Origin: Maricaulis maris MCS10
GTDB lineage: Bacteria > Pseudomonadota > Alphaproteobacteria > Caulobacterales > Maricaulaceae
DNA: 64,000 nt
NCBI RefSeq assembly: GCF_000014745.1
Contig: NC_008347.1
Location: 2,682,001 to 2,746,000, forward strand
Direction of reading: 5' to 3'
Part shown: in pieces, positions 1 through 64,000 of the stretch
Layout: the number at the start of each line of letters is the position of its first letter
How positions within the stretch are numbered: the first letter of the stretch is position 1
Translations under genes and position numbers: made by a program
The notes under the pieces: generated by a model
Databases searched by the model: none
What the model was told of the DNA's origin: nothing
Seen by the model: only the letters and a program-made list of their open reading frames with translations

Positions 1-699
1 CGCCGTGGCGGTTGGATCGTGAGCGTCGCTGCCATAGTGGCCGTGGCGGTCAACCTGGACGGACGCCGCGAGGTTCTGGGCATCGCTGTCCAGCCAGGTG
101 AAATCGAAGTCTTCTGGGACGAGTTTCTGCGTTCTCTGGCCGATCGCGGACTGTGCGGCACCCGCCTGATCATCGCCGACGATCATAAGGGGCTGAAGGC
201 CGCCGCGGCAAAGGTGCTCGGTGCGACCGTCCAGCGCTGCCGCGTCCACTTCATGCGCAACGCACTTGCTTGCGTCGGCAAGAAGGACAATCCAATCGTC
301 ACCGCGACGCTCAGAACCACCTTCGGCCAGGACACGCTGGCCGCGTCGAAAAAGCATTGGGCCAGGCTGATCGACGCGTTTGAGCCGCGCCATCCTAAGC
401 TCGCGGATTTGATGCGCCGGGCCGAGGATGACGTGCTGGCCTGCAAGAGCTTCCCCCGCGAGCATTGGGTCAAAGTCCACAGCACAAACCCACTTGAACG
501 CCTCAACAAGGAGATTTAGCGCCGGACCAACGTTGTTGGCATCTTTCCAAACGAGGCTGCAATCACACGACTGGTCGGAGCCCTGATTCTGGAGCAAAAT
601 GATGAATGGGCAATCACGCGGCGCTACATGACGCTGGAAACCATAGCCGCCATTTGCGACACTACCCCTATTGACCCGGCAACAATCGCCGCCCTGTAA
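1..699 (+). pseudogene. IS256-family transposase, 5'-truncated by window, nonsense codon
   Basis: The reading frame enters from before the window and encodes the second half of an IS256-type (MULE) DDE transposase. Visible family features are the segment RCRVHFMRNAL, a catalytic-region Asp in LIIADDHKG, and the C-terminal block STNPLERLNKEI. Directly after that block, at 517-519, is TAG where the family has Lys (KEIKRR). The same frame then continues for 59 codons with the normal family ending (RRTNVVGIFPNEAA, LEQNDEW, RYMTLE) to TAA at 697-699. So the gene looks complete apart from a single A-to-T change, and is probably inactive unless the amber codon is read through. It abuts the decayed HlyD gene, which it may have truncated. 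Confidence 0.85.
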
Positions 700-1152
700 C
701 TGCGGCCAAGCCGAGGCCGAAGAACAAAGTTACACCATTCCCAGGCACTCTTTCGGCGAGCGTGGTCGCTTCCTGCCAGCCGGGACGGAGATTGCCCGTA
801 TCCAGACCGTGCACCGCGACGGTTTCGAGTTGACCCTGTCGCCGTCGGACGCGGGTCTGGTCGAGGCCGGTCAGACCGGGGCACTGATTTTGCGTGGTCA
901 GCTCGACCAAGTCTATGCCATCCGCGTCCTTTCCTCGCAGTCTCCGGATCCGCAGTCTGACCAGGCTAATGGCTTGCCCAGCCTTGTTGCAACGGCCCTT
1001 GTCGAGGTTGAATCTGAAACGGACATGGGGCCGGGTCAGTCCCGGCTTCGAAGATCTATACCGGCCGTCGGTTGCGGATCCTGGTTTGGACCCGGCACAT
1101 TGTGGAATTTGTCAGGATGGAGGCATCGACACTCCTGAACTGGCGAATCTGA
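700..1152 (+). pseudogene. HlyD-like periplasmic adaptor, C-terminal remnant
   Basis: No intact frame is present. The frame through about 1020 reads like the C-terminal beta domain of an HlyD-type adaptor (segments RFLPAGTEIARI, ELTLSPSDAGLVEAGQ, SLVATALVEVE). It then needs a frame change near 1020-1045 to continue as a sequence ending KIYTGRRLRILVWTRHIVEF and stopping at 1150-1152. That ending resembles the C-terminus of adaptor proteins encoded beside M50-peptidase/HlyD fusion genes. The N-terminal part is missing, replaced by the IS256 element. The following pseudogene is the expected partner, so the two were probably one export operon. The family call rests on recognisable short blocks only. 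Confidence 0.55.
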
Positions 1153-3045
1153 ACCAGATCTAGCTGGATGGTCCGCTGGATCAGCCCGAAAAAGGTGTTC
1201 TGGCCCGCGATCTCGCGACCGGCTCGATTCTTGTCGTGCCGAGAGCGATTGCTCGTGTGCTTTTGCGGATCAAACACGGTCGTTGGCAGCGATTGGGGAC
1301 GGCCCAGAACAGGTGAAGCAGGACAGGGTCGGTATCGCCAGCCTCCTTCACTCGGTGCAGCACCTGCGCCAAGTCAACAGGGGTGGTCCGGGACCTTTCA
1401 ACCCGCTTTTCGTACGCCTCTCGCTGGTCAGCGTCGCGCCCTTTTCAGTGCCACCTGACCGGCCTCGCGGTAGCCCTTGTCGGGCCCGTGTCTCTGTGGC
1501 TCATGGCAGCTCTATTTCTGGTCGCCGCCTGGCTGGGCATTCAGAGCGACTGGGCGATCGCCGGCGCATTCCAGGGTATATTCTCACCGGAAGCATTGTT
1601 GAGGTTCAGAATAGCCGCGGCCCTGCTCAAAGTGTTTCATGAGCTTGGGCATGTTCTCGCTGCGACACGTTTTGGAACTCGGGTAGCGCAGGCGGGGTCT
1701 TGTTCATTGCCCTTTTCCAATCCCCTTTGTGGATTGTTCCGATGCGGACGTTTCGGCCAACCGCAAACAGCGGGGCATTATCAGTCTGGCCGGCCTCTTC
1801 ACCGACCTGTTGCTCGGTGTGGTCATCTTCACTGCCTGGCATTTCACGACCGGCGACTTCCTGCGCGCGCTTATTGGCAACCTGTTTGTCTATCTGACCA
1901 TGAATTCCGTGCTCTTCAACGCCAATCCCCTTGTCAAGCTCGACGGTTATTTCGCCCTGATCGATCTGGTTCGGTATCGCAACCTCTCGCAAGACGGCGG
2001 TCGATACTTCAAGCGCCTCCAGCACTGGCTGAGTGCGTTCGGGCGGCGTGGTGAGGCGCCGGGAAAAACGCATGAGGCCGCGAGCCTCACCTTTGCAGTC
2101 ATAAGCTTCCTCTATCGGATCTACATTGTGGGTTTCATCGCCTACAGCCTGCTGCCGCGATACATGGGGCTGGGAGCGGTTGTGGTCAGGTGGGGCATGA
2201 TCGCGATGTTCCTGTCGCCGCTTGCCAGATCCCCGGGCAGCACCGCTGGCCGTGGCTAATCGGATACGGGGCCGATATGGGATGTGCGCCTCGCGGTCCT
2301 GGCCGTAATCGCCCTGTCGTTGGCCCTGGCCCGGGTTCCGGCCCGTCTTGAAATCGAGATCGCTCTGGAAACGTCCGGCTACTACGCTGTGACAACCCCC
2401 GAGACCGGGCAGCTTGTGACGCTCGCCGGGCATGACGACGTCGACGCGGGCGCCGTACTTACCGACTTTGACTTCCGCCTTTTACAGGAGCAGCTGGCCA
2501 AGCGTCAGGCTGATAGCGAAATCGCAACCCGATCGCTGGATGCCGAGCGGGATGGTGAACCACTCAGGGCGACGACAGCCCGTCAGCGATTGGGCGCCCT
2601 GAATGATCAGATCGAGCATTCGGAGGCGCGGTTGGCGGCCGAAACCCTGACCGCGATCGCCGGCGGAGTTGTTCTTCCGGGCACGGATCGGCCATCTGGT
2701 GCGCACCTGGAAACAGGATCGGTCTTGGGTGTGTTGTTGCCCGCCGAAGGTGAAGCGATGCTGTCAGGGCACTTCCCGGAGGATCATGTCGATTACTACC
2801 GCGAGGTGGTTTCCGGTGCCCAGTTGCGGTTCGCTGGACGGTATTACGATATGTCTGACGACGACATCATCCTGCAGGAGCGGATGAGCATAGATCAGCA
2901 AAGCGGCCAAAGACTATACGCCCATCAGGTGCGGGCCCCGCTCGCTCCGGCGGCGTTGGTGGGGCGGACTGGCCGGGTCAGACTGGATTTCAGCCCTGAA
3001 AACCTGGGCAACGCCTTGTTTTCCATACCAGAGGCCTGCTCCTGA
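1153..3045 (+). pseudogene. M50-family zinc metalloprotease / HlyD fusion, multiply frameshifted
   Basis: Fragments in several frames line up with the family of M50 site-2-protease-like membrane proteins fused to an HlyD-type C-terminus. In order they are an N-terminal piece (1159-1310, ending RIKHGRWQRL), a linker piece (SLLHSVQHLRQV, 1340-1385), membrane segments with the zinc motif HELGH at 1638-1652, a frame change near 1690-1730, the second M50 motif NPLVKLDGY near 1924-1950, more membrane segments with a stop at 2257-2259, then in the same frame an HlyD-like region to 3045. At least three frameshifts and one stop separate these pieces, so no functional product is expected. In the living family the pair exports or processes small peptides; that role is known for relatives, not shown here. 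Confidence 0.7.
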
Positions 3046-3144
3046 ATCTGCAGGATGTGCGCTTGCCGGAGGTGGAGCGGCAGTTGGGCACGCAGCGCTA
3101 ACTGGCTCCGAGCTTTCGAGACCGATCCGCACTTGTCTGACACC

Positions 3145-3365
3145 ACACCGGCTCAACAATCAGGGCGGAAAACTCGCACCAGCCATTACGACGGCGAGAG
3201 AAAAACATGACGCGGTTCAGGTCGATGCGAAGTCTTCAAAAGTTCGCCATCATCCAGTCTTCCATCCACAATCACTTCAATCCTGAACGACATCTCTATT
3301 CCCGATCAGACTTCAAGTAAATCCGCGCCGCTACCCTCGCCGAATGGCGCCAACTCGCCGCCTGA
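3145..3365 (+). pseudogene. IS6-family transposase, 3' remnant
   Basis: A short frame reads RAENSHQPLRRREKNM and continues with SMRSLQKFA and HNHFN, the characteristic C-terminal end of IS6-type DDE transposases, and finishes AEWRQLAA at 3363-3365. An in-frame TAA sits at 3318-3320, and the sequence just before RAENS is out of frame. The upstream two-thirds of the transposase is absent. It is therefore a dead 3' scrap, lying between the M50 pseudogene and the WavE-like gene. Confidence 0.75.
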
Positions 3366-3634
3366 CGTTGATTCAAGCTCGACATTAGAGACCAGTCCGG
3401 TTTTGCCTGACAGCCCCTTCAAGGCTGCCGGCTATGTCCTAGGTCTATCACATGGTGCTTTAGCTGCTTCACATATTCGCCTCGAAGGGTTAACATATTG
3501 ATTGCAGGGGTACTTCTCTGGGCATAATGCAGAATTAGGAAGGCGCCAATTTGGTGCATGAAGATGGAGTAAAAATGGCGAAGAGCCGATTGTTCAATTG
3601 GTTGTTTTGACTTTTCAGAAGGAACGTGCCCTTG
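3366..3634. other. Intergenic leader of the WavE-like gene
   Basis: No coding frame of note. The stretch turns visibly more AT-rich towards the start of the next gene (for example around 3470-3560). A plausible ribosome binding site AAGGA lies at 3619-3623. I see no convincing sigma-70-type promoter or terminator. Confidence 0.4.
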
Positions 3635-4876
3635 ATGCCTAACTCGTGTCTTGACGTTGTTATTTGCGGGAGTATCAGGAGCCCCTTGGAGGGCCTTTTA
3701 GCCGTTAACGTCGCCAGTTCTCTCAGCAGCCTTGGTTATATAGACGACATCTATCTGTCGACTTGGAGCAGCAACGACGGTCCGGCCGCAGAAATGCTAT
3801 GCGCAGCTAGAGCAAGCCCATTATTCACACCAGACGAGAAACTGGCGCCTGCTGCGTCATTGGGAGGTCCGAACCTGGTGTCAGGCTACGCACAGTTACT
3901 TCAACTGTTTGCCGGAGTTCGTTCCAGGCGACCAGGAAATGGAGTACTGAAGCTTCGGACCGACTTCGTTTTGAGAGACCTCAAATCATTTTGTGAACAG
4001 GTAAGGGTGTTTCGATCGTCCGATAGGGTGTTTGTAAAACACCTTTCGACCAATAATCTATATGATTTTGCCGACCCAATTTTCTATATTCCGAACTGGT
4101 TGCTTGAAGACTTTTTGCTGCCGGATAAAGAAACTTTGGGCGAGTTGTCAAAACGTCACCGGGTACCGGAATCAATTATCTTCAGCAGTCTATTCAGGAC
4201 TGTTGATGTGGATTTGTACCGGTTTTTCCTGCAAGAGAAGATGCCGGATTTTTGTGCACGGATTTCAGAGCGTTGGCCAAATATCCTAGATGAGGATAGC
4301 ATGGCGCTGTCCCGATACCGCAGCTTGATAGCCCGGCATGTTTCCCTTGTTGATCGCCGTGGGTCGCTACCCGCTTCGCTTTCCGAATGGCACTCCGATG
4401 GGTCTCACCTTGGTCTTGCGCCTTATCGAAACAACAATTTCTCCGTGAGTGATGACTCCTTAATCCGGGGGCTTCCCGAAGCGCTTTTGGTTCCAGAGGG
4501 CCATGACGAACCAGATCCTCGGCAGGATGAGCTTGTACCAACAAGTGCCTATTTCACGTATGAGGCTATGGGTGGAATTAGAGTGAATGGCCGCCCCCTG
4601 TTCGCGGAGCACGTCTGGCCGTCACCAGAAGATGTCAATCGCTTAGGCATCACAGGCACTATACTTCACATTCACCAATCTTATAATCTGTCTGGCGACC
4701 GTGAGCTGAGCCGAGCATTGGGCCTGTTGTTGGGGGCATCGGGCCTTCCAAACGGAGTAGAGATTGCATTCCCAGATGAACTGAAAACTCAAGCGCAGAA
4801 GATCCAGCGGGACTATTTCCGGGCCGAGCTTTGTGAATTTGACGTGACGCAGGATCATGAGCATTTCACAACCTAA
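3635..4876 (+). CDS. WavE-like glycan biosynthesis protein
   Basis: A 413-residue soluble protein. The N-terminus (VVICGSIRSPLEG), the phrase YLSTWSS and the central KLRTDFVL resemble the WavE family, first known from Vibrio LPS core synthesis, in which a conserved RTD segment is thought to belong to the glycosyltransferase site. No signal peptide or membrane segment is visible. ATG at 3635 is chosen because AAGGA lies 11 bases upstream; a GTG at 3626 would sit too close to it. The gene stands alone between an IS6 remnant and an IS481 end that begins two bases after its stop. Base composition is more AT-rich than the core genes, suggesting transfer with the nearby glycan island. Family assignment is moderate; the substrate is unknown. 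Confidence 0.55.
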   Translation: MPNSCLDVVICGSIRSPLEGLLAVNVASSLSSLGYIDDIYLSTWSSNDGPAAEMLCAARASPLFTPDEKLAPAASLGGPNLVSGYAQLLQLFAGVRSRRPGNGVLKLRTDFVLRDLKSFCEQVRVFRSSDRVFVKHLSTNNLYDFADPIFYIPNWLLEDFLLPDKETLGELSKRHRVPESIIFSSLFRTVDVDLYRFFLQEKMPDFCARISERWPNILDEDSMALSRYRSLIARHVSLVDRRGSLPASLSEWHSDGSHLGLAPYRNNNFSVSDDSLIRGLPEALLVPEGHDEPDPRQDELVPTSAYFTYEAMGGIRVNGRPLFAEHVWPSPEDVNRLGITGTILHIHQSYNLSGDRELSRALGLLLGASGLPNGVEIAFPDELKTQAQKIQRDYFRAELCEFDVTQDHEHFTT

Positions 4877-4877
4877 G

Positions 4878-5090
4878 TGTCGTTTCTCAAGACGTTGTTT
4901 AGTAAGGCGTTGAGCTTTTTGGCTGGCGGTTGCCTGGCCAGAGCATAGTGCGGTCGGTTGCCTGGCCAGAGCATAGTGCGGTCGGTTGGTGTTGTACCAG
5001 TCCAAGTGTCGCACGAGGTCGGCGTTAAGGCTGTTGGATGATCGGTAAGGGGTGGCGTAGGCCCATTCTCTGAGCAGGGTTTGGATGAAG
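4878..5090 (-). mobile_element. IS481-family element, truncated 3' end
   Basis: Begins with the terminal sequence TGTCGTTTCTCAAGAC that also starts the fuller IS481 copy at 19411, and aligns with it base for base apart from scattered changes. On the minus strand it encodes the tail of the transposase (NRPHYALARQP). It is cut at 5090 by the IS3 copy. A 28-bp tandem duplication inside it breaks the frame. Confidence 0.8.
4929..4984. repeat. 28-bp perfect tandem duplication
   Basis: The unit starting GTTGCCTGGCCAGAGCATAG is present twice head-to-tail (4929-4956 and 4957-4984); the homologous place in the IS481 copy near 19460 has it once. It is a recent slippage or recombination duplication inside dead IS sequence. 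Confidence 0.9.
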
Positions 5091-6320
5091 TGACCTGAGC
5101 CCTTTGGCTCCCTCGTTCATTTCGAAAGTCTGAGCCTTTCATAGTCCATGGTTTGAGGTCTGGCGAGCGAGGCGGGAGCGGAGCCCCCGCGTAGCTCGAG
5201 CGACCGGCACGCTGCGGGGGGGGGGGGCGTCAGCCCGCCCAAGGATGAGTGGGGCCGGTGGTGGTTGTAGTCATGCCGCCAACGCGCCAGCACCTTGCGG
5301 GCATGGGCGAGGCTGTCGAACACCTAGTCGGTGAGGCATTCATCGCGCAGTTTTCCATTGAACAGACTCTACGAAGCCGTTCTGCTGCGAGGCGCGATGT
5401 AGTGCCAGGCGATGCCGCTCTGCTTCTGCCATTACAGGGTCGCCCGGCTGGTAAACTCCGTCCCGTTGTCGGACACGATGGTCTCCGGCTTGCCACAGAG
5501 CCGGATGCAGCGATCTAGCTCACGGGCCACGCGGGCGCCTGACAAGGACGTATCCGCCACCAGCGCCAAGCACTCGCGCGTGTAGTCGTCGCTTACATGA
5601 GTATGGGGAGCGCCGCGCCGGGCCGAACACGTCCGCCACAAAGTCCAGGCCCCAGCGCTTGGTCGGCCCGTATGGCACAGGCATCGGCTCTCGTGTACCC
5701 GTGGCCCGCTTACGGCCGCGCCTGCGCTTCACCGCCAAGCCCTCTTCCTTGTAGAGCCGTCGCAGCTTCTTGTGGTTCATGGTGAGGCCCCCACGTTCCA
5801 GTATCAGCCCGATCCGACGATAGCCGACGCACCGCCGCGACCTCACGCAGGCGCGTGCGCATCTCCGCATTGTCGGGCACGGCTTCTCGTCGCACCGCCT
5901 TCGGATCGACGCTGACCGGTCGGCGGGCGCGGCGTTGGGAGATGTCATAGGTCTCAATCACCCCAACCGCCGCGTCCCGCTTCATCCGGGGCATCGTCAG
6001 GGCGTTCTCAGCAGATCTTTCAGGATCGACACATCCAGCATGCTGTCGGCCAGCAGCTTCTTGAGCCGGGCGTTCTCGGTCTCCAGCACCTTCAGCCACC
6101 GGGCATCAGACCCGTCCATCCCGCCGAACTTGGCCTTCCACTTGTAAAACGTCGCCGAGCTGATCCGTGACGTCGGCACACCTCAGCCGTCGACATGTAA
6201 CGCTCCTGTTCCGCCAGGGTCGCGATGATCTGCTCTTCTGAAAATTTACTCTTGTGCATCGTCTGTCTCCGTAACGACAGACTCTCGATTCAAATGCGGG
6301 ACCAAATGGGGCTCAGGTCA
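5091..6320 (-). mobile_element. IS3-family element, copy A (inverted relative to copy B)
   Basis: A 1230-bp element with both ends visible. The left end TGACCTGAGCCC at 5091 is matched as an inverted repeat by GGGGCTCAGGTCA at 6308-6320. The encoded OrfA/OrfB sequences are of the IS407-like branch. It is inserted into an IS481 remnant on the left. I see no clear target duplication (left flank GAAG, right flank AAAG), so it may have arrived or been left by recombination rather than simple transposition. Its sequence repeats at 18200-19409 in the opposite orientation. Confidence 0.85.
5140..6259 (-). pseudogene. IS3 OrfA/OrfB transposase, inactive (copy A)
   Basis: OrfA starts MHKSKFSEEQIIATLAEQE but shifts frame by one base after VCRRHG; the continuation SSATFYKWKAKFGG is in another frame. 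OrfB pieces are recognisable in three frames (SQRRARRPVSVDPKAVRR; KRWGLDFVADVF; DDYTRECLALVADTSLSG; IVSDNGTEFTSRATL) and an in-frame TAA follows the DNGTEF block. A run of 12 G lies near 5216-5227. No programmed frameshift could restore all of these. The same lesions occur in copy B. Confidence 0.85.
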
Positions 6321-6397
6321 AAAGGCGAACAGACTCTACTAACGACCGGCCCGGATCACGGGACTGGGTCAGAGCCTCGAAATTCACGGGCGCGCCG

Positions 6398-6472
6398 AAG
6401 GCGTTCATTTTGAAGCAAGGTGAAGCCGGGATTCCGGTTGCCGAGATTTGCCGCAACGGCGGGATCAGCTGA
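6398..6472 (+). pseudogene. IS3-type OrfA remnant at an IS junction
   Basis: A 24-codon scrap reads KAFILKQGEAGIPVAEICRN and then GGIS before TGA, the helix-turn-helix start of an IS3-type OrfA different from that in copies A and B. The sequence TGACCTGAGACACTCC directly follows (from 6470) and resembles an IS3 end. The whole of 6321-6552 is a mosaic of IS scraps without an intact gene. Confidence 0.55.
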
Positions 6473-6552
6473 CCTGAGACACTCCGGTCAATATCGGCAA
6501 GGTCAACGCACTCACTAACTGCACAGACCATACCGGTGACCGAAGGCTGCGC

Positions 6553-7437
6553 TTATACCATTCTCGACAAACCCCGGATCCCTATCAGAAGGTCCTGATG
6601 CTTTCTCACCAACGGAGCCATATGGGGCCACCAATCAAGGCCAGATTGCAAAGGCCAAGGATCATCGAGTGCAACCTCGACTTCTAGAAGAGACTGCGGC
6701 TTGGAAAGACACTCGAACAGAATTTCACAATCCCTCTCCAGACCCGTACCGGAAAAGCCATGACATTGGCCGCTTGAACGCCTCAAATCCGGATTAGGCA
6801 CGTGGCAAGCCTGTTCCGGCTGAGCATTTTCAATGGCCGCCCACCGAGAAATCATATCCAAAGTCTCTTCTGGCCGTGTGAGCAAGGCGTCATAGGTAAC
6901 CACGTTTGCATCTGGTTCGAGGGCGCGCACTGATCGGAGCACATCCGTCACGTAACGCCACCAAAGCATACCGCCAACAAACCCCGGGAGGTGGTCCCTC
7001 GAGAACAGCGACCTCGCTACCTCTGACGGCCTTCGTACCACCAAGAGAAGCCGATGAGGTATGTTTAAAGCTTGCAGGAAAGGCAGCCATAACGGCAAAA
7101 AGCGGCTGATACGAGGATCCTTGATAAGTAGAGGCCTGTCTCGCGCCAGCATGGCTGATATCAACTCCTGCCCCTCCGACCAGACCGCCAGCAACTTCGG
7201 ATCAGCCTGCCATTGGTCGTCGAAGGCTCGAGGATCCCACCAGGCACTACCGAGCGCCTGAAACAATCTATCATGCATCTTCGCCAAACTGCGTGACTCG
7301 AAATAGCCCTGCACGTTCCAAACATTGGGCTCCATGAGATCCGTTGGAAAATCATAGCCCAATAGGCCACACATTTGGGCGGCCATCGACGTTCCGCACC
7401 TGTGCATGCCACAAACAATGAGAACGGGCTGGGTCAT
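6553..7437 (-). CDS. Sulfotransferase (island sulfotransferase 1)
   Basis: A 294-residue soluble protein. Near the N-terminus VLIVCGMHRCGTSMAAQ matches the PAPS 5'-phosphosulfate loop of sulfotransferases; LLIKDPRISRFLPLW and VVRRPSEVARSL fit the downstream core and 3'-phosphate-binding region. It would move sulfate from PAPS to a hydroxyl of a glycan; the acceptor is unknown. The longer frame from 7557 overlaps the upstream gene by 74 bases and adds a non-family N-terminus, so I start at ATG 7437, leaving 46 bases between genes. It is the last gene of the minus-strand run 12848 to 6553. IS scraps begin immediately after its stop. Confidence 0.8.
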   Translation of the reverse strand: MTQPVLIVCGMHRCGTSMAAQMCGLLGYDFPTDLMEPNVWNVQGYFESRSLAKMHDRLFQALGSAWWDPRAFDDQWQADPKLLAVWSEGQELISAMLARDRPLLIKDPRISRFLPLWLPFLQALNIPHRLLLVVRRPSEVARSLFSRDHLPGFVGGMLWWRYVTDVLRSVRALEPDANVVTYDALLTRPEETLDMISRWAAIENAQPEQACHVPNPDLRRSSGQCHGFSGTGLERDCEILFECLSKPQSLLEVEVALDDPWPLQSGLDWWPHMAPLVRKHQDLLIGIRGLSRMV

Positions 7438-7483
7438 TCTGAAGCCAATTCCAGGGTACTCAAATGCGCCGAAAGTGCCATAC

Positions 7484-8407
7484 CTATTCCTCAACGAGCG
7501 TGCCACAACTCTGGAGCAGGTCGGCATAAAACGCCAAAAGAAGTTTGAGCTCCTCACTGCTCATCAGGGCATGTGAATCTCCCGTCGGTTTGAAACGCAA
7601 ATCTTCAGGCCAATCATCGTCTGCGTAATGCGCCTGGAATGCAGCTCCAATTTGCGCTTCTAGCCTGGACAGGGGTAATACAGGGTGGCGCTGGGCGACT
7701 TCTCGAATGAGCCCAACATATTTGTGCGGCTGATAACCGCCCCACGATTTAAGAATCACCTCACCGATCATCGCCGACATGAAGTCGATCGACACATTTA
7801 CATAGCGGCTTGGCGGTTCTGGAAATTCATCCTGAGTCTTGGTGACGAGCCGTCCAAATTCTCCCTGGAGATTATGCTTGATATTATCATATCTGATGAC
7901 GTGAACATGTTCTTCGCCGATGGCCTCTTTCCAGGAACGCACAACGTCGTTCGGGAAGAATTCCAGCGTTTTGAGGAAGCCGAAAACATCAAGCTTCCTA
8001 TCGTAAACATATTGATGTTTAATTTGGGATAAAAAGTACGCGCGCTTGTCTCGCAATATTAAATAAGTATTTATTTCGTCAAAGAAGTCACGGGCCACGG
8101 CAACTAACCAGTTTACCTGCTTGCGCGAAAGTGCAGACATGTCCTCGCCAGACATGAGAATCTGCAAATTATCAGGATCCGACGAAGACGCCGCCAATTT
8201 GCTAAAACAATCCCTCAGCCCTTCGACATCGCCTTCTAACGCAAATCGCCGCAACTCGGAGTGCTGAATTGGGTAATTGGGGAATAAATTCACGGGATAA
8301 TCGACACCATACTTTCTCAGCATATAGTCCCTAAAATGCGAAAAATATCGCTGTATTGAAGTACTTCCCGTCTTATGAGAGCCAATATGTAAGTGCAGGC
8401 ACTTCAT
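7484..8407 (-). CDS. Sulfotransferase-like protein (island sulfotransferase 2)
   Basis: A 307-residue protein opening LHIGSHKTGSTSIQRYF, the PAPS-binding loop of a sulfotransferase (GSHKTGST form common in bacterial glycan sulfotransferases). A further conserved-looking segment is TYLILRDKRAYFLSQIKH, where the Arg would contact the 3'-phosphate. It lies 22 bases after the GT4 gene and 46 before sulfotransferase 1, in one run. The gene is notably AT-rich (25 of 60 bases are G or C at 7861-7920), unlike the core genes, which supports transfer. Cytoplasmic; acceptor unknown. Confidence 0.75.
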   Translation of the reverse strand: MKCLHLHIGSHKTGSTSIQRYFSHFRDYMLRKYGVDYPVNLFPNYPIQHSELRRFALEGDVEGLRDCFSKLAASSSDPDNLQILMSGEDMSALSRKQVNWLVAVARDFFDEINTYLILRDKRAYFLSQIKHQYVYDRKLDVFGFLKTLEFFPNDVVRSWKEAIGEEHVHVIRYDNIKHNLQGEFGRLVTKTQDEFPEPPSRYVNVSIDFMSAMIGEVILKSWGGYQPHKYVGLIREVAQRHPVLPLSRLEAQIGAAFQAHYADDDWPEDLRFKPTGDSHALMSSEELKLLLAFYADLLQSCGTLVEE

Positions 8408-8429
8408 AACTTTATCCTATTATTTAGAG

Positions 8430-9569
8430 CTACCCATTCAAAATTTCTCTGAGACCAATATCCAGCTTCTGGGAGATGGGGAAGTCAAAAAAGTTCTGCT
8501 GCGCAAATTTTCTTGCTCGGTCGCCAACTTGCGTTCCGAGTTTTCGATTTCGCAAAAGTTTCAATCCAATTTCAACCGCGTGATTAACATCAGGGTCAGC
8601 CCAATATTGCCCTTCACCAAACGGGTACTCACCTGCTCCAATGTCGACGAGGTCGTAGCGAATGGGAAAACAACTGCGATCTTGAAGCAGATCCACTGCA
8701 CCAGACCAGTTCGTGGCCAAAACCGGCTTTCGAAGCCCCATTGCCTCGCCAATTCCTCGGCCGAATCCTTCGCTGCGATGCAAACTGAGATAGGCGTCAC
8801 AGCAAGCCAACAAGTTCGTCTGACTAAAACGATCCAAATTCTCGTTAATCATAACGATATGATCATTTATACTTTCCGGCAGATATTTGGAAATCGCATC
8901 CTTGGCAACAGCTCCGCCACCTGATTTCATTTTCAGACAGATCTGAAAATCCTCGTACTTTGCCTCGCCTGCCAACTTGTCACAGAACTCTAGAACGGCT
9001 TTCGGGTTTTTTCGGGCGGAAAACGATGTCAAGTCGAAAAATGCCAAGAATACATAGGCGCTCTCGCGGATCCCGAACTGCCGCCGATAGGCGCTCACAG
9101 CCTCATGCCGCTCTACAGACTGCCCCACAATAGGAACTGGTTGGCCCAGTGACTCCTGCAGCGCCTGACTCACGAATGACGAAATACCCAGAACTCCGTC
9201 GAACTGTTTCAATCCCTCGCACCACTCGTCCGGATAACGGGGCAACTCCCAGGCCGGCACGATGATAGTATTTTTTACTTTCGACCGCCAATCAGGATCC
9301 TGCTTTTCCATGGCTCTAAGCGCGGCGGGAACTTCATCACCATTCAAGTGAAAAATCAGTGTCTCGGCTACTGGCTTATCGACTTCCGAGTGCTGCAACT
9401 GACTCACAAGCCGCTCATCCTGGCGCTTCGCATACTTATAGATGTCGTATACCTTGGGCTCTACGCCAATCGATTGGAGAGCGCTGACATGGCTCAGCAA
9501 TTGTTCTGACATGCCTATAGACGCGTGCGGGTGACCGATCAGGCAGATGTCATCGAGAACATTAGACAT
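8430..9569 (-). CDS. GT4-family glycosyltransferase
   Basis: A 379-residue protein of the GT-B fold. The N-terminal HASIGMSEQLL region is the donor/acceptor cleft start; the C-terminal half has LSLHRSEGFGRGIGEAMGLR, whose E-x7-E pattern (EGFGRGIGE) is the GT4 nucleotide-sugar motif, followed by KPVLATNWSGA. No membrane segment is seen. Its start ATG overlaps the end of the GT2-WbsX gene by 8 bases, indicating translational coupling. The C-terminal half resembles that of the 847-residue fusion at 15566, including the (R/K)KNP and SLHRSEGFG blocks, so the two may be paralogues. Donor sugar unknown. Confidence 0.8.
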   Translation of the reverse strand: MSNVLDDICLIGHPHASIGMSEQLLSHVSALQSIGVEPKVYDIYKYAKRQDERLVSQLQHSEVDKPVAETLIFHLNGDEVPAALRAMEKQDPDWRSKVKNTIIVPAWELPRYPDEWCEGLKQFDGVLGISSFVSQALQESLGQPVPIVGQSVERHEAVSAYRRQFGIRESAYVFLAFFDLTSFSARKNPKAVLEFCDKLAGEAKYEDFQICLKMKSGGGAVAKDAISKYLPESINDHIVMINENLDRFSQTNLLACCDAYLSLHRSEGFGRGIGEAMGLRKPVLATNWSGAVDLLQDRSCFPIRYDLVDIGAGEYPFGEGQYWADPDVNHAVEIGLKLLRNRKLGTQVGDRARKFAQQNFFDFPISQKLDIGLREILNG

Positions 9570-12411
9570 TTACGTTAGCCTTTGCGTTGCGGACTGCTTC
9601 TAGCCACGCATGGCCATGGTGGAGATCGGGTTCAAGGTAGGTTCCTTCAGCCCATTCATTCCAAGCATTGATAAAGATAGCCTTCTCGCCTGCGGCGCCC
9701 AAGGCCTTTGCCTTGCGCATCTGGACCTCAAGCAAGGCCTGAAATTTACCCGGACAATCGCCTAAGAAGATATCGCCCCGATCACCGCGCCTAGCCGAAT
9801 TATCCCAACCTGTGAAGGCAGAATGAAAATGCCTCCACGCCGGAGCCCCTCGCCTCACTAAGGCTTCGTAGGCGCCATCAACACTGTATAGCTTGCCGTA
9901 GAAATCCTTAGGAATCACCGGCGGCGTATCTACAGGAAAACCGAGATTGTGGGGCGGAAACTCAATAGACCCATCCAGGCCCAAGCCCGCAGGGTCCTCC
10001 ATTTTGTCCGCGCGCTCCATCGCATCCACAGCCAAGAGAAGTGGTTCTTCTAAACCGAGCCTTCGGACTTCTCTTCGCATAACCTCGAAATGACGTTCAG
10101 GCTCGGGGAAAAGCGAGGGGCGGTAGATCGCTATGACAGGGCGACCATTCATGCGGATATATCGAGGATCAGCCAAGGCGTCCCGATGCGCTCGGATAAA
10201 TTGTTTCGAAGATTCGAGGTCGTGTTCCTGCCCGAGAAGTACAGCTCGATTACGCCCATCCCAGGTTCGGGTCCAAGGTTCGTTAGCCCAACACACACAG
10301 AAATCGAGTGGGATATCCTTGTTCCGAACCAGCATTTCTAGAGGGCGCTCAAGAATTCGTCTTCCCGAGAAATAATAAGAATAGAAAACAAAGCCATCGA
10401 TCCCGTAACGATTCGCTAAACTGGCCTGAGCTCTCAAAGCGTTAGGATCTAGGAGATTATAATAGCCAAGGTCAGTTGGAACCCGTGGCTGCCGATGGTC
10501 TTCAAACAAAGCTTTTGCCCGGCCCACATTGGTCCATTCGGTGAAGCCCCTGCCCCACCATAAGTCGTTCTCCGGTACAGAGTGATATTGAGGCAAATAG
10601 AAGCAATAGGCCTTAACCGCATGGTCATCCGCGACGCGCTCAAAAGTCTGCCTATCTCTGATTGTGTTACGATTCGTAGCAGACAAGGTTTGCTTGTACT
10701 GCGGCGATATCTTGTTTGAGCTCAAGCTCAGGTGGTGCCAGATTAGCGCCTTATGAACATAACGTGCACGACGCCCCTTGACGCGCGTGCGTAGGCCGAG
10801 CTCAACATCCTCACAATATGCCGGCGCCAGCCGGTCATCAAACAATCCGCGTCGGGTGATCAGGTCCTCGGTCCGGAACGCCAAACACACGCCTGATAAA
10901 TAATCTACATCACGGTCAAAATTATAAGCCGGCGCATTCGGGCTATCATTCAATCCGACCATTGTCGTTGAAGCTTCACACCCCAAAGCGCCGCCCGCTT
11001 CCTGAAGAACTCCCGACGGATATAGGACCTTGGGCCCAACAAGACTAACATTCGGGTCCGTCTCCAGCTCCAAGATTAGGTTCTCGAAACAATCACGTTC
11101 TATAATTACATCATTATTGATTAGAATAGTGAACGGAGTTCTGACCTTCTTAATGTTGGAATTGACGTTCCGTAAAAAACCTTTGTTGATTGCATTCCTA
11201 TGATGGTAAAGACCAGCTATTCCAGCAAGTCGACTAAAATCCTCTGTCGACTTGTCATCAAATATATGGACCTCACAATTCTTGGCGCTGCTTGAAACGG
11301 CGATCGAGTATAATAGATCGATCGTTACATCGACTTCATTGTAGACGGGTACCGCGACGGCGATCGTTGGGTTGTCGACACAGAAGCCTTCGAGGTGAAG
11401 ATAGGCCAGTTTCTCGGCCGAACTCAAAGAGGTGTACTCGGCAGACAGGGGGGCCAGCCCCAACTCGCTCCGCCGCACTTCGAGCGCGCTTTTCTCAATT
11501 CGCCGAAATTCATCGCGCGCGCGCTCATAGTTCAACGGAAAGACAGACGGCTCGACCTCAATACGATTGGCTGAAACGCGCTCGGGACCAAGAGGAGCAT
11601 CGGTCGGCAATACAGGAACAAATGCCTCGCGTCCTTCGTAACGTCCGGAGCTCAAAAAGTGCAGAAGCGGAGGTACCTTTTCGGCTCGGACATCCGCGTG
11701 GTTAAGCATGTATTGAACGCCGTCGAATTCTGGCGAGGAAGGAACAAAACTGGGGTCACCGTTAAGGACGAACCAGGATAAGGCAGTTTGCGCGTTTCCG
11801 AATGGCCCGAAGATTCGGTCAATATGTGCTAGATCAAGGTAAGGATTGGGAAAACGGCCCTCGTGCACGCCAGACAGCCAAAAATGCCAATGCGGATTCA
11901 TTTGAGCTTGGGCAACATCGGGCTGCATTTTCAGGTAATATTGCGGATCAAAGTAGGGCGTGGTCGACTGCTGCTTCTCAACCCTGTCCACCAAAACTTT
12001 AAAAATCTGCGCTACAGACTGGCGCCGGTAATCGAGGACCTGTTGGTCAAGCAACCAATCGAGGCGGACCATTGGATGAGGGTCCGCTCCCTGACGACAC
12101 CCTTCAGCACAAAAATGTGCCAAGGCGTTAATTGTGGAGTCGAACTCGATCCCGACCACTTTGGCATAATGCGCTGCATCAAAGACGGGAGAAGGAAGAC
12201 AGGGAGCCATCGCAGACAAGTCTGCCAAGTCATCGAGCTTCACACTGCCCCCAAGTGCAAGTTCGAGATATGCGGGAGAATAAACGCGCCCGAGTATTTC
12301 TAGCGACGGCGCCGCCGGCACGGCACTTGTCTCAGCGGCAAACCAAAGCGGTTGCAATCGTTCGACCAAGACCGAAACCCTACGACCAAATTTCCATCCT
12401 CGCCCCGTCAT
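9562..12411 (-). CDS. GT2 glycosyltransferase-WbsX fusion with NPDV-type repeats
   Basis: A 949-residue multidomain protein. Residues about 76-113, 152-188 and 229-265 are three copies of a module of the type FDxxYYLKMQPDV...HFWLSGVHEGR. Residues about 348-590 are a GT2 domain (TIAVAVPVYNEVDV; metal site INNDV; YCEDVELGLR as the catalytic region). Residues about 598-940 match WbsX, a GH99-like domain of glycan clusters (YCFYLPQYH, GFTEWTNVGRAK, WANEPWTRTWDG, INAWNEWAEGTYLEP). It could both extend a glycan and modify or cleave it, but WbsX chemistry is poorly established. It starts 5 bases after the repeat-protein gene and overlaps the GT4 gene by 8 bases. No signal peptide is visible, so a cytoplasmic role is likely. 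Confidence 0.8.
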   Translation of the reverse strand: MTGRGWKFGRRVSVLVERLQPLWFAAETSAVPAAPSLEILGRVYSPAYLELALGGSVKLDDLADLSAMAPCLPSPVFDAAHYAKVVGIEFDSTINALAHFCAEGCRQGADPHPMVRLDWLLDQQVLDYRRQSVAQIFKVLVDRVEKQQSTTPYFDPQYYLKMQPDVAQAQMNPHWHFWLSGVHEGRFPNPYLDLAHIDRIFGPFGNAQTALSWFVLNGDPSFVPSSPEFDGVQYMLNHADVRAEKVPPLLHFLSSGRYEGREAFVPVLPTDAPLGPERVSANRIEVEPSVFPLNYERARDEFRRIEKSALEVRRSELGLAPLSAEYTSLSSAEKLAYLHLEGFCVDNPTIAVAVPVYNEVDVTIDLLYSIAVSSSAKNCEVHIFDDKSTEDFSRLAGIAGLYHHRNAINKGFLRNVNSNIKKVRTPFTILINNDVIIERDCFENLILELETDPNVSLVGPKVLYPSGVLQEAGGALGCEASTTMVGLNDSPNAPAYNFDRDVDYLSGVCLAFRTEDLITRRGLFDDRLAPAYCEDVELGLRTRVKGRRARYVHKALIWHHLSLSSNKISPQYKQTLSATNRNTIRDRQTFERVADDHAVKAYCFYLPQYHSVPENDLWWGRGFTEWTNVGRAKALFEDHRQPRVPTDLGYYNLLDPNALRAQASLANRYGIDGFVFYSYYFSGRRILERPLEMLVRNKDIPLDFCVCWANEPWTRTWDGRNRAVLLGQEHDLESSKQFIRAHRDALADPRYIRMNGRPVIAIYRPSLFPEPERHFEVMRREVRRLGLEEPLLLAVDAMERADKMEDPAGLGLDGSIEFPPHNLGFPVDTPPVIPKDFYGKLYSVDGAYEALVRRGAPAWRHFHSAFTGWDNSARRGDRGDIFLGDCPGKFQALLEVQMRKAKALGAAGEKAIFINAWNEWAEGTYLEPDLHHGHAWLEAVRNAKANVNV

Positions 12412-12416
12412 GTGAC

Positions 12417-12848
12417 CTATTCTGCGCCTCGAATGTACCGGGCTGCTCGCATTTGCGCATGCGACCCAACACGCCCTTCGGCGTATCCCGTTTCGTGAAA
12501 ATGCGCGCTCACATTGACGATATCGCCACTCTCAAACGCGGCAGCAATATCAGGATTGTGGCTCAAATATTCCTGCTCCTGGCACTTGAGGGAATAGTCT
12601 CGCCCCTCTTGAAACCCTTGCCGAAGGAAATGATCAAGCGCACTAGCGACTCGACCTCGAGAGATTGCGTCACCCACATCAGGATTGCGTTGGACATACT
12701 CGTCCTCGTCAAACTCAGCTGACGTAGCGCACAATATAAACAAATACCGAACTAAGTCGGTCGGAACCTCAACCCTATCCAGCTTTGTTGCAAGAACCGT
12801 GCGGAGCTGCTTGCTGACAGCTCCGTTGCTCGGCGGAAAGTATGTCAT
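12417..12848 (-). CDS. Small protein with two NPDV-type repeats
   Basis: A 143-residue protein of unknown function. Two tandem modules are visible, one around EYVQRNPDV...HFLRQGFQEGRDY and one around EYLSHNPDIAAA...HFHETGYAEGRVG. Both follow a Y-L-x-x-N-P-D-(V/I)...H-F/Y...G...E-G-R pattern that recurs in the N-terminus of the next gene's product. ATG 12848 is chosen because GGGGGAGG lies just upstream; a longer frame from 12941 lacks such a site. No signal peptide, transmembrane segment or catalytic motif is visible. It is the first gene of the minus-strand run ending at 6553 and lies 5 bases before the GT2-WbsX gene. I infer a scaffold or glycan-contacting role; this is not shown. Confidence 0.7.
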   Translation of the reverse strand: MTYFPPSNGAVSKQLRTVLATKLDRVEVPTDLVRYLFILCATSAEFDEDEYVQRNPDVGDAISRGRVASALDHFLRQGFQEGRDYSLKCQEQEYLSHNPDIAAAFESGDIVNVSAHFHETGYAEGRVGSHAQMRAARYIRGAE

Positions 12849-13041
12849 CGCGCCCTGCCTCCCCCTAATTTCGCCAATGCCTGCACTGAAAAGCACCTCG
12901 CTGGATGGCCTAGCAAGACCGTTGTGACTGAGCAAGCGCAATCACTGCGCGAAACCCCGTTGAATTCAGCGACCACCCTTGCCTGAAAAATGCCCGCATC
13001 GCCTGCAAATAATCAGCTAGGCTCCTGAAATAAAGTAGCGA

Positions 13042-13851
13042 TTACGCATAGCCGAGCCGCTTCATTATTGGACCACACTTGTCCTGGATCATTTTGATTT
13101 GTTCGGGCGTCAGATGTTCTTTGAATGAAGTACCGCCAAGCTTCTCAATCGGAGTAACCGGGGCACGGTAGGGCGTTCGCTGAGCCCTTTCCATCTCGAG
13201 AAAATCCCGTATCTCCGGACGACCATCCACGCCCAAAAACGCGACAAGTCTGTCCGCGATACTCAACCCCTTCTTCGAGACGAAATCTTCGTAACGCACG
13301 CTCATGAACCGATCATCTAAGAGCTTGTCGCCAAGTGCGATGGCAGGCTCAGTGTGCCGAAGCCAGTTCTTGATGGTGACATCTATGTCGTCAGAATAAA
13401 TGGGAAGCTTCAGATAGGACGTAATGCAGGACCTAGGGTCCCTATAAACATGTATGAATTTGGCTTCGGGTAAAGCCTCAATCATGAGGTCCAGGCACCC
13501 ATTATTGTTGGCATCTGCATATCCGGGGTTCTTGTCGCCGAATACGGCAACGCGGCGGTAGTAATGCTGCTCCGACAGCACTGGGCACCCAAGGTTCGTC
13601 TTGTTAACTTCCTGTGCGTAGAACTCGCGGATATTGTCGACAAGGGATTTTATAACCGACTTCGCATAAGCATTGCGCAAAGGGTGCTCCGGAAGCATTT
13701 CCGAGGGTTTTCGCAAACGATCTGCAATGTTTGCGACGACATTCCATGCCCGCAACTCATTTGTCACGAAAATTTGAGGGTGTCGATTGATAGCTGTCGT
13801 AAAGAAGGTCGAACCGGATCGCGGCGCACCGATAATGATCAGTGGAATCAT
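13042..13851 (-). CDS. Sulfotransferase (island sulfotransferase 3)
   Basis: A 269-residue protein with the textbook PAPS loop LIIIGAPRSGSTFFTTAIN at the N-terminus, and FIHVYRDPRSCITSYLK in the middle, where Arg and Ser would bind the 3'-phosphate. It belongs to the Sulfotransfer_1/3-like group. The start codon lies one base beyond the stop of the ABC ATPase gene, so permease, ATPase and sulfotransferase form one tight unit. That link suggests that sulfation and export act on the same polymer. No membrane anchor is seen, so sulfation would be cytoplasmic and precede export. The 190 bases after it hold the leader of the repeat-protein gene. Confidence 0.85.
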   Translation of the reverse strand: MIPLIIIGAPRSGSTFFTTAINRHPQIFVTNELRAWNVVANIADRLRKPSEMLPEHPLRNAYAKSVIKSLVDNIREFYAQEVNKTNLGCPVLSEQHYYRRVAVFGDKNPGYADANNNGCLDLMIEALPEAKFIHVYRDPRSCITSYLKLPIYSDDIDVTIKNWLRHTEPAIALGDKLLDDRFMSVRYEDFVSKKGLSIADRLVAFLGVDGRPEIRDFLEMERAQRTPYRAPVTPIEKLGGTSFKEHLTPEQIKMIQDKCGPIMKRLGYA

Positions 13852-13852
13852 C

Positions 13853-14566
13853 TCATACTCCGCCTGCCACTATTTTATCTTCAAGCATCTTTCGATAAGC
13901 GGCAACGACATCATCTATCTCACCAAGCGAGACAATTTTACCCGCGTCGATGATCATGGCCTTGTTACAGATATTACGCATCAGCTGGAGGTTATGCGTT
14001 GCAAGCACCAACAATCCGGATTGTTCAACGACTTCCCGCATTCGCACTCGCGCCTTTCGGATAAATTCCGCATCACCAGCGCCAAGCCACTCATCCATGA
14101 GAAGCACATCGGCGCTTACAGCGGTTGTAATCGCAAACGCCAAGCGCAATGCCATCCCGCTCGAATAGCGAGAGAGTGGCTCGTGTATCCAGTCGCCCAA
14201 TTGCGCGAATTCAATGATAGACGGCGCAAGAGAGCCAGCCTCTTTGAGGCTTAGACCCATGACAGCGCCACGTAGGAAGATGTTCTCCCACCCCGTGGCT
14301 TCTGGAACAAAGCCCAATGAAGCATTGAAAATTGAAGCCACATCCCCAACCACTTCGACCTGGCCCCGCTCCGGCAGATAAATGCCCGCCAAAGTACGCA
14401 AAAGCGTGCTCTTTCCCGACCCGTTACGCCCCAATATGCCGAGCCGATCACCCTGTGTGACCTCAAAACTCACCCCTTGAAGCGCCCAGCTACTATCCCC
14501 CGATTTCGACGAATTGGTGTACCGGATGTGGAGGTCGTCGACTTTGATAAAGGGAGCTACCGACAT
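13853..14566 (-). CDS. Polysaccharide ABC exporter ATPase (Wzt/KpsT-like)
   Basis: A 237-residue ATPase. Walker A is GILGRNGSGKSTLL, the signature region is LSRYSSGMALRLAF, and Walker B is DVLLMDEWLGAGD, the spelling typical of polysaccharide and teichoic-acid exporters (Wzt, KpsT, TagH). It ends soon after the ATPase core and lacks the C-terminal carbohydrate-binding domain of long Wzt proteins, so recognition of a capped chain end is not expected. ATG 14566 is preferred over an upstream in-frame ATG at 14641 that would overlap the permease gene by 73 bases; it lies 2 bases after the permease stop. With the permease it would move an undecaprenyl- or lipid-linked glycan across the inner membrane. 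Confidence 0.88.
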   Translation of the reverse strand: MSVAPFIKVDDLHIRYTNSSKSGDSSWALQGVSFEVTQGDRLGILGRNGSGKSTLLRTLAGIYLPERGQVEVVGDVASIFNASLGFVPEATGWENIFLRGAVMGLSLKEAGSLAPSIIEFAQLGDWIHEPLSRYSSGMALRLAFAITTAVSADVLLMDEWLGAGDAEFIRKARVRMREVVEQSGLLVLATHNLQLMRNICNKAMIIDAGKIVSLGEIDDVVAAYRKMLEDKIVAGGV

Positions 14567-14568
14567 TT

Positions 14569-15390
14569 TTATAACCAATAGGTGATGCGACGGCCATAGG
14601 CCTGCAAGGTGCAAATTGATGCAACCATCATAACACAACAAATACTGGACGCCACGATCCAGTCTGTCGCAGCAGTCGGCTCACCCAATATGGGTTGGCG
14701 AACAATATTCAAGAAATAAGTAAAGGGATTGTAGGTATAAACATAGTAGAGAAAACCCTCCCCGAACCCTGCACTCTCCAAATGATTTGATCTCCGGTCG
14801 GGAATCCAGATGATCGGCGTGAAGAAAAACGAAAGACGCATGACCGAACCCACAATTTCCGTGAAATCCGGCATTCGTGCCGCGACTAGTCCAAAAACGG
14901 TGGTGGTGCAAACGGCCGTCGCAATTACGAGCACAAGTCCCGGTAGAGCCGCGAAGACTTCAAGCGTCGGTCGCCAGCCGAACGCCAAGGAGATAAAGCT
15001 CGCGGTGATGAGGCAGAGCAGCAGCAGCACGCCATTTCTCACGACATGCACCAAAACAAATGCTGTTCTTGGCGCACGCATCTGCAACAACATCGACCGG
15101 TTGGCGACCAACACACTACAACCAGCTACCACACTGGTACTGATAAAGTTCCAGACCGCGAAACCGAACGCGACATAAGGGACGTGTTGCGATGCCGGAA
15201 CACCGAGAAGACTCGATAGAAGAACACCAATCCCAATAGCGGATGTCGCGAAACCGAGCACAATCCAAAGGCTACCAATGAGTGGTCGGCGATACTCTAT
15301 CTGCAGCCGCTTCACACCTAAATACGCCCAGCGGTCCAGACCACTCAGTGCACTCTTGAAGTCCGCCAACGCGTACATGGGGGATCCCAT
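14569..15390 (-). CDS. Polysaccharide ABC exporter permease (Wzm/KpsM-like)
   Basis: A 273-residue ABC-2 type membrane protein with about six hydrophobic segments (for example IVLGFATSAIGIGVLLSSLL and NGVLLLLCLITASFISLAF), a cytoplasmic N-terminus containing RLQIEYRRPLIGSLW, and the conserved FFFTPIIW segment before the last loop. This layout fits the permease of capsule, O-antigen or teichoic-acid exporters. It is the first gene of the permease-ATPase-sulfotransferase unit and is divergent from the large GT fusion at 15566; the 175 bases between starts must carry both promoters, though I cannot pick clear boxes. Confidence 0.88.
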   Translation of the reverse strand: MGSPMYALADFKSALSGLDRWAYLGVKRLQIEYRRPLIGSLWIVLGFATSAIGIGVLLSSLLGVPASQHVPYVAFGFAVWNFISTSVVAGCSVLVANRSMLLQMRAPRTAFVLVHVVRNGVLLLLCLITASFISLAFGWRPTLEVFAALPGLVLVIATAVCTTTVFGLVAARMPDFTEIVGSVMRLSFFFTPIIWIPDRRSNHLESAGFGEGFLYYVYTYNPFTYFLNIVRQPILGEPTAATDWIVASSICCVMMVASICTLQAYGRRITYWL

Positions 15391-15565
15391 CCTCTCTATA
15401 TCCAGCGCCCGTGTTACAGGCGGTCTTTGATGGTGGCAAGAAGAGACACCCAGAATGCCGCAGTGCGAACGCTTTCAATTACATGACCGCGTGTTAGAAG
15501 TCCTTTTTTCAAATCCTGACGCCCCGAAGGAACCAGGAATGTGGCAGGACAAGCTCGGAGTGAAT

Positions 15566-18109
15566 ATGGAAAATCTAGTCTATTTCACAATTTGTTCGCG
15601 CAATTACATGGCGTATGCCCTAACGCTCGGCAGATCGCTTGTCCAGGCGAATCCTAAAGCGAAATTTGTCATCGGTATGGCAGATGAATGGCCTTCCGGA
15701 CAGTATGTCGGCGACGTCGAGTTTGAGGTCATACCAGCTTCGAATATCGGCCTTCCGACCTTTGACGACATGATTACGCGCTACTCCGTGATGGAGCTCA
15801 ACACGGCGATCAAGCCCAGAATGATACGATATCTCATGGAGGACCGAGGCTTTGAGCGCGTCGTTTATCTTGACCCGGATATTTTTGTCATTTCGCCCTT
15901 GATTGAACTCAGCACTCGATTGGACGACGGAGTCGAATGCGTGCTGACACCCCACGCCCTCGCACCCTTAGATGATGGCGGCGATCCGAACGATGTCCGC
16001 CTCTTAAGGACAGGGGTCTACAACCTGGGCTTCGTTGCGATGCGCCGCTCAATCAATGTCTCAAATTTTCTCAAATGGTGGGAAACGCAGTTAGAGACCA
16101 AATGTGTCGTCGATCTTGAAAACGGTCTGTTTGTCGACCAGAAATTCATGGATCTCGCTCCTTGCTACATTGAAAATACCCACATACTGCGGCACGCGGG
16201 TTACAATGTCGCCTATTGGAATCTGACACACCGTCACGTTAAAGCGTCGAACCGATCCTACGAAGTCAATGAGCAACCGCTCAGATTTGTCCATTTCAGC
16301 GGTGTCGCCCCCAAAGATGCCAGCGTCTTTTCCAAGCACCAGAACCGCTTCACACCCGAAAACATCGGGGATCTCAAGCCGATCTTCGATAATTATCTCA
16401 AGCGCTTGAAGGACAATGGCAACGAGGCATGGAGCGCAATATCTTATGCCTTTGACCAACGCGACGGCATTACGCTCGACTCGCCCTTGCGTCGGGTCTA
16501 CGCGGAGCAGCATCCGCTCCCTCGGAGAAACACGACCTTATCAGGCAAAGAACTGATCAGACTCGCAAATCAGCCCGCGCGCCTTGAGGGCCCAGCGTTC
16601 CCAACTCGATATGTCCACGCCCTTTGGAAAAGTCGCGAGGACCTTCGAAAGGCCTTCGACGTTGATACAGCAAATGGGCGAACCCGTCTGGCCGAATGGG
16701 TACTTTCAAGCGGAATTCGAGAGGTTGGGATTTCTGACGCCCTACTTCAACCCGCTCGGGACGCCCTTCAATTTGCCAATCAATTGCAGCCGACAGCTGA
16801 GGCGCCAGGACTTAAACACAGGATTGCTCGGCGACTCATCATGATCGCTTCGCATCTTCGCTTTGTCGCCCAACGATTACCAAATGGCCTGACCAGACCG
16901 GTCAAGCGTTGGCTCCGAGCTGCCATTTCAACGTCTCCCTATGCTTCGACTATTAGCCAGAAGCCAAAGCAGAAAATCCGACGAGAGGACGATGGTGTCG
17001 CCATCTATGGCAATTTTGGAACTGAAAGCGGTGTCGGAGAAGGCGCGAGACAAGCGCACACCGCACTCCAGCAGGCCGGTTATACCGCTGAGGCGCATTC
17101 CATACTGGCCTTGGGAGGGTTTGCAAACAATGTCGAATATGACAATGCTCAAGTGGCTGGAGCGAGTGGGAAACCAGTTAGACTTTTTCACATCAATGCA
17201 GACCAGACGCCGCACATCCTCGACGCACTCGCGTTCGATGAGCATCTCGCAGGTAGTTATAAAGTTGCATACTGGGCCTGGGAATTGTCCAAGTTCCCTG
17301 CCGTATGGACACCCGCGGCAGAACGCTTGGATGAAATCTGGACTCCTAGCGAGTTCACGGCCAAAGCTATTCGGGATGCTGTAGACTGCCCAGTATACGT
17401 GGTCCCTCACCCCGTCCAGGTGACATTGGACCAATCTCCAGATGCGCGCTCCCGGATGCGCGACAAACTTGGATTTGCAGATGACGAATTTGTAGTGCTC
17501 GTCTGTTTTGACTTCAATTCCTACTTGGCCCGCAAGAACCCTGAAGCCGCCCTTTCCGCTTTTCAGAAAGCGCGGCGAGTCAATGATAAGCTTCGCCTTG
17601 TGCTCAAGGTCCACGGCAACTCCCCGTCCCCTCAGCAGCGCCGGCAATTCTTGCAACAGGCTGAAGCCATTGAAGGCGTGATTATTATTGACGGCGTAAT
17701 GAGCAGGGAGGAAATCGATGAGCTTCAGTGGGCCAGTGACACATTCATGTCCCTTCACCGATCAGAGGGATTTGGACTAAATATTCTTGAATGCATGGCC
17801 AAGGGGAAGCCGGTTATCGCTACTGACTATTCCGGCTCAATGGATTTCCTCGACAGTAGGGTTGGCATACCCATTCCTTACACGCTTATAGAAGTCGGGA
17901 AACAAGACTACCCCTTCCCTGAAGGTCAGGTGTGGGCTGATGCAGATGTGTCCGCTGCTGCTGAGGCGCTTGTAACTTTGAGCAACGATATATTGTTTTC
18001 GGAACGATTGGGAAAAGCCGCCCAGAGTCTTGCACGCACGCAATACTCACCCAAAATCGTCGGCCGAATAATGATTGAAAGGTTACAGGCTATTTCGCAG
18101 CAGACCTAA
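15566..18109 (+). CDS. GT8-like/GT4 bifunctional glycosyltransferase
   Basis: An 847-residue fusion. The N-terminal part (about 1-310) is a GT-A-type domain: LVYFTICSRNYMAYALTLG, then VVYLDPDIFVIS with the DPD metal site near residues 103-105, and HFSGVAPKD later. A middle stretch of about 150 residues is poorly conserved and basic. The C-terminal part (about 475-845) is GT-B/GT4: GVGEGARQAH, FDFNSYLARKNPEAAL, and SLHRSEGFGLNILECMAKGK carrying the E-x7-E nucleotide-sugar motif. ATG 15566 has GGAG five bases upstream; a longer frame starts at 15455 but adds an unrelated N-terminus. It is the only plus-strand gene of the island. An IS481 end begins two bases after its stop. Two sequential sugar transfers are inferred. 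Confidence 0.8.
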   Translation: MENLVYFTICSRNYMAYALTLGRSLVQANPKAKFVIGMADEWPSGQYVGDVEFEVIPASNIGLPTFDDMITRYSVMELNTAIKPRMIRYLMEDRGFERVVYLDPDIFVISPLIELSTRLDDGVECVLTPHALAPLDDGGDPNDVRLLRTGVYNLGFVAMRRSINVSNFLKWWETQLETKCVVDLENGLFVDQKFMDLAPCYIENTHILRHAGYNVAYWNLTHRHVKASNRSYEVNEQPLRFVHFSGVAPKDASVFSKHQNRFTPENIGDLKPIFDNYLKRLKDNGNEAWSAISYAFDQRDGITLDSPLRRVYAEQHPLPRRNTTLSGKELIRLANQPARLEGPAFPTRYVHALWKSREDLRKAFDVDTANGRTRLAEWVLSSGIREVGISDALLQPARDALQFANQLQPTAEAPGLKHRIARRLIMIASHLRFVAQRLPNGLTRPVKRWLRAAISTSPYASTISQKPKQKIRREDDGVAIYGNFGTESGVGEGARQAHTALQQAGYTAEAHSILALGGFANNVEYDNAQVAGASGKPVRLFHINADQTPHILDALAFDEHLAGSYKVAYWAWELSKFPAVWTPAAERLDEIWTPSEFTAKAIRDAVDCPVYVVPHPVQVTLDQSPDARSRMRDKLGFADDEFVVLVCFDFNSYLARKNPEAALSAFQKARRVNDKLRLVLKVHGNSPSPQQRRQFLQQAEAIEGVIIIDGVMSREEIDELQWASDTFMSLHRSEGFGLNILECMAKGKPVIATDYSGSMDFLDSRVGIPIPYTLIEVGKQDYPFPEGQVWADADVSAAAEALVTLSNDILFSERLGKAAQSLARTQYSPKIVGRIMIERLQAISQQT

Positions 18110-18110
18110 C

Positions 18111-18199
18111 TTTCATTTCTCAAGACATTGTTCAGCAGGATGCTGAGCTGCTTGGCTGGCGGCTGCCTGTCGAGGCCATAATGCGGGCGCGCTGTGTTG
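18111..18199 (-). mobile_element. IS481-family remnant, diverged
   Basis: Starting TTTCATTTCTCAAGACATTG, this 89-base piece aligns with the left ends at 4878 and 19411 but with many more changes, so it comes from a different, older IS481 relative. It is cut by IS3 copy B at 18200. Confidence 0.65.
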
Positions 18200-19409
18200 T
18201 GACCTGAGCCCCATTTGGTCCCGCATTTGAATCGAGAGTCTGTCGTTACGGAGACAGACGATGCACAAGAGTAAATTTTCAGAAGAGCAGATCATCGCGA
18301 CCCTGGCGGAACAGGAGCGTTACATGTCGACGGCTGAGGTGTGCCGACGTCACGGATCAGCTCGGCGACGTTTTACAAGTGGAAGGCCAAGTTCGGCGGG
18401 ATGGACGGGTCTGATGCCCGGTGGCTGAAGGTGCTGGAGACCGAGAACGCCCGGCTCAAGAAGCTGCTGGCCGACAGCATGCTGGATGTGTCGATCCTGA
18501 AAGATCTGCTGAGAACGCCCTGACGATGCCCCGGATGAAGCGGGACGCGGCGGTTGGGGTGATTGAGACCTATGACATCTCCCAACGCCGCGCCCGCCGA
18601 CCGGTCAGCGTCGATCCGAAGGCGGTGCGACGAGAAGCCGTGCCCGACAATGCGGAGATGCGCACGCGCCTGCGTGAGGTCGCGGCGGTGCGTCGGCTAT
18701 CGTCGGATCGGGCTGATACTGGAACGTGGGGGCCTCACCATGAACCACAAGAAGCTGCGACGGCTCTACAAGGAAGAGGGCTTGGCGGTGAAGCGCAGGC
18801 GCGGCCGTAAGCGGGCCACGGGTACACGAGAGCCGATGCCTGTGCCATACGGGCCGACCAAGCGCTGGGGCCTGGACTTTGTGGCGGACGTGTTCGGCCC
18901 GGCGCGGCGCTCCCCATACTCATGTAAGCGACGACTACACGCGCGAGTGCTTGGCGCTGGTGGCGGATACGTCCTTGTCAGGCGCCCGCGTGGCCCGTGA
19001 GCTAGATCGCTGCATCCGGCTCTGTGGCAAGCCGGAGACCATCGTGTCCGACAACGGGACGGAGTTTACCAGCCGGGCGACCCTGTAATGGCAGAAGCAG
19101 AGCGGCATCGCCTGGCACTACATCGCGCCTCGCAGCAGAACGGCTTCGTAGAGTCTGTTCAATGGAAAACTGCGCGATGAATGCCTCACCGACTAGGTGT
19201 TCGACAGCCTCGCCCATGCCCGCAAGGTGCTGGCGCGTTGGCGGCATGACTACAACCACCACCGGCCCCACTCATCCTTGGGCGGGCTGACGCCCCCCCC
19301 CCCCCGCAGCGTGCCGGTCGCTCGAGCTACGCGGGGGCTCCGCTCCCGCCTCGCTCGCCAGACCTCAAACCATGGACTATGAAAGGCTCAGACTTTCGAA
19401 ATGAACGAG
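18200..19409 (+). mobile_element. IS3-family element, copy B (right end lost)
   Basis: Same sequence as copy A read on the other strand: position 18200 corresponds to 6320 and the match stays in register to the homopolymer near 19293, where copy B has 13 C and copy A 12 G. It then matches again up to 19409. The last about 21 bases, including the terminal repeat, are missing and IS481 begins at 19411. Without one end it cannot transpose as a unit. Confidence 0.85.
18261..19382 (+). pseudogene. IS3 OrfA/OrfB transposase, inactive (copy B)
   Basis: It carries the same lesions as copy A: the OrfA frameshift near 18355 after VCRRHG, at least two OrfB frame changes, and a TAA after the DNGTEF block at 19086-19088. 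The longer C run changes the frame of the last OrfB segment (after SSLGGLTPPPP) compared with copy A. It is not functional. Confidence 0.85.
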
Positions 19410-19410
19410 A

Positions 19411-20440
19411 TGTCGTTTCTCAAGACGTCGCTAAGCAGGGCGTTGAGCCTATGGCTTGCGGTTGCCTGGCCAGAGCATAGTGCGGTCGGTTGGCGTTGTA
19501 CCAGTCCAAGTATCGCACGAGGTCGGCGTTACGGCTGTCGGATGATCGGTAAGGGATGGCGTAGGCCCGTTCTCTGAGCAGGGTCTGGATGAAGCGTTCG
19601 GCCTTGCCATTGGTGCGGGGTGTGTAGGGCCGGGTGCGGATGTGGCGGATGTTCAGCCAGCGCAGTGCCTTGGCGAAGAGGCGCGAGACGTAGGGGCTGC
19701 CATTGTCGTTCATGACGCGTTCGACGGTGATGCCGTGGATTTTGGACCAGCGCAGGGCGCGTACCAGAAAGGCAGTCGTGGTGCCGCGTTTCTGGTCGAC
19801 CAGGACTCGACATAGGCTAGGCGTGTGGCGGCATCGGTGGCGACATGGACACAGTCCCAGCCGGCACCAGGGTTGCGGTTACCCTTGCGCACGCCGGTCA
19901 CGCGATGGCCGGGTTTGTTGAAGCGGCCCAATGACTTGATGTCCAGGTGGAGAAACTCGCCCGGCCGCTCGCGCTGATAGCGGATGATGGGCGGCTTCGG
20001 CTCCAGGACAGATAGCCGCCCAATTCCCATGGCCTTAAGCCAGCGCGCCACGGTGGTGCAGGCCAAGCGCAGGCGGTCGGCGATCTCGGCGGCCGTCATG
20101 CGGTAATCGAGGCGAAGCCGGGCGGCGGCGTATCGCCACCACTCACCGATCCGCCGGGATGGCCGGTGCGGCGCTCTTGACGCGGTGTCCAGACCCGCAT
20201 CGCCACCCATGCGGTATCGCGCCAGCCATTTGTAGACAGTCCGGATCGAGATCCCGAAGGCGCCTGCAATGGTCGCGACCGTCACACCTGCAGCATGGCG
20301 CTGTACAATCAAGGCTCGCGAATAGGGCGTGGTTCTGGCATTCCTGTGCCTGTTCATCTGGGCGTTCCTTTCCTCTGGTCGTGTCGCAACAACCAGTCTC
20401 AAGGCTTCAGCCCGGGCGAACAACCTTATGAGAACTCACA
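19411..20440 (-). mobile_element. IS481-family element with both ends
   Basis: About 1030 bp. The left end TGTCGTTTCTCAAGAC and the right end (plus strand ...TTATGAGAACTCACA) form imperfect inverted repeats sharing TGTnnnTTCTCA. The transposase gene fills it on the minus strand. It replaces the right end of IS3 copy B and lies 50 bases beyond the end of the phosphohexomutase gene. Confidence 0.75.
19420..20357 (-). pseudogene. IS481 transposase, frameshifted
   Basis: The N-terminal half starts MNRHRNARTTPYSRALIV and has the helix-turn-helix VATIAGAFGISIRTVYKWL, then the DDE core start EFLHLDIKSLGRF and DAATRLAYVE. One base is lost near 19800: the remaining core (VMNDNGSPYVSRLFAKALRW, RPYTPRTNGKAERFIQTLLR) is in another frame. 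The tail after RPHYALARQP also differs from the truncated copy at 4878, showing a second frame change. It probably makes no active enzyme. Confidence 0.8.
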
Positions 20441-20490
20441 GCAGTGGGCGCAAACCTGTGTTGGATTCCGGTTAAACCCAATGTCGCTCG

Positions 20491-22011
20491 TCAAAGTTTT
20501 TGATCGAACTCACCCACTTCCGGGCAACCGGCCAACACCGTTTCGATTGCCTGGAACACGGACACCACTTCCTCATGGCTATTTGGGCTCTCAACCACAA
20601 CCACAAGGTTGGGCGTGTTCGAACTGGCCCGTACCAGACCCCAAGCGCCGCCCTCCAGGGAGAAACGGACGCCGTTGACCGTGTTCACATCAGTGATCGC
20701 ACGCCCGGCGACAGCCTCGCCATTGGTCTTGCGTGCCTGGAAGCGTTCGACAATCTTCTCAACCACGCCATATTTTTCTTCGTCCGCGCAGGCCGGTGAC
20801 ATGGTCGGCGACCCGTAGCTCATCGGCAGGTCGCGGCGAAGGTCGGCCATGGTCTTGTCAGGATTACGCTCCAGCATTTGCAACACGGCCCGTGCGGCAA
20901 CCAGACCGTCATCATAGCCACGGCCGATCGGCGGCTGCAGGAAGAAATGGCCCGACTTCTCGAAGCCGGCCAGCGCGCCCAGCTCCTTCGAGCGCCGCTT
21001 GATGTAAGAATGCCCGGTCTTGTAATAGTCGGTTTTGCAGCCGTGCTCGGCCAGGACTGGGTCGATTGCAAACAGGCCGGTGGACTTCACGTCGACGACA
21101 AAACTGGCACCGGGATGGAGTGGCGCCAGATCGCGGGCGAGCATCAGCCCGATCTTGTCGGCGAAGATTTCCTCGCCCTCATTGTCGATCACACCGCACC
21201 GGTCACCATCGCCATCAAAGCCAAGGCCGACGTCGGCGCCGTGCTCGAGCACGGCATCGCGCATGGCGTGCAGCATCTTCATGTCTTCAGGATTGGGATT
21301 GTAGCGCGGGAAGGTGTGGTCAAGTTCACAATCCATCTCGACGACCTCGACGCCCATCGCCCTGAGCGCCTGCGGGGCAAAGGCCCCCGCCGTGCCATTG
21401 CCGCAGGCAGCGACGACCTTCAGCGGACGCTTGATCGCAACGTCTTTGGCGACATCATCGAGATAACGTTCGGCAACGCCAGCCTGACGGACATAGCCAC
21501 CACCGGAGCGGGTCTTCGCCGATCCGGACAGGACGATTTCCTTGAGCCGGCTCATCTCGTCCGGACCGAAGGTCAAGGGACGGTTGGCCCCCATCTTGAC
21601 GCCGGTCCAGCCATTCGAGTTGTGGCTCGCCGTGACCATCGCCACGCAGGGAATGTCGAGATCAAACTGTGCGTAGTAGGCGGTGGGCGAGAGCGCCAGG
21701 CCGATATCATGCACTTCGATGCCCGCCGACATCAATCCGACCTCCAGCGCCTGTTTCACGCTCAGCGAATAGCTTCGGAAGTCATGGCCGACGACGATCT
21801 TCGGCGCCACGCCGAGTTCATGGATCAGCGTGCCCAGACCGGCCCCAAGCGCCTGCACGCCGTACAGGTTGAGATCGGGAGCCTTATCGGAACCGGGATG
21901 GCCGAACCACCAGCGCGCATCATATTCCCTAAAGCCGGTCGGCTTGATCAGGGCCTCGGTCTCGAACTCCCAGGAATTGGGCTTCAGGCTGGCATGGGGC
22001 TTGGTCGTCAT
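20491..22011 (-). CDS. Phosphomannomutase/phosphoglucomutase
   Basis: A 506-residue alpha-D-phosphohexomutase of the ManB/AlgC type. The phosphoserine loop MVTASHNSNGWTGVKMG is near residue 127-140, the metal loop GFDGDGDRCG near 270, and the sugar-specificity loop GFEKSGHFF further on. It interconverts hexose 1- and 6-phosphates, feeding GDP-mannose and UDP-glucose synthesis. ATG 22011 is chosen because family homology begins there; the frame open to 22137 overlaps ugd. It lies 82 bases after ugd on the same strand and is probably co-transcribed. Which sugar dominates cannot be read from the sequence, so no symbol is given. The IS481 element begins 50 bases past its stop. Confidence 0.88.
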   Translation of the reverse strand: MTTKPHASLKPNSWEFETEALIKPTGFREYDARWWFGHPGSDKAPDLNLYGVQALGAGLGTLIHELGVAPKIVVGHDFRSYSLSVKQALEVGLMSAGIEVHDIGLALSPTAYYAQFDLDIPCVAMVTASHNSNGWTGVKMGANRPLTFGPDEMSRLKEIVLSGSAKTRSGGGYVRQAGVAERYLDDVAKDVAIKRPLKVVAACGNGTAGAFAPQALRAMGVEVVEMDCELDHTFPRYNPNPEDMKMLHAMRDAVLEHGADVGLGFDGDGDRCGVIDNEGEEIFADKIGLMLARDLAPLHPGASFVVDVKSTGLFAIDPVLAEHGCKTDYYKTGHSYIKRRSKELGALAGFEKSGHFFLQPPIGRGYDDGLVAARAVLQMLERNPDKTMADLRRDLPMSYGSPTMSPACADEEKYGVVEKIVERFQARKTNGEAVAGRAITDVNTVNGVRFSLEGGAWGLVRASSNTPNLVVVVESPNSHEEVVSVFQAIETVLAGCPEVGEFDQKL

Positions 22012-22093
22012 GGGAACACCGCTTCTTGTTTCACAGGCAGGGTGGATCTCGCGACGCGCACAGCCCTTCGGGCTGTACCCGGCGGGCTGTTGA

Positions 22094-23404
22094 TCAGCCG
22101 TTGGGACGTCCGACGCTGGTATAGGCGAAACCGGCATTATTGGCTTCTTCCAGCGTGTAGATATTACGCAGGTCGACCAAGACCGGCGCCTTCATCATCG
22201 ATTTCAGACGTTTCAGGTCAAGGGCGCGGAATTCATTCCACTCGGTGATGATCACCAGTACATCCGCGCCTTCGGCGCAGAAATAGGGCCCGGAGACGAA
22301 TTCAACATTGTCGAACAACTTCTCCGCCTCAACGGTACCGGCCGGATCAAAGGCACGCACAGTCGCACCGGCCCTTTGCAGCGCCGGAATGATCTCGAGG
22401 CTCGGTGCATCGCGCATGTCGTCGGTATTCGGCTTGAAGGTCACGCCGAGGACAGCCACCGTCTTACCTTTGACGTCCCCGTCACAGGCTGCAATGACCT
22501 TGTCCGCCATGGCACGCTTGCGGGCATCATTGACCTCGACAACAGTCTCGATCAGGCGCAGCGGGGCATCATTTTCCTGGGCTGTCCGGGTCAGGGCCAA
22601 CGTGTCTTTCGGGAAACAGGACCCGCCATAGCCAGGACCGGCGTGCAGGAATTTGCCGCCGATACGCTGGTCGAGGCCGACACCCTTGGCAACTTCCTGG
22701 ACATTCGCGCCAACCTTTTCGCACAGATCAGCAATCTCGTTGATGAAGGTGATCTTCATCGCCAGGAAGGCGTTGGCCGCATATTTGATCAGCTCGGACG
22801 TGCGACGCGAGGTGAACACGATCGGTGTCTCGTTGAGGAAGAGCGGACGGTAAAGCTCGTTCATCGAGGCGCGGGCCCGGTCATCATCGGTACCGACGAC
22901 GACACGGTCGGGACGCTTGAAATCATCAATCGCCGCGCCTTCGCGCAGGAATTCAGGATTGGAGACGACCGAGAAGTCCGCGTCTGCACGCGTTTCGCGA
23001 ATGATGCGCTCGACCTCATCACCGGTTCCGACCGGAACGGTCGATTTGGTCACGACCACCGTATAGCCATCCAAGACGCCGGCGATTTCCTTCGCAGCCG
23101 CGTAGACATAGCTGAGGTCAGCAAAACCATCGCCGCGACGAGAAGGCGTTCCCACCGCAATGAATACCGCGTCTGCAGACCTTACGGCCTCGGCCAGGTC
23201 CTGTGTGAAGGAAAGCCTCCCTTCGCGCGCGTTGCGCGCGACCAGCATATCAAGGCCCGGCTCATAGATCGGGATGCCGCCGGATTTGAGCGTTTCAACC
23301 TTTTCGGCGTCCTTGTCGACGCAGGTAACCTCGTGCCCGAAATCCGCGAAACAAGCGCCGGATACCAGCCCGACATAGCCTGTCCCAATCATTGCGACGC
23401 GCAT
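22094..23404 (-). CDS. ugd: UDP-glucose 6-dehydrogenase
   Basis: A 436-residue enzyme that oxidises UDP-glucose to UDP-glucuronate with two NAD+. The Rossmann start RVAMIGTGYVGLVSG, the hinge KYAANAFLAMKITFINEI and the catalytic-Cys motif GPGYGGSCFPKDTLAL (Cys near 260) are all present, and the C-terminal domain starts KTVAVLGVTFKPNTDDMRD. Length is normal for the family. It sits with galU and a UDP-glucuronate 4-epimerase, giving a route from UTP and glucose-1-phosphate to UDP-GlcA and UDP-GalA, plausible acidic building blocks for the nearby glycan. Confidence 0.95.
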   Translation of the reverse strand: MRVAMIGTGYVGLVSGACFADFGHEVTCVDKDAEKVETLKSGGIPIYEPGLDMLVARNAREGRLSFTQDLAEAVRSADAVFIAVGTPSRRGDGFADLSYVYAAAKEIAGVLDGYTVVVTKSTVPVGTGDEVERIIRETRADADFSVVSNPEFLREGAAIDDFKRPDRVVVGTDDDRARASMNELYRPLFLNETPIVFTSRRTSELIKYAANAFLAMKITFINEIADLCEKVGANVQEVAKGVGLDQRIGGKFLHAGPGYGGSCFPKDTLALTRTAQENDAPLRLIETVVEVNDARKRAMADKVIAACDGDVKGKTVAVLGVTFKPNTDDMRDAPSLEIIPALQRAGATVRAFDPAGTVEAEKLFDNVEFVSGPYFCAEGADVLVIITEWNEFRALDLKRLKSMMKAPVLVDLRNIYTLEEANNAGFAYTSVGRPNG

Positions 23405-23504
23405 AATCCACCACTCCAGTAACGGTCAGTTGGGTATCGCTGACCGTACGAACCAACGCAAGAAGAGATTGCCGCACCTCGTTCCGGCGTCCAACAAGCG
23501 AGAC

Positions 23505-24854
23505 CTAGCCCTGGGCCACTGTCTCGATCGCGCCTCGGACATCGTCGACAACTGAGCGGATCAACTTTTGCTCGCCTTCGGCCATAACGCGCACAACAGG
23601 CTCGGTGCCCGAAGCCCGCACAACCAGTCGGCCAGCCACCCCCATGCGGACTTCGGCCTCGGCAATCGCCGCTTTGACAGCCTCGGACTCAAGCGGTTTC
23701 CGACCCCGGGGGACGCGAACATTCTCGAGAAGTTGCGGAGCTGGCTTGAACACTTTGAGCAACTCGCTCGCCCGCTTGCCGCTATCACCCAAGACGCGAA
23801 GGACCTGCAATGCGGCAATCAGACCATCGCCGGTCGGTGAATAGTCGGGCATCACGATATGGCCCGAGGCTTCGCCCCCGAGATTGATACCTGTTTCCCG
23901 CATACGCTCAGAGACATATCGATCCCCGACACGGGTCCGCTCGAGAGCAATACCGCGACCAGCAAGATACTGCTCCAGCCCGAGATTCGACATTACGGTC
24001 GATACGATCGCAGGATGCCGCAATTCACCGATGTCCTGCCAATGGCCTGCCAGAAGGCCGAGAATCTGATCGCCATCGATGACCCGCCCCTTCTCGTCGC
24101 AGAGCACGACCCGATCACCATCCCCGTCGAGTGCAATACCAAGATCGGCGCGGTACTTGATCACTTCCTTGGACAGACGCGCTGGAGCGGTCGAGCCGCA
24201 CTCCTCATTCACGTTGAACCCGTTCGGCTCCACCCCGATCGGGATCACGTCAGCTCCCAGCTCCCACAAGGCGGCCGGGGCGACCTTGTAGCCTGCGCCA
24301 TTGGCGCAATCGACAACCAGGCGAAGATTTGAGAGACGCTGGGCGCGCGGAAAGGACGATTTGACGATCTCGACATAGCGCGCTTGGGCATCATCTACCC
24401 GCTTGGCCCGGCCAAGGTCCGACGGCGCGGCCAGCCCGTCTACCAGCGATCCATCCATCAAGGCCTCGATCTCGAGCTCCGCCTTGTCGTCCAGCTTGCG
24501 GCCATCCGGGCCGAACAGCTTCATGCCGTTGTCATGATAGGGATTATGAGACGCCGTTATCATGACACCAAGATCGGCCCTCAATGAGCGCGTCATCAGC
24601 GCTACCGCCGGCGTGGGCAAGGGACCAAACTGGAAGACATCCATGCCGACCGATGTGAAACCGGCCACCAGTGCGCTCTCGATCATATATCCCGAAAGGC
24701 GCGTGTCTTTTCCGATCACAACCGAATGCCGCCCCGTATGACGGACAAAATATCTGCCGGCCGCCATTCCCAAGCGCAGGGCATTTTCAGCCGTCATAGG
24801 AAAGCTGTTCGTCTGCCCCCTCACCCCGTCGGTTCCAAAGTATTTCTTGCCCAT
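23505..24854 (-). CDS. glmM: Phosphoglucosamine mutase
   Basis: A 449-residue enzyme converting glucosamine-6-phosphate to glucosamine-1-phosphate on the way to UDP-GlcNAc. The N-terminus [11 protein letters not shown] is diagnostic; the catalytic Ser102 lies in [13 protein letters not shown], the metal loop is ALDGDGDRV, the specificity loop GGEASGHIV, and the phosphate-binding loop [16 protein letters not shown] 24854 is chosen because GlmM homology begins exactly there; the frame open to 25061 runs into galU. It is divergent from galU with 128 bases between starts. Expected to be essential. Confidence 0.95.
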
Positions 24855-24982
24855 GGCATCACCCGATTTGCCTGCTTTGCTCGGTATATAGGACCTGTCC
24901 GCAAAACCGAAGTGAATGGGTGAGCTGGACGCTCGCATAGTGATCGGGTAGGCGTTGATGCTGCTTAAGTACGGGGAAATAC

Positions 24983-25855
24983 ATGACACGCGTCCGCAAA
25001 GCTGTGCTGCCGGTTGCCGGCTTTGGAACCCGGGTTCTTCCCGCCACCAAGTCCATCCCAAAGGAAATGCTTCCAGTCTTCGACCGCCCGGCGATCCAGT
25101 ATGTCGTCGATGAAGCCATTGCTGCCGGCATCGAGCACTTCGTCTTCGTGACGGGTCGCAACAAGGCTGCGATCGAGGACCATTTTGACACTGCCTATGA
25201 GCTCGAGGCCAGCTTGAGAATGAAAGGTGAGGAAGGCCTCCTTGCCGAGATAACCCAGTCCAAACCCACTCCAGGCTCGATGAGTTTTGTGCGGCAGCAG
25301 GCCCCGCTGGGCCTGGGCCATGCGATCTGGTGCGCCCGCGACATCATCGGCGATGATCCCTTTGCCATCCTGCTGCCGGACGTTCTCGTCCAGGCCGAGC
25401 CCAGCTGCCTCGCCCAGATGATCAATGTGTTCGACGAGACCGGCGGCAATGTGATCGCGGTCGAACAGGTGCCGCCTGCGGAAGTCAGCAAATACGGAAT
25501 CATTGATCCGCAATCGCGCGACGGTAACCGCATCCGAATGCGCGGCATGGTGGAAAAACCGCCCGTTGATGCTGCCCCGTCCAATCTCTCGATCACTGGT
25601 CGCTACATCCTGCAGGGATCGATTTTCGAATACCTGGCCGACCAGGCAGCCGGCGCTGGCGGCGAGATACAATTGACCGACGCCATGGCGCGATTGATGG
25701 AGACCCAGGACTTCCATGCCGTGGAGTATGAGGGGCAGTCCTATGACTGCGGCAGCAAACTCGGCTATCTGCGCGCGACCATGGCCTACGCCCGCGCCCA
25801 TCCCAGCCTCGGTGATGGTGCCCAGGCCCTGATCGATGAATTCAGCCGGACGTGA
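24983..25855 (+). CDS. galU: UTP-glucose-1-phosphate uridylyltransferase
   Basis: A 290-residue nucleotidyltransferase making UDP-glucose. It has the N-terminal [21 protein letters not shown] loop (G-x-G-T-R type), LLPDVLV for nucleotide and metal binding, and GMVEKP in the sugar site. The length is normal. A weak purine-rich site (GGGGAAA) precedes ATG 24983. It faces the epimerase gene tail-to-tail across a short stem-loop. Confidence 0.95.
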
Positions 25856-25894
25856 ATTCGCATCGCGGTATCCCAAGCAGGGCAGGCCGGCCCT

Positions 25895-25914
25895 TTCCCG
25901 GCGCACCCCGGGAA
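25895..25914. terminator. Stem-loop between convergent galU and epimerase genes
   Basis: TTCCCGG and CCGGGAA form a 7-bp perfect stem around a six-base loop. There is no T-run on either side, so termination is only possible. The position between two gene tails supports a bidirectional stop. Confidence 0.35.
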
Positions 25915-25937
25915 CCGGCTTTGCTCCAACGGCGAGC

Positions 25938-26906
25938 CTAGCGTGATCGCCAGCCTGCGAACCAGGTCGCGAAACCGGCAAGGCCGGTGGCCAGGTCGAC
26001 CGAGGGCCTGAAACCGTAATCCGCTTCCAGTCGCGATGTGTCGGCAAAGGTTCGGGTCACATCACCGGGCTGCATGGGCAGCATCACCTTGTCAGCGACG
26101 ACACCCAGTTCTGTTTCCAGCGTTTCGATCATGTCCAGCAGGCGGACAGGTGAAGACCCGCCGATATTGTAGATCGCATGACGACCTCGGGCCGGCGAGT
26201 CCGCCAGGATCCGCGACAAGGCCTCGACGATGTCGTCGATATAGGTGAAATCGCGTTCCATATTGCCATTATTGAACACTTGGATGGGCCGCCCCGCCAG
26301 CATGGCGTCAGCGAACAGCCAATAGGCCATGTCAGGCCGCCCCCAGGGGCCGTAGACCGTAAAGAAGCGCAAGCCGGTCGCCGGAATGCCATAGAGGCTG
26401 CAATAGGACGCCGACATCAGTTCGTCAGACCGTTTGGTTGCCGCATAGAGAGAGGCTGGCGACTCTGCAGCATCGCACTCCTTGAATGGCACCGCAGACC
26501 GCTCGCCATAGACCGAGCTGGAGGACGCGTAGACCAGGTGTTCAAGTCTGTCTCCAAGGGCGCGGGCGGCCTCGAGCACAGAAAGGTGGCCGGTCAGATT
26601 GGACCGGGCATACGCGAAGGGGGCCTCAAGCGAATAACGCACACCAGCCTGTGCGCCCAGATGCAGGATGCGTTGCGGGCGCACGTCGGCAACCAGGCCT
26701 GCGACGGCCTCATGATCGGCCAGATCGATCGCCTCGAAGCGAAATCCCGGGTAGCGCGTCAACTGGTCCAGGCGCGCCTGCTTCAGCTTGGGATCATAGT
26801 ATGGATTGAGATTGTCGATACCGACGACGTCTTCACCGGCTTCGAGCTGCGCTCTCGCCGCGTGAAACCCGATGAAGCCCGCCGCTCCTGTAACGAAACT
26901 CGTCAA
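25938..26906 (-). CDS. UDP-glucuronate 4-epimerase-like NAD-dependent epimerase
   Basis: A 322-residue extended short-chain dehydrogenase. The NAD loop is VTGAAGFIGFHAA, the catalytic YxxxK is in SLYAATKRSDE, and the phrases LGAQAGVRYSLEAP, RFFTVYGPWGRPDMA and NNGNMERDFTYIDD are typical of UDP-GlcA 4-epimerases (LspL/Cap1J type) rather than GalE. It would convert UDP-GlcA from Ugd into UDP-GalA. It is somewhat shorter than common members (about 335-350). Other UDP-uronate epimerases cannot be excluded. Confidence 0.85.
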   Translation of the reverse strand: MTSFVTGAAGFIGFHAARAQLEAGEDVVGIDNLNPYYDPKLKQARLDQLTRYPGFRFEAIDLADHEAVAGLVADVRPQRILHLGAQAGVRYSLEAPFAYARSNLTGHLSVLEAARALGDRLEHLVYASSSSVYGERSAVPFKECDAAESPASLYAATKRSDELMSASYCSLYGIPATGLRFFTVYGPWGRPDMAYWLFADAMLAGRPIQVFNNGNMERDFTYIDDIVEALSRILADSPARGRHAIYNIGGSSPVRLLDMIETLETELGVVADKVMLPMQPGDVTRTFADTSRLEADYGFRPSVDLATGLAGFATWFAGWRSR

Positions 26907-26922
26907 ACCCTGGCCTCCCCGA

Positions 26923-26950
26923 CCCGACCTTGTTTGCCCGACCTTGTTTG
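26923..26950. repeat. 14-bp direct tandem repeat
   Basis: CCCGACCTTGTTTG occurs twice in a row just upstream of the epimerase start. No function is evident; it may be a small slippage duplication in the leader. Confidence 0.7.
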
Positions 26951-27095
26951 TCGGCGATCAATTCGCTCGTCGATGCATTGCAATGCCCGCATGGACAACA
27001 ACGACGCATCCCGCATCGTTTTGCCCCAAGCCCCGGTGGCGCAACAGTCTCCGTCGCACATGGAATTGTTGGAAATCCCGAGTGTGGTGGAAGGC

Positions 27096-27116
27096 GGGGA
27101 GGGATGAACCCTCCCC
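27096..27116 (-). terminator. Perfect 8-bp stem-loop after the peptidase gene
   Basis: GGGGAGGG and CCCTCCCC pair around a 5-base loop, 8 bases beyond the stop codon of the secreted peptidase gene. It lacks a U-run, so it could be a terminator, an mRNA 3'-end stabiliser, or both. Confidence 0.45.
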
Positions 27117-27123
27117 GTCAAGC

Positions 27124-30100
27124 TCAGGCCCAGCCGTCGGATGCATCATCCGACAGGGTCATCATCTGCAAATCACGCGCGTCGAACACGTTGGTGAACG
27201 CGTTGGCCTGGAAGAATTCGAGACCATAATTTCCGGCTTCAGCGGCCTCGCTGACCGGCAGACCTGCGGCAGCCGGATCAGTCAGCGTCTCGAAAACCGG
27301 ATGCCCCTTGTCTGCCTGGAGAGCCCCCTCCAATTCAACAGGCCATTCGAGCATGGCGTCACGGAAATCACCGCGGGCATCTTCACCGTTGCGCCAGAAG
27401 TTCGGGCCGACTTCGCCACGGAAATCGCCGATTGAGTCCGACAGGTTCAGCAGCAGGGCCAGATCACCATCGCTGAGATGCGGATAGACATGCTCGGAAC
27501 GATCCCCCTTCTCACCATCTTGCAGACCATCCATGACCGGGCGATCGGCGTCAGGGTCGAACTCGTTGGGATTGAAGGGTGCCAGCGCCGGCATGTCGTC
27601 AGGATCAAGACCTTCTCGACCGGCGAAGTCCGGATCCCCGAAGTATTCCGGATTGCTGGTGCCGCCGTCATAAACGATGGTTTCAACACTGATCAGCTCG
27701 ACGACACCGTCCGGTGCGCCGGTGCGATTGTCGGTGACAACGGTATTGCCGGAGCCGTTTGTCGTCAGGCTGTAATCGGTGGACGCACCGGAGAAGACAA
27801 CCGTGTCTGATCCGCTACCGCCATCAAAAACATCGCTGCCGCCGGAGGCATAGAAACGGTCCCCGCCGCCGCCGCCGGTCAGGACATTGTTGGCATCATT
27901 GCCGATAAAGATGTCATTGCCGGCGCCGCCAATGGCATTTTCAATGACCGTACCGCGAGCGATACCGACATTGCCTTCACGACCCATCAGGTCCGAATAA
28001 GCCTGCTCGCGCAGGTCAAATGTCTGGTTCGCCGACGACCCGGAATAGTCCATCGTATCGGTGCCGCCGGTATCAAAGATTGTGAAACTGACGGGGTTCG
28101 AATGCGCGGTTGCGTCGAAGATCACATTTCCGGCGGTAGAGTTATAGCCGTAGGTGGTGTCACCGCCGCGCGTTGACGTGGAACCGCCATACATGTCCAG
28201 AACCGCAATGATATCGGCAACCTGCGGCCCGATGACATAACCAAAATCGGCATCGATGAAGGTGTTCTCGTTCTGCGAGAAGTACGACATCACCGAGGCC
28301 TGCCAGGAATCGTTCAGATAGATGGCGTCCACGGCATAATCGGCGGAGCCGTCATAGGGGCCACCGTGGCCGAGGCCGAGGGCATGACCGATCTCGTGAA
28401 TGTAGGTCTGGAAGGAATAGCCGTCGATATTGGTTCCATATGTGTCGAGCCAAGCTGTACCAACATTGACGCTGGCAGCGGTGATGAAGCCGCCAGATGT
28501 CGCGTCGGGCCCTGCAAAGGCACCTTCCTCATCATCGTCAAACGTGATTTCGCCACCCGTTGCCACCTCGGTAAAACTGATCCCCGTAATGTCTTCCCAC
28601 AATTGCAGGGCCGCACGCGCCAGGGTCTGGCCGGCCACGGTCAGAGCGGTGATGTTGACCGTGATCGTGTCGCCGGCGGAGCGGTCCCACTGCAGGCCAC
28701 CGAAGCCGTTTGAATCGAGATAGTCACCGATTTCCTGGTAATTCCACGCGGTCAGCGGGTCCGTGTGGCGAACCTGCAGGGTGTACTGGCCGGACAGGGT
28801 TGCCCCGCTGTCCGGCTCCCAGGCGCCGACTGAAACGTAATAGGTACCCGACGTCGTGGCGGTGAAGCCGAGACGTGAATCCGTATTCACGCCAAGGGTG
28901 ATGTCGTCATTCTCGGCGATCAGTGTTCCCGATGCGTCATACAGGCGGATATAGGTGTCATCGAGCTCAACACCGGCTCCACCGGACCCAAAGGCGTCGA
29001 ATTGGTAGCGCTGCCCCGCTTCCAGCGTGACGGCCACCCAGTCGCGATCACCTGCCACTTCGAGGGTGCCAGTAAAGTCGCCGCCCGAGACCATCTGGAT
29101 CTGGGTGGTGTCCCCTTCGGGAATATCAGCGGCCTCGTTGCTTACATCGCCGACCGTGATCGCGACCGCCTGGTCATTGGAATTGCTGCCATCGGATGCA
29201 GTGACAATGACATCGTACACATTGTCACTGCCGCTGTCGGTCGGGCTCTCGAAGTCCGGGGTTGTGAGGAAACGCAATTCACCGGTTGATGAATCGATGG
29301 CGAACAATGCCGCATCGGTCCCGGAGATCGAGTAGCTGACCGTGTCGCCGTCGGGGTCGACAGCCCGCGCGACATAAGCCGATGTCTGATTTTCCGAAAC
29401 GGTTTGGCTCGCCCCGGACGAGAAGACGGGCGCGCTGCCGCCAGACTCATCAACATCGGTGACGGTAACCGCGACCGCCTGGCTGTCCGTAAAGTCGCCA
29501 TCAGACACGGTGACGGTGAAATCATAGACGTTGTCAGCACCGGCATCGCCCGGATTTTCAAAGTCCGCCGGGGTTATGAATGATACCGCGCCAGTCGAGC
29601 TGTTGATCTGGAACAGCGCCGCATCGGTACCGGAGATTGAATAGCTCAGGCTGGCGCTATCGCCGTCCGTTGCCGTCGCTGTGTAGACCACCGCAGCACT
29701 GTTCTCGGCGATTGTCGCGGTGGCGCCGGAGGTAATCACTGGTGCCACATCATTCTCGTTCTCGACCGTGATGCTGACGGCTTGCGTCGTGGTCAGGACA
29801 CCGTCGGATGCACGCACATTGATCTCATAGACATTGTCCCCATTGGCATCGGCGGGCGTCTCGAAGTCAGGTGAGGCCACAAAGCTGACCGCGCCGGTTA
29901 CGGCGTTTACCGTGAACAAGGCTGCATCTGCGCCGGTGATCGAATAGGTGATCGCGTCGCCGTCTCCGTCGGTCGCCGCGATGGTATAGGCCACGCTCGT
30001 GTCGTTTTCGGTGTATGTTGCCGTGCCCGACGAAGAGATCACCGGTGCTGAGTTCACATTGTTGACGGTGACACTCAGCGCCTGGGTGACATTGGTCGTT

Positions 30101-32019
30101 CCATCACTGACCTGCAGAGCGAGATCATAGACATTGTCGGTATCCGCGTCGGTCGGATTCTCGAAGTCCGGCGAGGCGATGAAGCTCAATTCTCCGGTCG
30201 CGCTGTCAATCGTGAACAGCGCGCCGTCGCCGCCCGCCACAATCGAATAGGTGAGCGTGTCGCCATCGCCATCGGTCGCGGTGGCAGTATAGAAACTGCC
30301 GGTCGAGTCTTCATCAACCGCATCGACCGTCGCCGACGTGAAGACCGGAGCGAACTCATCCTGATTGGTGACCGTGATCGAAACCGCCTGCGTATCGACA
30401 TTGCTGCCATCAGACGCGGTGACGGTGATCTCGTAAACATTATTGCCGTCGGCATCGAGCGGCACTTCAAAATCGGGCGGCGCGAGGAAACTGACCTCAC
30501 CGGAGGTAGCGTTGATCGTGAACAGCGCAGCATCGGCGCCGGACAGCGAATAGGACAGGGCCGCGCCTTCCGGATCGGTCGCCGTCGCGGTGTAGACCAC
30601 GCCCGAATTGTTCTCTGACGTGCCGGCGGTCGCCGCCGAGGTCACCACCGGCGCCTCGTTCACATCATTGACGGTGACCTGAACAATTTGGGTCGTGACT
30701 GTGGTCCCGTCACTGGCACTCACGGTGACGTCGTAGACATTGTCCGTATCGCCGTCAGCCGGTGCCTCGAAATCCGGAGGCGCGAGGAAGGTCAGTGCGC
30801 CGGTTGCGCTGTCGATCGCGAACAACGCGCTATCTCCGGCCGTCCCCAGCGAATAGATGATGGTCGAGTTGTCCGGATCCGCCGCAACGGCCGTGTAGAC
30901 GGTGCCGGTGGCGTTCTCGTCGAAGCTCGCGGTGGTACCGGAAGAGAACGTCGCGGGGCCTTCATCCACGGGATCAACAGTGATGGAGACCGCCTGGTCG
31001 GTCGAATTAGTTCCATCGGACGCCGTCACCGTGACTTCGTAGACATTGTCGCCATCGGCATCAGCCGGGCTCTCAAAGTCAGGTGCAGCGATGAAGCTGA
31101 TGGCTCCGGTCACGGGATCAATGGCAAAAAGGGCCGCATCAGCGCCTGACAACGTGTAGGTTAGCGCCGCGCCTTCCGGATCGGTGGCAGCCGCCGTGTA
31201 AACGGTACCCGTCGTGTTTTCATCGACCGAAGCCGTGGCTCCCGACGTGAAGCTGGGAGCTTCATCCACGTCGTCAACGGTGATCGTGACGGTCTGGTCT
31301 GTGGTGTTGGTGCCGTCGGAGGCCCGGATGGTGACCTCATAGACATTATCACCATCAGCATCGGCCGGCGCTTCGAAATCGGGCGTCGCGGTGAATGTCA
31401 GAGCGCCGGTCGAACTGTTGATCGAGAATGCGCCAGAGTCTGCGCCACCGCTGATCGAGAAAGAAATGGTATTGCCGTCAGCATCCGTGGCGGTCGCCGT
31501 ATAAACGCTTCCGGTCGTGTTTTCGTCCACGCTTGCAGTCGTCGCCGAGCTGAATACTGGCGGGTTGGTGTTGGGCGTTGGTGTCGGGGCGGGGCTGGAA
31601 CCTCCGCCGCCGCCGCCTCCCGCCGCCGCGCCGAGCAGGCCTGCGCCACCCAGTACGCCGAGAATGGCCGCGCCTCCGCCGCCACCGGCAGCAGCCGCCG
31701 AAGCGCCAAGCAGAGAGTTCGCTTCGATTGCGGCTTCAGAGATGAAATAAAGTCCATCAACGACCGCGACATCATTGGCTGCGATCAACACAGTCCGGCC
31801 ATCGGACATGACCAATTGCATGGAACCATCAGCGGCCACATCAACACGCGAGACACCGCTGAGATCAGACAGCGGGGTAAACCCGTCCGGCGGCCCTGCA
31901 GCCTCACCCTGGGCGTGCGCACCGCCGGCCAGCAAAAGAGCACCGCCGGTCGCCATGGCGGTCGTCAGGAGCGCATTGCGCACGGTTGAAGCTTTTTCGG
32001 TCTTGTTGACAACAGGCAT
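27124..32019 (-). CDS. Secreted cadherin-repeat M10 metallopeptidase with RTX repeats
   Basis: A 1631-residue protein. Residues 1-37 look like a Sec signal peptide ending AHAQ. Residues about 105-140 are Gly/Ala-rich, then about 152-960 hold eight cadherin-like modules of about 100 residues. Next comes a pre-peptidase (PPC-like) domain (GDRDWVAVTLEAGQRY), then an M10/serralysin-type catalytic domain with HEIGHALGLGH at 28366-28398 and the Met-turn VMSYF. Calcium-binding RTX nonapeptides follow (GGAGNDIFIG, GGGGGDRFYA). The start ATG 32019 has GGGAGAG upstream. It lies directly downstream of TolC, HlyD and ABC genes on the same strand, so it is the likely type I substrate: a calcium-stabilised extracellular protease or adhesin. 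A signal peptide on an RTX protein is odd. Confidence 0.85.
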   Translation of the reverse strand: MPVVNKTEKASTVRNALLTTAMATGGALLLAGGAHAQGEAAGPPDGFTPLSDLSGVSRVDVAADGSMQLVMSDGRTVLIAANDVAVVDGLYFISEAAIEANSLLGASAAAAGGGGGAAILGVLGGAGLLGAAAGGGGGGGSSPAPTPTPNTNPPVFSSATTASVDENTTGSVYTATATDADGNTISFSISGGADSGAFSINSSTGALTFTATPDFEAPADADGDNVYEVTIRASDGTNTTDQTVTITVDDVDEAPSFTSGATASVDENTTGTVYTAAATDPEGAALTYTLSGADAALFAIDPVTGAISFIAAPDFESPADADGDNVYEVTVTASDGTNSTDQAVSITVDPVDEGPATFSSGTTASFDENATGTVYTAVAADPDNSTIIYSLGTAGDSALFAIDSATGALTFLAPPDFEAPADGDTDNVYDVTVSASDGTTVTTQIVQVTVNDVNEAPVVTSAATAGTSENNSGVVYTATATDPEGAALSYSLSGADAALFTINATSGEVSFLAPPDFEVPLDADGNNVYEITVTASDGSNVDTQAVSITVTNQDEFAPVFTSATVDAVDEDSTGSFYTATATDGDGDTLTYSIVAGGDGALFTIDSATGELSFIASPDFENPTDADTDNVYDLALQVSDGTTNVTQALSVTVNNVNSAPVISSSGTATYTENDTSVAYTIAATDGDGDAITYSITGADAALFTVNAVTGAVSFVASPDFETPADANGDNVYEINVRASDGVLTTTQAVSITVENENDVAPVITSGATATIAENSAAVVYTATATDGDSASLSYSISGTDAALFQINSSTGAVSFITPADFENPGDAGADNVYDFTVTVSDGDFTDSQAVAVTVTDVDESGGSAPVFSSGASQTVSENQTSAYVARAVDPDGDTVSYSISGTDAALFAIDSSTGELRFLTTPDFESPTDSGSDNVYDVIVTASDGSNSNDQAVAITVGDVSNEAADIPEGDTTQIQMVSGGDFTGTLEVAGDRDWVAVTLEAGQRYQFDAFGSGGAGVELDDTYIRLYDASGTLIAENDDITLGVNTDSRLGFTATTSGTYYVSVGAWEPDSGATLSGQYTLQVRHTDPLTAWNYQEIGDYLDSNGFGGLQWDRSAGDTITVNITALTVAGQTLARAALQLWEDITGISFTEVATGGEITFDDDEEGAFAGPDATSGGFITAASVNVGTAWLDTYGTNIDGYSFQTYIHEIGHALGLGHGGPYDGSADYAVDAIYLNDSWQASVMSYFSQNENTFIDADFGYVIGPQVADIIAVLDMYGGSTSTRGGDTTYGYNSTAGNVIFDATAHSNPVSFTIFDTGGTDTMDYSGSSANQTFDLREQAYSDLMGREGNVGIARGTVIENAIGGAGNDIFIGNDANNVLTGGGGGDRFYASGGSDVFDGGSGSDTVVFSGASTDYSLTTNGSGNTVVTDNRTGAPDGVVELISVETIVYDGGTSNPEYFGDPDFAGREGLDPDDMPALAPFNPNEFDPDADRPVMDGLQDGEKGDRSEHVYPHLSDGDLALLLNLSDSIGDFRGEVGPNFWRNGEDARGDFRDAMLEWPVELEGALQADKGHPVFETLTDPAAAGLPVSEAAEAGNYGLEFFQANAFTNVFDARDLQMMTLSDDASDGWA
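29145..31566 (-). repeat. Eight tandem cadherin-like coding repeats (about 300 bp each)
   Basis: Each module carries the pattern SVDEN...YTATATD.DG...YSISGxDAALFxIxxxTGxxxFxxxPDFExPxDxxxDNVYxxxVxASDG. The units diverge at DNA level but keep register, so the count may change by recombination between strains. Confidence 0.85.
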
Positions 32020-32117
32020 GATTGATCTCTCCCGACGATCTTCTTGTTTCCACACGGCGTTACAACGGCGTCGAGCGACATTCGGCCAATGCGGCACACG
32101 GTCGAACCGAAAACATG

Positions 32118-32159
32118 CGGTACTCAATTTCTCCCGAAATCGATGCTCACAGAGTACCG
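32118..32159. promoter_or_regulatory. Inverted repeat in the peptidase leader
   Basis: CGGTACTC (32118-32125) is matched by GAGTACCG (32152-32159), with a second small inverted repeat ATTTC/GAAAT between them. It sits about 100-140 bases upstream of the peptidase start in a 258-base spacer that otherwise shows no gene. It could be an operator or an mRNA leader hairpin. Confidence 0.35.
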
Positions 32160-32277
32160 ATTTCACCCCCTATAAGACAGACCCGAGTTATGCTGCCCGC
32201 CTGTCACCCCTTCGACCGACGACCACGGCATTGAACCCGGTTGCACCTCGACACCGTTCACTGCACCCGCGCAAGCG

Positions 32278-33624
32278 TCAAGGCACTTCGTGAGCGCGTT
32301 CTGTTTCAGACCGCGGGCGCGGCATGCGTGCCGTCAGCCCCAACAACTCGAGACGCTGCCGGAGCAGCGAGAAACGCGCTCCAATGACGTCGAGTTCGGC
32401 ACGCTCATAGGCGAGCCTGGCATCGATCAGATCTGGCAAAGTCCCCAGGCCATAGTCAAATTCGCCGGAGACTGCGTCGAAATACTCGAACTGCGAACGG
32501 GCGACAGCCTCGCGACGAACCAGTTGCGCCTGCAATGACATGGAGCGGCGAAAGACGATTTCCGCCTGCTCACGCAATTGTCGCTGCAATGACCGCAAGC
32601 CGCTTTCTTCCTGTTCCAGACGGGCGACCGCGCGGTCGCTGCGCGCTCGCAAGGCGTCGCCGGTATACAAGGGCACCGAGACATCGATCCCGACCCGGTC
32701 CCGGGCATCCCAGGTTTCACTGAAATCATCATAGACATACGAGGCGATACCCACCGCTTCGATGACCGGCATCCGGCTGCGGCGCGCCCGCTCACGCTGG
32801 GCATCAAGCACCCGGACCGCTTCAGCCTGCGCGGCTATGCCGGGATTTTGGGTCAACGTCAGATCGACCGCATCATGAACTGTCGTCACGCCATCAAGAG
32901 CCCGTGCCAGATCATCGGCTACCGCATTGGCATCACACAAGGCCCCGGGAGCGTAGCCGGTGTATTCGCGTATCCGCGTACCGGCCCGCTCTCTCATAAA
33001 GCTCAACTCGAGCGCATCGGCCTCGGCCTCGGCCAATTGAGCCGCGATTTGGGCGCGATCAGCACGGGTGGCGCCGCCAGTCTCCAGCAAGGCTTCGACC
33101 GCAACGCGTTGGCGGTCAAAATAGTCACGGCGTTCGGCGATCACATTGATCATGGCATCTGCCTCCAGATGCGTCAGATACGCATCAGCCAGCCGGCTGG
33201 ATGCATCGATCTGCTGGGTCCGCAATTCATGCGCCCTTTGATCTATCGAACGGCTGGCAGCGGCCATCGCATAGTGGGAATCACCAAAGTCGTAGAGACG
33301 TTGGGACAATCTGACCCCGACCTGATTTTCGATCTGGCTGCCGGTCAGGCCGCTATCGCCGGATGCAGTCCGTCCGAACGTGGAAACCTGCGGCAGCCTG
33401 AGCGACTCGGCTTCCCGATAATCGGCAGCGGCCTCATCCTGTCGCGCCGCCGCCCCGGCCACTTCCGGCGCGCGCTCTGCAGCCAGCAGCAGTGCGGTCT
33501 CAAACGACAGGCAACTATCCGGCTGAGCGGCCGCATGGCCCGTCAGCCCCGCAAGAGCACACAGGACGATCCCGATCGAGAGAGGTCGCGTACGGGAAAC
33601 ACAATTGAACTTCATCACCATCAC
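32278..33624 (-). CDS. TolC-family outer-membrane factor of the type I system
   Basis: A 448-residue protein with a signal peptide (about residues 1-34, ending GHAAAQ) and the two-fold repeated coiled-coil layout of TolC-type channels: alternating long helices and the strands VGVRLSQRLYDFGD and VGIDVSVPLYTGDALRAR. Its ATG overlaps the HlyD stop by 4 bases (ATGA), so it is translationally coupled. It would form the outer-membrane tunnel for the peptidase encoded next. The C-terminus is short and Arg-rich. Confidence 0.88.
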   Translation of the reverse strand: MMVMKFNCVSRTRPLSIGIVLCALAGLTGHAAAQPDSCLSFETALLLAAERAPEVAGAAARQDEAAADYREAESLRLPQVSTFGRTASGDSGLTGSQIENQVGVRLSQRLYDFGDSHYAMAAASRSIDQRAHELRTQQIDASSRLADAYLTHLEADAMINVIAERRDYFDRQRVAVEALLETGGATRADRAQIAAQLAEAEADALELSFMRERAGTRIREYTGYAPGALCDANAVADDLARALDGVTTVHDAVDLTLTQNPGIAAQAEAVRVLDAQRERARRSRMPVIEAVGIASYVYDDFSETWDARDRVGIDVSVPLYTGDALRARSDRAVARLEQEESGLRSLQRQLREQAEIVFRRSMSLQAQLVRREAVARSQFEYFDAVSGEFDYGLGTLPDLIDARLAYERAELDVIGARFSLLRQRLELLGLTARMPRPRSETERAHEVP

Positions 33625-34934
33625 CCGGTCCGGGCGCCGCGAAACAGCGACTCGCTGATTGGCTCGAACAGATAGTCGAGTGTAGTCCGACTTGAGCCTG
33701 AGAAGATGAAAACTTCGACCGGCATCCCCGGAATGACATCCAGTTCGCCCAGGCGCGCAGCCTGGTCTGCCGGGATGCGAATTCGAACTTCATAATAGGA
33801 CACGCCGGTATTCTGGTCGGTTTTCAAATCCGCACTGACGCTGATCACTTCGCCATCCAGGCGCGGCGTCATCCAGCTCTTGTAGGCGGTCAGCCGTGTG
33901 CGCACGGCCTGTCCTTCATACACCGCTGCCCTGTCGGCCGGCTGGACGCGGACAGAGGCCGTCATTTCGCCAACAGCCGGGACAATTTCCAGTATGGCCT
34001 CACCGGGCCTGACCACACCACCCCGTGTGGCGAACCGCAAATTGAGGACTTCGCCGGACAGGGGCGCGACCACAACCGACCGGTTCAACACATCCTGCGC
34101 CGCTGCAATCCGTTCTCCGGCCTGCTCGAGCTGACTGCGCACTTCGAGTTGATCGGCGGATATCTGTCGCAGGAAAGCAGCTTCGGTCTGGGCAATTTGT
34201 CCGTCCAGATCCTGTTCCAGTGTCGCCGCTTGCTGGGCATCGGTCCGCAGCCGGGAAATATCGGCTTCCAGAGCGGCGACATCCCGTTCCATGCCACGCA
34301 ATTCATCAAGCCGCGCCATCTGCCGCTCATAGCGTTCACGCAACAAGCTGAGCTGTTCTTCAGCCGCCGCAATGACACGCTGGGTCACACGAATCTGCTG
34401 GGCATGAAGATCCCGCGACGAGCGAGCGCCATCGCGACGTGCTGTCAGGACCGCGATATCGGCCCGGAAGGATTGCATTTGCTGGCGGAACAGGTCGCTC
34501 TGCCGGGCCATGACCGCCTGGCGCTGGTCCACCGTCAGGTCGAGCGTGTCCAGAGGCGAGAAGTCAGGCTCCTCCAGCCCTTCCCGCAAGGCCGCGAGGC
34601 GCTGCTGGGACCCCGTCAGGGTGGCAATTTCCTGCAGCAACTCATCTCGCACCGCGAGCGATGCGGTTTCCTGCAGGGTCAGCAGGGCCTCGCCGGCGGT
34701 GACCTGGTCACCGTCCCGCACCAACAATTCGTGGATGATGCCACCTTCCAGATGCTGCACCACTTGCCGGTCATTCTCGACAACGATCTGGCCCGCAGCG
34801 GGCACGCCCTCGGCGAGCGGTGCCAGTCCGGCCCAGGCCAGGAAACCACCAAGACCGATCAGACAGACCAGCGCCGACCGGCGCACAAAGCGGTCACGCA
34901 GGATACTGACAGTTCCGCCAGACCCCTCCATCAA
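33621..34934 (-). CDS. HlyD-family membrane-fusion protein of the type I system
   Basis: A 437-residue adaptor of PrtE/HlyD type. One N-terminal transmembrane segment (ALVCLIGLGGFLAWAGLAPL) is followed by the biotinyl-lipoyl half VVQHLEGGIIHELLVRDGD, a long periplasmic coiled coil (about residues 85-280), the second lipoyl half VVAPLSGEVLNLRF, and a C-terminal GMPVEVFI block typical of type I secretion adaptors. It overlaps the ABC gene and the TolC gene by 4 bases each. Confidence 0.9.
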   Translation of the reverse strand: MMEGSGGTVSILRDRFVRRSALVCLIGLGGFLAWAGLAPLAEGVPAAGQIVVENDRQVVQHLEGGIIHELLVRDGDQVTAGEALLTLQETASLAVRDELLQEIATLTGSQQRLAALREGLEEPDFSPLDTLDLTVDQRQAVMARQSDLFRQQMQSFRADIAVLTARRDGARSSRDLHAQQIRVTQRVIAAAEEQLSLLRERYERQMARLDELRGMERDVAALEADISRLRTDAQQAATLEQDLDGQIAQTEAAFLRQISADQLEVRSQLEQAGERIAAAQDVLNRSVVVAPLSGEVLNLRFATRGGVVRPGEAILEIVPAVGEMTASVRVQPADRAAVYEGQAVRTRLTAYKSWMTPRLDGEVISVSADLKTDQNTGVSYYEVRIRIPADQAARLGELDVIPGMPVEVFIFSGSSRTTLDYLFEPISESLFRGARTG

Positions 34935-36637
34935 GCAGCTCCCCCGCGACCCGAGACATGACTGCCCGCGCCCGGTCCGGTCGCCAGCTTGAGAAACTGC
35001 TCGGCAGGCGCCGCCATGACGTCCCCGTTCCGGACAAGCAGGACGGTCTTGGCGCGCTCGATCACACGGCGATCATGGGTCGCCGCGAGAATGATCGCGC
35101 CGCGTTCCGCGGCCTGACGCAGGGCGTTGACGAGGCCGGGTGCGGCTGCGGCATCGAGATTTGCAGTCGGTTCGTCCAGCAGCAACAGAACCGGGTCCCC
35201 GAACAGGGCCCGCGCCAGACCGATCATCTGGCGTTGACCGGCTGACAGGTGAGTGCCACCTGGACCAACTCGCGTGTCATACCCGTCGGGCAGCGACAGG
35301 ATGGTTTCATGCGCACCTGCCGCGCGCGCAGCGGCGATGATCGCGTCAGCATCCGCCTCACCAAGCCGGGCAATATTCTCGCCGACCGTGGCCGGCAGGA
35401 GTTCGACATCCTGCGGCACATAGCCGACATGACGTCCCCGATCCGGGCCCGGCCAGTCATGCAGATTGCGGCCGCCCAGACTCATGGCACCGGATCCCGG
35501 CTGCCAGGCGCCGGCCAGCGTCTGCAGGAGCGTCGTCTTGCCGGCCCCATTCCCGCCGGTGACCGCAACCAACTGGCCACCGGATGCTGACCAGCTGAAG
35601 GGACGGATCTGCGGTGCTTCCGCACCTGGAACGACAACCGAGAGCCGATCCAGTTTCAACTCGGCTGCCGGTCGTGGCAGCGGCGTGAAACGCGGCTCGG
35701 CCTCGGCCCCCTCGAGGCGTTCGGTCAGGCCTTTCCAGGCAGACCAGGTCTGAATGGTATTGCGCCAGCCGCCAACGATCTGGTCGATCGGTCCCAGCGT
35801 GCGGGCGAGGATGATTGACGAGGCGACGATGGCACCCGGTGAAATTTCCTGGCTCAGGGCCAGGGCGGCGCCGCCGCCCAGCACACAGATTTGCAGGATC
35901 TGCCGGGTCGATCTGGATATTGCCGAAAATTTCCCGTCATCCTTGGCCGCATCCATGGAAAAGCTCTGCCCGGCGCTCTGACTGGCCCGCCAACGGCGAA
36001 AGGCGGCGGGCACCAACCCCATCGCAGCCATGGCCGAGCGCTGCCGCTCAAGACCTGCTGCGAAATCCCCGGCACTGCGCAGTGCGCCTTGCGAGAACTG
36101 CCCCGCCTGGCGTGTGGTCAGTTCCGCTGTGACGGCGACGGCGAATACAATCGCCGCGCCGAGCAGACCGATCATTCCCAGCACCGGATGGATCAGGAAC
36201 AGCACCACCAGGAAGAGCGGCGCGAAGGGCAGGTCGGCAAATGGCAGAAGGGATCCGGATTGCAGCGCCGTCTGCACCCGCTGGATGGCACCCAGATCAC
36301 GCGCCAGGTGCGGCGCACCGGATTCTGTTTCGAAACGGGCAAAGGCGAGTGGCACCAGCAAGGCATCAAGCTCCTGCCCGGCCAGCGCGCTGACACGGCG
36401 ACGGCCGGCCTCGGCCGCGCCGTACACACCCAACAGGAATACAGCCAGGACCGATAGCCAGATCAGCGTGTCAGTTGAGGCCGATGACAGGACACGGTCA
36501 TAGACCTGCAGCATGTAGAGCGGAGACACCAGCAACAGTAGGTTCGACGCGAGGGAAAACCCGGCCAGCGCCGCCATGTAGGGCCGCAAACGCTGCCGGA
36601 CCTGCAGTGCCAGGGGTTCTTTCATACTCACTCCCAC
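34931..36637 (-). CDS. Type I secretion ABC transporter (PrtD-like)
   Basis: A 568-residue half-transporter. Five or six membrane segments occupy about 20-300, with the PrtD-family phrase LVSPLYMLQVYDRVL, followed by an ATPase domain with Walker A VTGGNGAGKTTLLQTL, signature HLSAGQRQMIGLARAL and Walker B LLLLDEPTANLD. There is no N-terminal peptidase domain, as expected for exporters of RTX proteins with uncleaved C-terminal signals. It leads the ABC-HlyD-TolC operon; the peptidase gene follows after a 258-base gap. Confidence 0.9.
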   Translation of the reverse strand: MGVSMKEPLALQVRQRLRPYMAALAGFSLASNLLLLVSPLYMLQVYDRVLSSASTDTLIWLSVLAVFLLGVYGAAEAGRRRVSALAGQELDALLVPLAFARFETESGAPHLARDLGAIQRVQTALQSGSLLPFADLPFAPLFLVVLFLIHPVLGMIGLLGAAIVFAVAVTAELTTRQAGQFSQGALRSAGDFAAGLERQRSAMAAMGLVPAAFRRWRASQSAGQSFSMDAAKDDGKFSAISRSTRQILQICVLGGGAALALSQEISPGAIVASSIILARTLGPIDQIVGGWRNTIQTWSAWKGLTERLEGAEAEPRFTPLPRPAAELKLDRLSVVVPGAEAPQIRPFSWSASGGQLVAVTGGNGAGKTTLLQTLAGAWQPGSGAMSLGGRNLHDWPGPDRGRHVGYVPQDVELLPATVGENIARLGEADADAIIAAARAAGAHETILSLPDGYDTRVGPGGTHLSAGQRQMIGLARALFGDPVLLLLDEPTANLDAAAAPGLVNALRQAAERGAIILAATHDRRVIERAKTVLLVRNGDVMAAPAEQFLKLATGPGAGSHVSGRGGAA

Positions 36638-36765
36638 CCGAACCGGCGCCCAAGGCGTGCCTGTGCCGGGTCAACATCAAACCCGTCCGGTCCCTTGCGG
36701 CAACGATAGCGTGAGGGCCGGGATTTCGCCAGAGCCTGCCCAGACTTGTGTGCATGATGGCGGCG

Positions 36766-37734
36766 CTATTTGAGCCCGACACGCAGCAAGTCATGCAGAT
36801 GCAGGATGCCAACAGGGCGTTCATCGTCATCGACAATGAAAAACTGGGTGATTTTCGGAGTACCAGCCGTCATCAGCCGCAAGGCATCTGCCGCCAGCAT
36901 GCTGGCGCTTCCGGTGCGTGGGCCGACCGTCATGACGTCGCCGGCCCGCTTGTCGAAAAGACCTGCCCCCATGTGCCGACGCAGATCGCCATCAGTGATG
37001 ATGCCCGCCAGCTTGCCGTCCGCCCCCACAATGCCGGCACAACCAAAGCTCTTGGTTGTCATCTCTATGAGCACTTCGCTCATTTGCGCGTCGGTACCGA
37101 TCAACGGCACAGCGTTTCCGGCATGCATGATGTCCTGAACGGTGGCGAGCGCTGCGCCAAGCGCGCCGCCTGGATGGAATGTCTTGAAATCGGTTGCCGT
37201 GAAGCCCCGGGCCTCGAGCAGTGCAACCGCCAGAGCATCGCCCAATGCCATCATCAGCGTGGTGGATGTCGTCGGCGCGCGCGTTTCTCCGCAGGCTTCA
37301 GGCGCTTGCGGAATGGCGAGCAGGAAATCCCCGGCGCGGCCCAGACTGCTGTCCGGCTGTGCGGTCATGGCGATCAGCGGCACCCCGAAACGGCGGCAAT
37401 AGGCAATCAGATCGCCCAATTCCCTTGTTTCACCGGACTTCGACAGCGCCAGCACGGCATCATCGGTGCCGATCATGCCCAGATCACCATGGCTGGCCTC
37501 GGTCGGGTGGACGTAATAGGCCGGCGTCCCCGTCGAGGCGAGCGTTGCCGCGATTTTTCTGGCAACGTGACCGGACTTTCCAACCCCGGCACAGATCAGC
37601 CGCCCCTTCACCCCGCGCAGCCGTGACACGGTGTTGGCGAAATCCGTTGAAATCGATTTCTCAAGCGCATCCATGCCCTCACGCTCGATGGCGATGACGC
37701 GGCGGGCAGATTGCACGGAATCGATTTCGGACAT
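36766..37734 (-). CDS. kdsD: D-arabinose-5-phosphate isomerase (KdsD/KpsF)
   Basis: A 322-residue enzyme turning ribulose-5-phosphate into arabinose-5-phosphate for Kdo synthesis. A SIS domain (about 30-175) contains CAGVGKSGHVARKIA, HGDLGMIG and LSKSGETREL. A pair of CBS domains (about 205-322) follows, with GIITDGDLRRHM and FIVDDDERPVGILHLHDLL. Full length for the family. Unlike a capsule-dedicated kpsF it is not inside the glycan island. Its leader contains a strong hairpin. Confidence 0.93.
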   Translation of the reverse strand: MSEIDSVQSARRVIAIEREGMDALEKSISTDFANTVSRLRGVKGRLICAGVGKSGHVARKIAATLASTGTPAYYVHPTEASHGDLGMIGTDDAVLALSKSGETRELGDLIAYCRRFGVPLIAMTAQPDSSLGRAGDFLLAIPQAPEACGETRAPTTSTTLMMALGDALAVALLEARGFTATDFKTFHPGGALGAALATVQDIMHAGNAVPLIGTDAQMSEVLIEMTTKSFGCAGIVGADGKLAGIITDGDLRRHMGAGLFDKRAGDVMTVGPRTGSASMLAADALRLMTAGTPKITQFFIVDDDERPVGILHLHDLLRVGLK

Positions 37735-37792
37735 GCCTTATCCTCGCAGTCGGTCAGGACGGAGTGCCCTTTTCGAGGTGATCCAATAGCAG

Positions 37793-37973
37793 AACCGCGC
37801 ACGTCCGGGGAAGAGACGTGCGCGGTTGGTGCGGCAAGATGTGACCGGGCCTTTGGGGGACGGGTAAAGGCCGCACATCCCGACGCCGCTCACCGGGACG
37901 GATAAGTCATGCCTTGGGTATGGGTTCAAGAGATTGAACCAGGCTCGCCCCGGGAACCTGTAGTCCCTTTATA
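37793..37973 (-). ncRNA. Structured intergenic region, candidate small RNA or kdsD leader
   Basis: The 363-base space between divergent kdsD and gpmA has no gene but several inverted repeats: a perfect 13-bp stem AACCGCGCACGTC/GACGTGCGCGGTT (37793-37805 with 37815-37827), GGCCTTT/AAAGGCC (37848-37854 with 37866-37872), TCCCG/CGGGA (about 37878-37898) and GGTTCA/TGAACC (37923-37928 with 37935-37940). On the minus strand TATAAA (37968-37973) with TTAACC 18 bases upstream could be a promoter, giving a transcript of about 170 bases ending at the 13-bp hairpin. That hairpin lacks a U-run. Whether this is a free RNA or the 5' leader of kdsD is open. Confidence 0.35.
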
Positions 37974-38097
37974 CCACAACTTGATGGTGAAGGTTAAGCG
38001 AATTCGGGGCACCCGGTCTTGCGGCCCAGCCGCCTTGCCCTGCTGCAATTGGCGGGCTATCGCTGCCGGTGTCAGGGCAATCTCGGGAGACGACCAC

Positions 38098-38829
38098 ATG
38101 CCGCAGCTCGCACTTATCCGGCACGGCCAGAGCGAATGGAACCTCCAGAACCGGTTCACCGGATGGGTTGATGTGGATCTGACCGATGAAGGGGTTGCCC
38201 AGGCGCGGCAGTCCGGCGAGCTGCTGGCGAAGGCCGGTTTCGAGCCCACCCACGCCTTTGTGTCTGTGCTGAAGCGTGCCATCAAGACCCTCAACTTCAC
38301 CCTGGAAGGTCTGGATCGGCTGTGGATACCGGTCGACAAATCCTGGCGGCTGAACGAACGCCATTATGGCGCTCTTGCCGGTCTCGACAAAAACGAAACC
38401 CGGGCCAAGCATGGCGATGAACAGGTGAAAATCTGGCGCCGCTCCTTCGACACACCGCCCCCGCCCGTCGCCACCGATCACGCCTACCATCCGCTCAATG
38501 ATCACCGTTATGCCGATGTGCCGCGCGAACTCCTTCCGGCATCGGAATCCCTGAAGTCAACACTGGACCGGGTCGAGCCATACTGGTCCTCGTCGATCCA
38601 ACCCCGGCTTGCGGCCGGCGAGACCCTGATCGTGGCTGCTCACGGCAACAGTTTGCGCGCCCTGGTAAAACTCCTTTTCAAGGTCTCCGATCCGGACATC
38701 ATGGAAGTCGAGGTGCCGACAGGAAATCCACTCCTCATCGACCTCGAAGACGACGGCATCACCTTGCGGTCTGCGCGATATCTTGATCCGGTTCGCGCCA
38801 AGCCCCTGCCACCACTTCCGGGCGCATGA
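38098..38829 (+). CDS. gpmA: 2,3-bisphosphoglycerate-dependent phosphoglycerate mutase
   Basis: A 243-residue glycolytic enzyme. The phosphohistidine motif ALIRHGQSEWNLQNRFTGW is at the N-terminus, the catalytic ERHYGAL at mid-protein, and AAHGNSLRALVKLL holds the second His. ATG 38098 is set by the conserved start MPQLALIRHG and GGGAG upstream; the frame open from 37909 adds nothing conserved. The stop overlaps the next ATG by 4 bases. Confidence 0.95.
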   Translation: MPQLALIRHGQSEWNLQNRFTGWVDVDLTDEGVAQARQSGELLAKAGFEPTHAFVSVLKRAIKTLNFTLEGLDRLWIPVDKSWRLNERHYGALAGLDKNETRAKHGDEQVKIWRRSFDTPPPPVATDHAYHPLNDHRYADVPRELLPASESLKSTLDRVEPYWSSSIQPRLAAGETLIVAAHGNSLRALVKLLFKVSDPDIMEVEVPTGNPLLIDLEDDGITLRSARYLDPVRAKPLPPLPGA

Positions 38830-39449
38830 GTGCGATCGACGACGCACGCTACATGGACCTCGCCGTGGCGTTGGCACGGGCCCAGCAAGGCCGGACCGCA
38901 CCCAACCCGGCGGTCGGGTGCGTGCTCGTCAGGGACGGCCGGATCATTGCCACCGGAGCAACACAAGATGGCGGCCGGCCCCATGCCGAACGCGTCGCGC
39001 TCGACGCGGCCGGTGCTGAAGCAGCCGGTGCGACAGCCTACGTCACACTGGAGCCCTGCGCCCATCACGGTCAAACACCGCCTTGTGCGGACGGGCTGAT
39101 ACAGGCGGGAATCGAGCGCGCTGTAATCGCGTGCGGCGACCGGTTCGAGCAGGTCTCCGGGCGCGGCCTGGCCATTCTGGCGGCGGCGGGAATGACGGTG
39201 GAGACAGGATTGCGGGAGACAGATGCCACATCCCTGTATGCGGGTTTCTTCTCCCGGCTGGCCTCCGGCCTGCCGCATATCATGCCCGATGCACGGGCAC
39301 GCGGTTATGACGGCGAACTGACCGCCCGCTCGTTGGACGAGGCAAAGGTGCAAATCCGCACGTTTGCAGAAGCGGGCATGAACCGGATCCGCGTGGCGCC
39401 GGATCACCCTCTCGCCGATTGCGATTGGCCGACTGTGATGGACGGATAA
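38826..39449 (+). CDS. RibD-type deaminase lacking the reductase domain
   Basis: A 207-residue protein. Residues about 5-145 are the pyrimidine deaminase of riboflavin synthesis: GRTAPNPAVGCVLV, the zinc/catalytic motif PHAERVALD and VTLEPCAHHGQTPPC. Ordinary RibD continues with a reductase domain of about 200 residues. Here the hinge (LYAGFFSRLASGLP) is kept, but the protein then runs only about 55 more residues without the NADPH-binding start (normally LKxAxSLDGxIA). It is translationally coupled to gpmA (ATGA overlap). It may be a deaminase-only enzyme with the reductase elsewhere, or a decaying duplicate. Confidence 0.8.
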   Translation: MSAIDDARYMDLAVALARAQQGRTAPNPAVGCVLVRDGRIIATGATQDGGRPHAERVALDAAGAEAAGATAYVTLEPCAHHGQTPPCADGLIQAGIERAVIACGDRFEQVSGRGLAILAAAGMTVETGLRETDATSLYAGFFSRLASGLPHIMPDARARGYDGELTARSLDEAKVQIRTFAEAGMNRIRVAPDHPLADCDWPTVMDG

Positions 39450-39520
39450 GCAGAGAACTGGCTGTTAACGGTCGATCTTTATGGTGCTTGTTTGGAGCAA
39501 CCACCATCAGGACCCCACCG

Positions 39521-40822
39521 ATGACCGATCGCAAGATCGAGTTCAAGAAACTGACCCAGGATGAAGTCGACGCGATTTGCGCCCGGCACGAACGCCTGTG
39601 GTCGGGGCGCTCCGGTGGCGCACGGGCCAATTTCTCCTACACCATTCTCGAAAACATGGTGCTGGCCAATCGGGACCTGTCCGATGCCGACTTCAGCGGT
39701 GCCGTGTTGCGCGGTGCCGTCCTGTCCGGAGCCACGCTCAATAGCGCGGTCTTTTTCGCCGCCGATTTGCGGCGTGCCAATCTGGAAGGCGCGTCCCTGA
39801 GACGGGCGGACTTGCGCGGTGCCATCATGCGGGGCGCCAACCTAACCGGGGCTGACCTGACCGAGGCTGATATGCGCGAAGGTGCGATCGCCCAAATGGA
39901 CAAGGAAAAGGGCCTCGCGGTCCTGACCCACAAAACCCAGGAAAACGATGCCGGGACCGCCAATTTCACGGGGGCCAATCTCTCGCACTCGAAAATGGCC
40001 GGAATCGCCGCCCAAAAAGCCGACTTCACTGACGCCATGCTGCTGGGCACCCGTTTGATCCGGGCCAATCTGCGCGGATCATCCTTTCAAGGCGCCAATC
40101 TCGAAGGCGCAGACATGTCCGGCGCGGACCTGTCCGATACTGATTTCACGCATGCCGTTTTGATCGGCACGAAGACCGTGATGGCCAAGACCCAGGGCAT
40201 GAACACCGACGGCGCGTTGACCAATGCGGCGGTCGGTATTGATCCTGAAGCTCTGGAACAGCCTGTTGCCGACCAAATCGCCGAACATGTCCGCTGGTGT
40301 GAAACCAATGGCAAGGAAGGCAAGCCATCCCTGTTCGACGGGACGGATCTCCGTGGCCTGACATCCCTCGCCGGGAAAACACTGACCGCCTTTCATGCGC
40401 GTGGCGCGACACTTTACGGCCTGGACCTGGAGGGCGCGCAGCTGCAGGGCGCTCGCCTTGAAAAAGCCGACCTGCGGATGGTCAGCCTGCGTGGCGCGGA
40501 CCTGCGTGGAGCCGATCTTACCGGCGCCAACCTTTCAAATGCCGACCTGCGTGACTGCCAACTTGGGCCGCTTCTGCTCGATGGCAACCGGGTTCTTCCG
40601 GCCTCGCTCGCCGGGGTGCGGGCACGCTATACCGATCTGCGGGGCGCCGACCTGCGTCAGTTGAAGGCGACCGGCGCCGATTTTTCCTACGCCACCCTCA
40701 ACGGGACCAATGTGAAAAGGGCGAGCTTCAATGGCTCCTGCTTCACGGGTGCCCGTATCGACGAGGACTTCTCCACCCAGGTTGACTCCCTGGACGGCGC
40801 CGTCGATCTCGACGCGGCCTGA
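39521..40822 (+). CDS. Pentapeptide-repeat protein
   Basis: A 433-residue protein built largely of A(D/N)LxG-type pentapeptides forming right-handed beta-helices. Block one (about 50-225) includes ADLRRANLEGASLRRADLRG; block two (about 305-420) includes ADLRGADLTGANLSNADLRD. Between them is a non-repeat stretch of about 80 residues with EHVRWCETNGKEGKPSLFDG. There is no signal peptide. The start ATG 39521 follows an AGGA site. Function is unknown; some such proteins bind gyrase, but nothing here singles that out. Confidence 0.85.
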   Translation: MTDRKIEFKKLTQDEVDAICARHERLWSGRSGGARANFSYTILENMVLANRDLSDADFSGAVLRGAVLSGATLNSAVFFAADLRRANLEGASLRRADLRGAIMRGANLTGADLTEADMREGAIAQMDKEKGLAVLTHKTQENDAGTANFTGANLSHSKMAGIAAQKADFTDAMLLGTRLIRANLRGSSFQGANLEGADMSGADLSDTDFTHAVLIGTKTVMAKTQGMNTDGALTNAAVGIDPEALEQPVADQIAEHVRWCETNGKEGKPSLFDGTDLRGLTSLAGKTLTAFHARGATLYGLDLEGAQLQGARLEKADLRMVSLRGADLRGADLTGANLSNADLRDCQLGPLLLDGNRVLPASLAGVRARYTDLRGADLRQLKATGADFSYATLNGTNVKRASFNGSCFTGARIDEDFSTQVDSLDGAVDLDAA

Positions 40823-40831
40823 ACCAGACAA

Positions 40832-40859
40832 AAGGCGGCGAGCTTTCGCTCACCGCCTT
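40832..40859 (-). terminator. Terminator of hsp20 (minus strand)
   Basis: On the minus strand AAGGCGG-GAGC pairs with GCTC-CCGCCTT around GAAA, followed by TTTTGTC; it lies 43 bases past the hsp20 stop. It could also stop the convergent pentapeptide gene. Confidence 0.7.
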
Positions 40860-40901
40860 CAGGGTCAATCGGAGGGGAAATCAGTGACCGTCAGTGACGG
40901 G

Positions 40902-41378
40902 TCAGGCGGCCTTCGTCTTGCCGCCCTCGATCAGGCGGGCCCGCTTGGTGCCGGCGCCGGATTTGATTTCAATCCGTTTCGGCTTGGCCGCTTCTGGAAT
41001 TTCGCGCACCAGGCGCACCTGAAGCAGGCCGTTCTTCAAGCCGGCATCGGCCACCTCGACGTGATCCGCCAGATGGAAACGACGTTCGAATGAGCGCTCC
41101 GCGATGCCGCGATGCAAGAAGCGGCGGTCGTCCGACTCCGTTTTCTCACCGATCCGGCCGGAAACCGTCAGGATGCTTTCCTGCACTTCGACGACCAGAT
41201 CTTCTTCGCCGAAACCGGCAACCGCCAGTTCGATCAGATACTCGTCATCGGCGACGTGCTGGATGTTGTAGGGTGGGTAGCCTTGAGACTCGATCTTGGT
41301 AGCCGAGTCCATCATGTCCGCGAGCCGGTCAAAACCGACAATCGAGCGATACAGCGGCGTGAAATCAACAGTTCTCAT
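40902..41378 (-). CDS. Hsp20-family small heat-shock protein
   Basis: A 158-residue alpha-crystallin-type chaperone of the IbpA class. The N-terminus MRTVDFTPLYRSIVGFDRL is typical, then comes the crystallin domain (about 38-130: YNIQHVADDEYLIELAVAGF, RGIAERSFERRFHLADHVEV, ADAGLKNGLLQV) and a C-terminal KPKRIEIK, where the I-x-I anchor is recognisable. ATG 41378 has GGAGGA upstream; the frame open to 41495 is leader. It holds unfolded proteins in the cytoplasm during heat stress. The leader looks like a ROSE thermometer. Confidence 0.93.
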   Translation of the reverse strand: MRTVDFTPLYRSIVGFDRLADMMDSATKIESQGYPPYNIQHVADDEYLIELAVAGFGEEDLVVEVQESILTVSGRIGEKTESDDRRFLHRGIAERSFERRFHLADHVEVADAGLKNGLLQVRLVREIPEAAKPKRIEIKSGAGTKRARLIEGGKTKAA

Positions 41379-41385
41379 TTCAGTC

Positions 41386-41460
41386 CATCCTCCTTCAGAG
41401 CGATAAACAGGCCCGGGACATCCGGGCGGTTTCGACAAGCCAGATCCGACGGATCCTGGC
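41386..41460 (-). promoter_or_regulatory. ROSE-like RNA thermometer in the hsp20 leader
   Basis: On the transcript the Shine-Dalgarno GGAGGA is preceded by UCGCUCUGAA, giving the ROSE hallmark U(U/C)GCU and a weak hairpin CUCU/GGAG that could hide the ribosome site when cold. Upstream are two more stems: GCCCGG/CCGGGC (41411-41416 with 41422-41427) and CCAGATCC/GGATC-TGG (about 41441-41460). A chain of stems ending in an SD hairpin is the ROSE plan, found on alphaproteobacterial small heat-shock genes. Confidence 0.5.
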
Positions 41461-41598
41461 ACTGGTAGCGAGCCCCTGATGGCGACCCGCCCCAACTATC
41501 TGGGTAGCCATTCCATTGGCTGCAACCCCCGAAAACAAGATTTGCGCACGGCCCCGGGCTTGGTTACCAATTGCGCGTCTCATCCAGGAGTTTCCAAC

Positions 41599-42531
41599 AT
41601 GCGTCACGCTTCACTTCTCGCACTTCTCGCCGGCACATCCGTTCTGGCAGCCTGTAACGGCGAACCGGTCGACACCGCGGATATTCCGGAGACCGATGCG
41701 GTTATGGAAGCCGGCCAGGACACGGCGACAGCCGAGGCCGCCGAGGCACCGGCGGCTCCCGACCTGACGGTGCTCGCAAACGTCCTCAACGCTGACTGGC
41801 GAAGCTCCGGTCGCGATCGCGACGAATGGCGTCACCCGCAGGAAACCCTTGAGTTTTTCGAGGTCGACCCAAGCAGCACCATCGTCGAAATCTGGCCGGG
41901 CGGCGGTTGGTATACCGACATCATCGCGCCCTGGGTCAACGCCAATGGCGGTCAGTATGTCGCCGCTCACTTCGACCCGAACTCGGGCAGCCAGAACCGT
42001 CAGCGCTCGCGGGCATCTTTCGACGCCCATGTCGAAGATACAGCCATCTACGGCAATATCCTGACCGTCTCGTTCAATAGCGAAACAACGCTTGGCCTTG
42101 ACGCTGACTCCGTCGATACGGTCCTGACATTCCGCAATATCCACAACTGGATGTCCCGCGGTTTCGCCGAGCGTGCTTTTGCCGACTTCCACACAGTTCT
42201 GCGGCCAGGCGGCGTCCTGGGCGTGGTCGAACATCGGCTGCCGTCAACGCGCGAACAAGACCCAGGCGCGCCGAACGGCTATGTCCAACAGGCCTATGTC
42301 ATTGCCTTGGCGGAAGAGGCCGGATTCGAATTTGTCGCCGCGTCCGAGATCAATGCCAATCCGGCTGACACGGCGGACCACCCGCTTGGCGTCTGGACCC
42401 TGCCTCCAGTACGCCGCAGCCCGTCGGCCGATAGTGAACTGGCCGCCGAGTTCGACCGTGCGGCCTACGATGCGATTGGCGAGAGCGATCGCATGACATT
42501 GTTGTTCCGCAAGCCTGTTGCTGACGAATAA
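41599..42531 (+). CDS. Methyltransferase-like lipoprotein (COG4798 type)
   Basis: A 310-residue protein beginning with a lipoprotein signal (MRHASLLALLAGTSVLAAC, lipobox LAAC, Cys19). The body is a class I SAM-methyltransferase fold: motif I-like VEIWPGGGWYTDIIAPW, DTVLTFRNIHNWM as motif II/III, and VLRPGGVLGVVEHR as the post-II strand. Predicted exported methyltransferases of this type are known but unexplained, as SAM is not expected in the periplasm. ATG 41599 has CAGGAG upstream. Its stop TAA shares one base with the next ATG, so the two genes are coupled. Confidence 0.8.
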   Translation: MRHASLLALLAGTSVLAACNGEPVDTADIPETDAVMEAGQDTATAEAAEAPAAPDLTVLANVLNADWRSSGRDRDEWRHPQETLEFFEVDPSSTIVEIWPGGGWYTDIIAPWVNANGGQYVAAHFDPNSGSQNRQRSRASFDAHVEDTAIYGNILTVSFNSETTLGLDADSVDTVLTFRNIHNWMSRGFAERAFADFHTVLRPGGVLGVVEHRLPSTREQDPGAPNGYVQQAYVIALAEEAGFEFVAASEINANPADTADHPLGVWTLPPVRRSPSADSELAAEFDRAAYDAIGESDRMTLLFRKPVADE

Positions 42532-43199
42532 TGCGAGCATTCCTGCTTGTTGTCGGACTGGTGGCCGGCCTTGTTGCCGCGGGCGCCCATGCGCAGTCCG
42601 TGGAACGTGAGGCCGGCCCCCTGCCGCGCTTTTTCCCGCATCGCTCGACCTATCTCGACCTGGATCCCGATCAGCGGTCGCATTTCCAGCTTGCCTATCT
42701 GGTTTCCTCACAGTCCGGCGTGCCGGCCGACGAAATACGGATGTGGTTCAATCAGGATGATGGAGAAGTCATTTCCTTCGACATCGATGCGACCGGCCGC
42801 ATAACCCGCCTGCCCGATCTCGACGAACTGTCAGCAGAACCCACCGTCTGGATCAATCAGGAGCGGGGCGGGATGTCGCTGAACCTGCAGTTCGAGGCGA
42901 CACTTCCCGGCGGGCCGGACTTTGCCGCCAGCGACCTGCAGCTTGCCTTGGGCCAGGCCAATCATGCCATCCGGCAAGCTGCCGGTGTTGCCGCTCTCTT
43001 TGCGCCGAATTTCAAGACCTTGGTGTTCGAATTTGACGGGCCGGCCCCAACCGCCATTGCCATTCATGACGACGGAACGACATCGGCCCTGACCGCTCAG
43101 GAAAACCGGGTCATGCTGCGCCCGCGCGACCGGGCCATGCGCAATCTGGTCCGGATCGAACTGGGCAGCATGCCGACGCGCGTTCTGCTGGACAGTTGA
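42531..43199 (+). CDS. Exported protein of unknown function
   Basis: A 222-residue protein with a clear signal peptide (about 1-22, ending AGAHAQS). The mature part is mixed alpha/beta without recognisable motifs; phrases such as RSTYLDLDPDQRSHFQLAYLV and the absence of Cys suggest a periplasmic fold. It is coupled to the methyltransferase-like lipoprotein and ends 4 bases from the convergent hisN gene. I do not recognise the family. Confidence 0.75.
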   Translation: MRAFLLVVGLVAGLVAAGAHAQSVEREAGPLPRFFPHRSTYLDLDPDQRSHFQLAYLVSSQSGVPADEIRMWFNQDDGEVISFDIDATGRITRLPDLDELSAEPTVWINQERGGMSLNLQFEATLPGGPDFAASDLQLALGQANHAIRQAAGVAALFAPNFKTLVFEFDGPAPTAIAIHDDGTTSALTAQENRVMLRPRDRAMRNLVRIELGSMPTRVLLDS

Positions 43200-43203
43200 G
43201 GAA

Positions 43204-44001
43204 CTAGACCGCAGCTGCGGCCAAATGCTCCAGAGCCTGCTCCAGCAATGCCGGTGTTGCAGCCGCGACCACCTGTCCGCCACGGGATGGATCGCCGCCG
43301 GTCCAGTTGCTGATGACACCGCCGGCGCCCGTGACAAGCGGGATCAATGCCTGGACGTCATAGATTTGGAGCCCACTCTCAACAACCAGGTCGATGCCGC
43401 CTGAGGCGAGCATGGCGTAGGCATAGGCATCAAAGCCGAAACGGCAGAGCCGCGCCCGCGCACGGACCGCCTCGAAGGCAGCCAGTTCAGCGCCCGCAAA
43501 CAGATTGGGGTCGGTGCTGGCCATGATCGCACGGTCAAGCCGGTCGCACCGCGAAGCCCGCAGGTCCCGGATTTCACCAGCTCGGGAAAAGCTGGCGCCG
43601 CCAGGCCAACCGGCAAACCGTTCGCCGATATAGGGTTGGTCAATCAGCCCCAGCCTTGGGCGACCGGCCACTTCCAGTGCAATGAGGACTGTCCAGGTCG
43701 GCAATCCGGCAATAAAGGCTCGCGTTCCGTCTATCGGATCGAGCACCCATCGACGATCACCCTTGCCATTCGAGCTTCCGAACTCCTCGCCGAGAATTCC
43801 GTCTGACGGGGCCAGTTCTGCCAGGACCGTCCGCATGGCCTGCTCGGACGCTCGATCGGCAGCCGTCACCGGGTCAAACCCCGTGGCCAGCTTGTTGTCG
43901 ACATCCAATGCGGTGCGGAAATACGGCGCTATGGCGACGCGTGCGGCATCAGCCAGGGCGTGCGCTGTTTTCAGGTCGGTCGGGTCATGTTGTTCGGACA
44001 T
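43204..44001 (-). CDS. hisN: Histidinol-phosphatase of the inositol-monophosphatase family
   Basis: A 265-residue metal-dependent phosphatase. It has the family motifs DPVTAADRASE, GEEFG and WVLDPIDGTRAFIAGLP, where the Asp residues and Glu bind magnesium, and a C-terminal YDVQALIPLVTGAGG. The closest subgroup I recognise is HisN, which makes histidinol from histidinol phosphate in alphaproteobacteria; general inositol monophosphatase activity is the alternative. It lies downstream of the XRE regulator on the same strand, close to the amidohydrolase and cpdR. Confidence 0.8.
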   Translation of the reverse strand: MSEQHDPTDLKTAHALADAARVAIAPYFRTALDVDNKLATGFDPVTAADRASEQAMRTVLAELAPSDGILGEEFGSSNGKGDRRWVLDPIDGTRAFIAGLPTWTVLIALEVAGRPRLGLIDQPYIGERFAGWPGGASFSRAGEIRDLRASRCDRLDRAIMASTDPNLFAGAELAAFEAVRARARLCRFGFDAYAYAMLASGGIDLVVESGLQIYDVQALIPLVTGAGGVISNWTGGDPSRGGQVVAAATPALLEQALEHLAAAAV

Positions 44002-44065
44002 GCCAAGGCGCCTAGCACGGGCGGCGAGCCGGTGCCAGACGCCTTCACGTCATTCGAGACCTGGT

Positions 44066-44452
44066 TCAGGCCGCGTCGTTGGCCGCTTCTTCCGGTTCCA
44101 GCGACTTGGCCAGCTCAAGAAGGCGCTTTCGGGGACGTTCGCCAAGCCTGTAATAGGCCCGGATCAGGTCCACGGTTTCTTTTTGTGAGAGCACATCAGC
44201 CGCAAGCGTATCATCGCCATTGACCTCATCTCGTTTGGACAGGCCTTCATAAAAGTACTGGACCGGTACATCGAGTGACTCGGCCAGTTCGAACAGACGA
44301 CTGGCGCTGACGCGATTGGCGCCACACTCGTATTTCTGGATTTGCTGAAAACGGATACCGACCGACTCGGCCAGTTGCTGCTGGGTCAGGCCCAGAAGGC
44401 GGCGCCGCCGGCGCAACCGTTTTCCTACATGAAGGTCGATATCACTTGTCAT
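44066..44452 (-). CDS. XRE-family DNA-binding regulator
   Basis: A 128-residue protein. Residues about 8-62 form a helix-turn-helix (LGLTQQQLAESVGIRFQQIQ, with the recognition helix at IRFQQIQKYE), followed by a C-terminal helical part (ETVDLIRAYYRLGERPRKRL). This short form is common and conserved in alphaproteobacteria, with varied or unknown targets. It is expressed from its own start 122 bases from the amidohydrolase gene end. Confidence 0.85.
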   Translation of the reverse strand: MTSDIDLHVGKRLRRRRRLLGLTQQQLAESVGIRFQQIQKYECGANRVSASRLFELAESLDVPVQYFYEGLSKRDEVNGDDTLAADVLSQKETVDLIRAYYRLGERPRKRLLELAKSLEPEEAANDAA

Positions 44453-44573
44453 AACTACTCGCCGCCTAATCTTCGCGTCTCAAAGTGCGCCGGTATGAAA
44501 CGCACACCTCACAGGAGAGCAAAGCGCGTGCCGGGCGAAGGCGGTTACCAGTCTTCGCCTGAAATGGGCATGA

Positions 44574-45518
44574 TTATGACTGTAGGGATTGCGACCAGTC
44601 GATACCGGTCAATTCACTGACAAAGCTACGTATTTTAGTGATCAAACTTGTGTGATCCGTGGTCAGGGTGACACGGTTTTCATCCATGTACAGCGCGCGA
44701 TTGATCTCGACCTGGATCGCGTGGACCGCATCGGGCGGCCGACCGTAATGTTCTGTTGTGTAGCCGCCAGCATAGGGATTGTTCCGAACTGTTACGAATC
44801 CCAGCTCCCTCAAAATGGTCTCCATCCTTTCTGTAACGAGCCCGTTGCAGGACGTGCCGAAACGATCACCCAGCACGATGTCGGCCCCACCGGCACTCGA
44901 CGCCGGCATGGAATGCATATCCACCAGGACCGCGCACCCAAAACGTGCCTTCAATCTGGCCATCTCGGCCTGAAGGGCGCCGTGATAGGGATGATAGTAG
45001 CGCTCGAGCCGGGCACGAGCCTCGGCGAACCGCATGCGCCGCCTGTACAGGGTCCGCCCTTCAGCACCGATGCGCGGTATGACGCCGAGGCCGGATAGTG
45101 CGCGGCGTGAAGGGGCGATCTCGCCGACCGGAATTCGGTCGGCAAACATGCCCGGATCAACCTCACCGGCCGCCCGGTTGACGTCGACAAACACACGGGG
45201 GAACTCGGCACACACGAGGGTGGCGCCATATTCCGGCGCGTAGTCAATTAGTTGGTCTACATAGGCATCTTCCGACCGCCGCAACAGATCAACAGACAGT
45301 CTTGTCGACGCACTCAATTCGGCGTCATACTCACGACCTGAGTGCGGCGACGCGAGTATGACCGGGCAGGCCTGTGCTTCAGGCGGGCGTTTGACCCGCA
45401 CGACTTTGGCACCCGGATCACGGTCAGCACGCTCCGGTCTATCATCGCGCTTCGCCCGGGCCGGTGACCTGCCGGCCTGAATTCCGGACTTACGGGTCGT
45501 GGGAATCGTGGTTGTCAT
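44574..45518 (-). CDS. N-formylglutamate amidohydrolase family protein
   Basis: A 314-residue hydrolase of the HutG-like FGase family. The zinc-site motifs are ILASPHSGREY, EFPRVFVDVNR and VLVDMHSMPAS, with a C-terminal GGYTTEHYGRP and VEINRALYMDE. It would hydrolyse N-formylglutamate or a similar N-acyl amino acid. The N-terminal 50 residues are basic and low-complexity, longer than usual, so a later start is possible. It is divergent from cpdR, an arrangement I recall from related alphaproteobacteria. Confidence 0.85.
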   Translation of the reverse strand: MTTTIPTTRKSGIQAGRSPARAKRDDRPERADRDPGAKVVRVKRPPEAQACPVILASPHSGREYDAELSASTRLSVDLLRRSEDAYVDQLIDYAPEYGATLVCAEFPRVFVDVNRAAGEVDPGMFADRIPVGEIAPSRRALSGLGVIPRIGAEGRTLYRRRMRFAEARARLERYYHPYHGALQAEMARLKARFGCAVLVDMHSMPASSAGGADIVLGDRFGTSCNGLVTERMETILRELGFVTVRNNPYAGGYTTEHYGRPPDAVHAIQVEINRALYMDENRVTLTTDHTSLITKIRSFVSELTGIDWSQSLQS

Positions 45519-45635
45519 TGCCGAAGAGTGGGCAGCTGCATCTGACCGGTCAAGGATGTCAGCGCGTTCAGGCCGTTTTTACCAGATGGTTGTAGGGTGT
45601 CGCCAGTTTGAGAATTCGCAAGGGTGGGAATCAAG

Positions 45636-46001
45636 ATGGCTAAGATACTTCTCGCGGAAGACGACGACTCCATGCGCGACTTCCTGGCCAAGGCACTGAA
45701 GCGTGCCGGGCACGAAGTGCTGGTATGTGCAGATGGCGAGGAAGGACTTGATGCGATTGGCGAACAGCCAGCGCAATTCGACCTTCTATTGACCGATATC
45801 GTGATGCCGGGTGTCGACGGGATCGAATTGGCCCGACGGGCTGCGGAAATCGATCCGGGGCTGAAGATCATGTTCATTACCGGCTTCGCGGCTGTCGCAC
45901 TGAATCCGGGATCCGGCGCACCGACCAATGCGAAAGTGCTATCCAAGCCCTTCCATCTGCGTGAGTTGGTGGACGAGGTGGCGCGAGTGATGGCTGCCTG
46001 A
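45636..46001 (+). CDS. cpdR: CpdR-like single-domain response regulator
   Basis: A 121-residue receiver domain: acidic pocket AEDDDSM, phospho-Asp54 in LLLTDIVMPGVDG, and Lys in VLSKPFHLRELV. The sequence closely follows CpdR, which in Caulobacter controls ClpXP polar localisation and degradation of cell-cycle proteins and is turned off by CckA-ChpT phosphorylation. ATG 45636 is chosen by the conserved start MAKILLAEDD. It is followed by a strong terminator. Confidence 0.88.
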   Translation: MAKILLAEDDDSMRDFLAKALKRAGHEVLVCADGEEGLDAIGEQPAQFDLLLTDIVMPGVDGIELARRAAEIDPGLKIMFITGFAAVALNPGSGAPTNAKVLSKPFHLRELVDEVARVMAA

Positions 46002-46027
46002 CCAGGCGCCAATCCCGCAAACAAGAG

Positions 46028-46052
46028 CGCCGCCCCTGGGGCGGCGTTTTTT
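46028..46052 (+). terminator. Rho-independent terminator of cpdR
   Basis: CGCCGCC-CCTGG-GGCGGCG followed by TTTTTT, 27 bases past the cpdR stop. Confidence 0.9.
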
Positions 46053-46094
46053 GTGGTGTTCCGGCGATGACCGTGACCATCCGGACAAGAAAAA

Positions 46095-46117
46095 GGGGCC
46101 GCCCGAAAGGCGGCCCC
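46095..46117 (-). terminator. Rho-independent terminator of the large TonB receptor gene
   Basis: GGGGCCGCC and GGCGGCCCC form a 9-bp stem; on the minus strand it is followed by TTTTTCTTG. It lies 27 bases past the receptor stop. Confidence 0.88.
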
Positions 46118-46143
46118 CAATTCTGTCAGCAATGAACTGGTGA

Positions 46144-49100
46144 CTACCAGGCCTTGCGAACGTTGAGGTACAGGCGACGACCAACGAGGTCGTAACCGGA
46201 GCCGAGCACTTCACTGCCCGAGCCCTGCGTTGCACCAGAAGCGTTCTGGTCAACCACGGCCGGATCTTCGTCCAGCACGTTGTTCAGAGCAACGGTGATG
46301 CCCCAGGTGTCCTGCTCCCAGTTGACCGAGAGGTCATGGTAGAAGACAGCGTCCCAGCTATCGACAGCGTCGCCGCCGAGCTCGGATGCAGCCTGCAGAC
46401 GCTCACCGTAGTTGACACCAACCACGTTGGAGATCGATGCCTGCTCGCCCAGGTAACGGATGCGCCAGTTGAGGCCCCAGTCGCCGCTGCTGAAGCGGTT
46501 GTTGACCGTACCGCGCCATTCCGGGTTGCCCCAGTCACCAACGAAGTTGTTGGTGTCGGAAGCAGCCGTCGTCTGGCTCAGGATTTCTTCCGACTTCGTG
46601 AACGTGGCATTCATGTCGTAGTTGAAGCCACCGAAGAGGTCGATATCCATGTTGAAGCGACCGTTGAAGTCCCAACCGGTAGCTTCCTGCGTGGCAACGT
46701 TGAACGGTGTGTTGTCAACGAGCAGCAGTTGGCCGGTGTTCGCGTCACGCGTACGGCGTGCACAGAACGGGTCGTTCGGGAAGTTGGTCGAGTTGTAGCA
46801 CTGTGACAGCGAGAAGGCCGTGCCCGGGATCGCGATGGAGTCCTGGACTTCGATACCCCAGTAGCTGACACGCAGCGAAGCATCGAAAGCATCAGTGAAC
46901 GGCTGGTCGAAGACGAAACCGATCGAGAATGCGTCGGACGTTTCCGGATCCAGACCCGGGTTACCTGCACGGAATGCCTCGATCGAGGACACGCCATTCA
47001 GGCCCAGAGCCGTCGGATCGACGCCTTCAGCCACACAGTTCGCAAGCACAACCGGATCACGACCATCATTGGCCGGGTCGTAGGTGCCGCTATTGTTGGC
47101 AGCCGTCGGAACCACACACGGATCGGAGAAGCCCGAGGCAAAGCCGGTCTGGCCGCCCAGGAACAGCTCGCGAAGGTTCGGAGCGCGGAAAGACGTACCC
47201 ACGGTACCGTTGAAGGTCAGGCTGTCATTGACAACCCAAGCACCGCGGACCGAGTAGGTCGAGTTCTGACCGTAGTACTCATGGTCGGTCAAACGACCGG
47301 CCAGATCCACCGTGATGTCTTCAGCGAAGGCAGCACCCGAAACCAGCGGAACCGAAAGTTCTGCGTAGTATTCGGTCAGCTCAGCCTGGCCCACCGAACG
47401 ACGGTCGGCGAAGTAGCCAGCCGCACGACCTTGCGAGGTCACGGTGTCCGTACCGGAGTCGAGCGAGTCACGACGCCATTCGATACCAACCACGGCATTC
47501 ACTTCACCAGCCGGCAGTTCGAAAACCGGACCGGTGGTGAAACCGCCCATGATCAGCTGATCAACGGTGGTCGTGGCCGTACGGTCGATGCGCAGGAAGT
47601 CATACTCTTCCTGGGAACCGAAGTGCGGAGCCGAAACACCGTCCTGCGGGTACAGGTTCTGGTGGAAGAGGTTGACCGGCACACAATTGCCCGGGTTCAG
47701 GAAGCCGAACAGGGTGACGTTCGAGTTGTCGTAACCACAAACGATCTGACCACCTTCGACACGCGTGGTGGCGATGGTTGCGGTCAGACGGTCTTCGTCA
47801 ACCTGCGGACGACGCGAGTAACCCATCGAGCGGGTGTAACCGGCGAACATCTCGTACGACCAGGACGGAGCGAAGCTCCAGTCGCCCTGCAGACCCGTCA
47901 TGAAGCGGGTGTACTGGGTTTCCACGTCGATGTTGGAACGCTCGATCGGCGAAGCGAAGATCGGAACAACATCGAAGCCGAACGGGTTGAACGGGTTGGA
48001 AGCGCCCACGGTCGGGAAGATCTGACCATGGTAACCGGAGCGGTAGGTCGTCTGCGAGTTGGTGTGAAGCAGCTCGGTGAAGACCGTCACGTTTTCCTGA
48101 CCCAGGATGCGGTCGATCGTGTAATCGCCCGTAAACAGGAAGGAGTAACGCTGGCTGTCCGGAATAACGTCCGTGGCCTGGTCGAGGTAGGACGAACGGT
48201 TCTGCTCGTCCGTCGACGTGCCCGTGGACCAACCGAGGATCGGGTTCACGAAGTTCGAGTCGCCCGGCGTGGAGTACACGTCGGTGCTGAACAGACCCGG
48301 GTTGGCGAAGTAGGACGCCAGGTTCGGCGCGCCATCAACATAGTAGTTGAAGGTACGGATACGGTTGATGATGGAGCCTTCGCACTCGGACAGCAGCGAG
48401 CCGTCAGCCGCGATCTCGATGTCGCGCGAGCAGTACAGGCCATCGGTCGGATCGTAGTTGTAGTCACGATCCTGAACCTGCAGGCGCTGCTGGTGGAAGT
48501 ATTCCATGGAGAACAGGAAGCGGCCGTTCTCGGAAGAATCGCCCATCGTCATGTTCCAACGATGTGAACCGCCGCCGGACTCTTCCGGGGTGGAGGTCAC
48601 AGCACCGATGCGGAAACCGTCGAACTGGTCCTTCAGGATCACGTTCACAACACCGGCAACGGCGTCAGAACCGTAAACCGAAGAGGCACCGTCCAGAAGG
48701 ATGTCAACGCGTTCGATGGCATCGGTCGGAATGATGTCGAGGTTCGGCAGCGACGGCGCGCCTTCAACGCCCGACGGAGCGACACGACGGCCATTGATCA
48801 GCAGCAGCGTCTGGTCAGGATTGAGACCACGCAGCGTGATGGTGTTCGAGCCCGGGCCGGCGTCGGTGACGAAGGCACCGGCGATGGCATTGTCGAGCTG
48901 GACGCCCTGGGCCACGGACGACGTCTGGAGGATGGCAGCGGCGTCGATCAGACCGGCGTCGCGGATTTCCTCAGAGTCGATGACCTGAAGTGGTGCCGGC
49001 GAGCTGAACGCGTCGCGGCGGATACGAGAACCGGTGATGACGATGGTGTCATCGCTGGATTCTTCGGCTTGCTCGTCTTCGTCCTCTTCCTGGTCTTGTG

Positions 49101-49191
49101 CGTAGGCCGGCGAGATGGTCAGACCGGCGGCAGCAAAGCCAGCGAGGATGGTTGAGCGCAGAAGACGCTCACGATCCCAAATATTGCTCAC
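46144..49191 (-). CDS. TonB-dependent receptor (large, OAR/peptide-like type)
   Basis: A 1015-residue outer-membrane receptor. A signal peptide (ending SPAYAQ) is followed by an acidic spacer, the plug start DTIVITGSRIRRDAFSSPAP, the plug core QTLLLINGRRVAPSG and YGSDAVAGVVNVILKD, and a barrel with TFNGTVGTSFRAPNLREL. The C-terminus ends in Trp (LYLNVRKAW), as usual for barrels. Start is GTG 49191 with AAGGGG at good spacing. The substrate is unknown; length and sequence fit the many peptide- or glycan-uptake receptors of marine alphaproteobacteria. Transcription ends at the terminator 27 bases on. Confidence 0.9.
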   Translation of the reverse strand: MSNIWDRERLLRSTILAGFAAAGLTISPAYAQDQEEDEDEQAEESSDDTIVITGSRIRRDAFSSPAPLQVIDSEEIRDAGLIDAAAILQTSSVAQGVQLDNAIAGAFVTDAGPGSNTITLRGLNPDQTLLLINGRRVAPSGVEGAPSLPNLDIIPTDAIERVDILLDGASSVYGSDAVAGVVNVILKDQFDGFRIGAVTSTPEESGGGSHRWNMTMGDSSENGRFLFSMEYFHQQRLQVQDRDYNYDPTDGLYCSRDIEIAADGSLLSECEGSIINRIRTFNYYVDGAPNLASYFANPGLFSTDVYSTPGDSNFVNPILGWSTGTSTDEQNRSSYLDQATDVIPDSQRYSFLFTGDYTIDRILGQENVTVFTELLHTNSQTTYRSGYHGQIFPTVGASNPFNPFGFDVVPIFASPIERSNIDVETQYTRFMTGLQGDWSFAPSWSYEMFAGYTRSMGYSRRPQVDEDRLTATIATTRVEGGQIVCGYDNSNVTLFGFLNPGNCVPVNLFHQNLYPQDGVSAPHFGSQEEYDFLRIDRTATTTVDQLIMGGFTTGPVFELPAGEVNAVVGIEWRRDSLDSGTDTVTSQGRAAGYFADRRSVGQAELTEYYAELSVPLVSGAAFAEDITVDLAGRLTDHEYYGQNSTYSVRGAWVVNDSLTFNGTVGTSFRAPNLRELFLGGQTGFASGFSDPCVVPTAANNSGTYDPANDGRDPVVLANCVAEGVDPTALGLNGVSSIEAFRAGNPGLDPETSDAFSIGFVFDQPFTDAFDASLRVSYWGIEVQDSIAIPGTAFSLSQCYNSTNFPNDPFCARRTRDANTGQLLLVDNTPFNVATQEATGWDFNGRFNMDIDLFGGFNYDMNATFTKSEEILSQTTAASDTNNFVGDWGNPEWRGTVNNRFSSGDWGLNWRIRYLGEQASISNVVGVNYGERLQAASELGGDAVDSWDAVFYHDLSVNWEQDTWGITVALNNVLDEDPAVVDQNASGATQGSGSEVLGSGYDLVGRRLYLNVRKAW

Positions 49192-49513
49192 GATTGTACC
49201 CCTTTGTTACGTGTCACCCGGATCTGCTTTGGTGCAGAACTCGGGATGGTCGGGTAGGACCCTACCTGCTGCAACTATGTCGAAGGCGGTTGTGCGATGA
49301 AAGCGCGACTCTCCGTCCCGCCGCATTTCTGTCTCAATTGTTGCAAAAAAGTCATAGGCCATTCAGGCTTCGGCAAGTTGTCGGACAGGGTTCACGCGGA
49401 CACCGAACGGGCCAATCCGGGGGGCCGTCTGCACCTCATATGTGATCGGGTGCGACAGACGGCTTGCACTCCTGGAAAGCTGGGGTTAGAACCCCGGCTC
49501 TCTTGAGACGGAT
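49192..49513. other. Intergenic region upstream of the receptor and tRNA-Val
   Basis: No gene is seen. It contains the divergent promoters of the receptor (minus) and tRNA-Val (plus). For the tRNA, TTGCAC (49464-49469), a 17-base spacer and TAGAAC (49487-49492) lie about 22 bases before the tRNA start; the match to consensus is modest. A small inverted repeat GTAGG/CCTAC lies near 49255. Confidence 0.4.
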
Positions 49514-49588
49514 GGGCGATTAGCTCAGCGGGAGAGCACTTCGTTGACATCGAAGGGGTCACTGGTTCAATCCCAGTATCGCCCACCA
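49514..49588 (+). tRNA. tRNA-Val(GAC)
   Basis: A full cloverleaf: acceptor stem GGGCGAT/ATCGCCC, D arm TAGCTCAGCGGGAGAGCA, anticodon stem CTTCG/CGAAG with loop TTGACAT (anticodon GAC), T arm CTGGTTCAATCCCAG, and an encoded CCA end at 49586-49588. It reads GUC/GUU valine codons. Confidence 0.95.
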
Positions 49589-49605
49589 TCAAGTCTCAGG
49601 CCGAC

Positions 49606-50517
49606 ATGACCTCCTCCAAATCCCCACCCTCATCGCGCATCAGCAGTGTATCCCGCGCTCCTCAGATCCCGGCTTCTGCCGATCTGCCCTATTCGACCAT
49701 GGCCGAGATGTTCACCTGGCTGGCGGACGAGGGTGTGGATCTGACTGGCGATCCCTTGAATCTGGAAGGTCAGGAACTGGGACGGCAGTACGCGATTTGC
49801 CTCGTGCCGCGATCGGGCAGCACGTTTCTCGCGCACCTGCTGAAGAACACAGGACGGTTCGGCTTCCCCAATGAGTGGATGGCCGTTGCCCTGGCCGAGG
49901 GCGAGGCGAGGGAAACCGGCTCACCGGACTGGGACACCTTGTTCCGTCGCGTCATGGCGCGATACGCGTCCGACAATGGTGTCAGCGGAATCGAACTGGC
50001 GCTGGCCCACCTGACCTGGGGCCGACAGGCGACAGGCCGACCGGACATTCTTGATCCAGGCTGGACCTATTTCTATTTGCGCCGTCGCAATATCGTGCGC
50101 CAGGCCATCTCGATGCATGTCGCCCACCAGTCCGGTGTGCTGCACTCATTCCAGATGACGGACGACGCCCGCAAGGTCCGCGATGCGGTGCTGTACGACA
50201 CCCCTGCCATCCGCAGCTGGATCAAGTTCCTGCAGGACGAGGAACTGAAGTGGGAGCGCGAGTTCGGGCGCATGGGGATCGAGCCCATCCGCCTCTACTA
50301 CGAAGACATCACAGCCCGCCCGGAGCGGGCGGTCAGGCTTTTTTCCAACGTGCTGGGCCTGCCGGAAACACCGACCATCAAGACCAGTACCATCGAGCGG
50401 ATTGGCACCTCCCGCACCGACGACTGGGAAGCGCGCTACCGGGATGAGGACGCGCAATACCTGTCCGCCCTGCCCCTGCACCGCCCATTCGTCCACACGC
50501 CCGTCTCCATGAGCTAA
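49606..50517 (+). CDS. Stf0-type sulfotransferase
   Basis: A 303-residue sulfotransferase. The PAPS loop is ICLVPRSGSTFLAHLLK and the family blocks GFPNEWM, FYLRRRNIVRQAISM and RLYYEDITARPE fit the Stf0 group (trehalose 2-sulfotransferase of mycobacteria is the named member). It would place sulfate on a sugar or glycan in the cytoplasm. It starts 17 bases after the tRNA, with a weak ribosome site; a later ATG at 49699 is possible. It is the fourth sulfotransferase of the window, outside the island and in GC-rich core-like DNA. Confidence 0.85.
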   Translation: MTSSKSPPSSRISSVSRAPQIPASADLPYSTMAEMFTWLADEGVDLTGDPLNLEGQELGRQYAICLVPRSGSTFLAHLLKNTGRFGFPNEWMAVALAEGEARETGSPDWDTLFRRVMARYASDNGVSGIELALAHLTWGRQATGRPDILDPGWTYFYLRRRNIVRQAISMHVAHQSGVLHSFQMTDDARKVRDAVLYDTPAIRSWIKFLQDEELKWEREFGRMGIEPIRLYYEDITARPERAVRLFSNVLGLPETPTIKTSTIERIGTSRTDDWEARYRDEDAQYLSALPLHRPFVHTPVSMS

Positions 50518-50601
50518 GCCAGCGCGCATCAACTGCGCCTGCGCCCTACCTTTCACACGCCGGCCTCGCTATCTCTCGCAGGCGACAAGGGAGCATGAGA
50601 C

Positions 50602-51684
50602 ATGGACGACAGGCTGCGCGACGCCCTCAAATCGATCAAGGAACAGCAATCGGGTCGCGATTTGATCGATGCCGGACGGATCGAGGCTGCCGGTCAGGCT
50701 GGCGATACCGTGACGGTCATTGTCACGCCACCGGTGGCCGGCTCCCCGGACCTTGACCGCCTGCAGCCGCAAATCGAGGCCGCCCTTTCCGCGCTAGAGG
50801 GCGTCAGTCGCGTACGCGTCGTCATGACCGCCCACCGCGATTCCAGGGCGGACAAACCCGCACCGAAACAGCCCCCCGCCCCCAAGAAAGCCGCTCCCAA
50901 GCCGGCCAAACGGATCATCGCCGTCGCTTCTGGCAAGGGCGGCGTGGGCAAGTCCACCATTGCCGCCAATCTCGCCGTCGCGCTGGCCCGCGAGGGCCTG
51001 AAGGTCGGCCTGCTTGACGCCGACATCTACGGGCCGTCCGTGCCCCGCCTGTTCGGACTGACCGACGTGCCAGGCCTGCGCAAGACCGATGCCGGCGTCC
51101 AGCCGGTCGAGGCGCACGGGGTGAAACTCATCTCGATGGGCTTCGTCGTGAAGCCGGGCGCTGCCGTCGTCTGGCGCGGCCCGATGGTGCAAGGCGCGAT
51201 CCGTCAGTTCATGCTGGAAACAGAATGGGGCGAGCCCGACGTCCTCATCATCGACATGCCGCCCGGTACCGGCGACGCCCAGCTGGCGATTGCCCAGGAC
51301 CTGCCGGTCGACGGCGCCGTTATCGTCTCGACCCCGCAGGACCTGGCGCTGGATGATGCCCGCAAGGCGATGAGCCTGTTCGAGCAGACCCATGTGCCGC
51401 TTTTGGGCATGATCGAAAACATGAGCGTCTTCCTGTGCCCGCATTGCGGCGAAAGCAGTCACATCTTCGGTGAAGGGGGCGTGCGCGCCGAGGCCGAACG
51501 GGCCGGTCTGACCTATCTCGGCGACATCCCGCTCCATCCGGAATTGCGATCACGCTCCGATGCCGGCGAACCGGCGGCCCTGGACGACGGCCCGGTCGGC
51601 AAGGCCTTCCGCAAGGCCGCGCTGGCAGCACTGGAAGCGGCGGACATGGCGGGCAAGCCGGCGCCGATGATCACGGTCAGCTAG
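50602..51684 (+). CDS. mrp: Mrp/ApbC-type iron-sulfur cluster carrier ATPase
   Basis: A 360-residue P-loop protein. An N-terminal MIP18-like domain (about 1-80) is joined by a Lys/Pro/Ala-rich linker (APKQPPAPKKAAPKPAK) to the Mrp ATPase: deviant Walker A IAVASGKGGVGKSTIAANLA, LLDADIYGPSVPRLFG, IIDMPPGTGDAQL and the cluster-binding CPHC (residues near 276). It transfers Fe-S clusters to target enzymes. Its end overlaps the convergent btuD end by 8 bases. Confidence 0.92.
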   Translation: MDDRLRDALKSIKEQQSGRDLIDAGRIEAAGQAGDTVTVIVTPPVAGSPDLDRLQPQIEAALSALEGVSRVRVVMTAHRDSRADKPAPKQPPAPKKAAPKPAKRIIAVASGKGGVGKSTIAANLAVALAREGLKVGLLDADIYGPSVPRLFGLTDVPGLRKTDAGVQPVEAHGVKLISMGFVVKPGAAVVWRGPMVQGAIRQFMLETEWGEPDVLIIDMPPGTGDAQLAIAQDLPVDGAVIVSTPQDLALDDARKAMSLFEQTHVPLLGMIENMSVFLCPHCGESSHIFGEGGVRAEAERAGLTYLGDIPLHPELRSRSDAGEPAALDDGPVGKAFRKAALAALEAADMAGKPAPMITVS

Positions 51685-52438
51685 GCAGGCGCAAGCCGCC
51701 ACGGGTCAGCCCGTCGGGCGCTTCGACACCGAATGTCCCGGCCAGAACGGAAGGTTCCAGTGCACGCTCGGGCGTGCCATCGGCCACAACCCGCCCGGCA
51801 TCGAGCACGATCACTCGGTCGGCATGGCGCGCGGCCAGGTCGAGCGCGTGCAAGGACACCACGACCAGCGTCCCGCTGCGCGCCTCCGCGGCCAGAATGC
51901 CCATCACCGCCAGCTGGTGCCGCACATCGAGCGCCGCCATGGGCTCGTCGAGCAGGAGAGTCCCGGCTCCGACCGACAGTGCCCGAGCCAACAGGACCCG
52001 GGCCTTCTCGCCAGACGACAATGTATCAAAGCGGCGGTCAGCAAGATGCCCGGTGGCGGTCCGCGCCAACGCGGCATTGATCGCACTGTCATCGTCCGCT
52101 CCCAGCTTGCGCAGGGGTTTGAGATGCGGAATTCGCCCCAAGGCGACCAGACGGTGGACGGTCAGGGGCCAGCTGGCGCGCCCATCCGGCGGCAAATAGG
52201 CCAGTGTCCGCGCCCGCGCGGCATCCTCCATGCTTGCCAGCGAACGGCCTTCGAGCCGGACGTCGCCGGCGTCCGGTGTGGCCAGTCCGGCGAGCAATCG
52301 GAGCAGGCTGGACTTGCCGGCACCATTCGGCCCCACCAGTGCTACAAGGCCCGGCCCGTCCAGGGTCAGTGACAGTTTGGAGAACAGCTCGGTTGCTCCG
52401 GGCCGGTAGCTGAGCTGGTCGACATTGATGCGGGTCAT
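51677..52438 (-). CDS. btuD: Cobalamin ABC importer ATPase
   Basis: A 253-residue ATPase of the FecE/BtuD group. Walker A is LVGPNGAGKSSLLRLL, the signature FDTLSSGEKARVLLARAL, Walker B GTLLLDEPMAALD. ATG 52438 overlaps the permease stop (ATGA); an upstream in-frame ATG at 52471 lies within btuC. Vitamin B12 rather than iron is assigned from the operon and the riboswitch upstream of btuB. It ends overlapping mrp by 8 bases on the other strand. Confidence 0.87.
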   Translation of the reverse strand: MTRINVDQLSYRPGATELFSKLSLTLDGPGLVALVGPNGAGKSSLLRLLAGLATPDAGDVRLEGRSLASMEDAARARTLAYLPPDGRASWPLTVHRLVALGRIPHLKPLRKLGADDDSAINAALARTATGHLADRRFDTLSSGEKARVLLARALSVGAGTLLLDEPMAALDVRHQLAVMGILAAEARSGTLVVVSLHALDLAARHADRVIVLDAGRVVADGTPERALEPSVLAGTFGVEAPDGLTRGGLRLPS

Positions 52439-53415
52439 GGCGCCACCTTCTGGGTTTGACGAACCAGCCAAAGGAAGAAGGGCGCACCGATCAGTGCCGT
52501 CAACACGCCGAGATAGAGCGGGATGCCGGGCCCGGAAAGCAGGCGGGTGGCGAGGTCTGCCAGCACGATCAGCAACGCGCCACCCAGTGCCGAGGGCAGG
52601 ATGAGGGCGCCGGGCTGATGCCGGACCAGAGGTCGCAGAAGGTGCGGCACAACCAGTCCCACAAACCCGATTGCTCCCGCTACGGCGACACCACCGCCGA
52701 CCGCCAGCGCGGTGCCGCAGACAACCGCCAGCCGCATGCGCCCCAGCGATATTCCCAGCGACCGGGCGGTATCCTCACCCAGCCCCAGCGCATCGAGACC
52801 GCGCGCCAGCGGTGCCAATATGATCAGGCCCGGAAGAATGACCGGTGCCGCAAAGCCGACCTCGGTCCAGCTGGCATCATTGAGCGACCCCATCAGCCAA
52901 TAGGCGATCTCGGCCAGCGCCCAGGGATTGGGCGCAAGATTCATCAACAACGCGGTGAAGGCGCCCGCCGTTGCATTCACGGCAATGCCGGCCAGGATAA
53001 GCGTGGTGGCACTGGCATCGCGACCGGCAATCGCGAACAGGGCAGCGACACCCGCGGCCGCTCCAATCACACCCGCCAGCGGAAGGGCCAGGGCGAAGGC
53101 AGCCGAAAGACCGAAATAAAGGGCAATCACCGCGCCCAGACCGGCACTCGCCGAGACGCCGATCACGCCAGGATCCGCCAGCGGGTTGCGCAAAAAGCCC
53201 TGCAGGACCGCGCCGGACGCGCCCAGGCCCGCGCCGACCAGAGCGCCGAGCAGGACCCGGGGCAGGCGCAACTCCCACAGCACCAGACCTGCCAGGCCAT
53301 CATCCCCGGCGAGCAGATCCGACAGGCCGGCCCCGCCACTGCCCGAGAATACGCTCGCAGACCCGCAAAGCAGCAGGCCGGCGAGCAGGACAAGGTTCAG
53401 TCGCAAATGGCTCAC
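52435..53415 (-). CDS. btuC: Cobalamin ABC importer permease (FecCD family)
   Basis: A 326-residue membrane protein with about ten hydrophobic segments. Family blocks seen are LPRVLLGALVGAGLGASGAVLQ, RNPLADPGVIGVSASAGLGA, ARSLGISLGRMRL and GFVGLVVPHLLRPLVR, the FecCD signature. The start is GTG 53415, overlapping the btuF stop (GTGA); the longer frame from 53493 lies inside btuF. It forms the membrane channel for B12. Confidence 0.88.
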   Translation of the reverse strand: MSHLRLNLVLLAGLLLCGSASVFSGSGGAGLSDLLAGDDGLAGLVLWELRLPRVLLGALVGAGLGASGAVLQGFLRNPLADPGVIGVSASAGLGAVIALYFGLSAAFALALPLAGVIGAAAGVAALFAIAGRDASATTLILAGIAVNATAGAFTALLMNLAPNPWALAEIAYWLMGSLNDASWTEVGFAAPVILPGLIILAPLARGLDALGLGEDTARSLGISLGRMRLAVVCGTALAVGGGVAVAGAIGFVGLVVPHLLRPLVRHQPGALILPSALGGALLIVLADLATRLLSGPGIPLYLGVLTALIGAPFFLWLVRQTQKVAP

Positions 53416-54293
53416 TGACTGCGCTCCCAGGTGTCGATGGCATCGGCGATGATCTCCGCCGCGTCGATCAGGCGTGGACCGGCGCACGGCCACAGGCCGG
53501 CCGGAATATCGGCCCGCGCCGGGTGCTCCAGCAGGTGCCGGTAGACACGATGCCGACTGGCCCGGTTGAAGGTGCTCGCATAGCCATCGATGAAGAAGCT
53601 TGTCAGCACGATATCGACATCCAGCCGCAGCGCGAATTCCGGGTCCGACCTCGTCCAGCCCGACGCCCCTTGCTCCGCGACGGCATTGATCCCGCCCGCA
53701 GCCGTGATGGCCGCATCGACATAGCTCCCGTCGCCGGCCGATCCGCCGGATACGCTGAGATAGGCGATCCGCGGTGCCCGCGAACGCGCCGCGGTGCGCC
53801 CGGCCAAGGCGGCCAGACGCTGATCAAGATCCGCGATAACCTCGTCGACCCGATGATCGGTTTGCACCGCCGCTGCCAGGGCACGCAGATTGTCCCGCAC
53901 ACCGTCGAAATCATCCGCCCAGGCGAGCTCGAATGTCCGATAGCCTGCCCGATCCAGCAATCGCGCCGTGCGGCCTCCCTCACCCGATCCGAACACGGAG
54001 AGCGCCGGCGACAGGGCGAGGATGCGAGCTGCATCAGGCCAGGCCTTGGGACGCGATCTCGACCAAGGCGGCGCTGACGAGACCGGTTGGTCGACCTGCC
54101 AGGAAAGCGCCGTGATCGTGTCGTCATCAACGAGCGCGAGAACATAGGCATCGGCGCACAGGGAGGCCGAGGCGACACCGTTTTCCGGTGCCGCCTCCTG
54201 AGCCTGCGCAATCCCGGCAAACGCCAGACTAGCCGTGGCTGAGACGCAGGCCGAAATAAAGCCCGCGGCCCGGCGTGTGATAGCCGAAGACAT
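53412..54293 (-). CDS. btuF: Periplasmic cobalamin-binding protein
   Basis: A 293-residue protein with a signal peptide (about 1-32, ending GIAQAQ). The mature part is a class III binding protein: ALVDDDTITALSWQ, AYLSVSGGSAGDGSYVDAAI, SDPEFALRLDVDIVLTSFF. ATG 54293 is chosen because it alone gives a complete signal peptide; it overlaps the btuB end by 65 bases, an unusually long same-strand overlap. It delivers B12 to BtuCD. Confidence 0.8.
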   Translation of the reverse strand: MSSAITRRAAGFISACVSATASLAFAGIAQAQEAAPENGVASASLCADAYVLALVDDDTITALSWQVDQPVSSAPPWSRSRPKAWPDAARILALSPALSVFGSGEGGRTARLLDRAGYRTFELAWADDFDGVRDNLRALAAAVQTDHRVDEVIADLDQRLAALAGRTAARSRAPRIAYLSVSGGSAGDGSYVDAAITAAGGINAVAEQGASGWTRSDPEFALRLDVDIVLTSFFIDGYASTFNRASRHRVYRHLLEHPARADIPAGLWPCAGPRLIDAAEIIADAIDTWERSQ

Positions 54294-56127
54294 CCTGATA
54301 CTCCTCGTCGAGCAGGTTATCCCCGCGCGCATAAACCTCGATACCGGGCCGGACATCCCAGCCGACCTGGCCACCGAGCAGTGTATAGGCGTCCAGCGTC
54401 ACCGGCTGGAAAGTCCCGAAATCCGTATCGGTCTGGTCACCGGTGTGGTCGAGCGTGGCGGAGGCCGAGAAGGGTCCGTCGACCGGGGTCCAGGCCAGTG
54501 TCAAGGACGCCAATCGCTCCGGACGGCGAATCTCGGCGGCACCGTTTTCCTCACTCTCAAGGACGGTCAGTGATCCAAGCAGCGACCAGTCCGGGTCAAT
54601 CTCCCAATGGCCGAACACCTCCACACCCCGGCGGGTGGATTGCGTCGTCGCATTGAGCGCGGTCGCCGGAAAGACCGAAAAATCCGTGTAGATTTCGTCT
54701 TCCAGTTCAGACTCGAAATAGCTGACCGAGACCAGGGCCGCGCCATCCAGCAGGTTTTGGTCCCAGGCCATTTCCCAACCGAGCGAGCGCTCCGGCGTCA
54801 GAGCCGGATTGCCGACGAAAAAGTCCGGAAAAAAGCCGAACAGCTCATAGACACCGGGATTCTTGACGGCCTCGCCGACATTGCCGCGCAGACGGCCGCC
54901 AACAGCTTCGACATCCCAGCCGGCACCAAGGCGCCACGTTGTGGAATCATCAAACAGGCTGTGGGCTTCCCGGCGGACCGAAAGAGTCAGGTCAAAAGCC
55001 CCGCGGGACAGGCCGTAGTCGAGGGCCAGCGCATCCGTGGACAGCTCGCGGGACTGGTTGGCCCCCGCCCCCGGACCGGCATCAGACTTGAGCCGGTCCC
55101 GATCATGCTCGATCAGCCCGGTCAGGCGATGCTGGACAGCCCCCATCTCCCAGTGCCCGGTGATCTCGTAGTGCGCCTGCAGCCTTTGCCCGAGCGACCG
55201 CGCGGTGCGGTTTCCAGCGGAGAATGTCTGCGACGTGTCATCGGTCAGCTGCACAGCGGCTTCATGATCAAGGCGCAGGGCCTGCCACTGATGCTCACCC
55301 AGCAGCGCTACGCGGGCGAGGACCGTGTCACCGTCCGCGCTCAGATCTGCATTGTCGAGCCGCCCGTCATAATCCGTATCGCTGTCATAATCGTTGCGGC
55401 TTTCGATCCGCCGGGCCGATGCTTCAAGGCGCAGCTCGGGCGTGATCGGCAGGCCGCCGGAGACCGCCAGCGAGGTGTTTTCATACCCGTCCTGTTCAGC
55501 GCCAAGACCGGAGACATCAATGCCGTCGCTGCGATAGTTGCTGACGCTGGCAGACACCCAGTGATCATCCGACGAGACGCCGGCGCGCAAGGTGGCACGC
55601 TGCGTACCGAAACTGCCTGCCTCGACACGGGCGCCGGCACTGACACCGGCCTCGGGCCTGACCGAATTGAGCCGGATCACACCTCCGATCGCATCAGCCC
55701 CCCAAAGCGCCGATTGCTCGCCCCGCGCGACCTCGATCGAGGCGAGATCGTCAAACACATAGTGGGAAAAGTCCGCTTCTCCGGTGAACGGGTTGGAGGC
55801 CTCGACCCCATCGATCAGCACCAGCACATGGTTGGCTTCCGAGCCGCGGGCCCGGATCTGGGTCAGGGCGCCGGGCGCACCCGAGCGGGACACCGCCAGG
55901 CCGGGTACGGCGCGCAGCGCGTCGGCCGCAAAGCTGGCGCCTCGGGCCTCCAGCATGTCGGCATCCAGAAGCGTGATGCTCGAAGTGACCTGTTCGGCCG
56001 GGAGGGCAATCCGCGCCGCCGTCACATAAACGACGTCCTCGTCGCTGTCTGTTTGGGCATGAAGCGGAGATGAAAAAGCAAGACAGGTGGTCGCCAGACA
56101 AAGCTGGTGCCAGGTTTTGATACGCAT
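54229..56127 (-). CDS. btuB: TonB-dependent cobalamin receptor
   Basis: A 632-residue outer-membrane receptor. A signal peptide (ending PLHAQ) is followed by a TonB-box-like VVYVTAARI, a plug (ALTQIRARGSEANHVLVLIDG, EASNPFTGEADFSHYVFDDL, SALWGADAIGGVI) and a barrel; the closing strands (GRGLYFGLRL) are BtuB-like. The calcium-loop-like DSDTDYDGRLDNADLSADGD also fits BtuB. ATG 56127 is chosen since GGAG lies 9 bases upstream; ATG 56142 has none. It heads btuB-F-C-D under a cobalamin riboswitch. Confidence 0.9.
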   Translation of the reverse strand: MRIKTWHQLCLATTCLAFSSPLHAQTDSDEDVVYVTAARIALPAEQVTSSITLLDADMLEARGASFAADALRAVPGLAVSRSGAPGALTQIRARGSEANHVLVLIDGVEASNPFTGEADFSHYVFDDLASIEVARGEQSALWGADAIGGVIRLNSVRPEAGVSAGARVEAGSFGTQRATLRAGVSSDDHWVSASVSNYRSDGIDVSGLGAEQDGYENTSLAVSGGLPITPELRLEASARRIESRNDYDSDTDYDGRLDNADLSADGDTVLARVALLGEHQWQALRLDHEAAVQLTDDTSQTFSAGNRTARSLGQRLQAHYEITGHWEMGAVQHRLTGLIEHDRDRLKSDAGPGAGANQSRELSTDALALDYGLSRGAFDLTLSVRREAHSLFDDSTTWRLGAGWDVEAVGGRLRGNVGEAVKNPGVYELFGFFPDFFVGNPALTPERSLGWEMAWDQNLLDGAALVSVSYFESELEDEIYTDFSVFPATALNATTQSTRRGVEVFGHWEIDPDWSLLGSLTVLESEENGAAEIRRPERLASLTLAWTPVDGPFSASATLDHTGDQTDTDFGTFQPVTLDAYTLLGGQVGWDVRPGIEVYARGDNLLDEEYQDVFGYHTPGRGLYFGLRLSHG

Positions 56128-56254
56128 GTGCCACGTCTCCATAGCATTGGGGCCGGGGGCCAGGGCGGCCTCCGGCTGGTTGCAGAGGAGTCGTCAGAAA
56201 CGGAAATACCGCGCCGGTCTCGTGAGCTCCCGCACGAGCGGACAGACGACAGCG

Positions 56255-56425
56255 ACGGCAGGTCTTCCGGCTTGCGGGTCAATGCGGATGAAGCGCCTTC
56301 CCAGGGTCACCCCCAGTGGCTTTGTGCCTCACCGCTCGCCGCCTACGGCTGCGGGAACAGCGCTGGACTTGGCCCGAAGGCCTGAGCAGCTTCCCTATTA
56401 TTCCCGTGAGGGAACCATCGCGGCG
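56255..56425 (-). promoter_or_regulatory. Cobalamin riboswitch
   Basis: On the minus strand this leader shows the class hallmarks in order: AATAGGGAA near the 5' end (56390-56400), GCTGTTCCCGCAGC then GCGAGCGGTGAGGC, GCCACTGGG, GGGAAGGCG, and the B12-box-like GCAAGCCGGAAGACCTGCC at 56258-56276. It lies about 130 bases upstream of btuB. By family knowledge, B12 binding would shut off the operon. The expression platform (56128-56254) shows no clear U-run terminator, so control may be translational. Confidence 0.9.
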
Positions 56426-56467
56426 CGAAAGCTATGTCGCACCGCCGCAAAAGGCAATCAGGCAGGG

Positions 56468-57352
56468 TCAGTCGCGGTCGGCGAGCTGACGTTCCAGATT
56501 GCGGATGCGAATATGGAGATTGCGCTCCTTGACCCGTTCCGGTGATCCCAACGTCATTTCCAGCTTGCGCATGGAACGGCGAGTCTTGCGCCAGCGCTGC
56601 CACAACAGCAGGATTTTCGGTCCCTCGACCAGATAGCGACGCCACATGCGGGACGGCTCCTGGACCAGACGGTGCAACCATTCCAGACGCAGTTTCTGCA
56701 CCCAGCCCGGAGCTCGCCGCGCCGTTCCGGCCAGGAAATCCAGAGACGCTCCGACGCACAGGCCGACACCGGTACAATCGCCACGGTCGAGGCAGGCTTC
56801 CGCGATCATTTCCTGCTGCGGCGAGCCAACACAGAACAGCGTGAAGCGCGACGGGTTTTCGGCAACAAAACGGGCACAGGCTTCAACCGCCTCGCGGTTG
56901 TCGCGTAACCCCATGGGCGGTTCATGCCAACGCACATCGGTCAGATTGTAACGTGCTGTCACGGCATCGATGACGGCTTTGGTGCCACCGATAACAGTCA
57001 GGGGTTGGTCAGGATCGATGGCCGTGTCGAACAGACGCTCAGTGAGATCCGAGCCCGGCGTGACGTCGATGGCTTCCCCGGAAATACGACCAATCAGCTC
57101 CAGGACCCGGCTGTCACAAACCGTCAGCCAGGCCTGGGCGTAGAGCGTCGCCAGGACCGTATCGGTTTCCAGACGCACCAGATGGTCGACATTGGGTGTG
57201 ACGACAAAGGCAAACGGGCTTGTGGCCGGGCGCTCGGTGATCCGGCGCATGGCGACATCCATGCCGATCCTGTCGAAAGCAGAATTCAGGAACCACACAT
57301 GTCGCGAACCGGAACGCCGATCGACAAAACCTTCACCCGTAGCCAGGACCAT
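56468..57352 (-). CDS. WecG/TagA/CpsF-family glycosyltransferase (GT26)
   Basis: A 294-residue protein. Family blocks are FVVTPNVDHLVRL (TPN at the acceptor site), VCDSRVLELIGRI, GSDLTERLF, VIGGTKAVIDAV, FVGSPQQEM-like FCVGSPQQEMIAEA, and VGASLDFLAGTARRAPGWVQ with the C-terminal membrane-contact helices LRLEWLHRLVQEPSRMWRRY. Such enzymes add the second sugar to a lipid-linked glycan carrier. ATG 57352 has AAGGTGG upstream; the frame open to 57514 is leader. It stands just upstream of the riboswitch, on the same strand. It may serve the exported glycan, but linkage to the island is inference. Confidence 0.88.
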   Translation of the reverse strand: MVLATGEGFVDRRSGSRHVWFLNSAFDRIGMDVAMRRITERPATSPFAFVVTPNVDHLVRLETDTVLATLYAQAWLTVCDSRVLELIGRISGEAIDVTPGSDLTERLFDTAIDPDQPLTVIGGTKAVIDAVTARYNLTDVRWHEPPMGLRDNREAVEACARFVAENPSRFTLFCVGSPQQEMIAEACLDRGDCTGVGLCVGASLDFLAGTARRAPGWVQKLRLEWLHRLVQEPSRMWRRYLVEGPKILLLWQRWRKTRRSMRKLEMTLGSPERVKERNLHIRIRNLERQLADRD

Positions 57353-57512
57353 GTTGCACCACCTTGTCTCGATACGCGTCAGAACGCGCGCTTGCCCGCG
57401 TCCCGTGCAAATCCCGCACCGTTTTTGTCGGCACGGTTTGCATCCAAAGGGCCATGCAGCGGCATCATTGGAGCGCACCCTTTCAAGGAGCATGTGCAGC
57501 AGGAGGCAGGAC

Positions 57513-57779
57513 ATGGCGACCAGACCGGTATTTATCGCGGCACTCCTGGCGATCGGGATCGCCTTGCCGCTGACCCTGCCCTATGCCTCGGGTGCCGCTG
57601 TCGCGGTCACTGTTGGCCCGGTCGCGCTCGAGGCATCGAGGGCTGAGGGGATGGCAATCCGGGTCGATCCGGCCTGCCTTGGAACCGATTGCCCGATCGC
57701 ATCGCTGCGCATCGCAATCATCGACAGACCCACCTACATGGCCGACCTATCCGGCAGCGCCCTGACCGGCGCGCCGTGA
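57513..57779 (+). CDS. Small exported protein of unknown function
   Basis: An 88-residue protein with a strong AGGAGG six bases before ATG 57513 and a hydrophobic signal-like start (VFIAALLAIGIALPLTLPYA). The short mature part has two Cys (DPACLGTDCPIAS), perhaps a disulfide. The longer in-frame opening from 57192 lies opposite the GT26 gene and lacks a start signal. Its last 33 bases overlap the end of mnmC on the other strand. Family unknown. Confidence 0.6.
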   Translation: MATRPVFIAALLAIGIALPLTLPYASGAAVAVTVGPVALEASRAEGMAIRVDPACLGTDCPIASLRIAIIDRPTYMADLSGSALTGAP

Positions 57780-59504
57780 CCGGCGTTCTGCGAATCGACC
57801 GGGAGCCATGGCCTCGCGACCAGTTTGGGCCAATGCCGGAACCCCGCCCATAAGCTCACTGGCCAGGTCCTCGGCCAGCAAGGGGGCGTGCGCAAAGCCG
57901 CGTGAACCCAGGCCGGCCAGTATCGAGACACGTTCACTCAATCTACCTGCGACCGGCAGCCGGTCCGGCGTGGCAGCCCGCACGCCCTGCCAACGCCCCT
58001 GAACCGGACCCAAAGCCAGACCCGGCATGCGCTCGGCGACCGAGGCGCGAAAACCGGCTTCCGCCACGTCTTCCGGCCCCACCTGGTCGCCGCGGTCGTG
58101 GGTCGCGCCGACGAGCACACCGCCCGGCGCCGCGCAGGCATAATTCCCCCAGGCTGTCGGCATGTCCGGTGGGGCACCGTCAAACACGGCCAGTTGTCCG
58201 GCACTGGGCTGGAGATCGGGATAGAATCGCCGCGCACCGGCACCGGCTGCGATCACCAGATGGGCAACCTCGAACCGGCACTCCCCCGCGTCGTCATACA
58301 GTCCGATACCGCTCCCAAGCGGCTCGACCCGGCCTATCCGAGCGCGGTGACACTGCGCATCTGCGACAAGATCAGCGACCAGCCTCGCCGGCTCGAAGCG
58401 TCCCGCGCCGGGCATGACCAGTGCCTCGCCGGTCCAGTCGAGATGATCCGGCATCCAGTCGGCGAGAATCGCGAAACGTTCGGCTTCGCGCTCATCCTTG
58501 GGCAGGCGGCGGACCGGCTCGGCATGAAAGCCCGGCCGCCCGTCATACAGGCGGCGGGCGAAATCAAAGGCGGCCAGCGTCGCCCGGACATGCGGCCGGT
58601 CTGCCTTTTCGAGACGCGGCGTCAGCAAGCCGGCGGGCGCACCGGACGCACCACTGGCAACTCCATGGGCGTCAATCAGCACAGTCTCGATGCCGCGACG
58701 GCGCAGGGCATGAACAAGGCTCGCGCCCGCAATCCCCGCGCCAAGAACCGCCACGGGTCCATCCACATTGGCCAGACTTCCATCCACCGCCTCGCCCGGC
58801 CAGACCGCCTCCAGTCGCTCGCGCTTGCGGCCGAAGCCGGGGCGTTTGGCGACGTCAAAGCCGGCTTCCGCCAGTCCGCGCCGAACGAAGCCGGCAACGG
58901 TGAACGTCCCGACCCGAGTACCGGGCACCGACAGCTCGCCGAGCCGGTTGAAAACTGCCTGCGACCACATCGCCGCATTCCGGTCGGGTGCGAACCCGTC
59001 GAGGAACCAGGCATCAACCGGACGGGTCATTTGCGACAGCGCCGCCTCGACCTCGTCCTGGAAGATGGTGATAGCGAAGCCGTCCTCGGGAAAGACCAGC
59101 CTTTGCGGCCCACGCAATCGGCTCGGCCATTGCGTCAGCAGGCGCGAGGCGAGGTCTGACAGTTCGGGCCAGGCGGCGAAGGCCCGGGCCGCGGCATCCC
59201 GATCAAGCGGATGCTTTTCCACTGTGACGAAGTCGAGCCAACCATCGGTCGGGCGCGTCTGGCGCCAGAGCTGCCAAAGGGCCAGAGCGTTGAGCCCGGT
59301 GCCGAACCCCAACTCGCCAACAACATAATGGCGGCGTCCGGTCCAGGCCTCAGGCAGCCCGCAACCGCGCAGGAAAACCGCGCGCGCCTCCTCCAGCCCG
59401 TCCTCGGCCGAGAAATAAACATCCCCATAGGCTCTGGCACGCGGGCCGCTCGGTTGCGACCAGTCGAGTTCGGCCGGATCGCAATAAAGCCCGTCCGGGG
59501 TCAT
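57747..59504 (-). CDS. mnmC: Bifunctional tRNA U34 modification enzyme MnmC
   Basis: A 585-residue fusion. The N-terminal methyltransferase (about 1-235: YFSAEDGLEEARAVFLRGC, VGELGFGTGLNALAL, DAWFLDGFAPDRNAAMW) and the C-terminal FAD-dependent oxidoreductase (about 248-560: VAVLGAGIAGASLVHAL, GLLTPRLEK, GVRAATPDRLPVAG) together convert cmnm5(s2)U34 to mnm5(s2)U34 in tRNAs. ATG 59504 is set by the conserved start and overlaps the hydrolase stop (ATGA); the frame open to 59777 is not conserved. Confidence 0.93.
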   Translation of the reverse strand: MTPDGLYCDPAELDWSQPSGPRARAYGDVYFSAEDGLEEARAVFLRGCGLPEAWTGRRHYVVGELGFGTGLNALALWQLWRQTRPTDGWLDFVTVEKHPLDRDAAARAFAAWPELSDLASRLLTQWPSRLRGPQRLVFPEDGFAITIFQDEVEAALSQMTRPVDAWFLDGFAPDRNAAMWSQAVFNRLGELSVPGTRVGTFTVAGFVRRGLAEAGFDVAKRPGFGRKRERLEAVWPGEAVDGSLANVDGPVAVLGAGIAGASLVHALRRRGIETVLIDAHGVASGASGAPAGLLTPRLEKADRPHVRATLAAFDFARRLYDGRPGFHAEPVRRLPKDEREAERFAILADWMPDHLDWTGEALVMPGAGRFEPARLVADLVADAQCHRARIGRVEPLGSGIGLYDDAGECRFEVAHLVIAAGAGARRFYPDLQPSAGQLAVFDGAPPDMPTAWGNYACAAPGGVLVGATHDRGDQVGPEDVAEAGFRASVAERMPGLALGPVQGRWQGVRAATPDRLPVAGRLSERVSILAGLGSRGFAHAPLLAEDLASELMGGVPALAQTGREAMAPGRFAERRSRRAGQGAAG

Positions 59505-60067
59505 GCCGCGGGAGGTTGCAGGGACTGGGTGAATTTGGCGAAGGCCATCAGGCCTTCCGGCCAGGGACCATGACCGCTTTCGGCCTCGAAATGCCCGGCC
59601 TCGCCGGCATTGCCAAAGCGGACATCCCAGTCGCGGGCCCAGCCTTCCGCCTTGTCGAGATCGCAGGTCGGGTCGTTGGAACTTGCCAGCACCAAGGCCG
59701 GAAAGCCGAGCGGCTTGCGCGGCACCGGATCGAACCCGTGAACGCCAAACTTCTCCTTGAGCTCCGGCCGTTCCCAATCGGACGCGCCGACCAGAAAGGC
59801 GCCCGCCACCTTGCCGACCATGTCCGGGGCGGCATGGGCGACGGTAAGGACACCCACCGAATGGGCGACCAGAATGACCGGTTTTTCGGCGCGCTGGACC
59901 TCTTCGATCAGCCGTGCTGTCCAGGCATCACGCTCGGGACGGTCCCAGTCATCCTGTTCGACACGACGGGCCGTAGACATCTTGTCCGCCCAACGGCTCT
60001 GCCAGTGAAAGGGCGAGGCATTGCCCAGCCCCGGCACGATCAGAATTTCGCTGTCCTTGATTTTCAT
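59501..60067 (-). CDS. RBBP9/YdeN-type alpha/beta hydrolase
   Basis: A 188-residue serine hydrolase. It has the N-terminal ILIVPGLGNASPFHWQSRW, the nucleophile elbow VAHSVG, Asp in LASSNDPTCDL and His in GHFEAESGHGPWPEG, the full RBBP9/YdeN (DUF1234-like) set. Cytoplasmic; the substrate is unknown. It is coupled to mnmC by a 4-base overlap. Confidence 0.87.
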   Translation of the reverse strand: MKIKDSEILIVPGLGNASPFHWQSRWADKMSTARRVEQDDWDRPERDAWTARLIEEVQRAEKPVILVAHSVGVLTVAHAAPDMVGKVAGAFLVGASDWERPELKEKFGVHGFDPVPRKPLGFPALVLASSNDPTCDLDKAEGWARDWDVRFGNAGEAGHFEAESGHGPWPEGLMAFAKFTQSLQPPAA

Positions 60068-60135
60068 GCCGCTCTTCTAGACCCAATTTCCGGAACTGCC
60101 AGCCCCGAGATAGTGAGCGATTGCACAAAAACAAA

Positions 60136-60161
60136 GGCGCGAGGTCTTTCGACCCCGCGCC
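60136..60161 (-). terminator. Rho-independent terminator of motA
   Basis: GGCGCG(A)GGTC pairs with GACC(C)CGCGCC around TTTC; on the minus strand TTTGTTTTTG follows. It lies 27 bases past the motA stop. Confidence 0.85.
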
Positions 60162-60187
60162 AGGAACCCGGTTGCTGCCTTTTTGGA

Positions 60188-61060
60188 TCAGGCCGCTTCG
60201 GCGGGAATTGCGTCCAGTGCGGTCTCCAGCTCCGAGAAGCTGGGCTGCATCTTGGAGGGAACACCACCGCGACCGATCTCGACCGAGATCTGGGCGGCAT
60301 TGCCGTGCAGGTGTGCGACGAGCACATCCTGGATGATCTTGTAGAAGGAATGCTCCTCGTCATAGACGGCCTGCATGTAGGCAGCAAAGGGGCCGACAAA
60401 ACCGTAGGCGATGAACACGCCGAGGAAGGTCCCGACCAGCGCGCCACCGATATAGCCACCCAGCACGGCCGGCGGGCTCTCGATCGCACCCATGGTCTTG
60501 ATGACGCCGAGCACGGCCGCGACGATACCCAGGGCCGGCAGGCCATCGGCCATGGTCTGCATGGCGTGGGCCGGGTCGGCGGCTTCGTGATGGTGCTTTT
60601 CCAGCTGTTTTTCCATCGCGTCCTCGACCTGGTGCGGATCTTCCAGGTTCATCGTCATCATACGCAGCGTGTCGCAGATGAAGTCGACCGCGAAATGGTC
60701 CTTCATGATGCGCGGGAAGCGGGTGAAGATGGTGCTTTCAGTGGGGTTTTCGATATGGCTTTCCAGCGCAATCACCCCTTTGGTCTTCATTGTTTTCGTT
60801 AGCAAAAACAACAAGGACAACAGGTCGGTATAGTCCTGCCCCTTCCATTTGGGACCGGTGAAGACCTTGGAGAGGTCCCCCAGCGTCTTGAACACCGTTT
60901 TAGGCTTGTTGCCGATCAGGAAAGCGCCGACGGCGGCGCCGCCGATCATCATCATTTCGAAGGGCAAGGCCTTCATGATCACGTCGAAATGGCCGCCAGC
61001 GAGCGAAAAGCCGCCAAACACCATCACGAAAACGACGACTATGCCGATAATCTGAAACAT
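60188..61060 (-). CDS. motA: Flagellar motor stator protein MotA
   Basis: A 290-residue inner-membrane protein with four hydrophobic segments (IIGIVVVFVMVFGGFSLAGG, MMMIGGAAVGAFLIG, ALGIVAAVLGVIKTM, LGGYIGGALVGTFLGVFIAYGFVGP). The cytoplasmic loop carries DLLSLLFLLTKTMKTKG for rotor contact, and Pro residues of the stator face are in the third segment region. It forms the proton-driven stator with MotB, which is not in the window. It stands alone before its own terminator; solitary motA is known in this group. Confidence 0.93.
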   Translation of the reverse strand: MFQIIGIVVVFVMVFGGFSLAGGHFDVIMKALPFEMMMIGGAAVGAFLIGNKPKTVFKTLGDLSKVFTGPKWKGQDYTDLLSLLFLLTKTMKTKGVIALESHIENPTESTIFTRFPRIMKDHFAVDFICDTLRMMTMNLEDPHQVEDAMEKQLEKHHHEAADPAHAMQTMADGLPALGIVAAVLGVIKTMGAIESPPAVLGGYIGGALVGTFLGVFIAYGFVGPFAAYMQAVYDEEHSFYKIIQDVLVAHLHGNAAQISVEIGRGGVPSKMQPSFSELETALDAIPAEAA

Positions 61061-61237
61061 CTACCCGTCCACCACATTTGCCGGGCGGTTGTTCCACCCG
61101 AGTTGAGGGCACTATGACGGGTTAAGCTTAATGTCCGGTTGAACGGGCGTTAGATGGCTGTTTACCCGAGGCCGGCGCAATTTCGGATGGCCGCCTTTCG
61201 GCTTTGAGATTGGACGCTGGCCGGGGACGCGGTCTAC

Positions 61238-62521
61238 ATGACGCGGATGACACCGTTTTATGATCCGGCCAATCCATCCAGCCAGGCCGAGCGCCGCGGC
61301 GCGTTTCGCTTGCTCTTCCTGTGCCTGATGGCGACCGGCATCGGCAACAACATGCTGTTCGCCATCCTGCCGCCGCTGGCGCGCGGGCTGGCCGTGCCGG
61401 AATACTGGGTCGGTGCGATCTATACCGTGTCGGCGGTCCTTTTCATGACCATGACGCCGATCTGGGGCGCCCTGTCCGACCGGCGCGGGCGCAAGCCCTT
61501 CATTGTCTTCGGCCTGTCGGCCTTTGCCTGCTCCACCCTGATCTTTGCCGGCGCCGCCTGGGCCGGCGAGAGCGGTTGGGTACCACCGCTGGCCGCAATC
61601 TTTGCCATGGCGCTGGCCCGCACCCTGTTCGGCTCCCTCGGCTCGGCAACCAATCCGGCAGCCCAGGCCTATGTCGCGGACCGGACCTCACCGGCCGAAC
61701 GCACGGAGGCATTGGCCGGAATGACCGCTGCCTTCGGCATGGGCGCCGTCATCGGTCCGACCCTGGCGGCGACCCTGGTCGAGCTGGTGGGCGTGCCAAT
61801 CTTCATGGTCATCATCTCGGCAACCGTGGCGGCCGGGGCCGTCGCAGTCTGGTTCAAGCTGCCGGAACAATCGCCGCCGAAACAGCAGAGCCGCCCGATC
61901 AACCCGTTCAAGCAATTCGCCTTTGCCGCCGACCCGCGCATCGCTCCCTTTGTCGGCTATGGCTGTGTGACCTGGATCGTCCAGTCGCTGAGCCTGTCGA
62001 CCCTGGCCTTCTTCATTATGGATTCACTGGGCCTGGACGAAGCCGAGGGACTGCAGATGTCGGCGATCGCCCTCGCCGCCGGTGCCGGTGCCCTGATCGT
62101 CGCGCAATTGGTGGTGATCCCCGCCATGAAGGCCAGCGCCCGCGTGTTGATGGCCTGGGGCGCGGTGATCACGATTGCCGGTTTCGGCCTGATGATCATC
62201 GCGCCGAACTATGCCGGTATAGTCACTGCCTACATCCTGATCAGCTTTGCCTTCGGCCTGTCGCGCTCGGGCTTTGTCGGCGGCGCCTCGATTGCTGTGA
62301 AGCCGGAAGAACAGGGCCGCGTCGCCGGACTGACCACCGCGACGGCCGGTCTCGGCTTCATCATCGGTCCGGTCGGCGGGCTGTTCATGTACAACCAGCT
62401 CGGACACCTGGTGCCTTATTATGTCGCCGTCGTGCTGAGCATCATCGCCGCCGCCATCGCCTGGTATCACCCCGGCATCCGCCGCGCGGGCGAGGTGGTT
62501 GAGGTCGAGCCGGATCCCTGA
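61238..62521 (+). CDS. MFS transporter (drug:H+ antiporter-like)
   Basis: A 427-residue membrane protein with twelve predicted segments. The A-motif between segments 2 and 3 is GALSDRRGRKPFIVFG, and the C-terminal half has the weaker repeat. The tetracycline-resistance-like layout fits 12-segment multidrug or metabolite exporters. Substrate unknown. No good ribosome site precedes ATG 61238; ATG 61247 is an alternative start. GC is very high here (43 of 60 bases at 61561-61620), typical of the core. Confidence 0.88.
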   Translation: MTRMTPFYDPANPSSQAERRGAFRLLFLCLMATGIGNNMLFAILPPLARGLAVPEYWVGAIYTVSAVLFMTMTPIWGALSDRRGRKPFIVFGLSAFACSTLIFAGAAWAGESGWVPPLAAIFAMALARTLFGSLGSATNPAAQAYVADRTSPAERTEALAGMTAAFGMGAVIGPTLAATLVELVGVPIFMVIISATVAAGAVAVWFKLPEQSPPKQQSRPINPFKQFAFAADPRIAPFVGYGCVTWIVQSLSLSTLAFFIMDSLGLDEAEGLQMSAIALAAGAGALIVAQLVVIPAMKASARVLMAWGAVITIAGFGLMIIAPNYAGIVTAYILISFAFGLSRSGFVGGASIAVKPEEQGRVAGLTTATAGLGFIIGPVGGLFMYNQLGHLVPYYVAVVLSIIAAAIAWYHPGIRRAGEVVEVEPDP

Positions 62522-62599
62522 GCCCAGGGCGCGTCAATACTGCGTTAGTCAAGACTGATTATGACAGGTTGGATACCCGCCGCAGTTCGAGCATCTCAA

Positions 62600-64000
62600 A
62601 TGGCAATCCAACCCATGACCGGATCACAGCTGACCCTGCGCTATATTTTTGCGTTGAGCCTGGTCGCCGTGCTGGCCGGTGCCCTTCTCGCTCTCGCGCA
62701 GTTCAGCGCCCATGATGCCGGCAGCGACAGCCAGCTGATCAACGAGGCCGGACGCCAGCGCATGCTCAGCCAGCGCCTCGCCCTGCTGGCAACACAACCG
62801 GAAGCCTTTCACGGGGAGGCCGTTACCGAATTTGATCGCGCGCTGAACCTGTTTTCCCGATCCCACGAACGCCTGGTCGTCCGGGCCCGGACACGCCCGA
62901 CACTTGCCACCATCTATGATCAAGGCCCCTGGGATGTCGACTGGACCAGTCGTGCCTTCATAGCAGCCGCCCATGCAGCGCGTCAGGATGAGTTCGGACC
63001 CGGAACGGTCAATGCCCTCTTCGTTGCATCACAGAATTTGCTGCCCAGGCTGAATACTGCGACCTATGGCTTCGAACAGGCGGCCCAGGCTCGCGTCGCC
63101 GGTTTCCAGCGCATGGAGTGGATCGCCTTCGGCCTGACCATCCTGACGCTGATCGCCGAAGCCGTCCTCATATTCCGTCCTGCAGCCAATTCGATCGAGC
63201 GAGCGATGAAACGCCTCAAGGACGCACGCGAGGCAGCCGATCGCGCCAATGCGGCCAAGACCGATTTCCTGGCCCAGATGAGCCATGAAATCCGAACACC
63301 GCTCAATGGGGTGCTGGGCATGGCCCGCGGCCTGCGCGACACGCCCCTCGACGAGGGGCAAGTCGAAATGGTTTCCACCATCTGTTCGTCCGGGGATTTG
63401 CTTCTGTCCGTCGTCAATGACGTGCTGGACCTGTCCAAGATCGAAGCCGGCGAGATCGAGCTGGAAACCGTCGACATGTCCCTGGTGCAGATCGTTGACT
63501 GGACCGTTTCGGCTTTCCGCCCGGCTTGCGTCGAGAAACGCATCACGATTGAAAGCTCAATCGATCCAGGCGCCGAGGGCTGGTATCGCGGCGACCCCAC
63601 CCGGGTCCGGCAGATCCTGAGCAACCTGGTCAGCAACGCGATCAAATTTACCCAGATCGGCACAGTTTCGATATCCGTTCGATGCTCAACCAGCCCAGGT
63701 GACGGCACCGACCGCGTGGAAATCTGTGTTGCTGATACCGGTATCGGGGTCCCTGCGCACAAGTTGCAGACCATTTTCCAGGCTTTCTCACAGGCGGACA
63801 GTTCCACCACACGCGCCTACGGCGGCACCGGGCTCGGCCTGCCGATCTGCAGGAAGCTGGCGACCTTGATGGGTGGTGAAATCAGTGTGCGCTCGCGGCC
63901 GGGATGCGGCTCCATTTTCACCGTCGCTCTGCGCATGCCGCGAACTGAAGCTCCGCTGATCGAGATCGCCCAGTCGGCGACCAAACAGTCCGAAACTCCC
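62600..64000 (+). CDS. Sensor histidine kinase with PilJ-like input domain (cut by window end)
   Basis: An open frame of 467 codons running off the window. Residues about 14-34 are a membrane segment (YIFALSLVAVLAGALLALAQ). A periplasmic part with INEAGRQRMLSQRLALLA follows, the signature of PilJ/type-IV-pilus MCP input domains, then a second membrane segment (about 176-194). HisKA has His229 in FLAQMSHEIRTPLNGVLGMA, and HATPase has LSNLVSNAIKFTQIG, VADTGIGVPAHKL and GGTGLGLPICRKLATLMGG. More domains (receiver) may follow beyond the end. ATG 62600 and 62615 are both possible starts. Confidence 0.88.
   Translation, partial: MAIQPMTGSQLTLRYIFALSLVAVLAGALLALAQFSAHDAGSDSQLINEAGRQRMLSQRLALLATQPEAFHGEAVTEFDRALNLFSRSHERLVVRARTRPTLATIYDQGPWDVDWTSRAFIAAAHAARQDEFGPGTVNALFVASQNLLPRLNTATYGFEQAAQARVAGFQRMEWIAFGLTILTLIAEAVLIFRPAANSIERAMKRLKDAREAADRANAAKTDFLAQMSHEIRTPLNGVLGMARGLRDTPLDEGQVEMVSTICSSGDLLLSVVNDVLDLSKIEAGEIELETVDMSLVQIVDWTVSAFRPACVEKRITIESSIDPGAEGWYRGDPTRVRQILSNLVSNAIKFTQIGTVSISVRCSTSPGDGTDRVEICVADTGIGVPAHKLQTIFQAFSQADSSTTRAYGGTGLGLPICRKLATLMGGEISVRSRPGCGSIFTVALRMPRTEAPLIEIAQSATKQSETP

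Follow-up and report, generated by a model that had tools for sequence, protein, structure and literature searches.

A same-site variable locus in Maricaulis maris MCS10 predicted to make a sulfated, Wzm/Wzt-exported polysaccharide of O-antigen type

Introduction

Between two near-identical, inverted copies of an insertion sequence (IS), the chromosome of Maricaulis maris MCS10 carries genes for an ABC exporter, sulfotransferase-like proteins and glycosyltransferases, which raises the question of what this locus makes and whether the ISs mark its limits. A first-pass annotation of the stretch analyzed here (the window: 64,000 nt of NC_008347.1, positions 2,682,001 to 2,746,000) read the segment as an IS-bracketed island for a sulfated, ABC-exported surface glycan. 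We argue instead for a serotype-variable locus of O-antigen type whose product would be a sulfated polysaccharide, a reading to which we give a probability of about two in three.

Results

Gene Content and Arrangement

In our own reading, the open reading frames of window positions 6553–18109 were all present where the first-pass annotation had placed them (Table 1), and besides an ABC exporter of Wzm/Wzt type and three proteins resembling sulfotransferases (ST1, ST2 and ST3) they encode a GT4 glycosyltransferase, two fusions (GT2-WbsX and GT8-like/GT4) and a small protein with repeats. Reading frames, Pfam matches and repeat comparison bore out the exporter permease and ATPase, the GT4 enzyme, the GT2-WbsX fusion and the repeat protein, the last of which matched nothing in Pfam or NCBIfam. 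GT4 domains were found by Pfam in both GT4 proteins, which secures one half of the GT8-like/GT4 fusion; its other part is plausibly GT8-like, with no Pfam match and a best PDB GT8 hit of only E = 0.29. The relatives of this fusion lie in Aquisalinus and Glycocaulis.

Table 1. Features of the locus and its flanks, in window coordinates. The listed start of the ST1 frame is 7557 and that of the wzt frame 14641; the starts at 7437 (M41) and 14566 are our own readings.
Feature	Position	Strand	Evidence
IS element, left copy (ends TGACCTGAGCCC inverted)	5091..6320	-	inverted repeat with 18197-19409; HTH_21 match
ST1, sulfotransferase-like (GMHRCGTS; R-x7-S)	6553..7437	-	family profile invariants, AlphaFold, PDB fold matches
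ST2, sulfotransferase-like (GSHKTGST; R-x7-S)	7484..8407	-	family profile to PDB 3rnl
GT4 glycosyltransferase	8430..9569	-	PF00534 29.5 bits, cut-off 26.4
Fusion of NPDV-type repeats (three found), GT2 and WbsX	9562..12411	-	WbsX 388.8 bits and GT2 (Pfam)
Small protein, two repeats of the 40-residue type also in the GT2-WbsX fusion	12417..12941	-	
ST3, Sulfotransfer_3 family	13042..13851	-	PF13469 94.4 bits, cut-off 27
Wzt-like ATPase without C-terminal carbohydrate-binding domain	13853..14566	-	PF00005; NF050108 212.3 bits
Wzm-like ABC-2 permease	14569..15390	-	PF01061 (ABC2_membrane) 28.6 bits, cut-off 26.9; NF050109 183.5 bits
GT8-like/GT4 two-domain glycosyltransferase, divergent from wzm	15455..18109	+	PF00534; relatives 41-42% over whole length
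IS element, right copy, about 21 bp of outer end lost	18200..19409	+	
Phosphoglucomutase/phosphomannomutase, conserved anchor of locus	20491..22137	-	
UDP-glucose dehydrogenase-type (ugd), conserved anchor	22094..23404	-	TIGR03026 472.6 bits, over cut-off

Only one sulfotransferase had been placed in a tight unit with the exporter, but the same-strand run that includes the exporter takes in all three, with a largest gap of 100 nt. If wzt starts at 14566, wzm and wzt are 2 nt apart and wzt and ST3 are 1 nt apart; if ST1 starts at 7437, its spacing from ST2 is 46 nt. As for the precursor genes next door, ugd was identified correctly, but domain and model matches ruled out galU in favor of the mutase, and the supposed uronate epimerase is an SDR protein of unproven substrate.

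The Exporter

An ABC-2 permease and an ATPase with a nucleotide-binding domain (NBD) are encoded here together with glycosyltransferases, and a search of the same genome with wzm matched no second gene at E ≤ 0.001. The best NCBIfam models were those of galactan Wzm and Wzt (NF050109, 183.5 of 380 bits; NF050108, 212.3 of 400 bits), and since both scores fall far below the curated cut-offs of these equivalog models, we do not file the pair as a galactan exporter. The first-pass remark that the ATPase lacks a chain-end-binding domain was correct, as none appeared among the Pfam matches and the protein ends soon after the NBD, but this is usual among galactan-type Wzt proteins, for which the NCBIfam model has 244 positions. 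Such a domain is expected only in the chain-terminator subtype. Loci with and without ST1 both have short and longer ATPases, so we draw nothing about sulfation from the length of Wzt.

A sulfated capsule or exopolysaccharide could be made by the same enzymes and exporter, with no ligation to lipid A-core and with an OPX/PCP channel through the outer membrane. An ATPase without a chain-end-binding domain is KpsT-like in that respect. The published sulfated ABC-exported polymers are moreover capsules (PMC11641403, PMC11766843). Yet the KpsC/KpsS family PF05159, which in a control over 14 genomes had matches in E. coli and B. subtilis, matched nothing in this genome; OPX/PCP found no match among the ten window proteins and six L143 proteins scanned; and the best exporter models, though under cut-off, are of the O-antigen galactan kind. 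We regard a capsule or exopolysaccharide as unlikely. PF04932, a family that covers O-antigen ligases and polymerases alike, had two matches in the genome.

The Predicted Sulfotransferases

The proposal of three sulfotransferase-like proteins held up, for ST3 through Pfam and for ST1 and ST2 through family profiles, with the fold as a further line for ST1. Membership of Sulfotransfer_3 qualifies ST3 as a predicted PAPS-dependent sulfotransferase, and its profile matched PDB 4gox (E 6e-10). Searched alone against Pfam, ST1 scored 13.8 bits (0.07, below cut-off) and ST2 had no sulfotransferase match, but in the family alignments of ST1 (21 rows), ST2 (11) and ST3 (3) the P-loop-like and R-x7-S columns were nearly or fully invariant (two rows of alignment A3 that duplicated another stretch of the same genome were left out). 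The ST1 profile reached PDB sulfotransferases at only E 0.0054. Of the 40 viral-contig loci, 23 went into the ST1 model. The AlphaFold model of ST1, with a core at about 90 pLDDT, retrieved only sulfotransferases from the PDB at E ≤ 0.001 (7/7 matches), nucleotide kinases appearing from rank 9 (E 0.0066); by its PAPS-binding motifs and predicted fold, ST1 thus qualifies as a putative PAPS-dependent sulfotransferase. The same assignment is predicted for ST2 by its motifs and by likeness to a solved structure, 3rnl, labelled a sulfotransferase (E 1.9e-9 with the family profile); the structure model of ST2 was poor (pLDDT 44.8) and uninformative alone. Profile-profile comparison linked ST1 with ST3 (E 1.5e-5, probability 79%) and ST2 with ST1 (E 5.6e-6, 86%), the ST2–ST3 comparison being negligible (E 0.043).

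ST2 was found in 9 of the 200 genomes of the order, own included, and another relative of it adjoins wzm in genome G080. ST3 has two close relatives, one at 47% in Aquisalinus flavus and one at 42% in a Glycocaulis MAG, and both loci have the GT8-like/GT4 gene and wzm/wzt. These were the only close ones among 19 loci scanned, which led us to reject ST3 as a widespread marker; the other 17 are from Bacteroidetes, 22–28% identical, and for no frame in their flanks, some of which were short, was wzm or wzt one of the two best matches from the window at E ≤ 1e-4. Some ST3 match was present in 78 of 137 genomes of the family, with one close match besides our own (G013, E 7.6e-72) and the next at 2.9e-10.

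PAPS Supply and Linkage to the Exporter

The genes cysD, cysNC and cysQ, all above curated cut-offs (cysNC in Pfam, cysD and cysQ in NCBIfam), lie some 25 kb away from ST1, next to glmS, rml genes and a gene for a DegT aminotransferase; the intervening stretch is broken by ISs and other genes. The cysNC gene holds the only APS kinase of the whole genome. The hallmark as worded in PMC11641403, PAPS-synthesis genes and sulfotransferases in a polysaccharide cluster, is thus present, with three sulfotransferase-like genes here. CysH, encoded elsewhere, shares a CC and a CxxC pair with the APS reductase 2goy, both lacking in the PAPS reductase 2o8v, so that PAPS may be dispensable for cysteine; we only infer an APS reductase, because the overall score of CysH is closer to the PAPS-reductase-labelled 7rge, 7lhr and 2o8v than to 2goy, and 7lhr has the cysteine pairs too.

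A search for like gene order in relatives, as the first-pass annotation had proposed, showed that ST1 beside the exporter recurs in the family: of the 32 genomes with both, own included, 21 had an ST1-family domain no more than 20 kb from wzm, or 14/19 when only strong ST1 matches were counted. Among the matches listed, 18 of 65 family genomes, own included, had an APS kinase no more than 30 kb from wzm (kinase rows weaker than 3.7e-24 were left out, dropping G018, G102 and G122 as carriers); for a distance of up to 50 kb the figures were 16/19 genomes with ST1 near wzm vs 7/46 without. In the 20 listed genomes of at most 10 contigs the association was 6/8 vs 4/12 (P 0.085). The APS kinase of G098, G083, G093 and G046 shares a contig with the exporter at a distance of 0.2 Mb or more. 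G075 encodes on one strand an ST1 giant protein, wzm, wzt, a Sulfotransfer_3 protein, glmS, DegT, cysD and cysNC. A second APS kinase of G075 is on another contig.

Could ST1–ST3 be sulfotransferase-like without acting on the glycan of this locus, being inactive or having other acceptors, with the PAPS genes near by ancestral order or for other sulfotransferases? PAPS does have other users, since nine frames of the genome, ST3 among them, match PF13469 (ten rows); ST1 itself reads GMHRCGTS where its family has GMHRSGTS, ST2 is without a curated family, and the linkage counts come from related genomes that are not independent. What makes this explanation improbable is that all three proteins keep the nucleotide-binding residues, that the ST1-family domain is fused to glycosyltransferases in 5/5 giant proteins scanned (one of which, in G098, passes the Pfam cut-off with 32.3 bits vs 27), and that ST1 lies within 20 kb of an exporter in nine genera, own genus and weaker matches included.

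Insertion Sequences and Congener Loci

The two ISs, which we take to be of the IS3 family by their HTH_21 domain, share inverted-repeat arms of 1,108 and 116 nt, given as 100%, and the genes between them have a GC3 of 0.53–0.59 vs 0.67–0.74 in four neighbors. A composite transposon, which calls for two intact ISs and a target-site duplication, was ruled out by the shortened right copy and by the absence of any visible duplication around the pair.

In six of the eight congener exporter loci fetched, the exporter lies near the same mutase, which is 83–90% identical, the wzm genes being only ~28–43% identical, and no wzm allele above 43% was found in the 18 congeners searched. A conserved mutase with a divergent wzm at one site is the pattern that a variable locus of O-antigen type would give. 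Near-identical inverted ISs do flank the genes, but they do not bound the unit, because the congener loci are allelic and the PAPS, glmS and rml genes, which plausibly belong with the locus, lie outside them. By these comparisons we read the locus not as a mobile island but as a same-site allele of a variable surface-sugar locus. A recently acquired IS-flanked composite element bringing a foreign glycan cassette, to which the paired ISs, the lower GC3 and the lack of a closer wzm allele might point, is very improbable given the shared site beside the mutase, the damaged right IS, the missing duplication and the absence of a second wzm match in the genome.

Discussion

A sulfated, ABC-exported surface glycan remains the best reading of this locus, strengthened by the linkage of exporter, ST1 and APS kinase and by the nearby PAPS genes; sulfation itself we infer. 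In the proposed order of events, CysD and CysNC would make PAPS and CysQ would clear PAP, while the Rml enzymes, Ugd and the mutase would provide nucleotide sugars. The GT4, GT2-WbsX and GT8-like/GT4 enzymes would build the chain on a cytoplasmic lipid carrier, and ST1–ST3 would sulfate it in the cytoplasm, because PAPS is cytoplasmic. Export by Wzm/Wzt would follow once the chain was complete and sulfated, and the chain would most likely be ligated to lipid A-core or else kept as a capsule. The step order, the ligation to lipopolysaccharide and the sugar identities are, like sulfation, predictions from gene content.

More speculatively, sulfation could be part of chain assembly: ST1 domains stand in or beside multi-domain chain builders, so sulfate might be added during growth. 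The exporter, whose Wzt has no binding domain with which to read a terminal cap, might then recognize the sulfated chain itself, or the sulfated chain might set its own length. We think this a long shot.

Sulfated O-antigen-type glycans, with Wzm/Wzt replacing Kps, may be recurrent in this marine alphaproteobacterial family, as the nine genera suggest. The locus also offers for test three sulfotransferase families, two of them poorly or not at all recognized by Pfam, and natural sulfotransferase-glycosyltransferase fusions in the ST1 family. The literature searched held nothing relevant on sulfated polysaccharides of Maricaulis; strain MCS10 is culturable, so the chemistry is directly testable.

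Among known systems, the galactan-type Wzm/Wzt exporters are alike in having an ATPase without a chain-end-binding domain, although the scores here are about half the curated cut-offs, and the galactan system is not known to have sulfotransferases. The rhizobial NodPQ-NodH-NodIJ system, in which PAPS synthesis, a sulfotransferase and an ABC-2 exporter serve one sulfated glycan product, works alike, but what it makes is a lipo-oligosaccharide signal rather than a polymer, and we claim no membership for our locus.

Closer in gene content is the sulfated-capsule locus of Vibrio sp. KMM 8419, where, as here, an ABC exporter shares a region with cysC/cysN/cysD, dTDP-rhamnose genes and sulfotransferases, and which its authors describe as having mobile elements and a GC content unlike that of the chromosome (PMC11641403). 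That cluster exports via kpsDME and kpsT, whereas ours has an O-antigen-type Wzm/Wzt, no KpsC/KpsS, and the GT2-WbsX and GT8-like/GT4 fusions; its structure is proven, whereas ours is a prediction. In the sulfated capsule locus of Cobetia marina KMM 1449, an ABC exporter adjoins cysD, cysQ and a cysN/cysC fusion, and the glycan genes include a sulfotransferase and several P-loop NTPases (PMC11766843); it differs in having kpsETMD, kpsSC and a wcb lipid operon, against no kpsSC family match here. The first-pass annotation knew of no sulfated-capsule locus with this exact gene set; loci joining an ABC exporter to PAPS genes are published for sulfated capsules, and those use Kps proteins, to which the Maricaulis locus would add a Wzm/Wzt variant.

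Gene Layout and a Plausible Transcription Unit

The Maricaulis maris MCS10 locus encoding a Wzm/Wzt-type ABC exporter and three sulfotransferase-like proteins (ST1 to ST3) is a resident, variable surface-glycan locus, and the predicted sulfation of its glycan is well supported by genomics. The window corresponds to G000:C1:2682001-2746000 (G000, the strain's own genome), on a single contig of 3,368,780 bases. Between the two IS copies, the minus strand carries, in order, wzm, wzt, ST3, a small repeat protein, a repeat-GT2-WbsX fusion, GT4, ST2 and ST1; a GT8-like/GT4 protein, also inside the IS pair, is encoded divergently from wzm on the plus strand. With the starts we read as likely for wzt (14566) and ST1 (7437), the spacing from wzm to ST1 is 2, 1, 100 and 5 nt, an 8-nt overlap, 22 and 46 nt, so that a single transcription unit holding the exporter and all three sulfotransferases is plausible. 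The first-pass annotation had placed one sulfotransferase in a tight unit with the exporter; instead, all three lie in this same-strand run, with gaps of at most 100 nt.

Coordinates of the features discussed (window positions unless a genome or fetched locus, L, is named)
Feature	Position	Strand	Remark
wzm	14569-15390	minus	between two IS copies
40-residue repeat	12417-12941; 9562-12411		also in L028, L064, L013, L015, L016, L017, L031, L134, L137
Mutase	20491-22137		
416-aa ORF, low GC	3626-4876	plus	just outside left IS
IS481-type element (LZ_Tnp_IS481)	19420-20423		right end, two frames
Fragment related to right-end IS481-type element	4920-5090		left end, 91% over 150 nt
Short frames reading like HELGH metallopeptidase and HlyD-like piece	1383-3045		ORF text only
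CysH	G000:C1:408757-409263		second PF01507 match of own genome
CysH in L145	L145:1390-2790 (around G000:C1:408757)		neighbouring ORFs resemble a sulfite reductase and a cysteine synthase (judged from ORF text alone)
ST2-family protein of G080 (another genus)	L013:8457-9542		directly adjoins wzm

Identity of the Three Predicted Sulfotransferases

That the locus holds three putative sulfotransferases, as first annotated, was borne out: ST3 is a clear Sulfotransfer_3 protein by Pfam (94.4 bits), and ST1 and ST2 are predicted from conserved motifs and family profiles, ST1 also from a structure model. ST1 by itself is unrecognised by Pfam (13.8 bits); among five scanned giants, very long proteins of relatives in which an ST1 domain is fused to glycosyltransferase domains, one exceeded the cut-off (G098, 32.3 vs. 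27 bits) and four fell under it. The ST1 family occurs in 37 of the 137 genomes searched in the taxonomic family, own genome counted. Its alignment (21 rows) keeps a P-loop-like GxHRxGxS, a K-x-P-R and, at a spacing of eight residues, an R/S pair, a pattern typical of the motifs by which PAPS enzymes bind the 5′ and 3′ phosphates; the P-loop has a Cys in our protein, whereas the family has Ser. Against solved sulfotransferases the ST1 profile reached only E 0.0054 at best. For the predicted model, 23 relatives taken from viral contigs were used; its core (41-240) scores close to pLDDT 90, and all seven of its PDB matches at E ≤ 0.001 were sulfotransferases, with modest TM-scores (0.36-0.41, by query length). 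Nucleotide kinases, which have the P-loop fold in common with sulfotransferases, appeared from rank 9 (E 0.0066).

A Pfam scan gave no sulfotransferase match for ST2. Its alignment (11 rows) keeps G-K-G and R throughout and S nearly always, and its profile matches PDB 3rnl, labelled sulfotransferase (E 1.9e-9). Profile-profile comparison gave E 1.5e-5 for ST1-ST3, 5.6e-6 for ST2-ST1 and 0.043 for ST2-ST3. The G080 relative of ST2 was unmatched in the ST2 genome search, which listed that genome without a match.

Conserved Modules and Linkage in Relatives

The GT8-like/GT4, wzm, wzt and ST3 genes occur together in a Glycocaulis MAG (L014/L065), order and directions unchanged, and also in Aquisalinus flavus (L064); since wzm is only 28% identical in the latter, it seems that ST3 and the fusion enzyme can move together while the exporter beside them changes. 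In G075, one strand carries an ST1 giant, wzm, wzt, a Sulfotransfer_3 protein (92.8 bits), glmS, DegT, cysD and a cysNC cut by the contig end; a complete APS kinase lies on another contig. Frames above 1,000 aa hold 15 of the 46 ST1 match rows. In all five scanned giants (1,826-2,089 aa) the ST1 domain is followed by GT4 and GT2 domains, and one giant also has WbsX; these are the same parts as the window's separate genes. A 40-residue repeat (consensus FDAAWYLEQNPDVAAAGLNPLAHYLSSGAKEGRSPHPLFD), found in 16 ORF rows representing 13 distinct proteins (fetched loci, three genomes covered twice), is covered by no Pfam or NCBIfam family in the window proteins. Six distinct repeat-bearing proteins also have an ST1 domain: four of the five scanned giants carry the repeat, as do two further ST1 proteins.

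We took linkage from the places of wzm, ST1 and APS-kinase matches across the taxonomic family, own genome counted; P values are descriptive only, the genomes being related, and fragmented assemblies bias the counts. Of the 32 genomes having both genes, 21 have ST1 no more than 20 kb from wzm (0.6 expected for random places in 3 Mb); when only strong ST1 hits were used, the count was 14 of 19, and the weak hits, 230-270 aa long, possibly belong to another subfamily. Among the matches listed, with the weak end of the APS-kinase list cut off and five wzm genomes lacking a usable APS-kinase match left out, 18 of 65 genomes have the APS kinase 30 kb or less from wzm (1.5 expected); it lay within 50 kb in 16/19 genomes with ST1 near wzm vs. 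7/46 without. For the 20 listed genomes with at most 10 contigs, this contrast was 6/8 vs. 4/12 (P 0.085).

Sulfate Supply and CysH

L143, the 20 kb left of the window, carries cysNC and cysD, with cysQ alone on the other strand, then DegT aminotransferase, glmS, GT4 and rmlD/B/C/A. CysD, CysQ, RmlB and RmlA exceeded NCBIfam cut-offs and the CysNC and GlmS-type domains Pfam cut-offs; RmlC and RmlD are our reading from homology to ORFs in other loci. The APS kinase is the sole match in the genome; ST1 is 25 kb away from it and wzm 33 kb. If CysH reduces APS, cysteine synthesis would be independent of PAPS, and sulfotransferases would be what the APS kinase serves. Both CysH cysteine pairs align with Pseudomonas aeruginosa APS reductase 2goy and are absent from PAPS reductase 2o8v, which speaks for APS; against it, the nearest chains by score (7rge, 7lhr, 2o8v) are labelled PAPS reductase and precede 2goy, and 7lhr carries the same cysteine pairs. 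The putative sulfate assimilation genes around CysH stand apart from the PAPS genes of L143. PF13469 matched nine frames in the genome (ten rows), ST3 among them, and PAPS thus has customers beyond the locus.

Chromosomal Place and Probable Exchange

A mutase 83-90% identical to the window's lies near the exporter in six of eight fetched congener loci (G079 left out of the comparison) and is not in the fetched stretch of the exporter locus in G065 and G075. Wzm, which 70 of the 137 searched genomes in the taxonomic family carry (E ≤ 1e-20), is about 28-43% identical in the nine congeners with a match. A conserved flank gene beside a divergent exporter typically marks an antigen locus whose genes have been exchanged at a fixed site, and we read the locus accordingly; a GC3 drop in its genes agrees with horizontal exchange. 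The first-pass annotation had described an IS-bracketed island for a sulfated, ABC-exported glycan: the gene content held in the main, and the island frame gave way to a resident site near the conserved mutase.

An intact composite element formed by the IS pair was rejected. With IS481-type pieces at both ends, the IS copies sit in older IS debris. The 416-aa ORF, for which neither Pfam nor NCBIfam gave a family above threshold and the fetched loci compared gave no match, is perhaps a piece of the same glycan region severed by the ISs, and the frames at the far left apparently represent a broken gene set.

Comparison With Known Systems

The sulfated capsules of Vibrio sp. KMM 8419 (PMC11641403) and Cobetia marina KMM 1449 (PMC11766843) have been solved chemically, and both clusters combine ABC export with PAPS genes; the reference lists there also name Cobetia sulfated O-polysaccharides. 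There is thus a precedent for a sulfated polymer exported by an ABC system and another for a sulfated O-chain. Our search of titles and abstract openings for sulfotransferase with Wzm and Wzt, with subscription journals mostly outside it, found no such locus. Unlike the Vibrio and Cobetia clusters, the Maricaulis locus has an O-antigen-type exporter and its genome no KpsC/KpsS match, which makes an LPS O-chain more likely than a capsule as the predicted product; it differs further in that its ST1 family is fused to glycosyltransferases in relatives.
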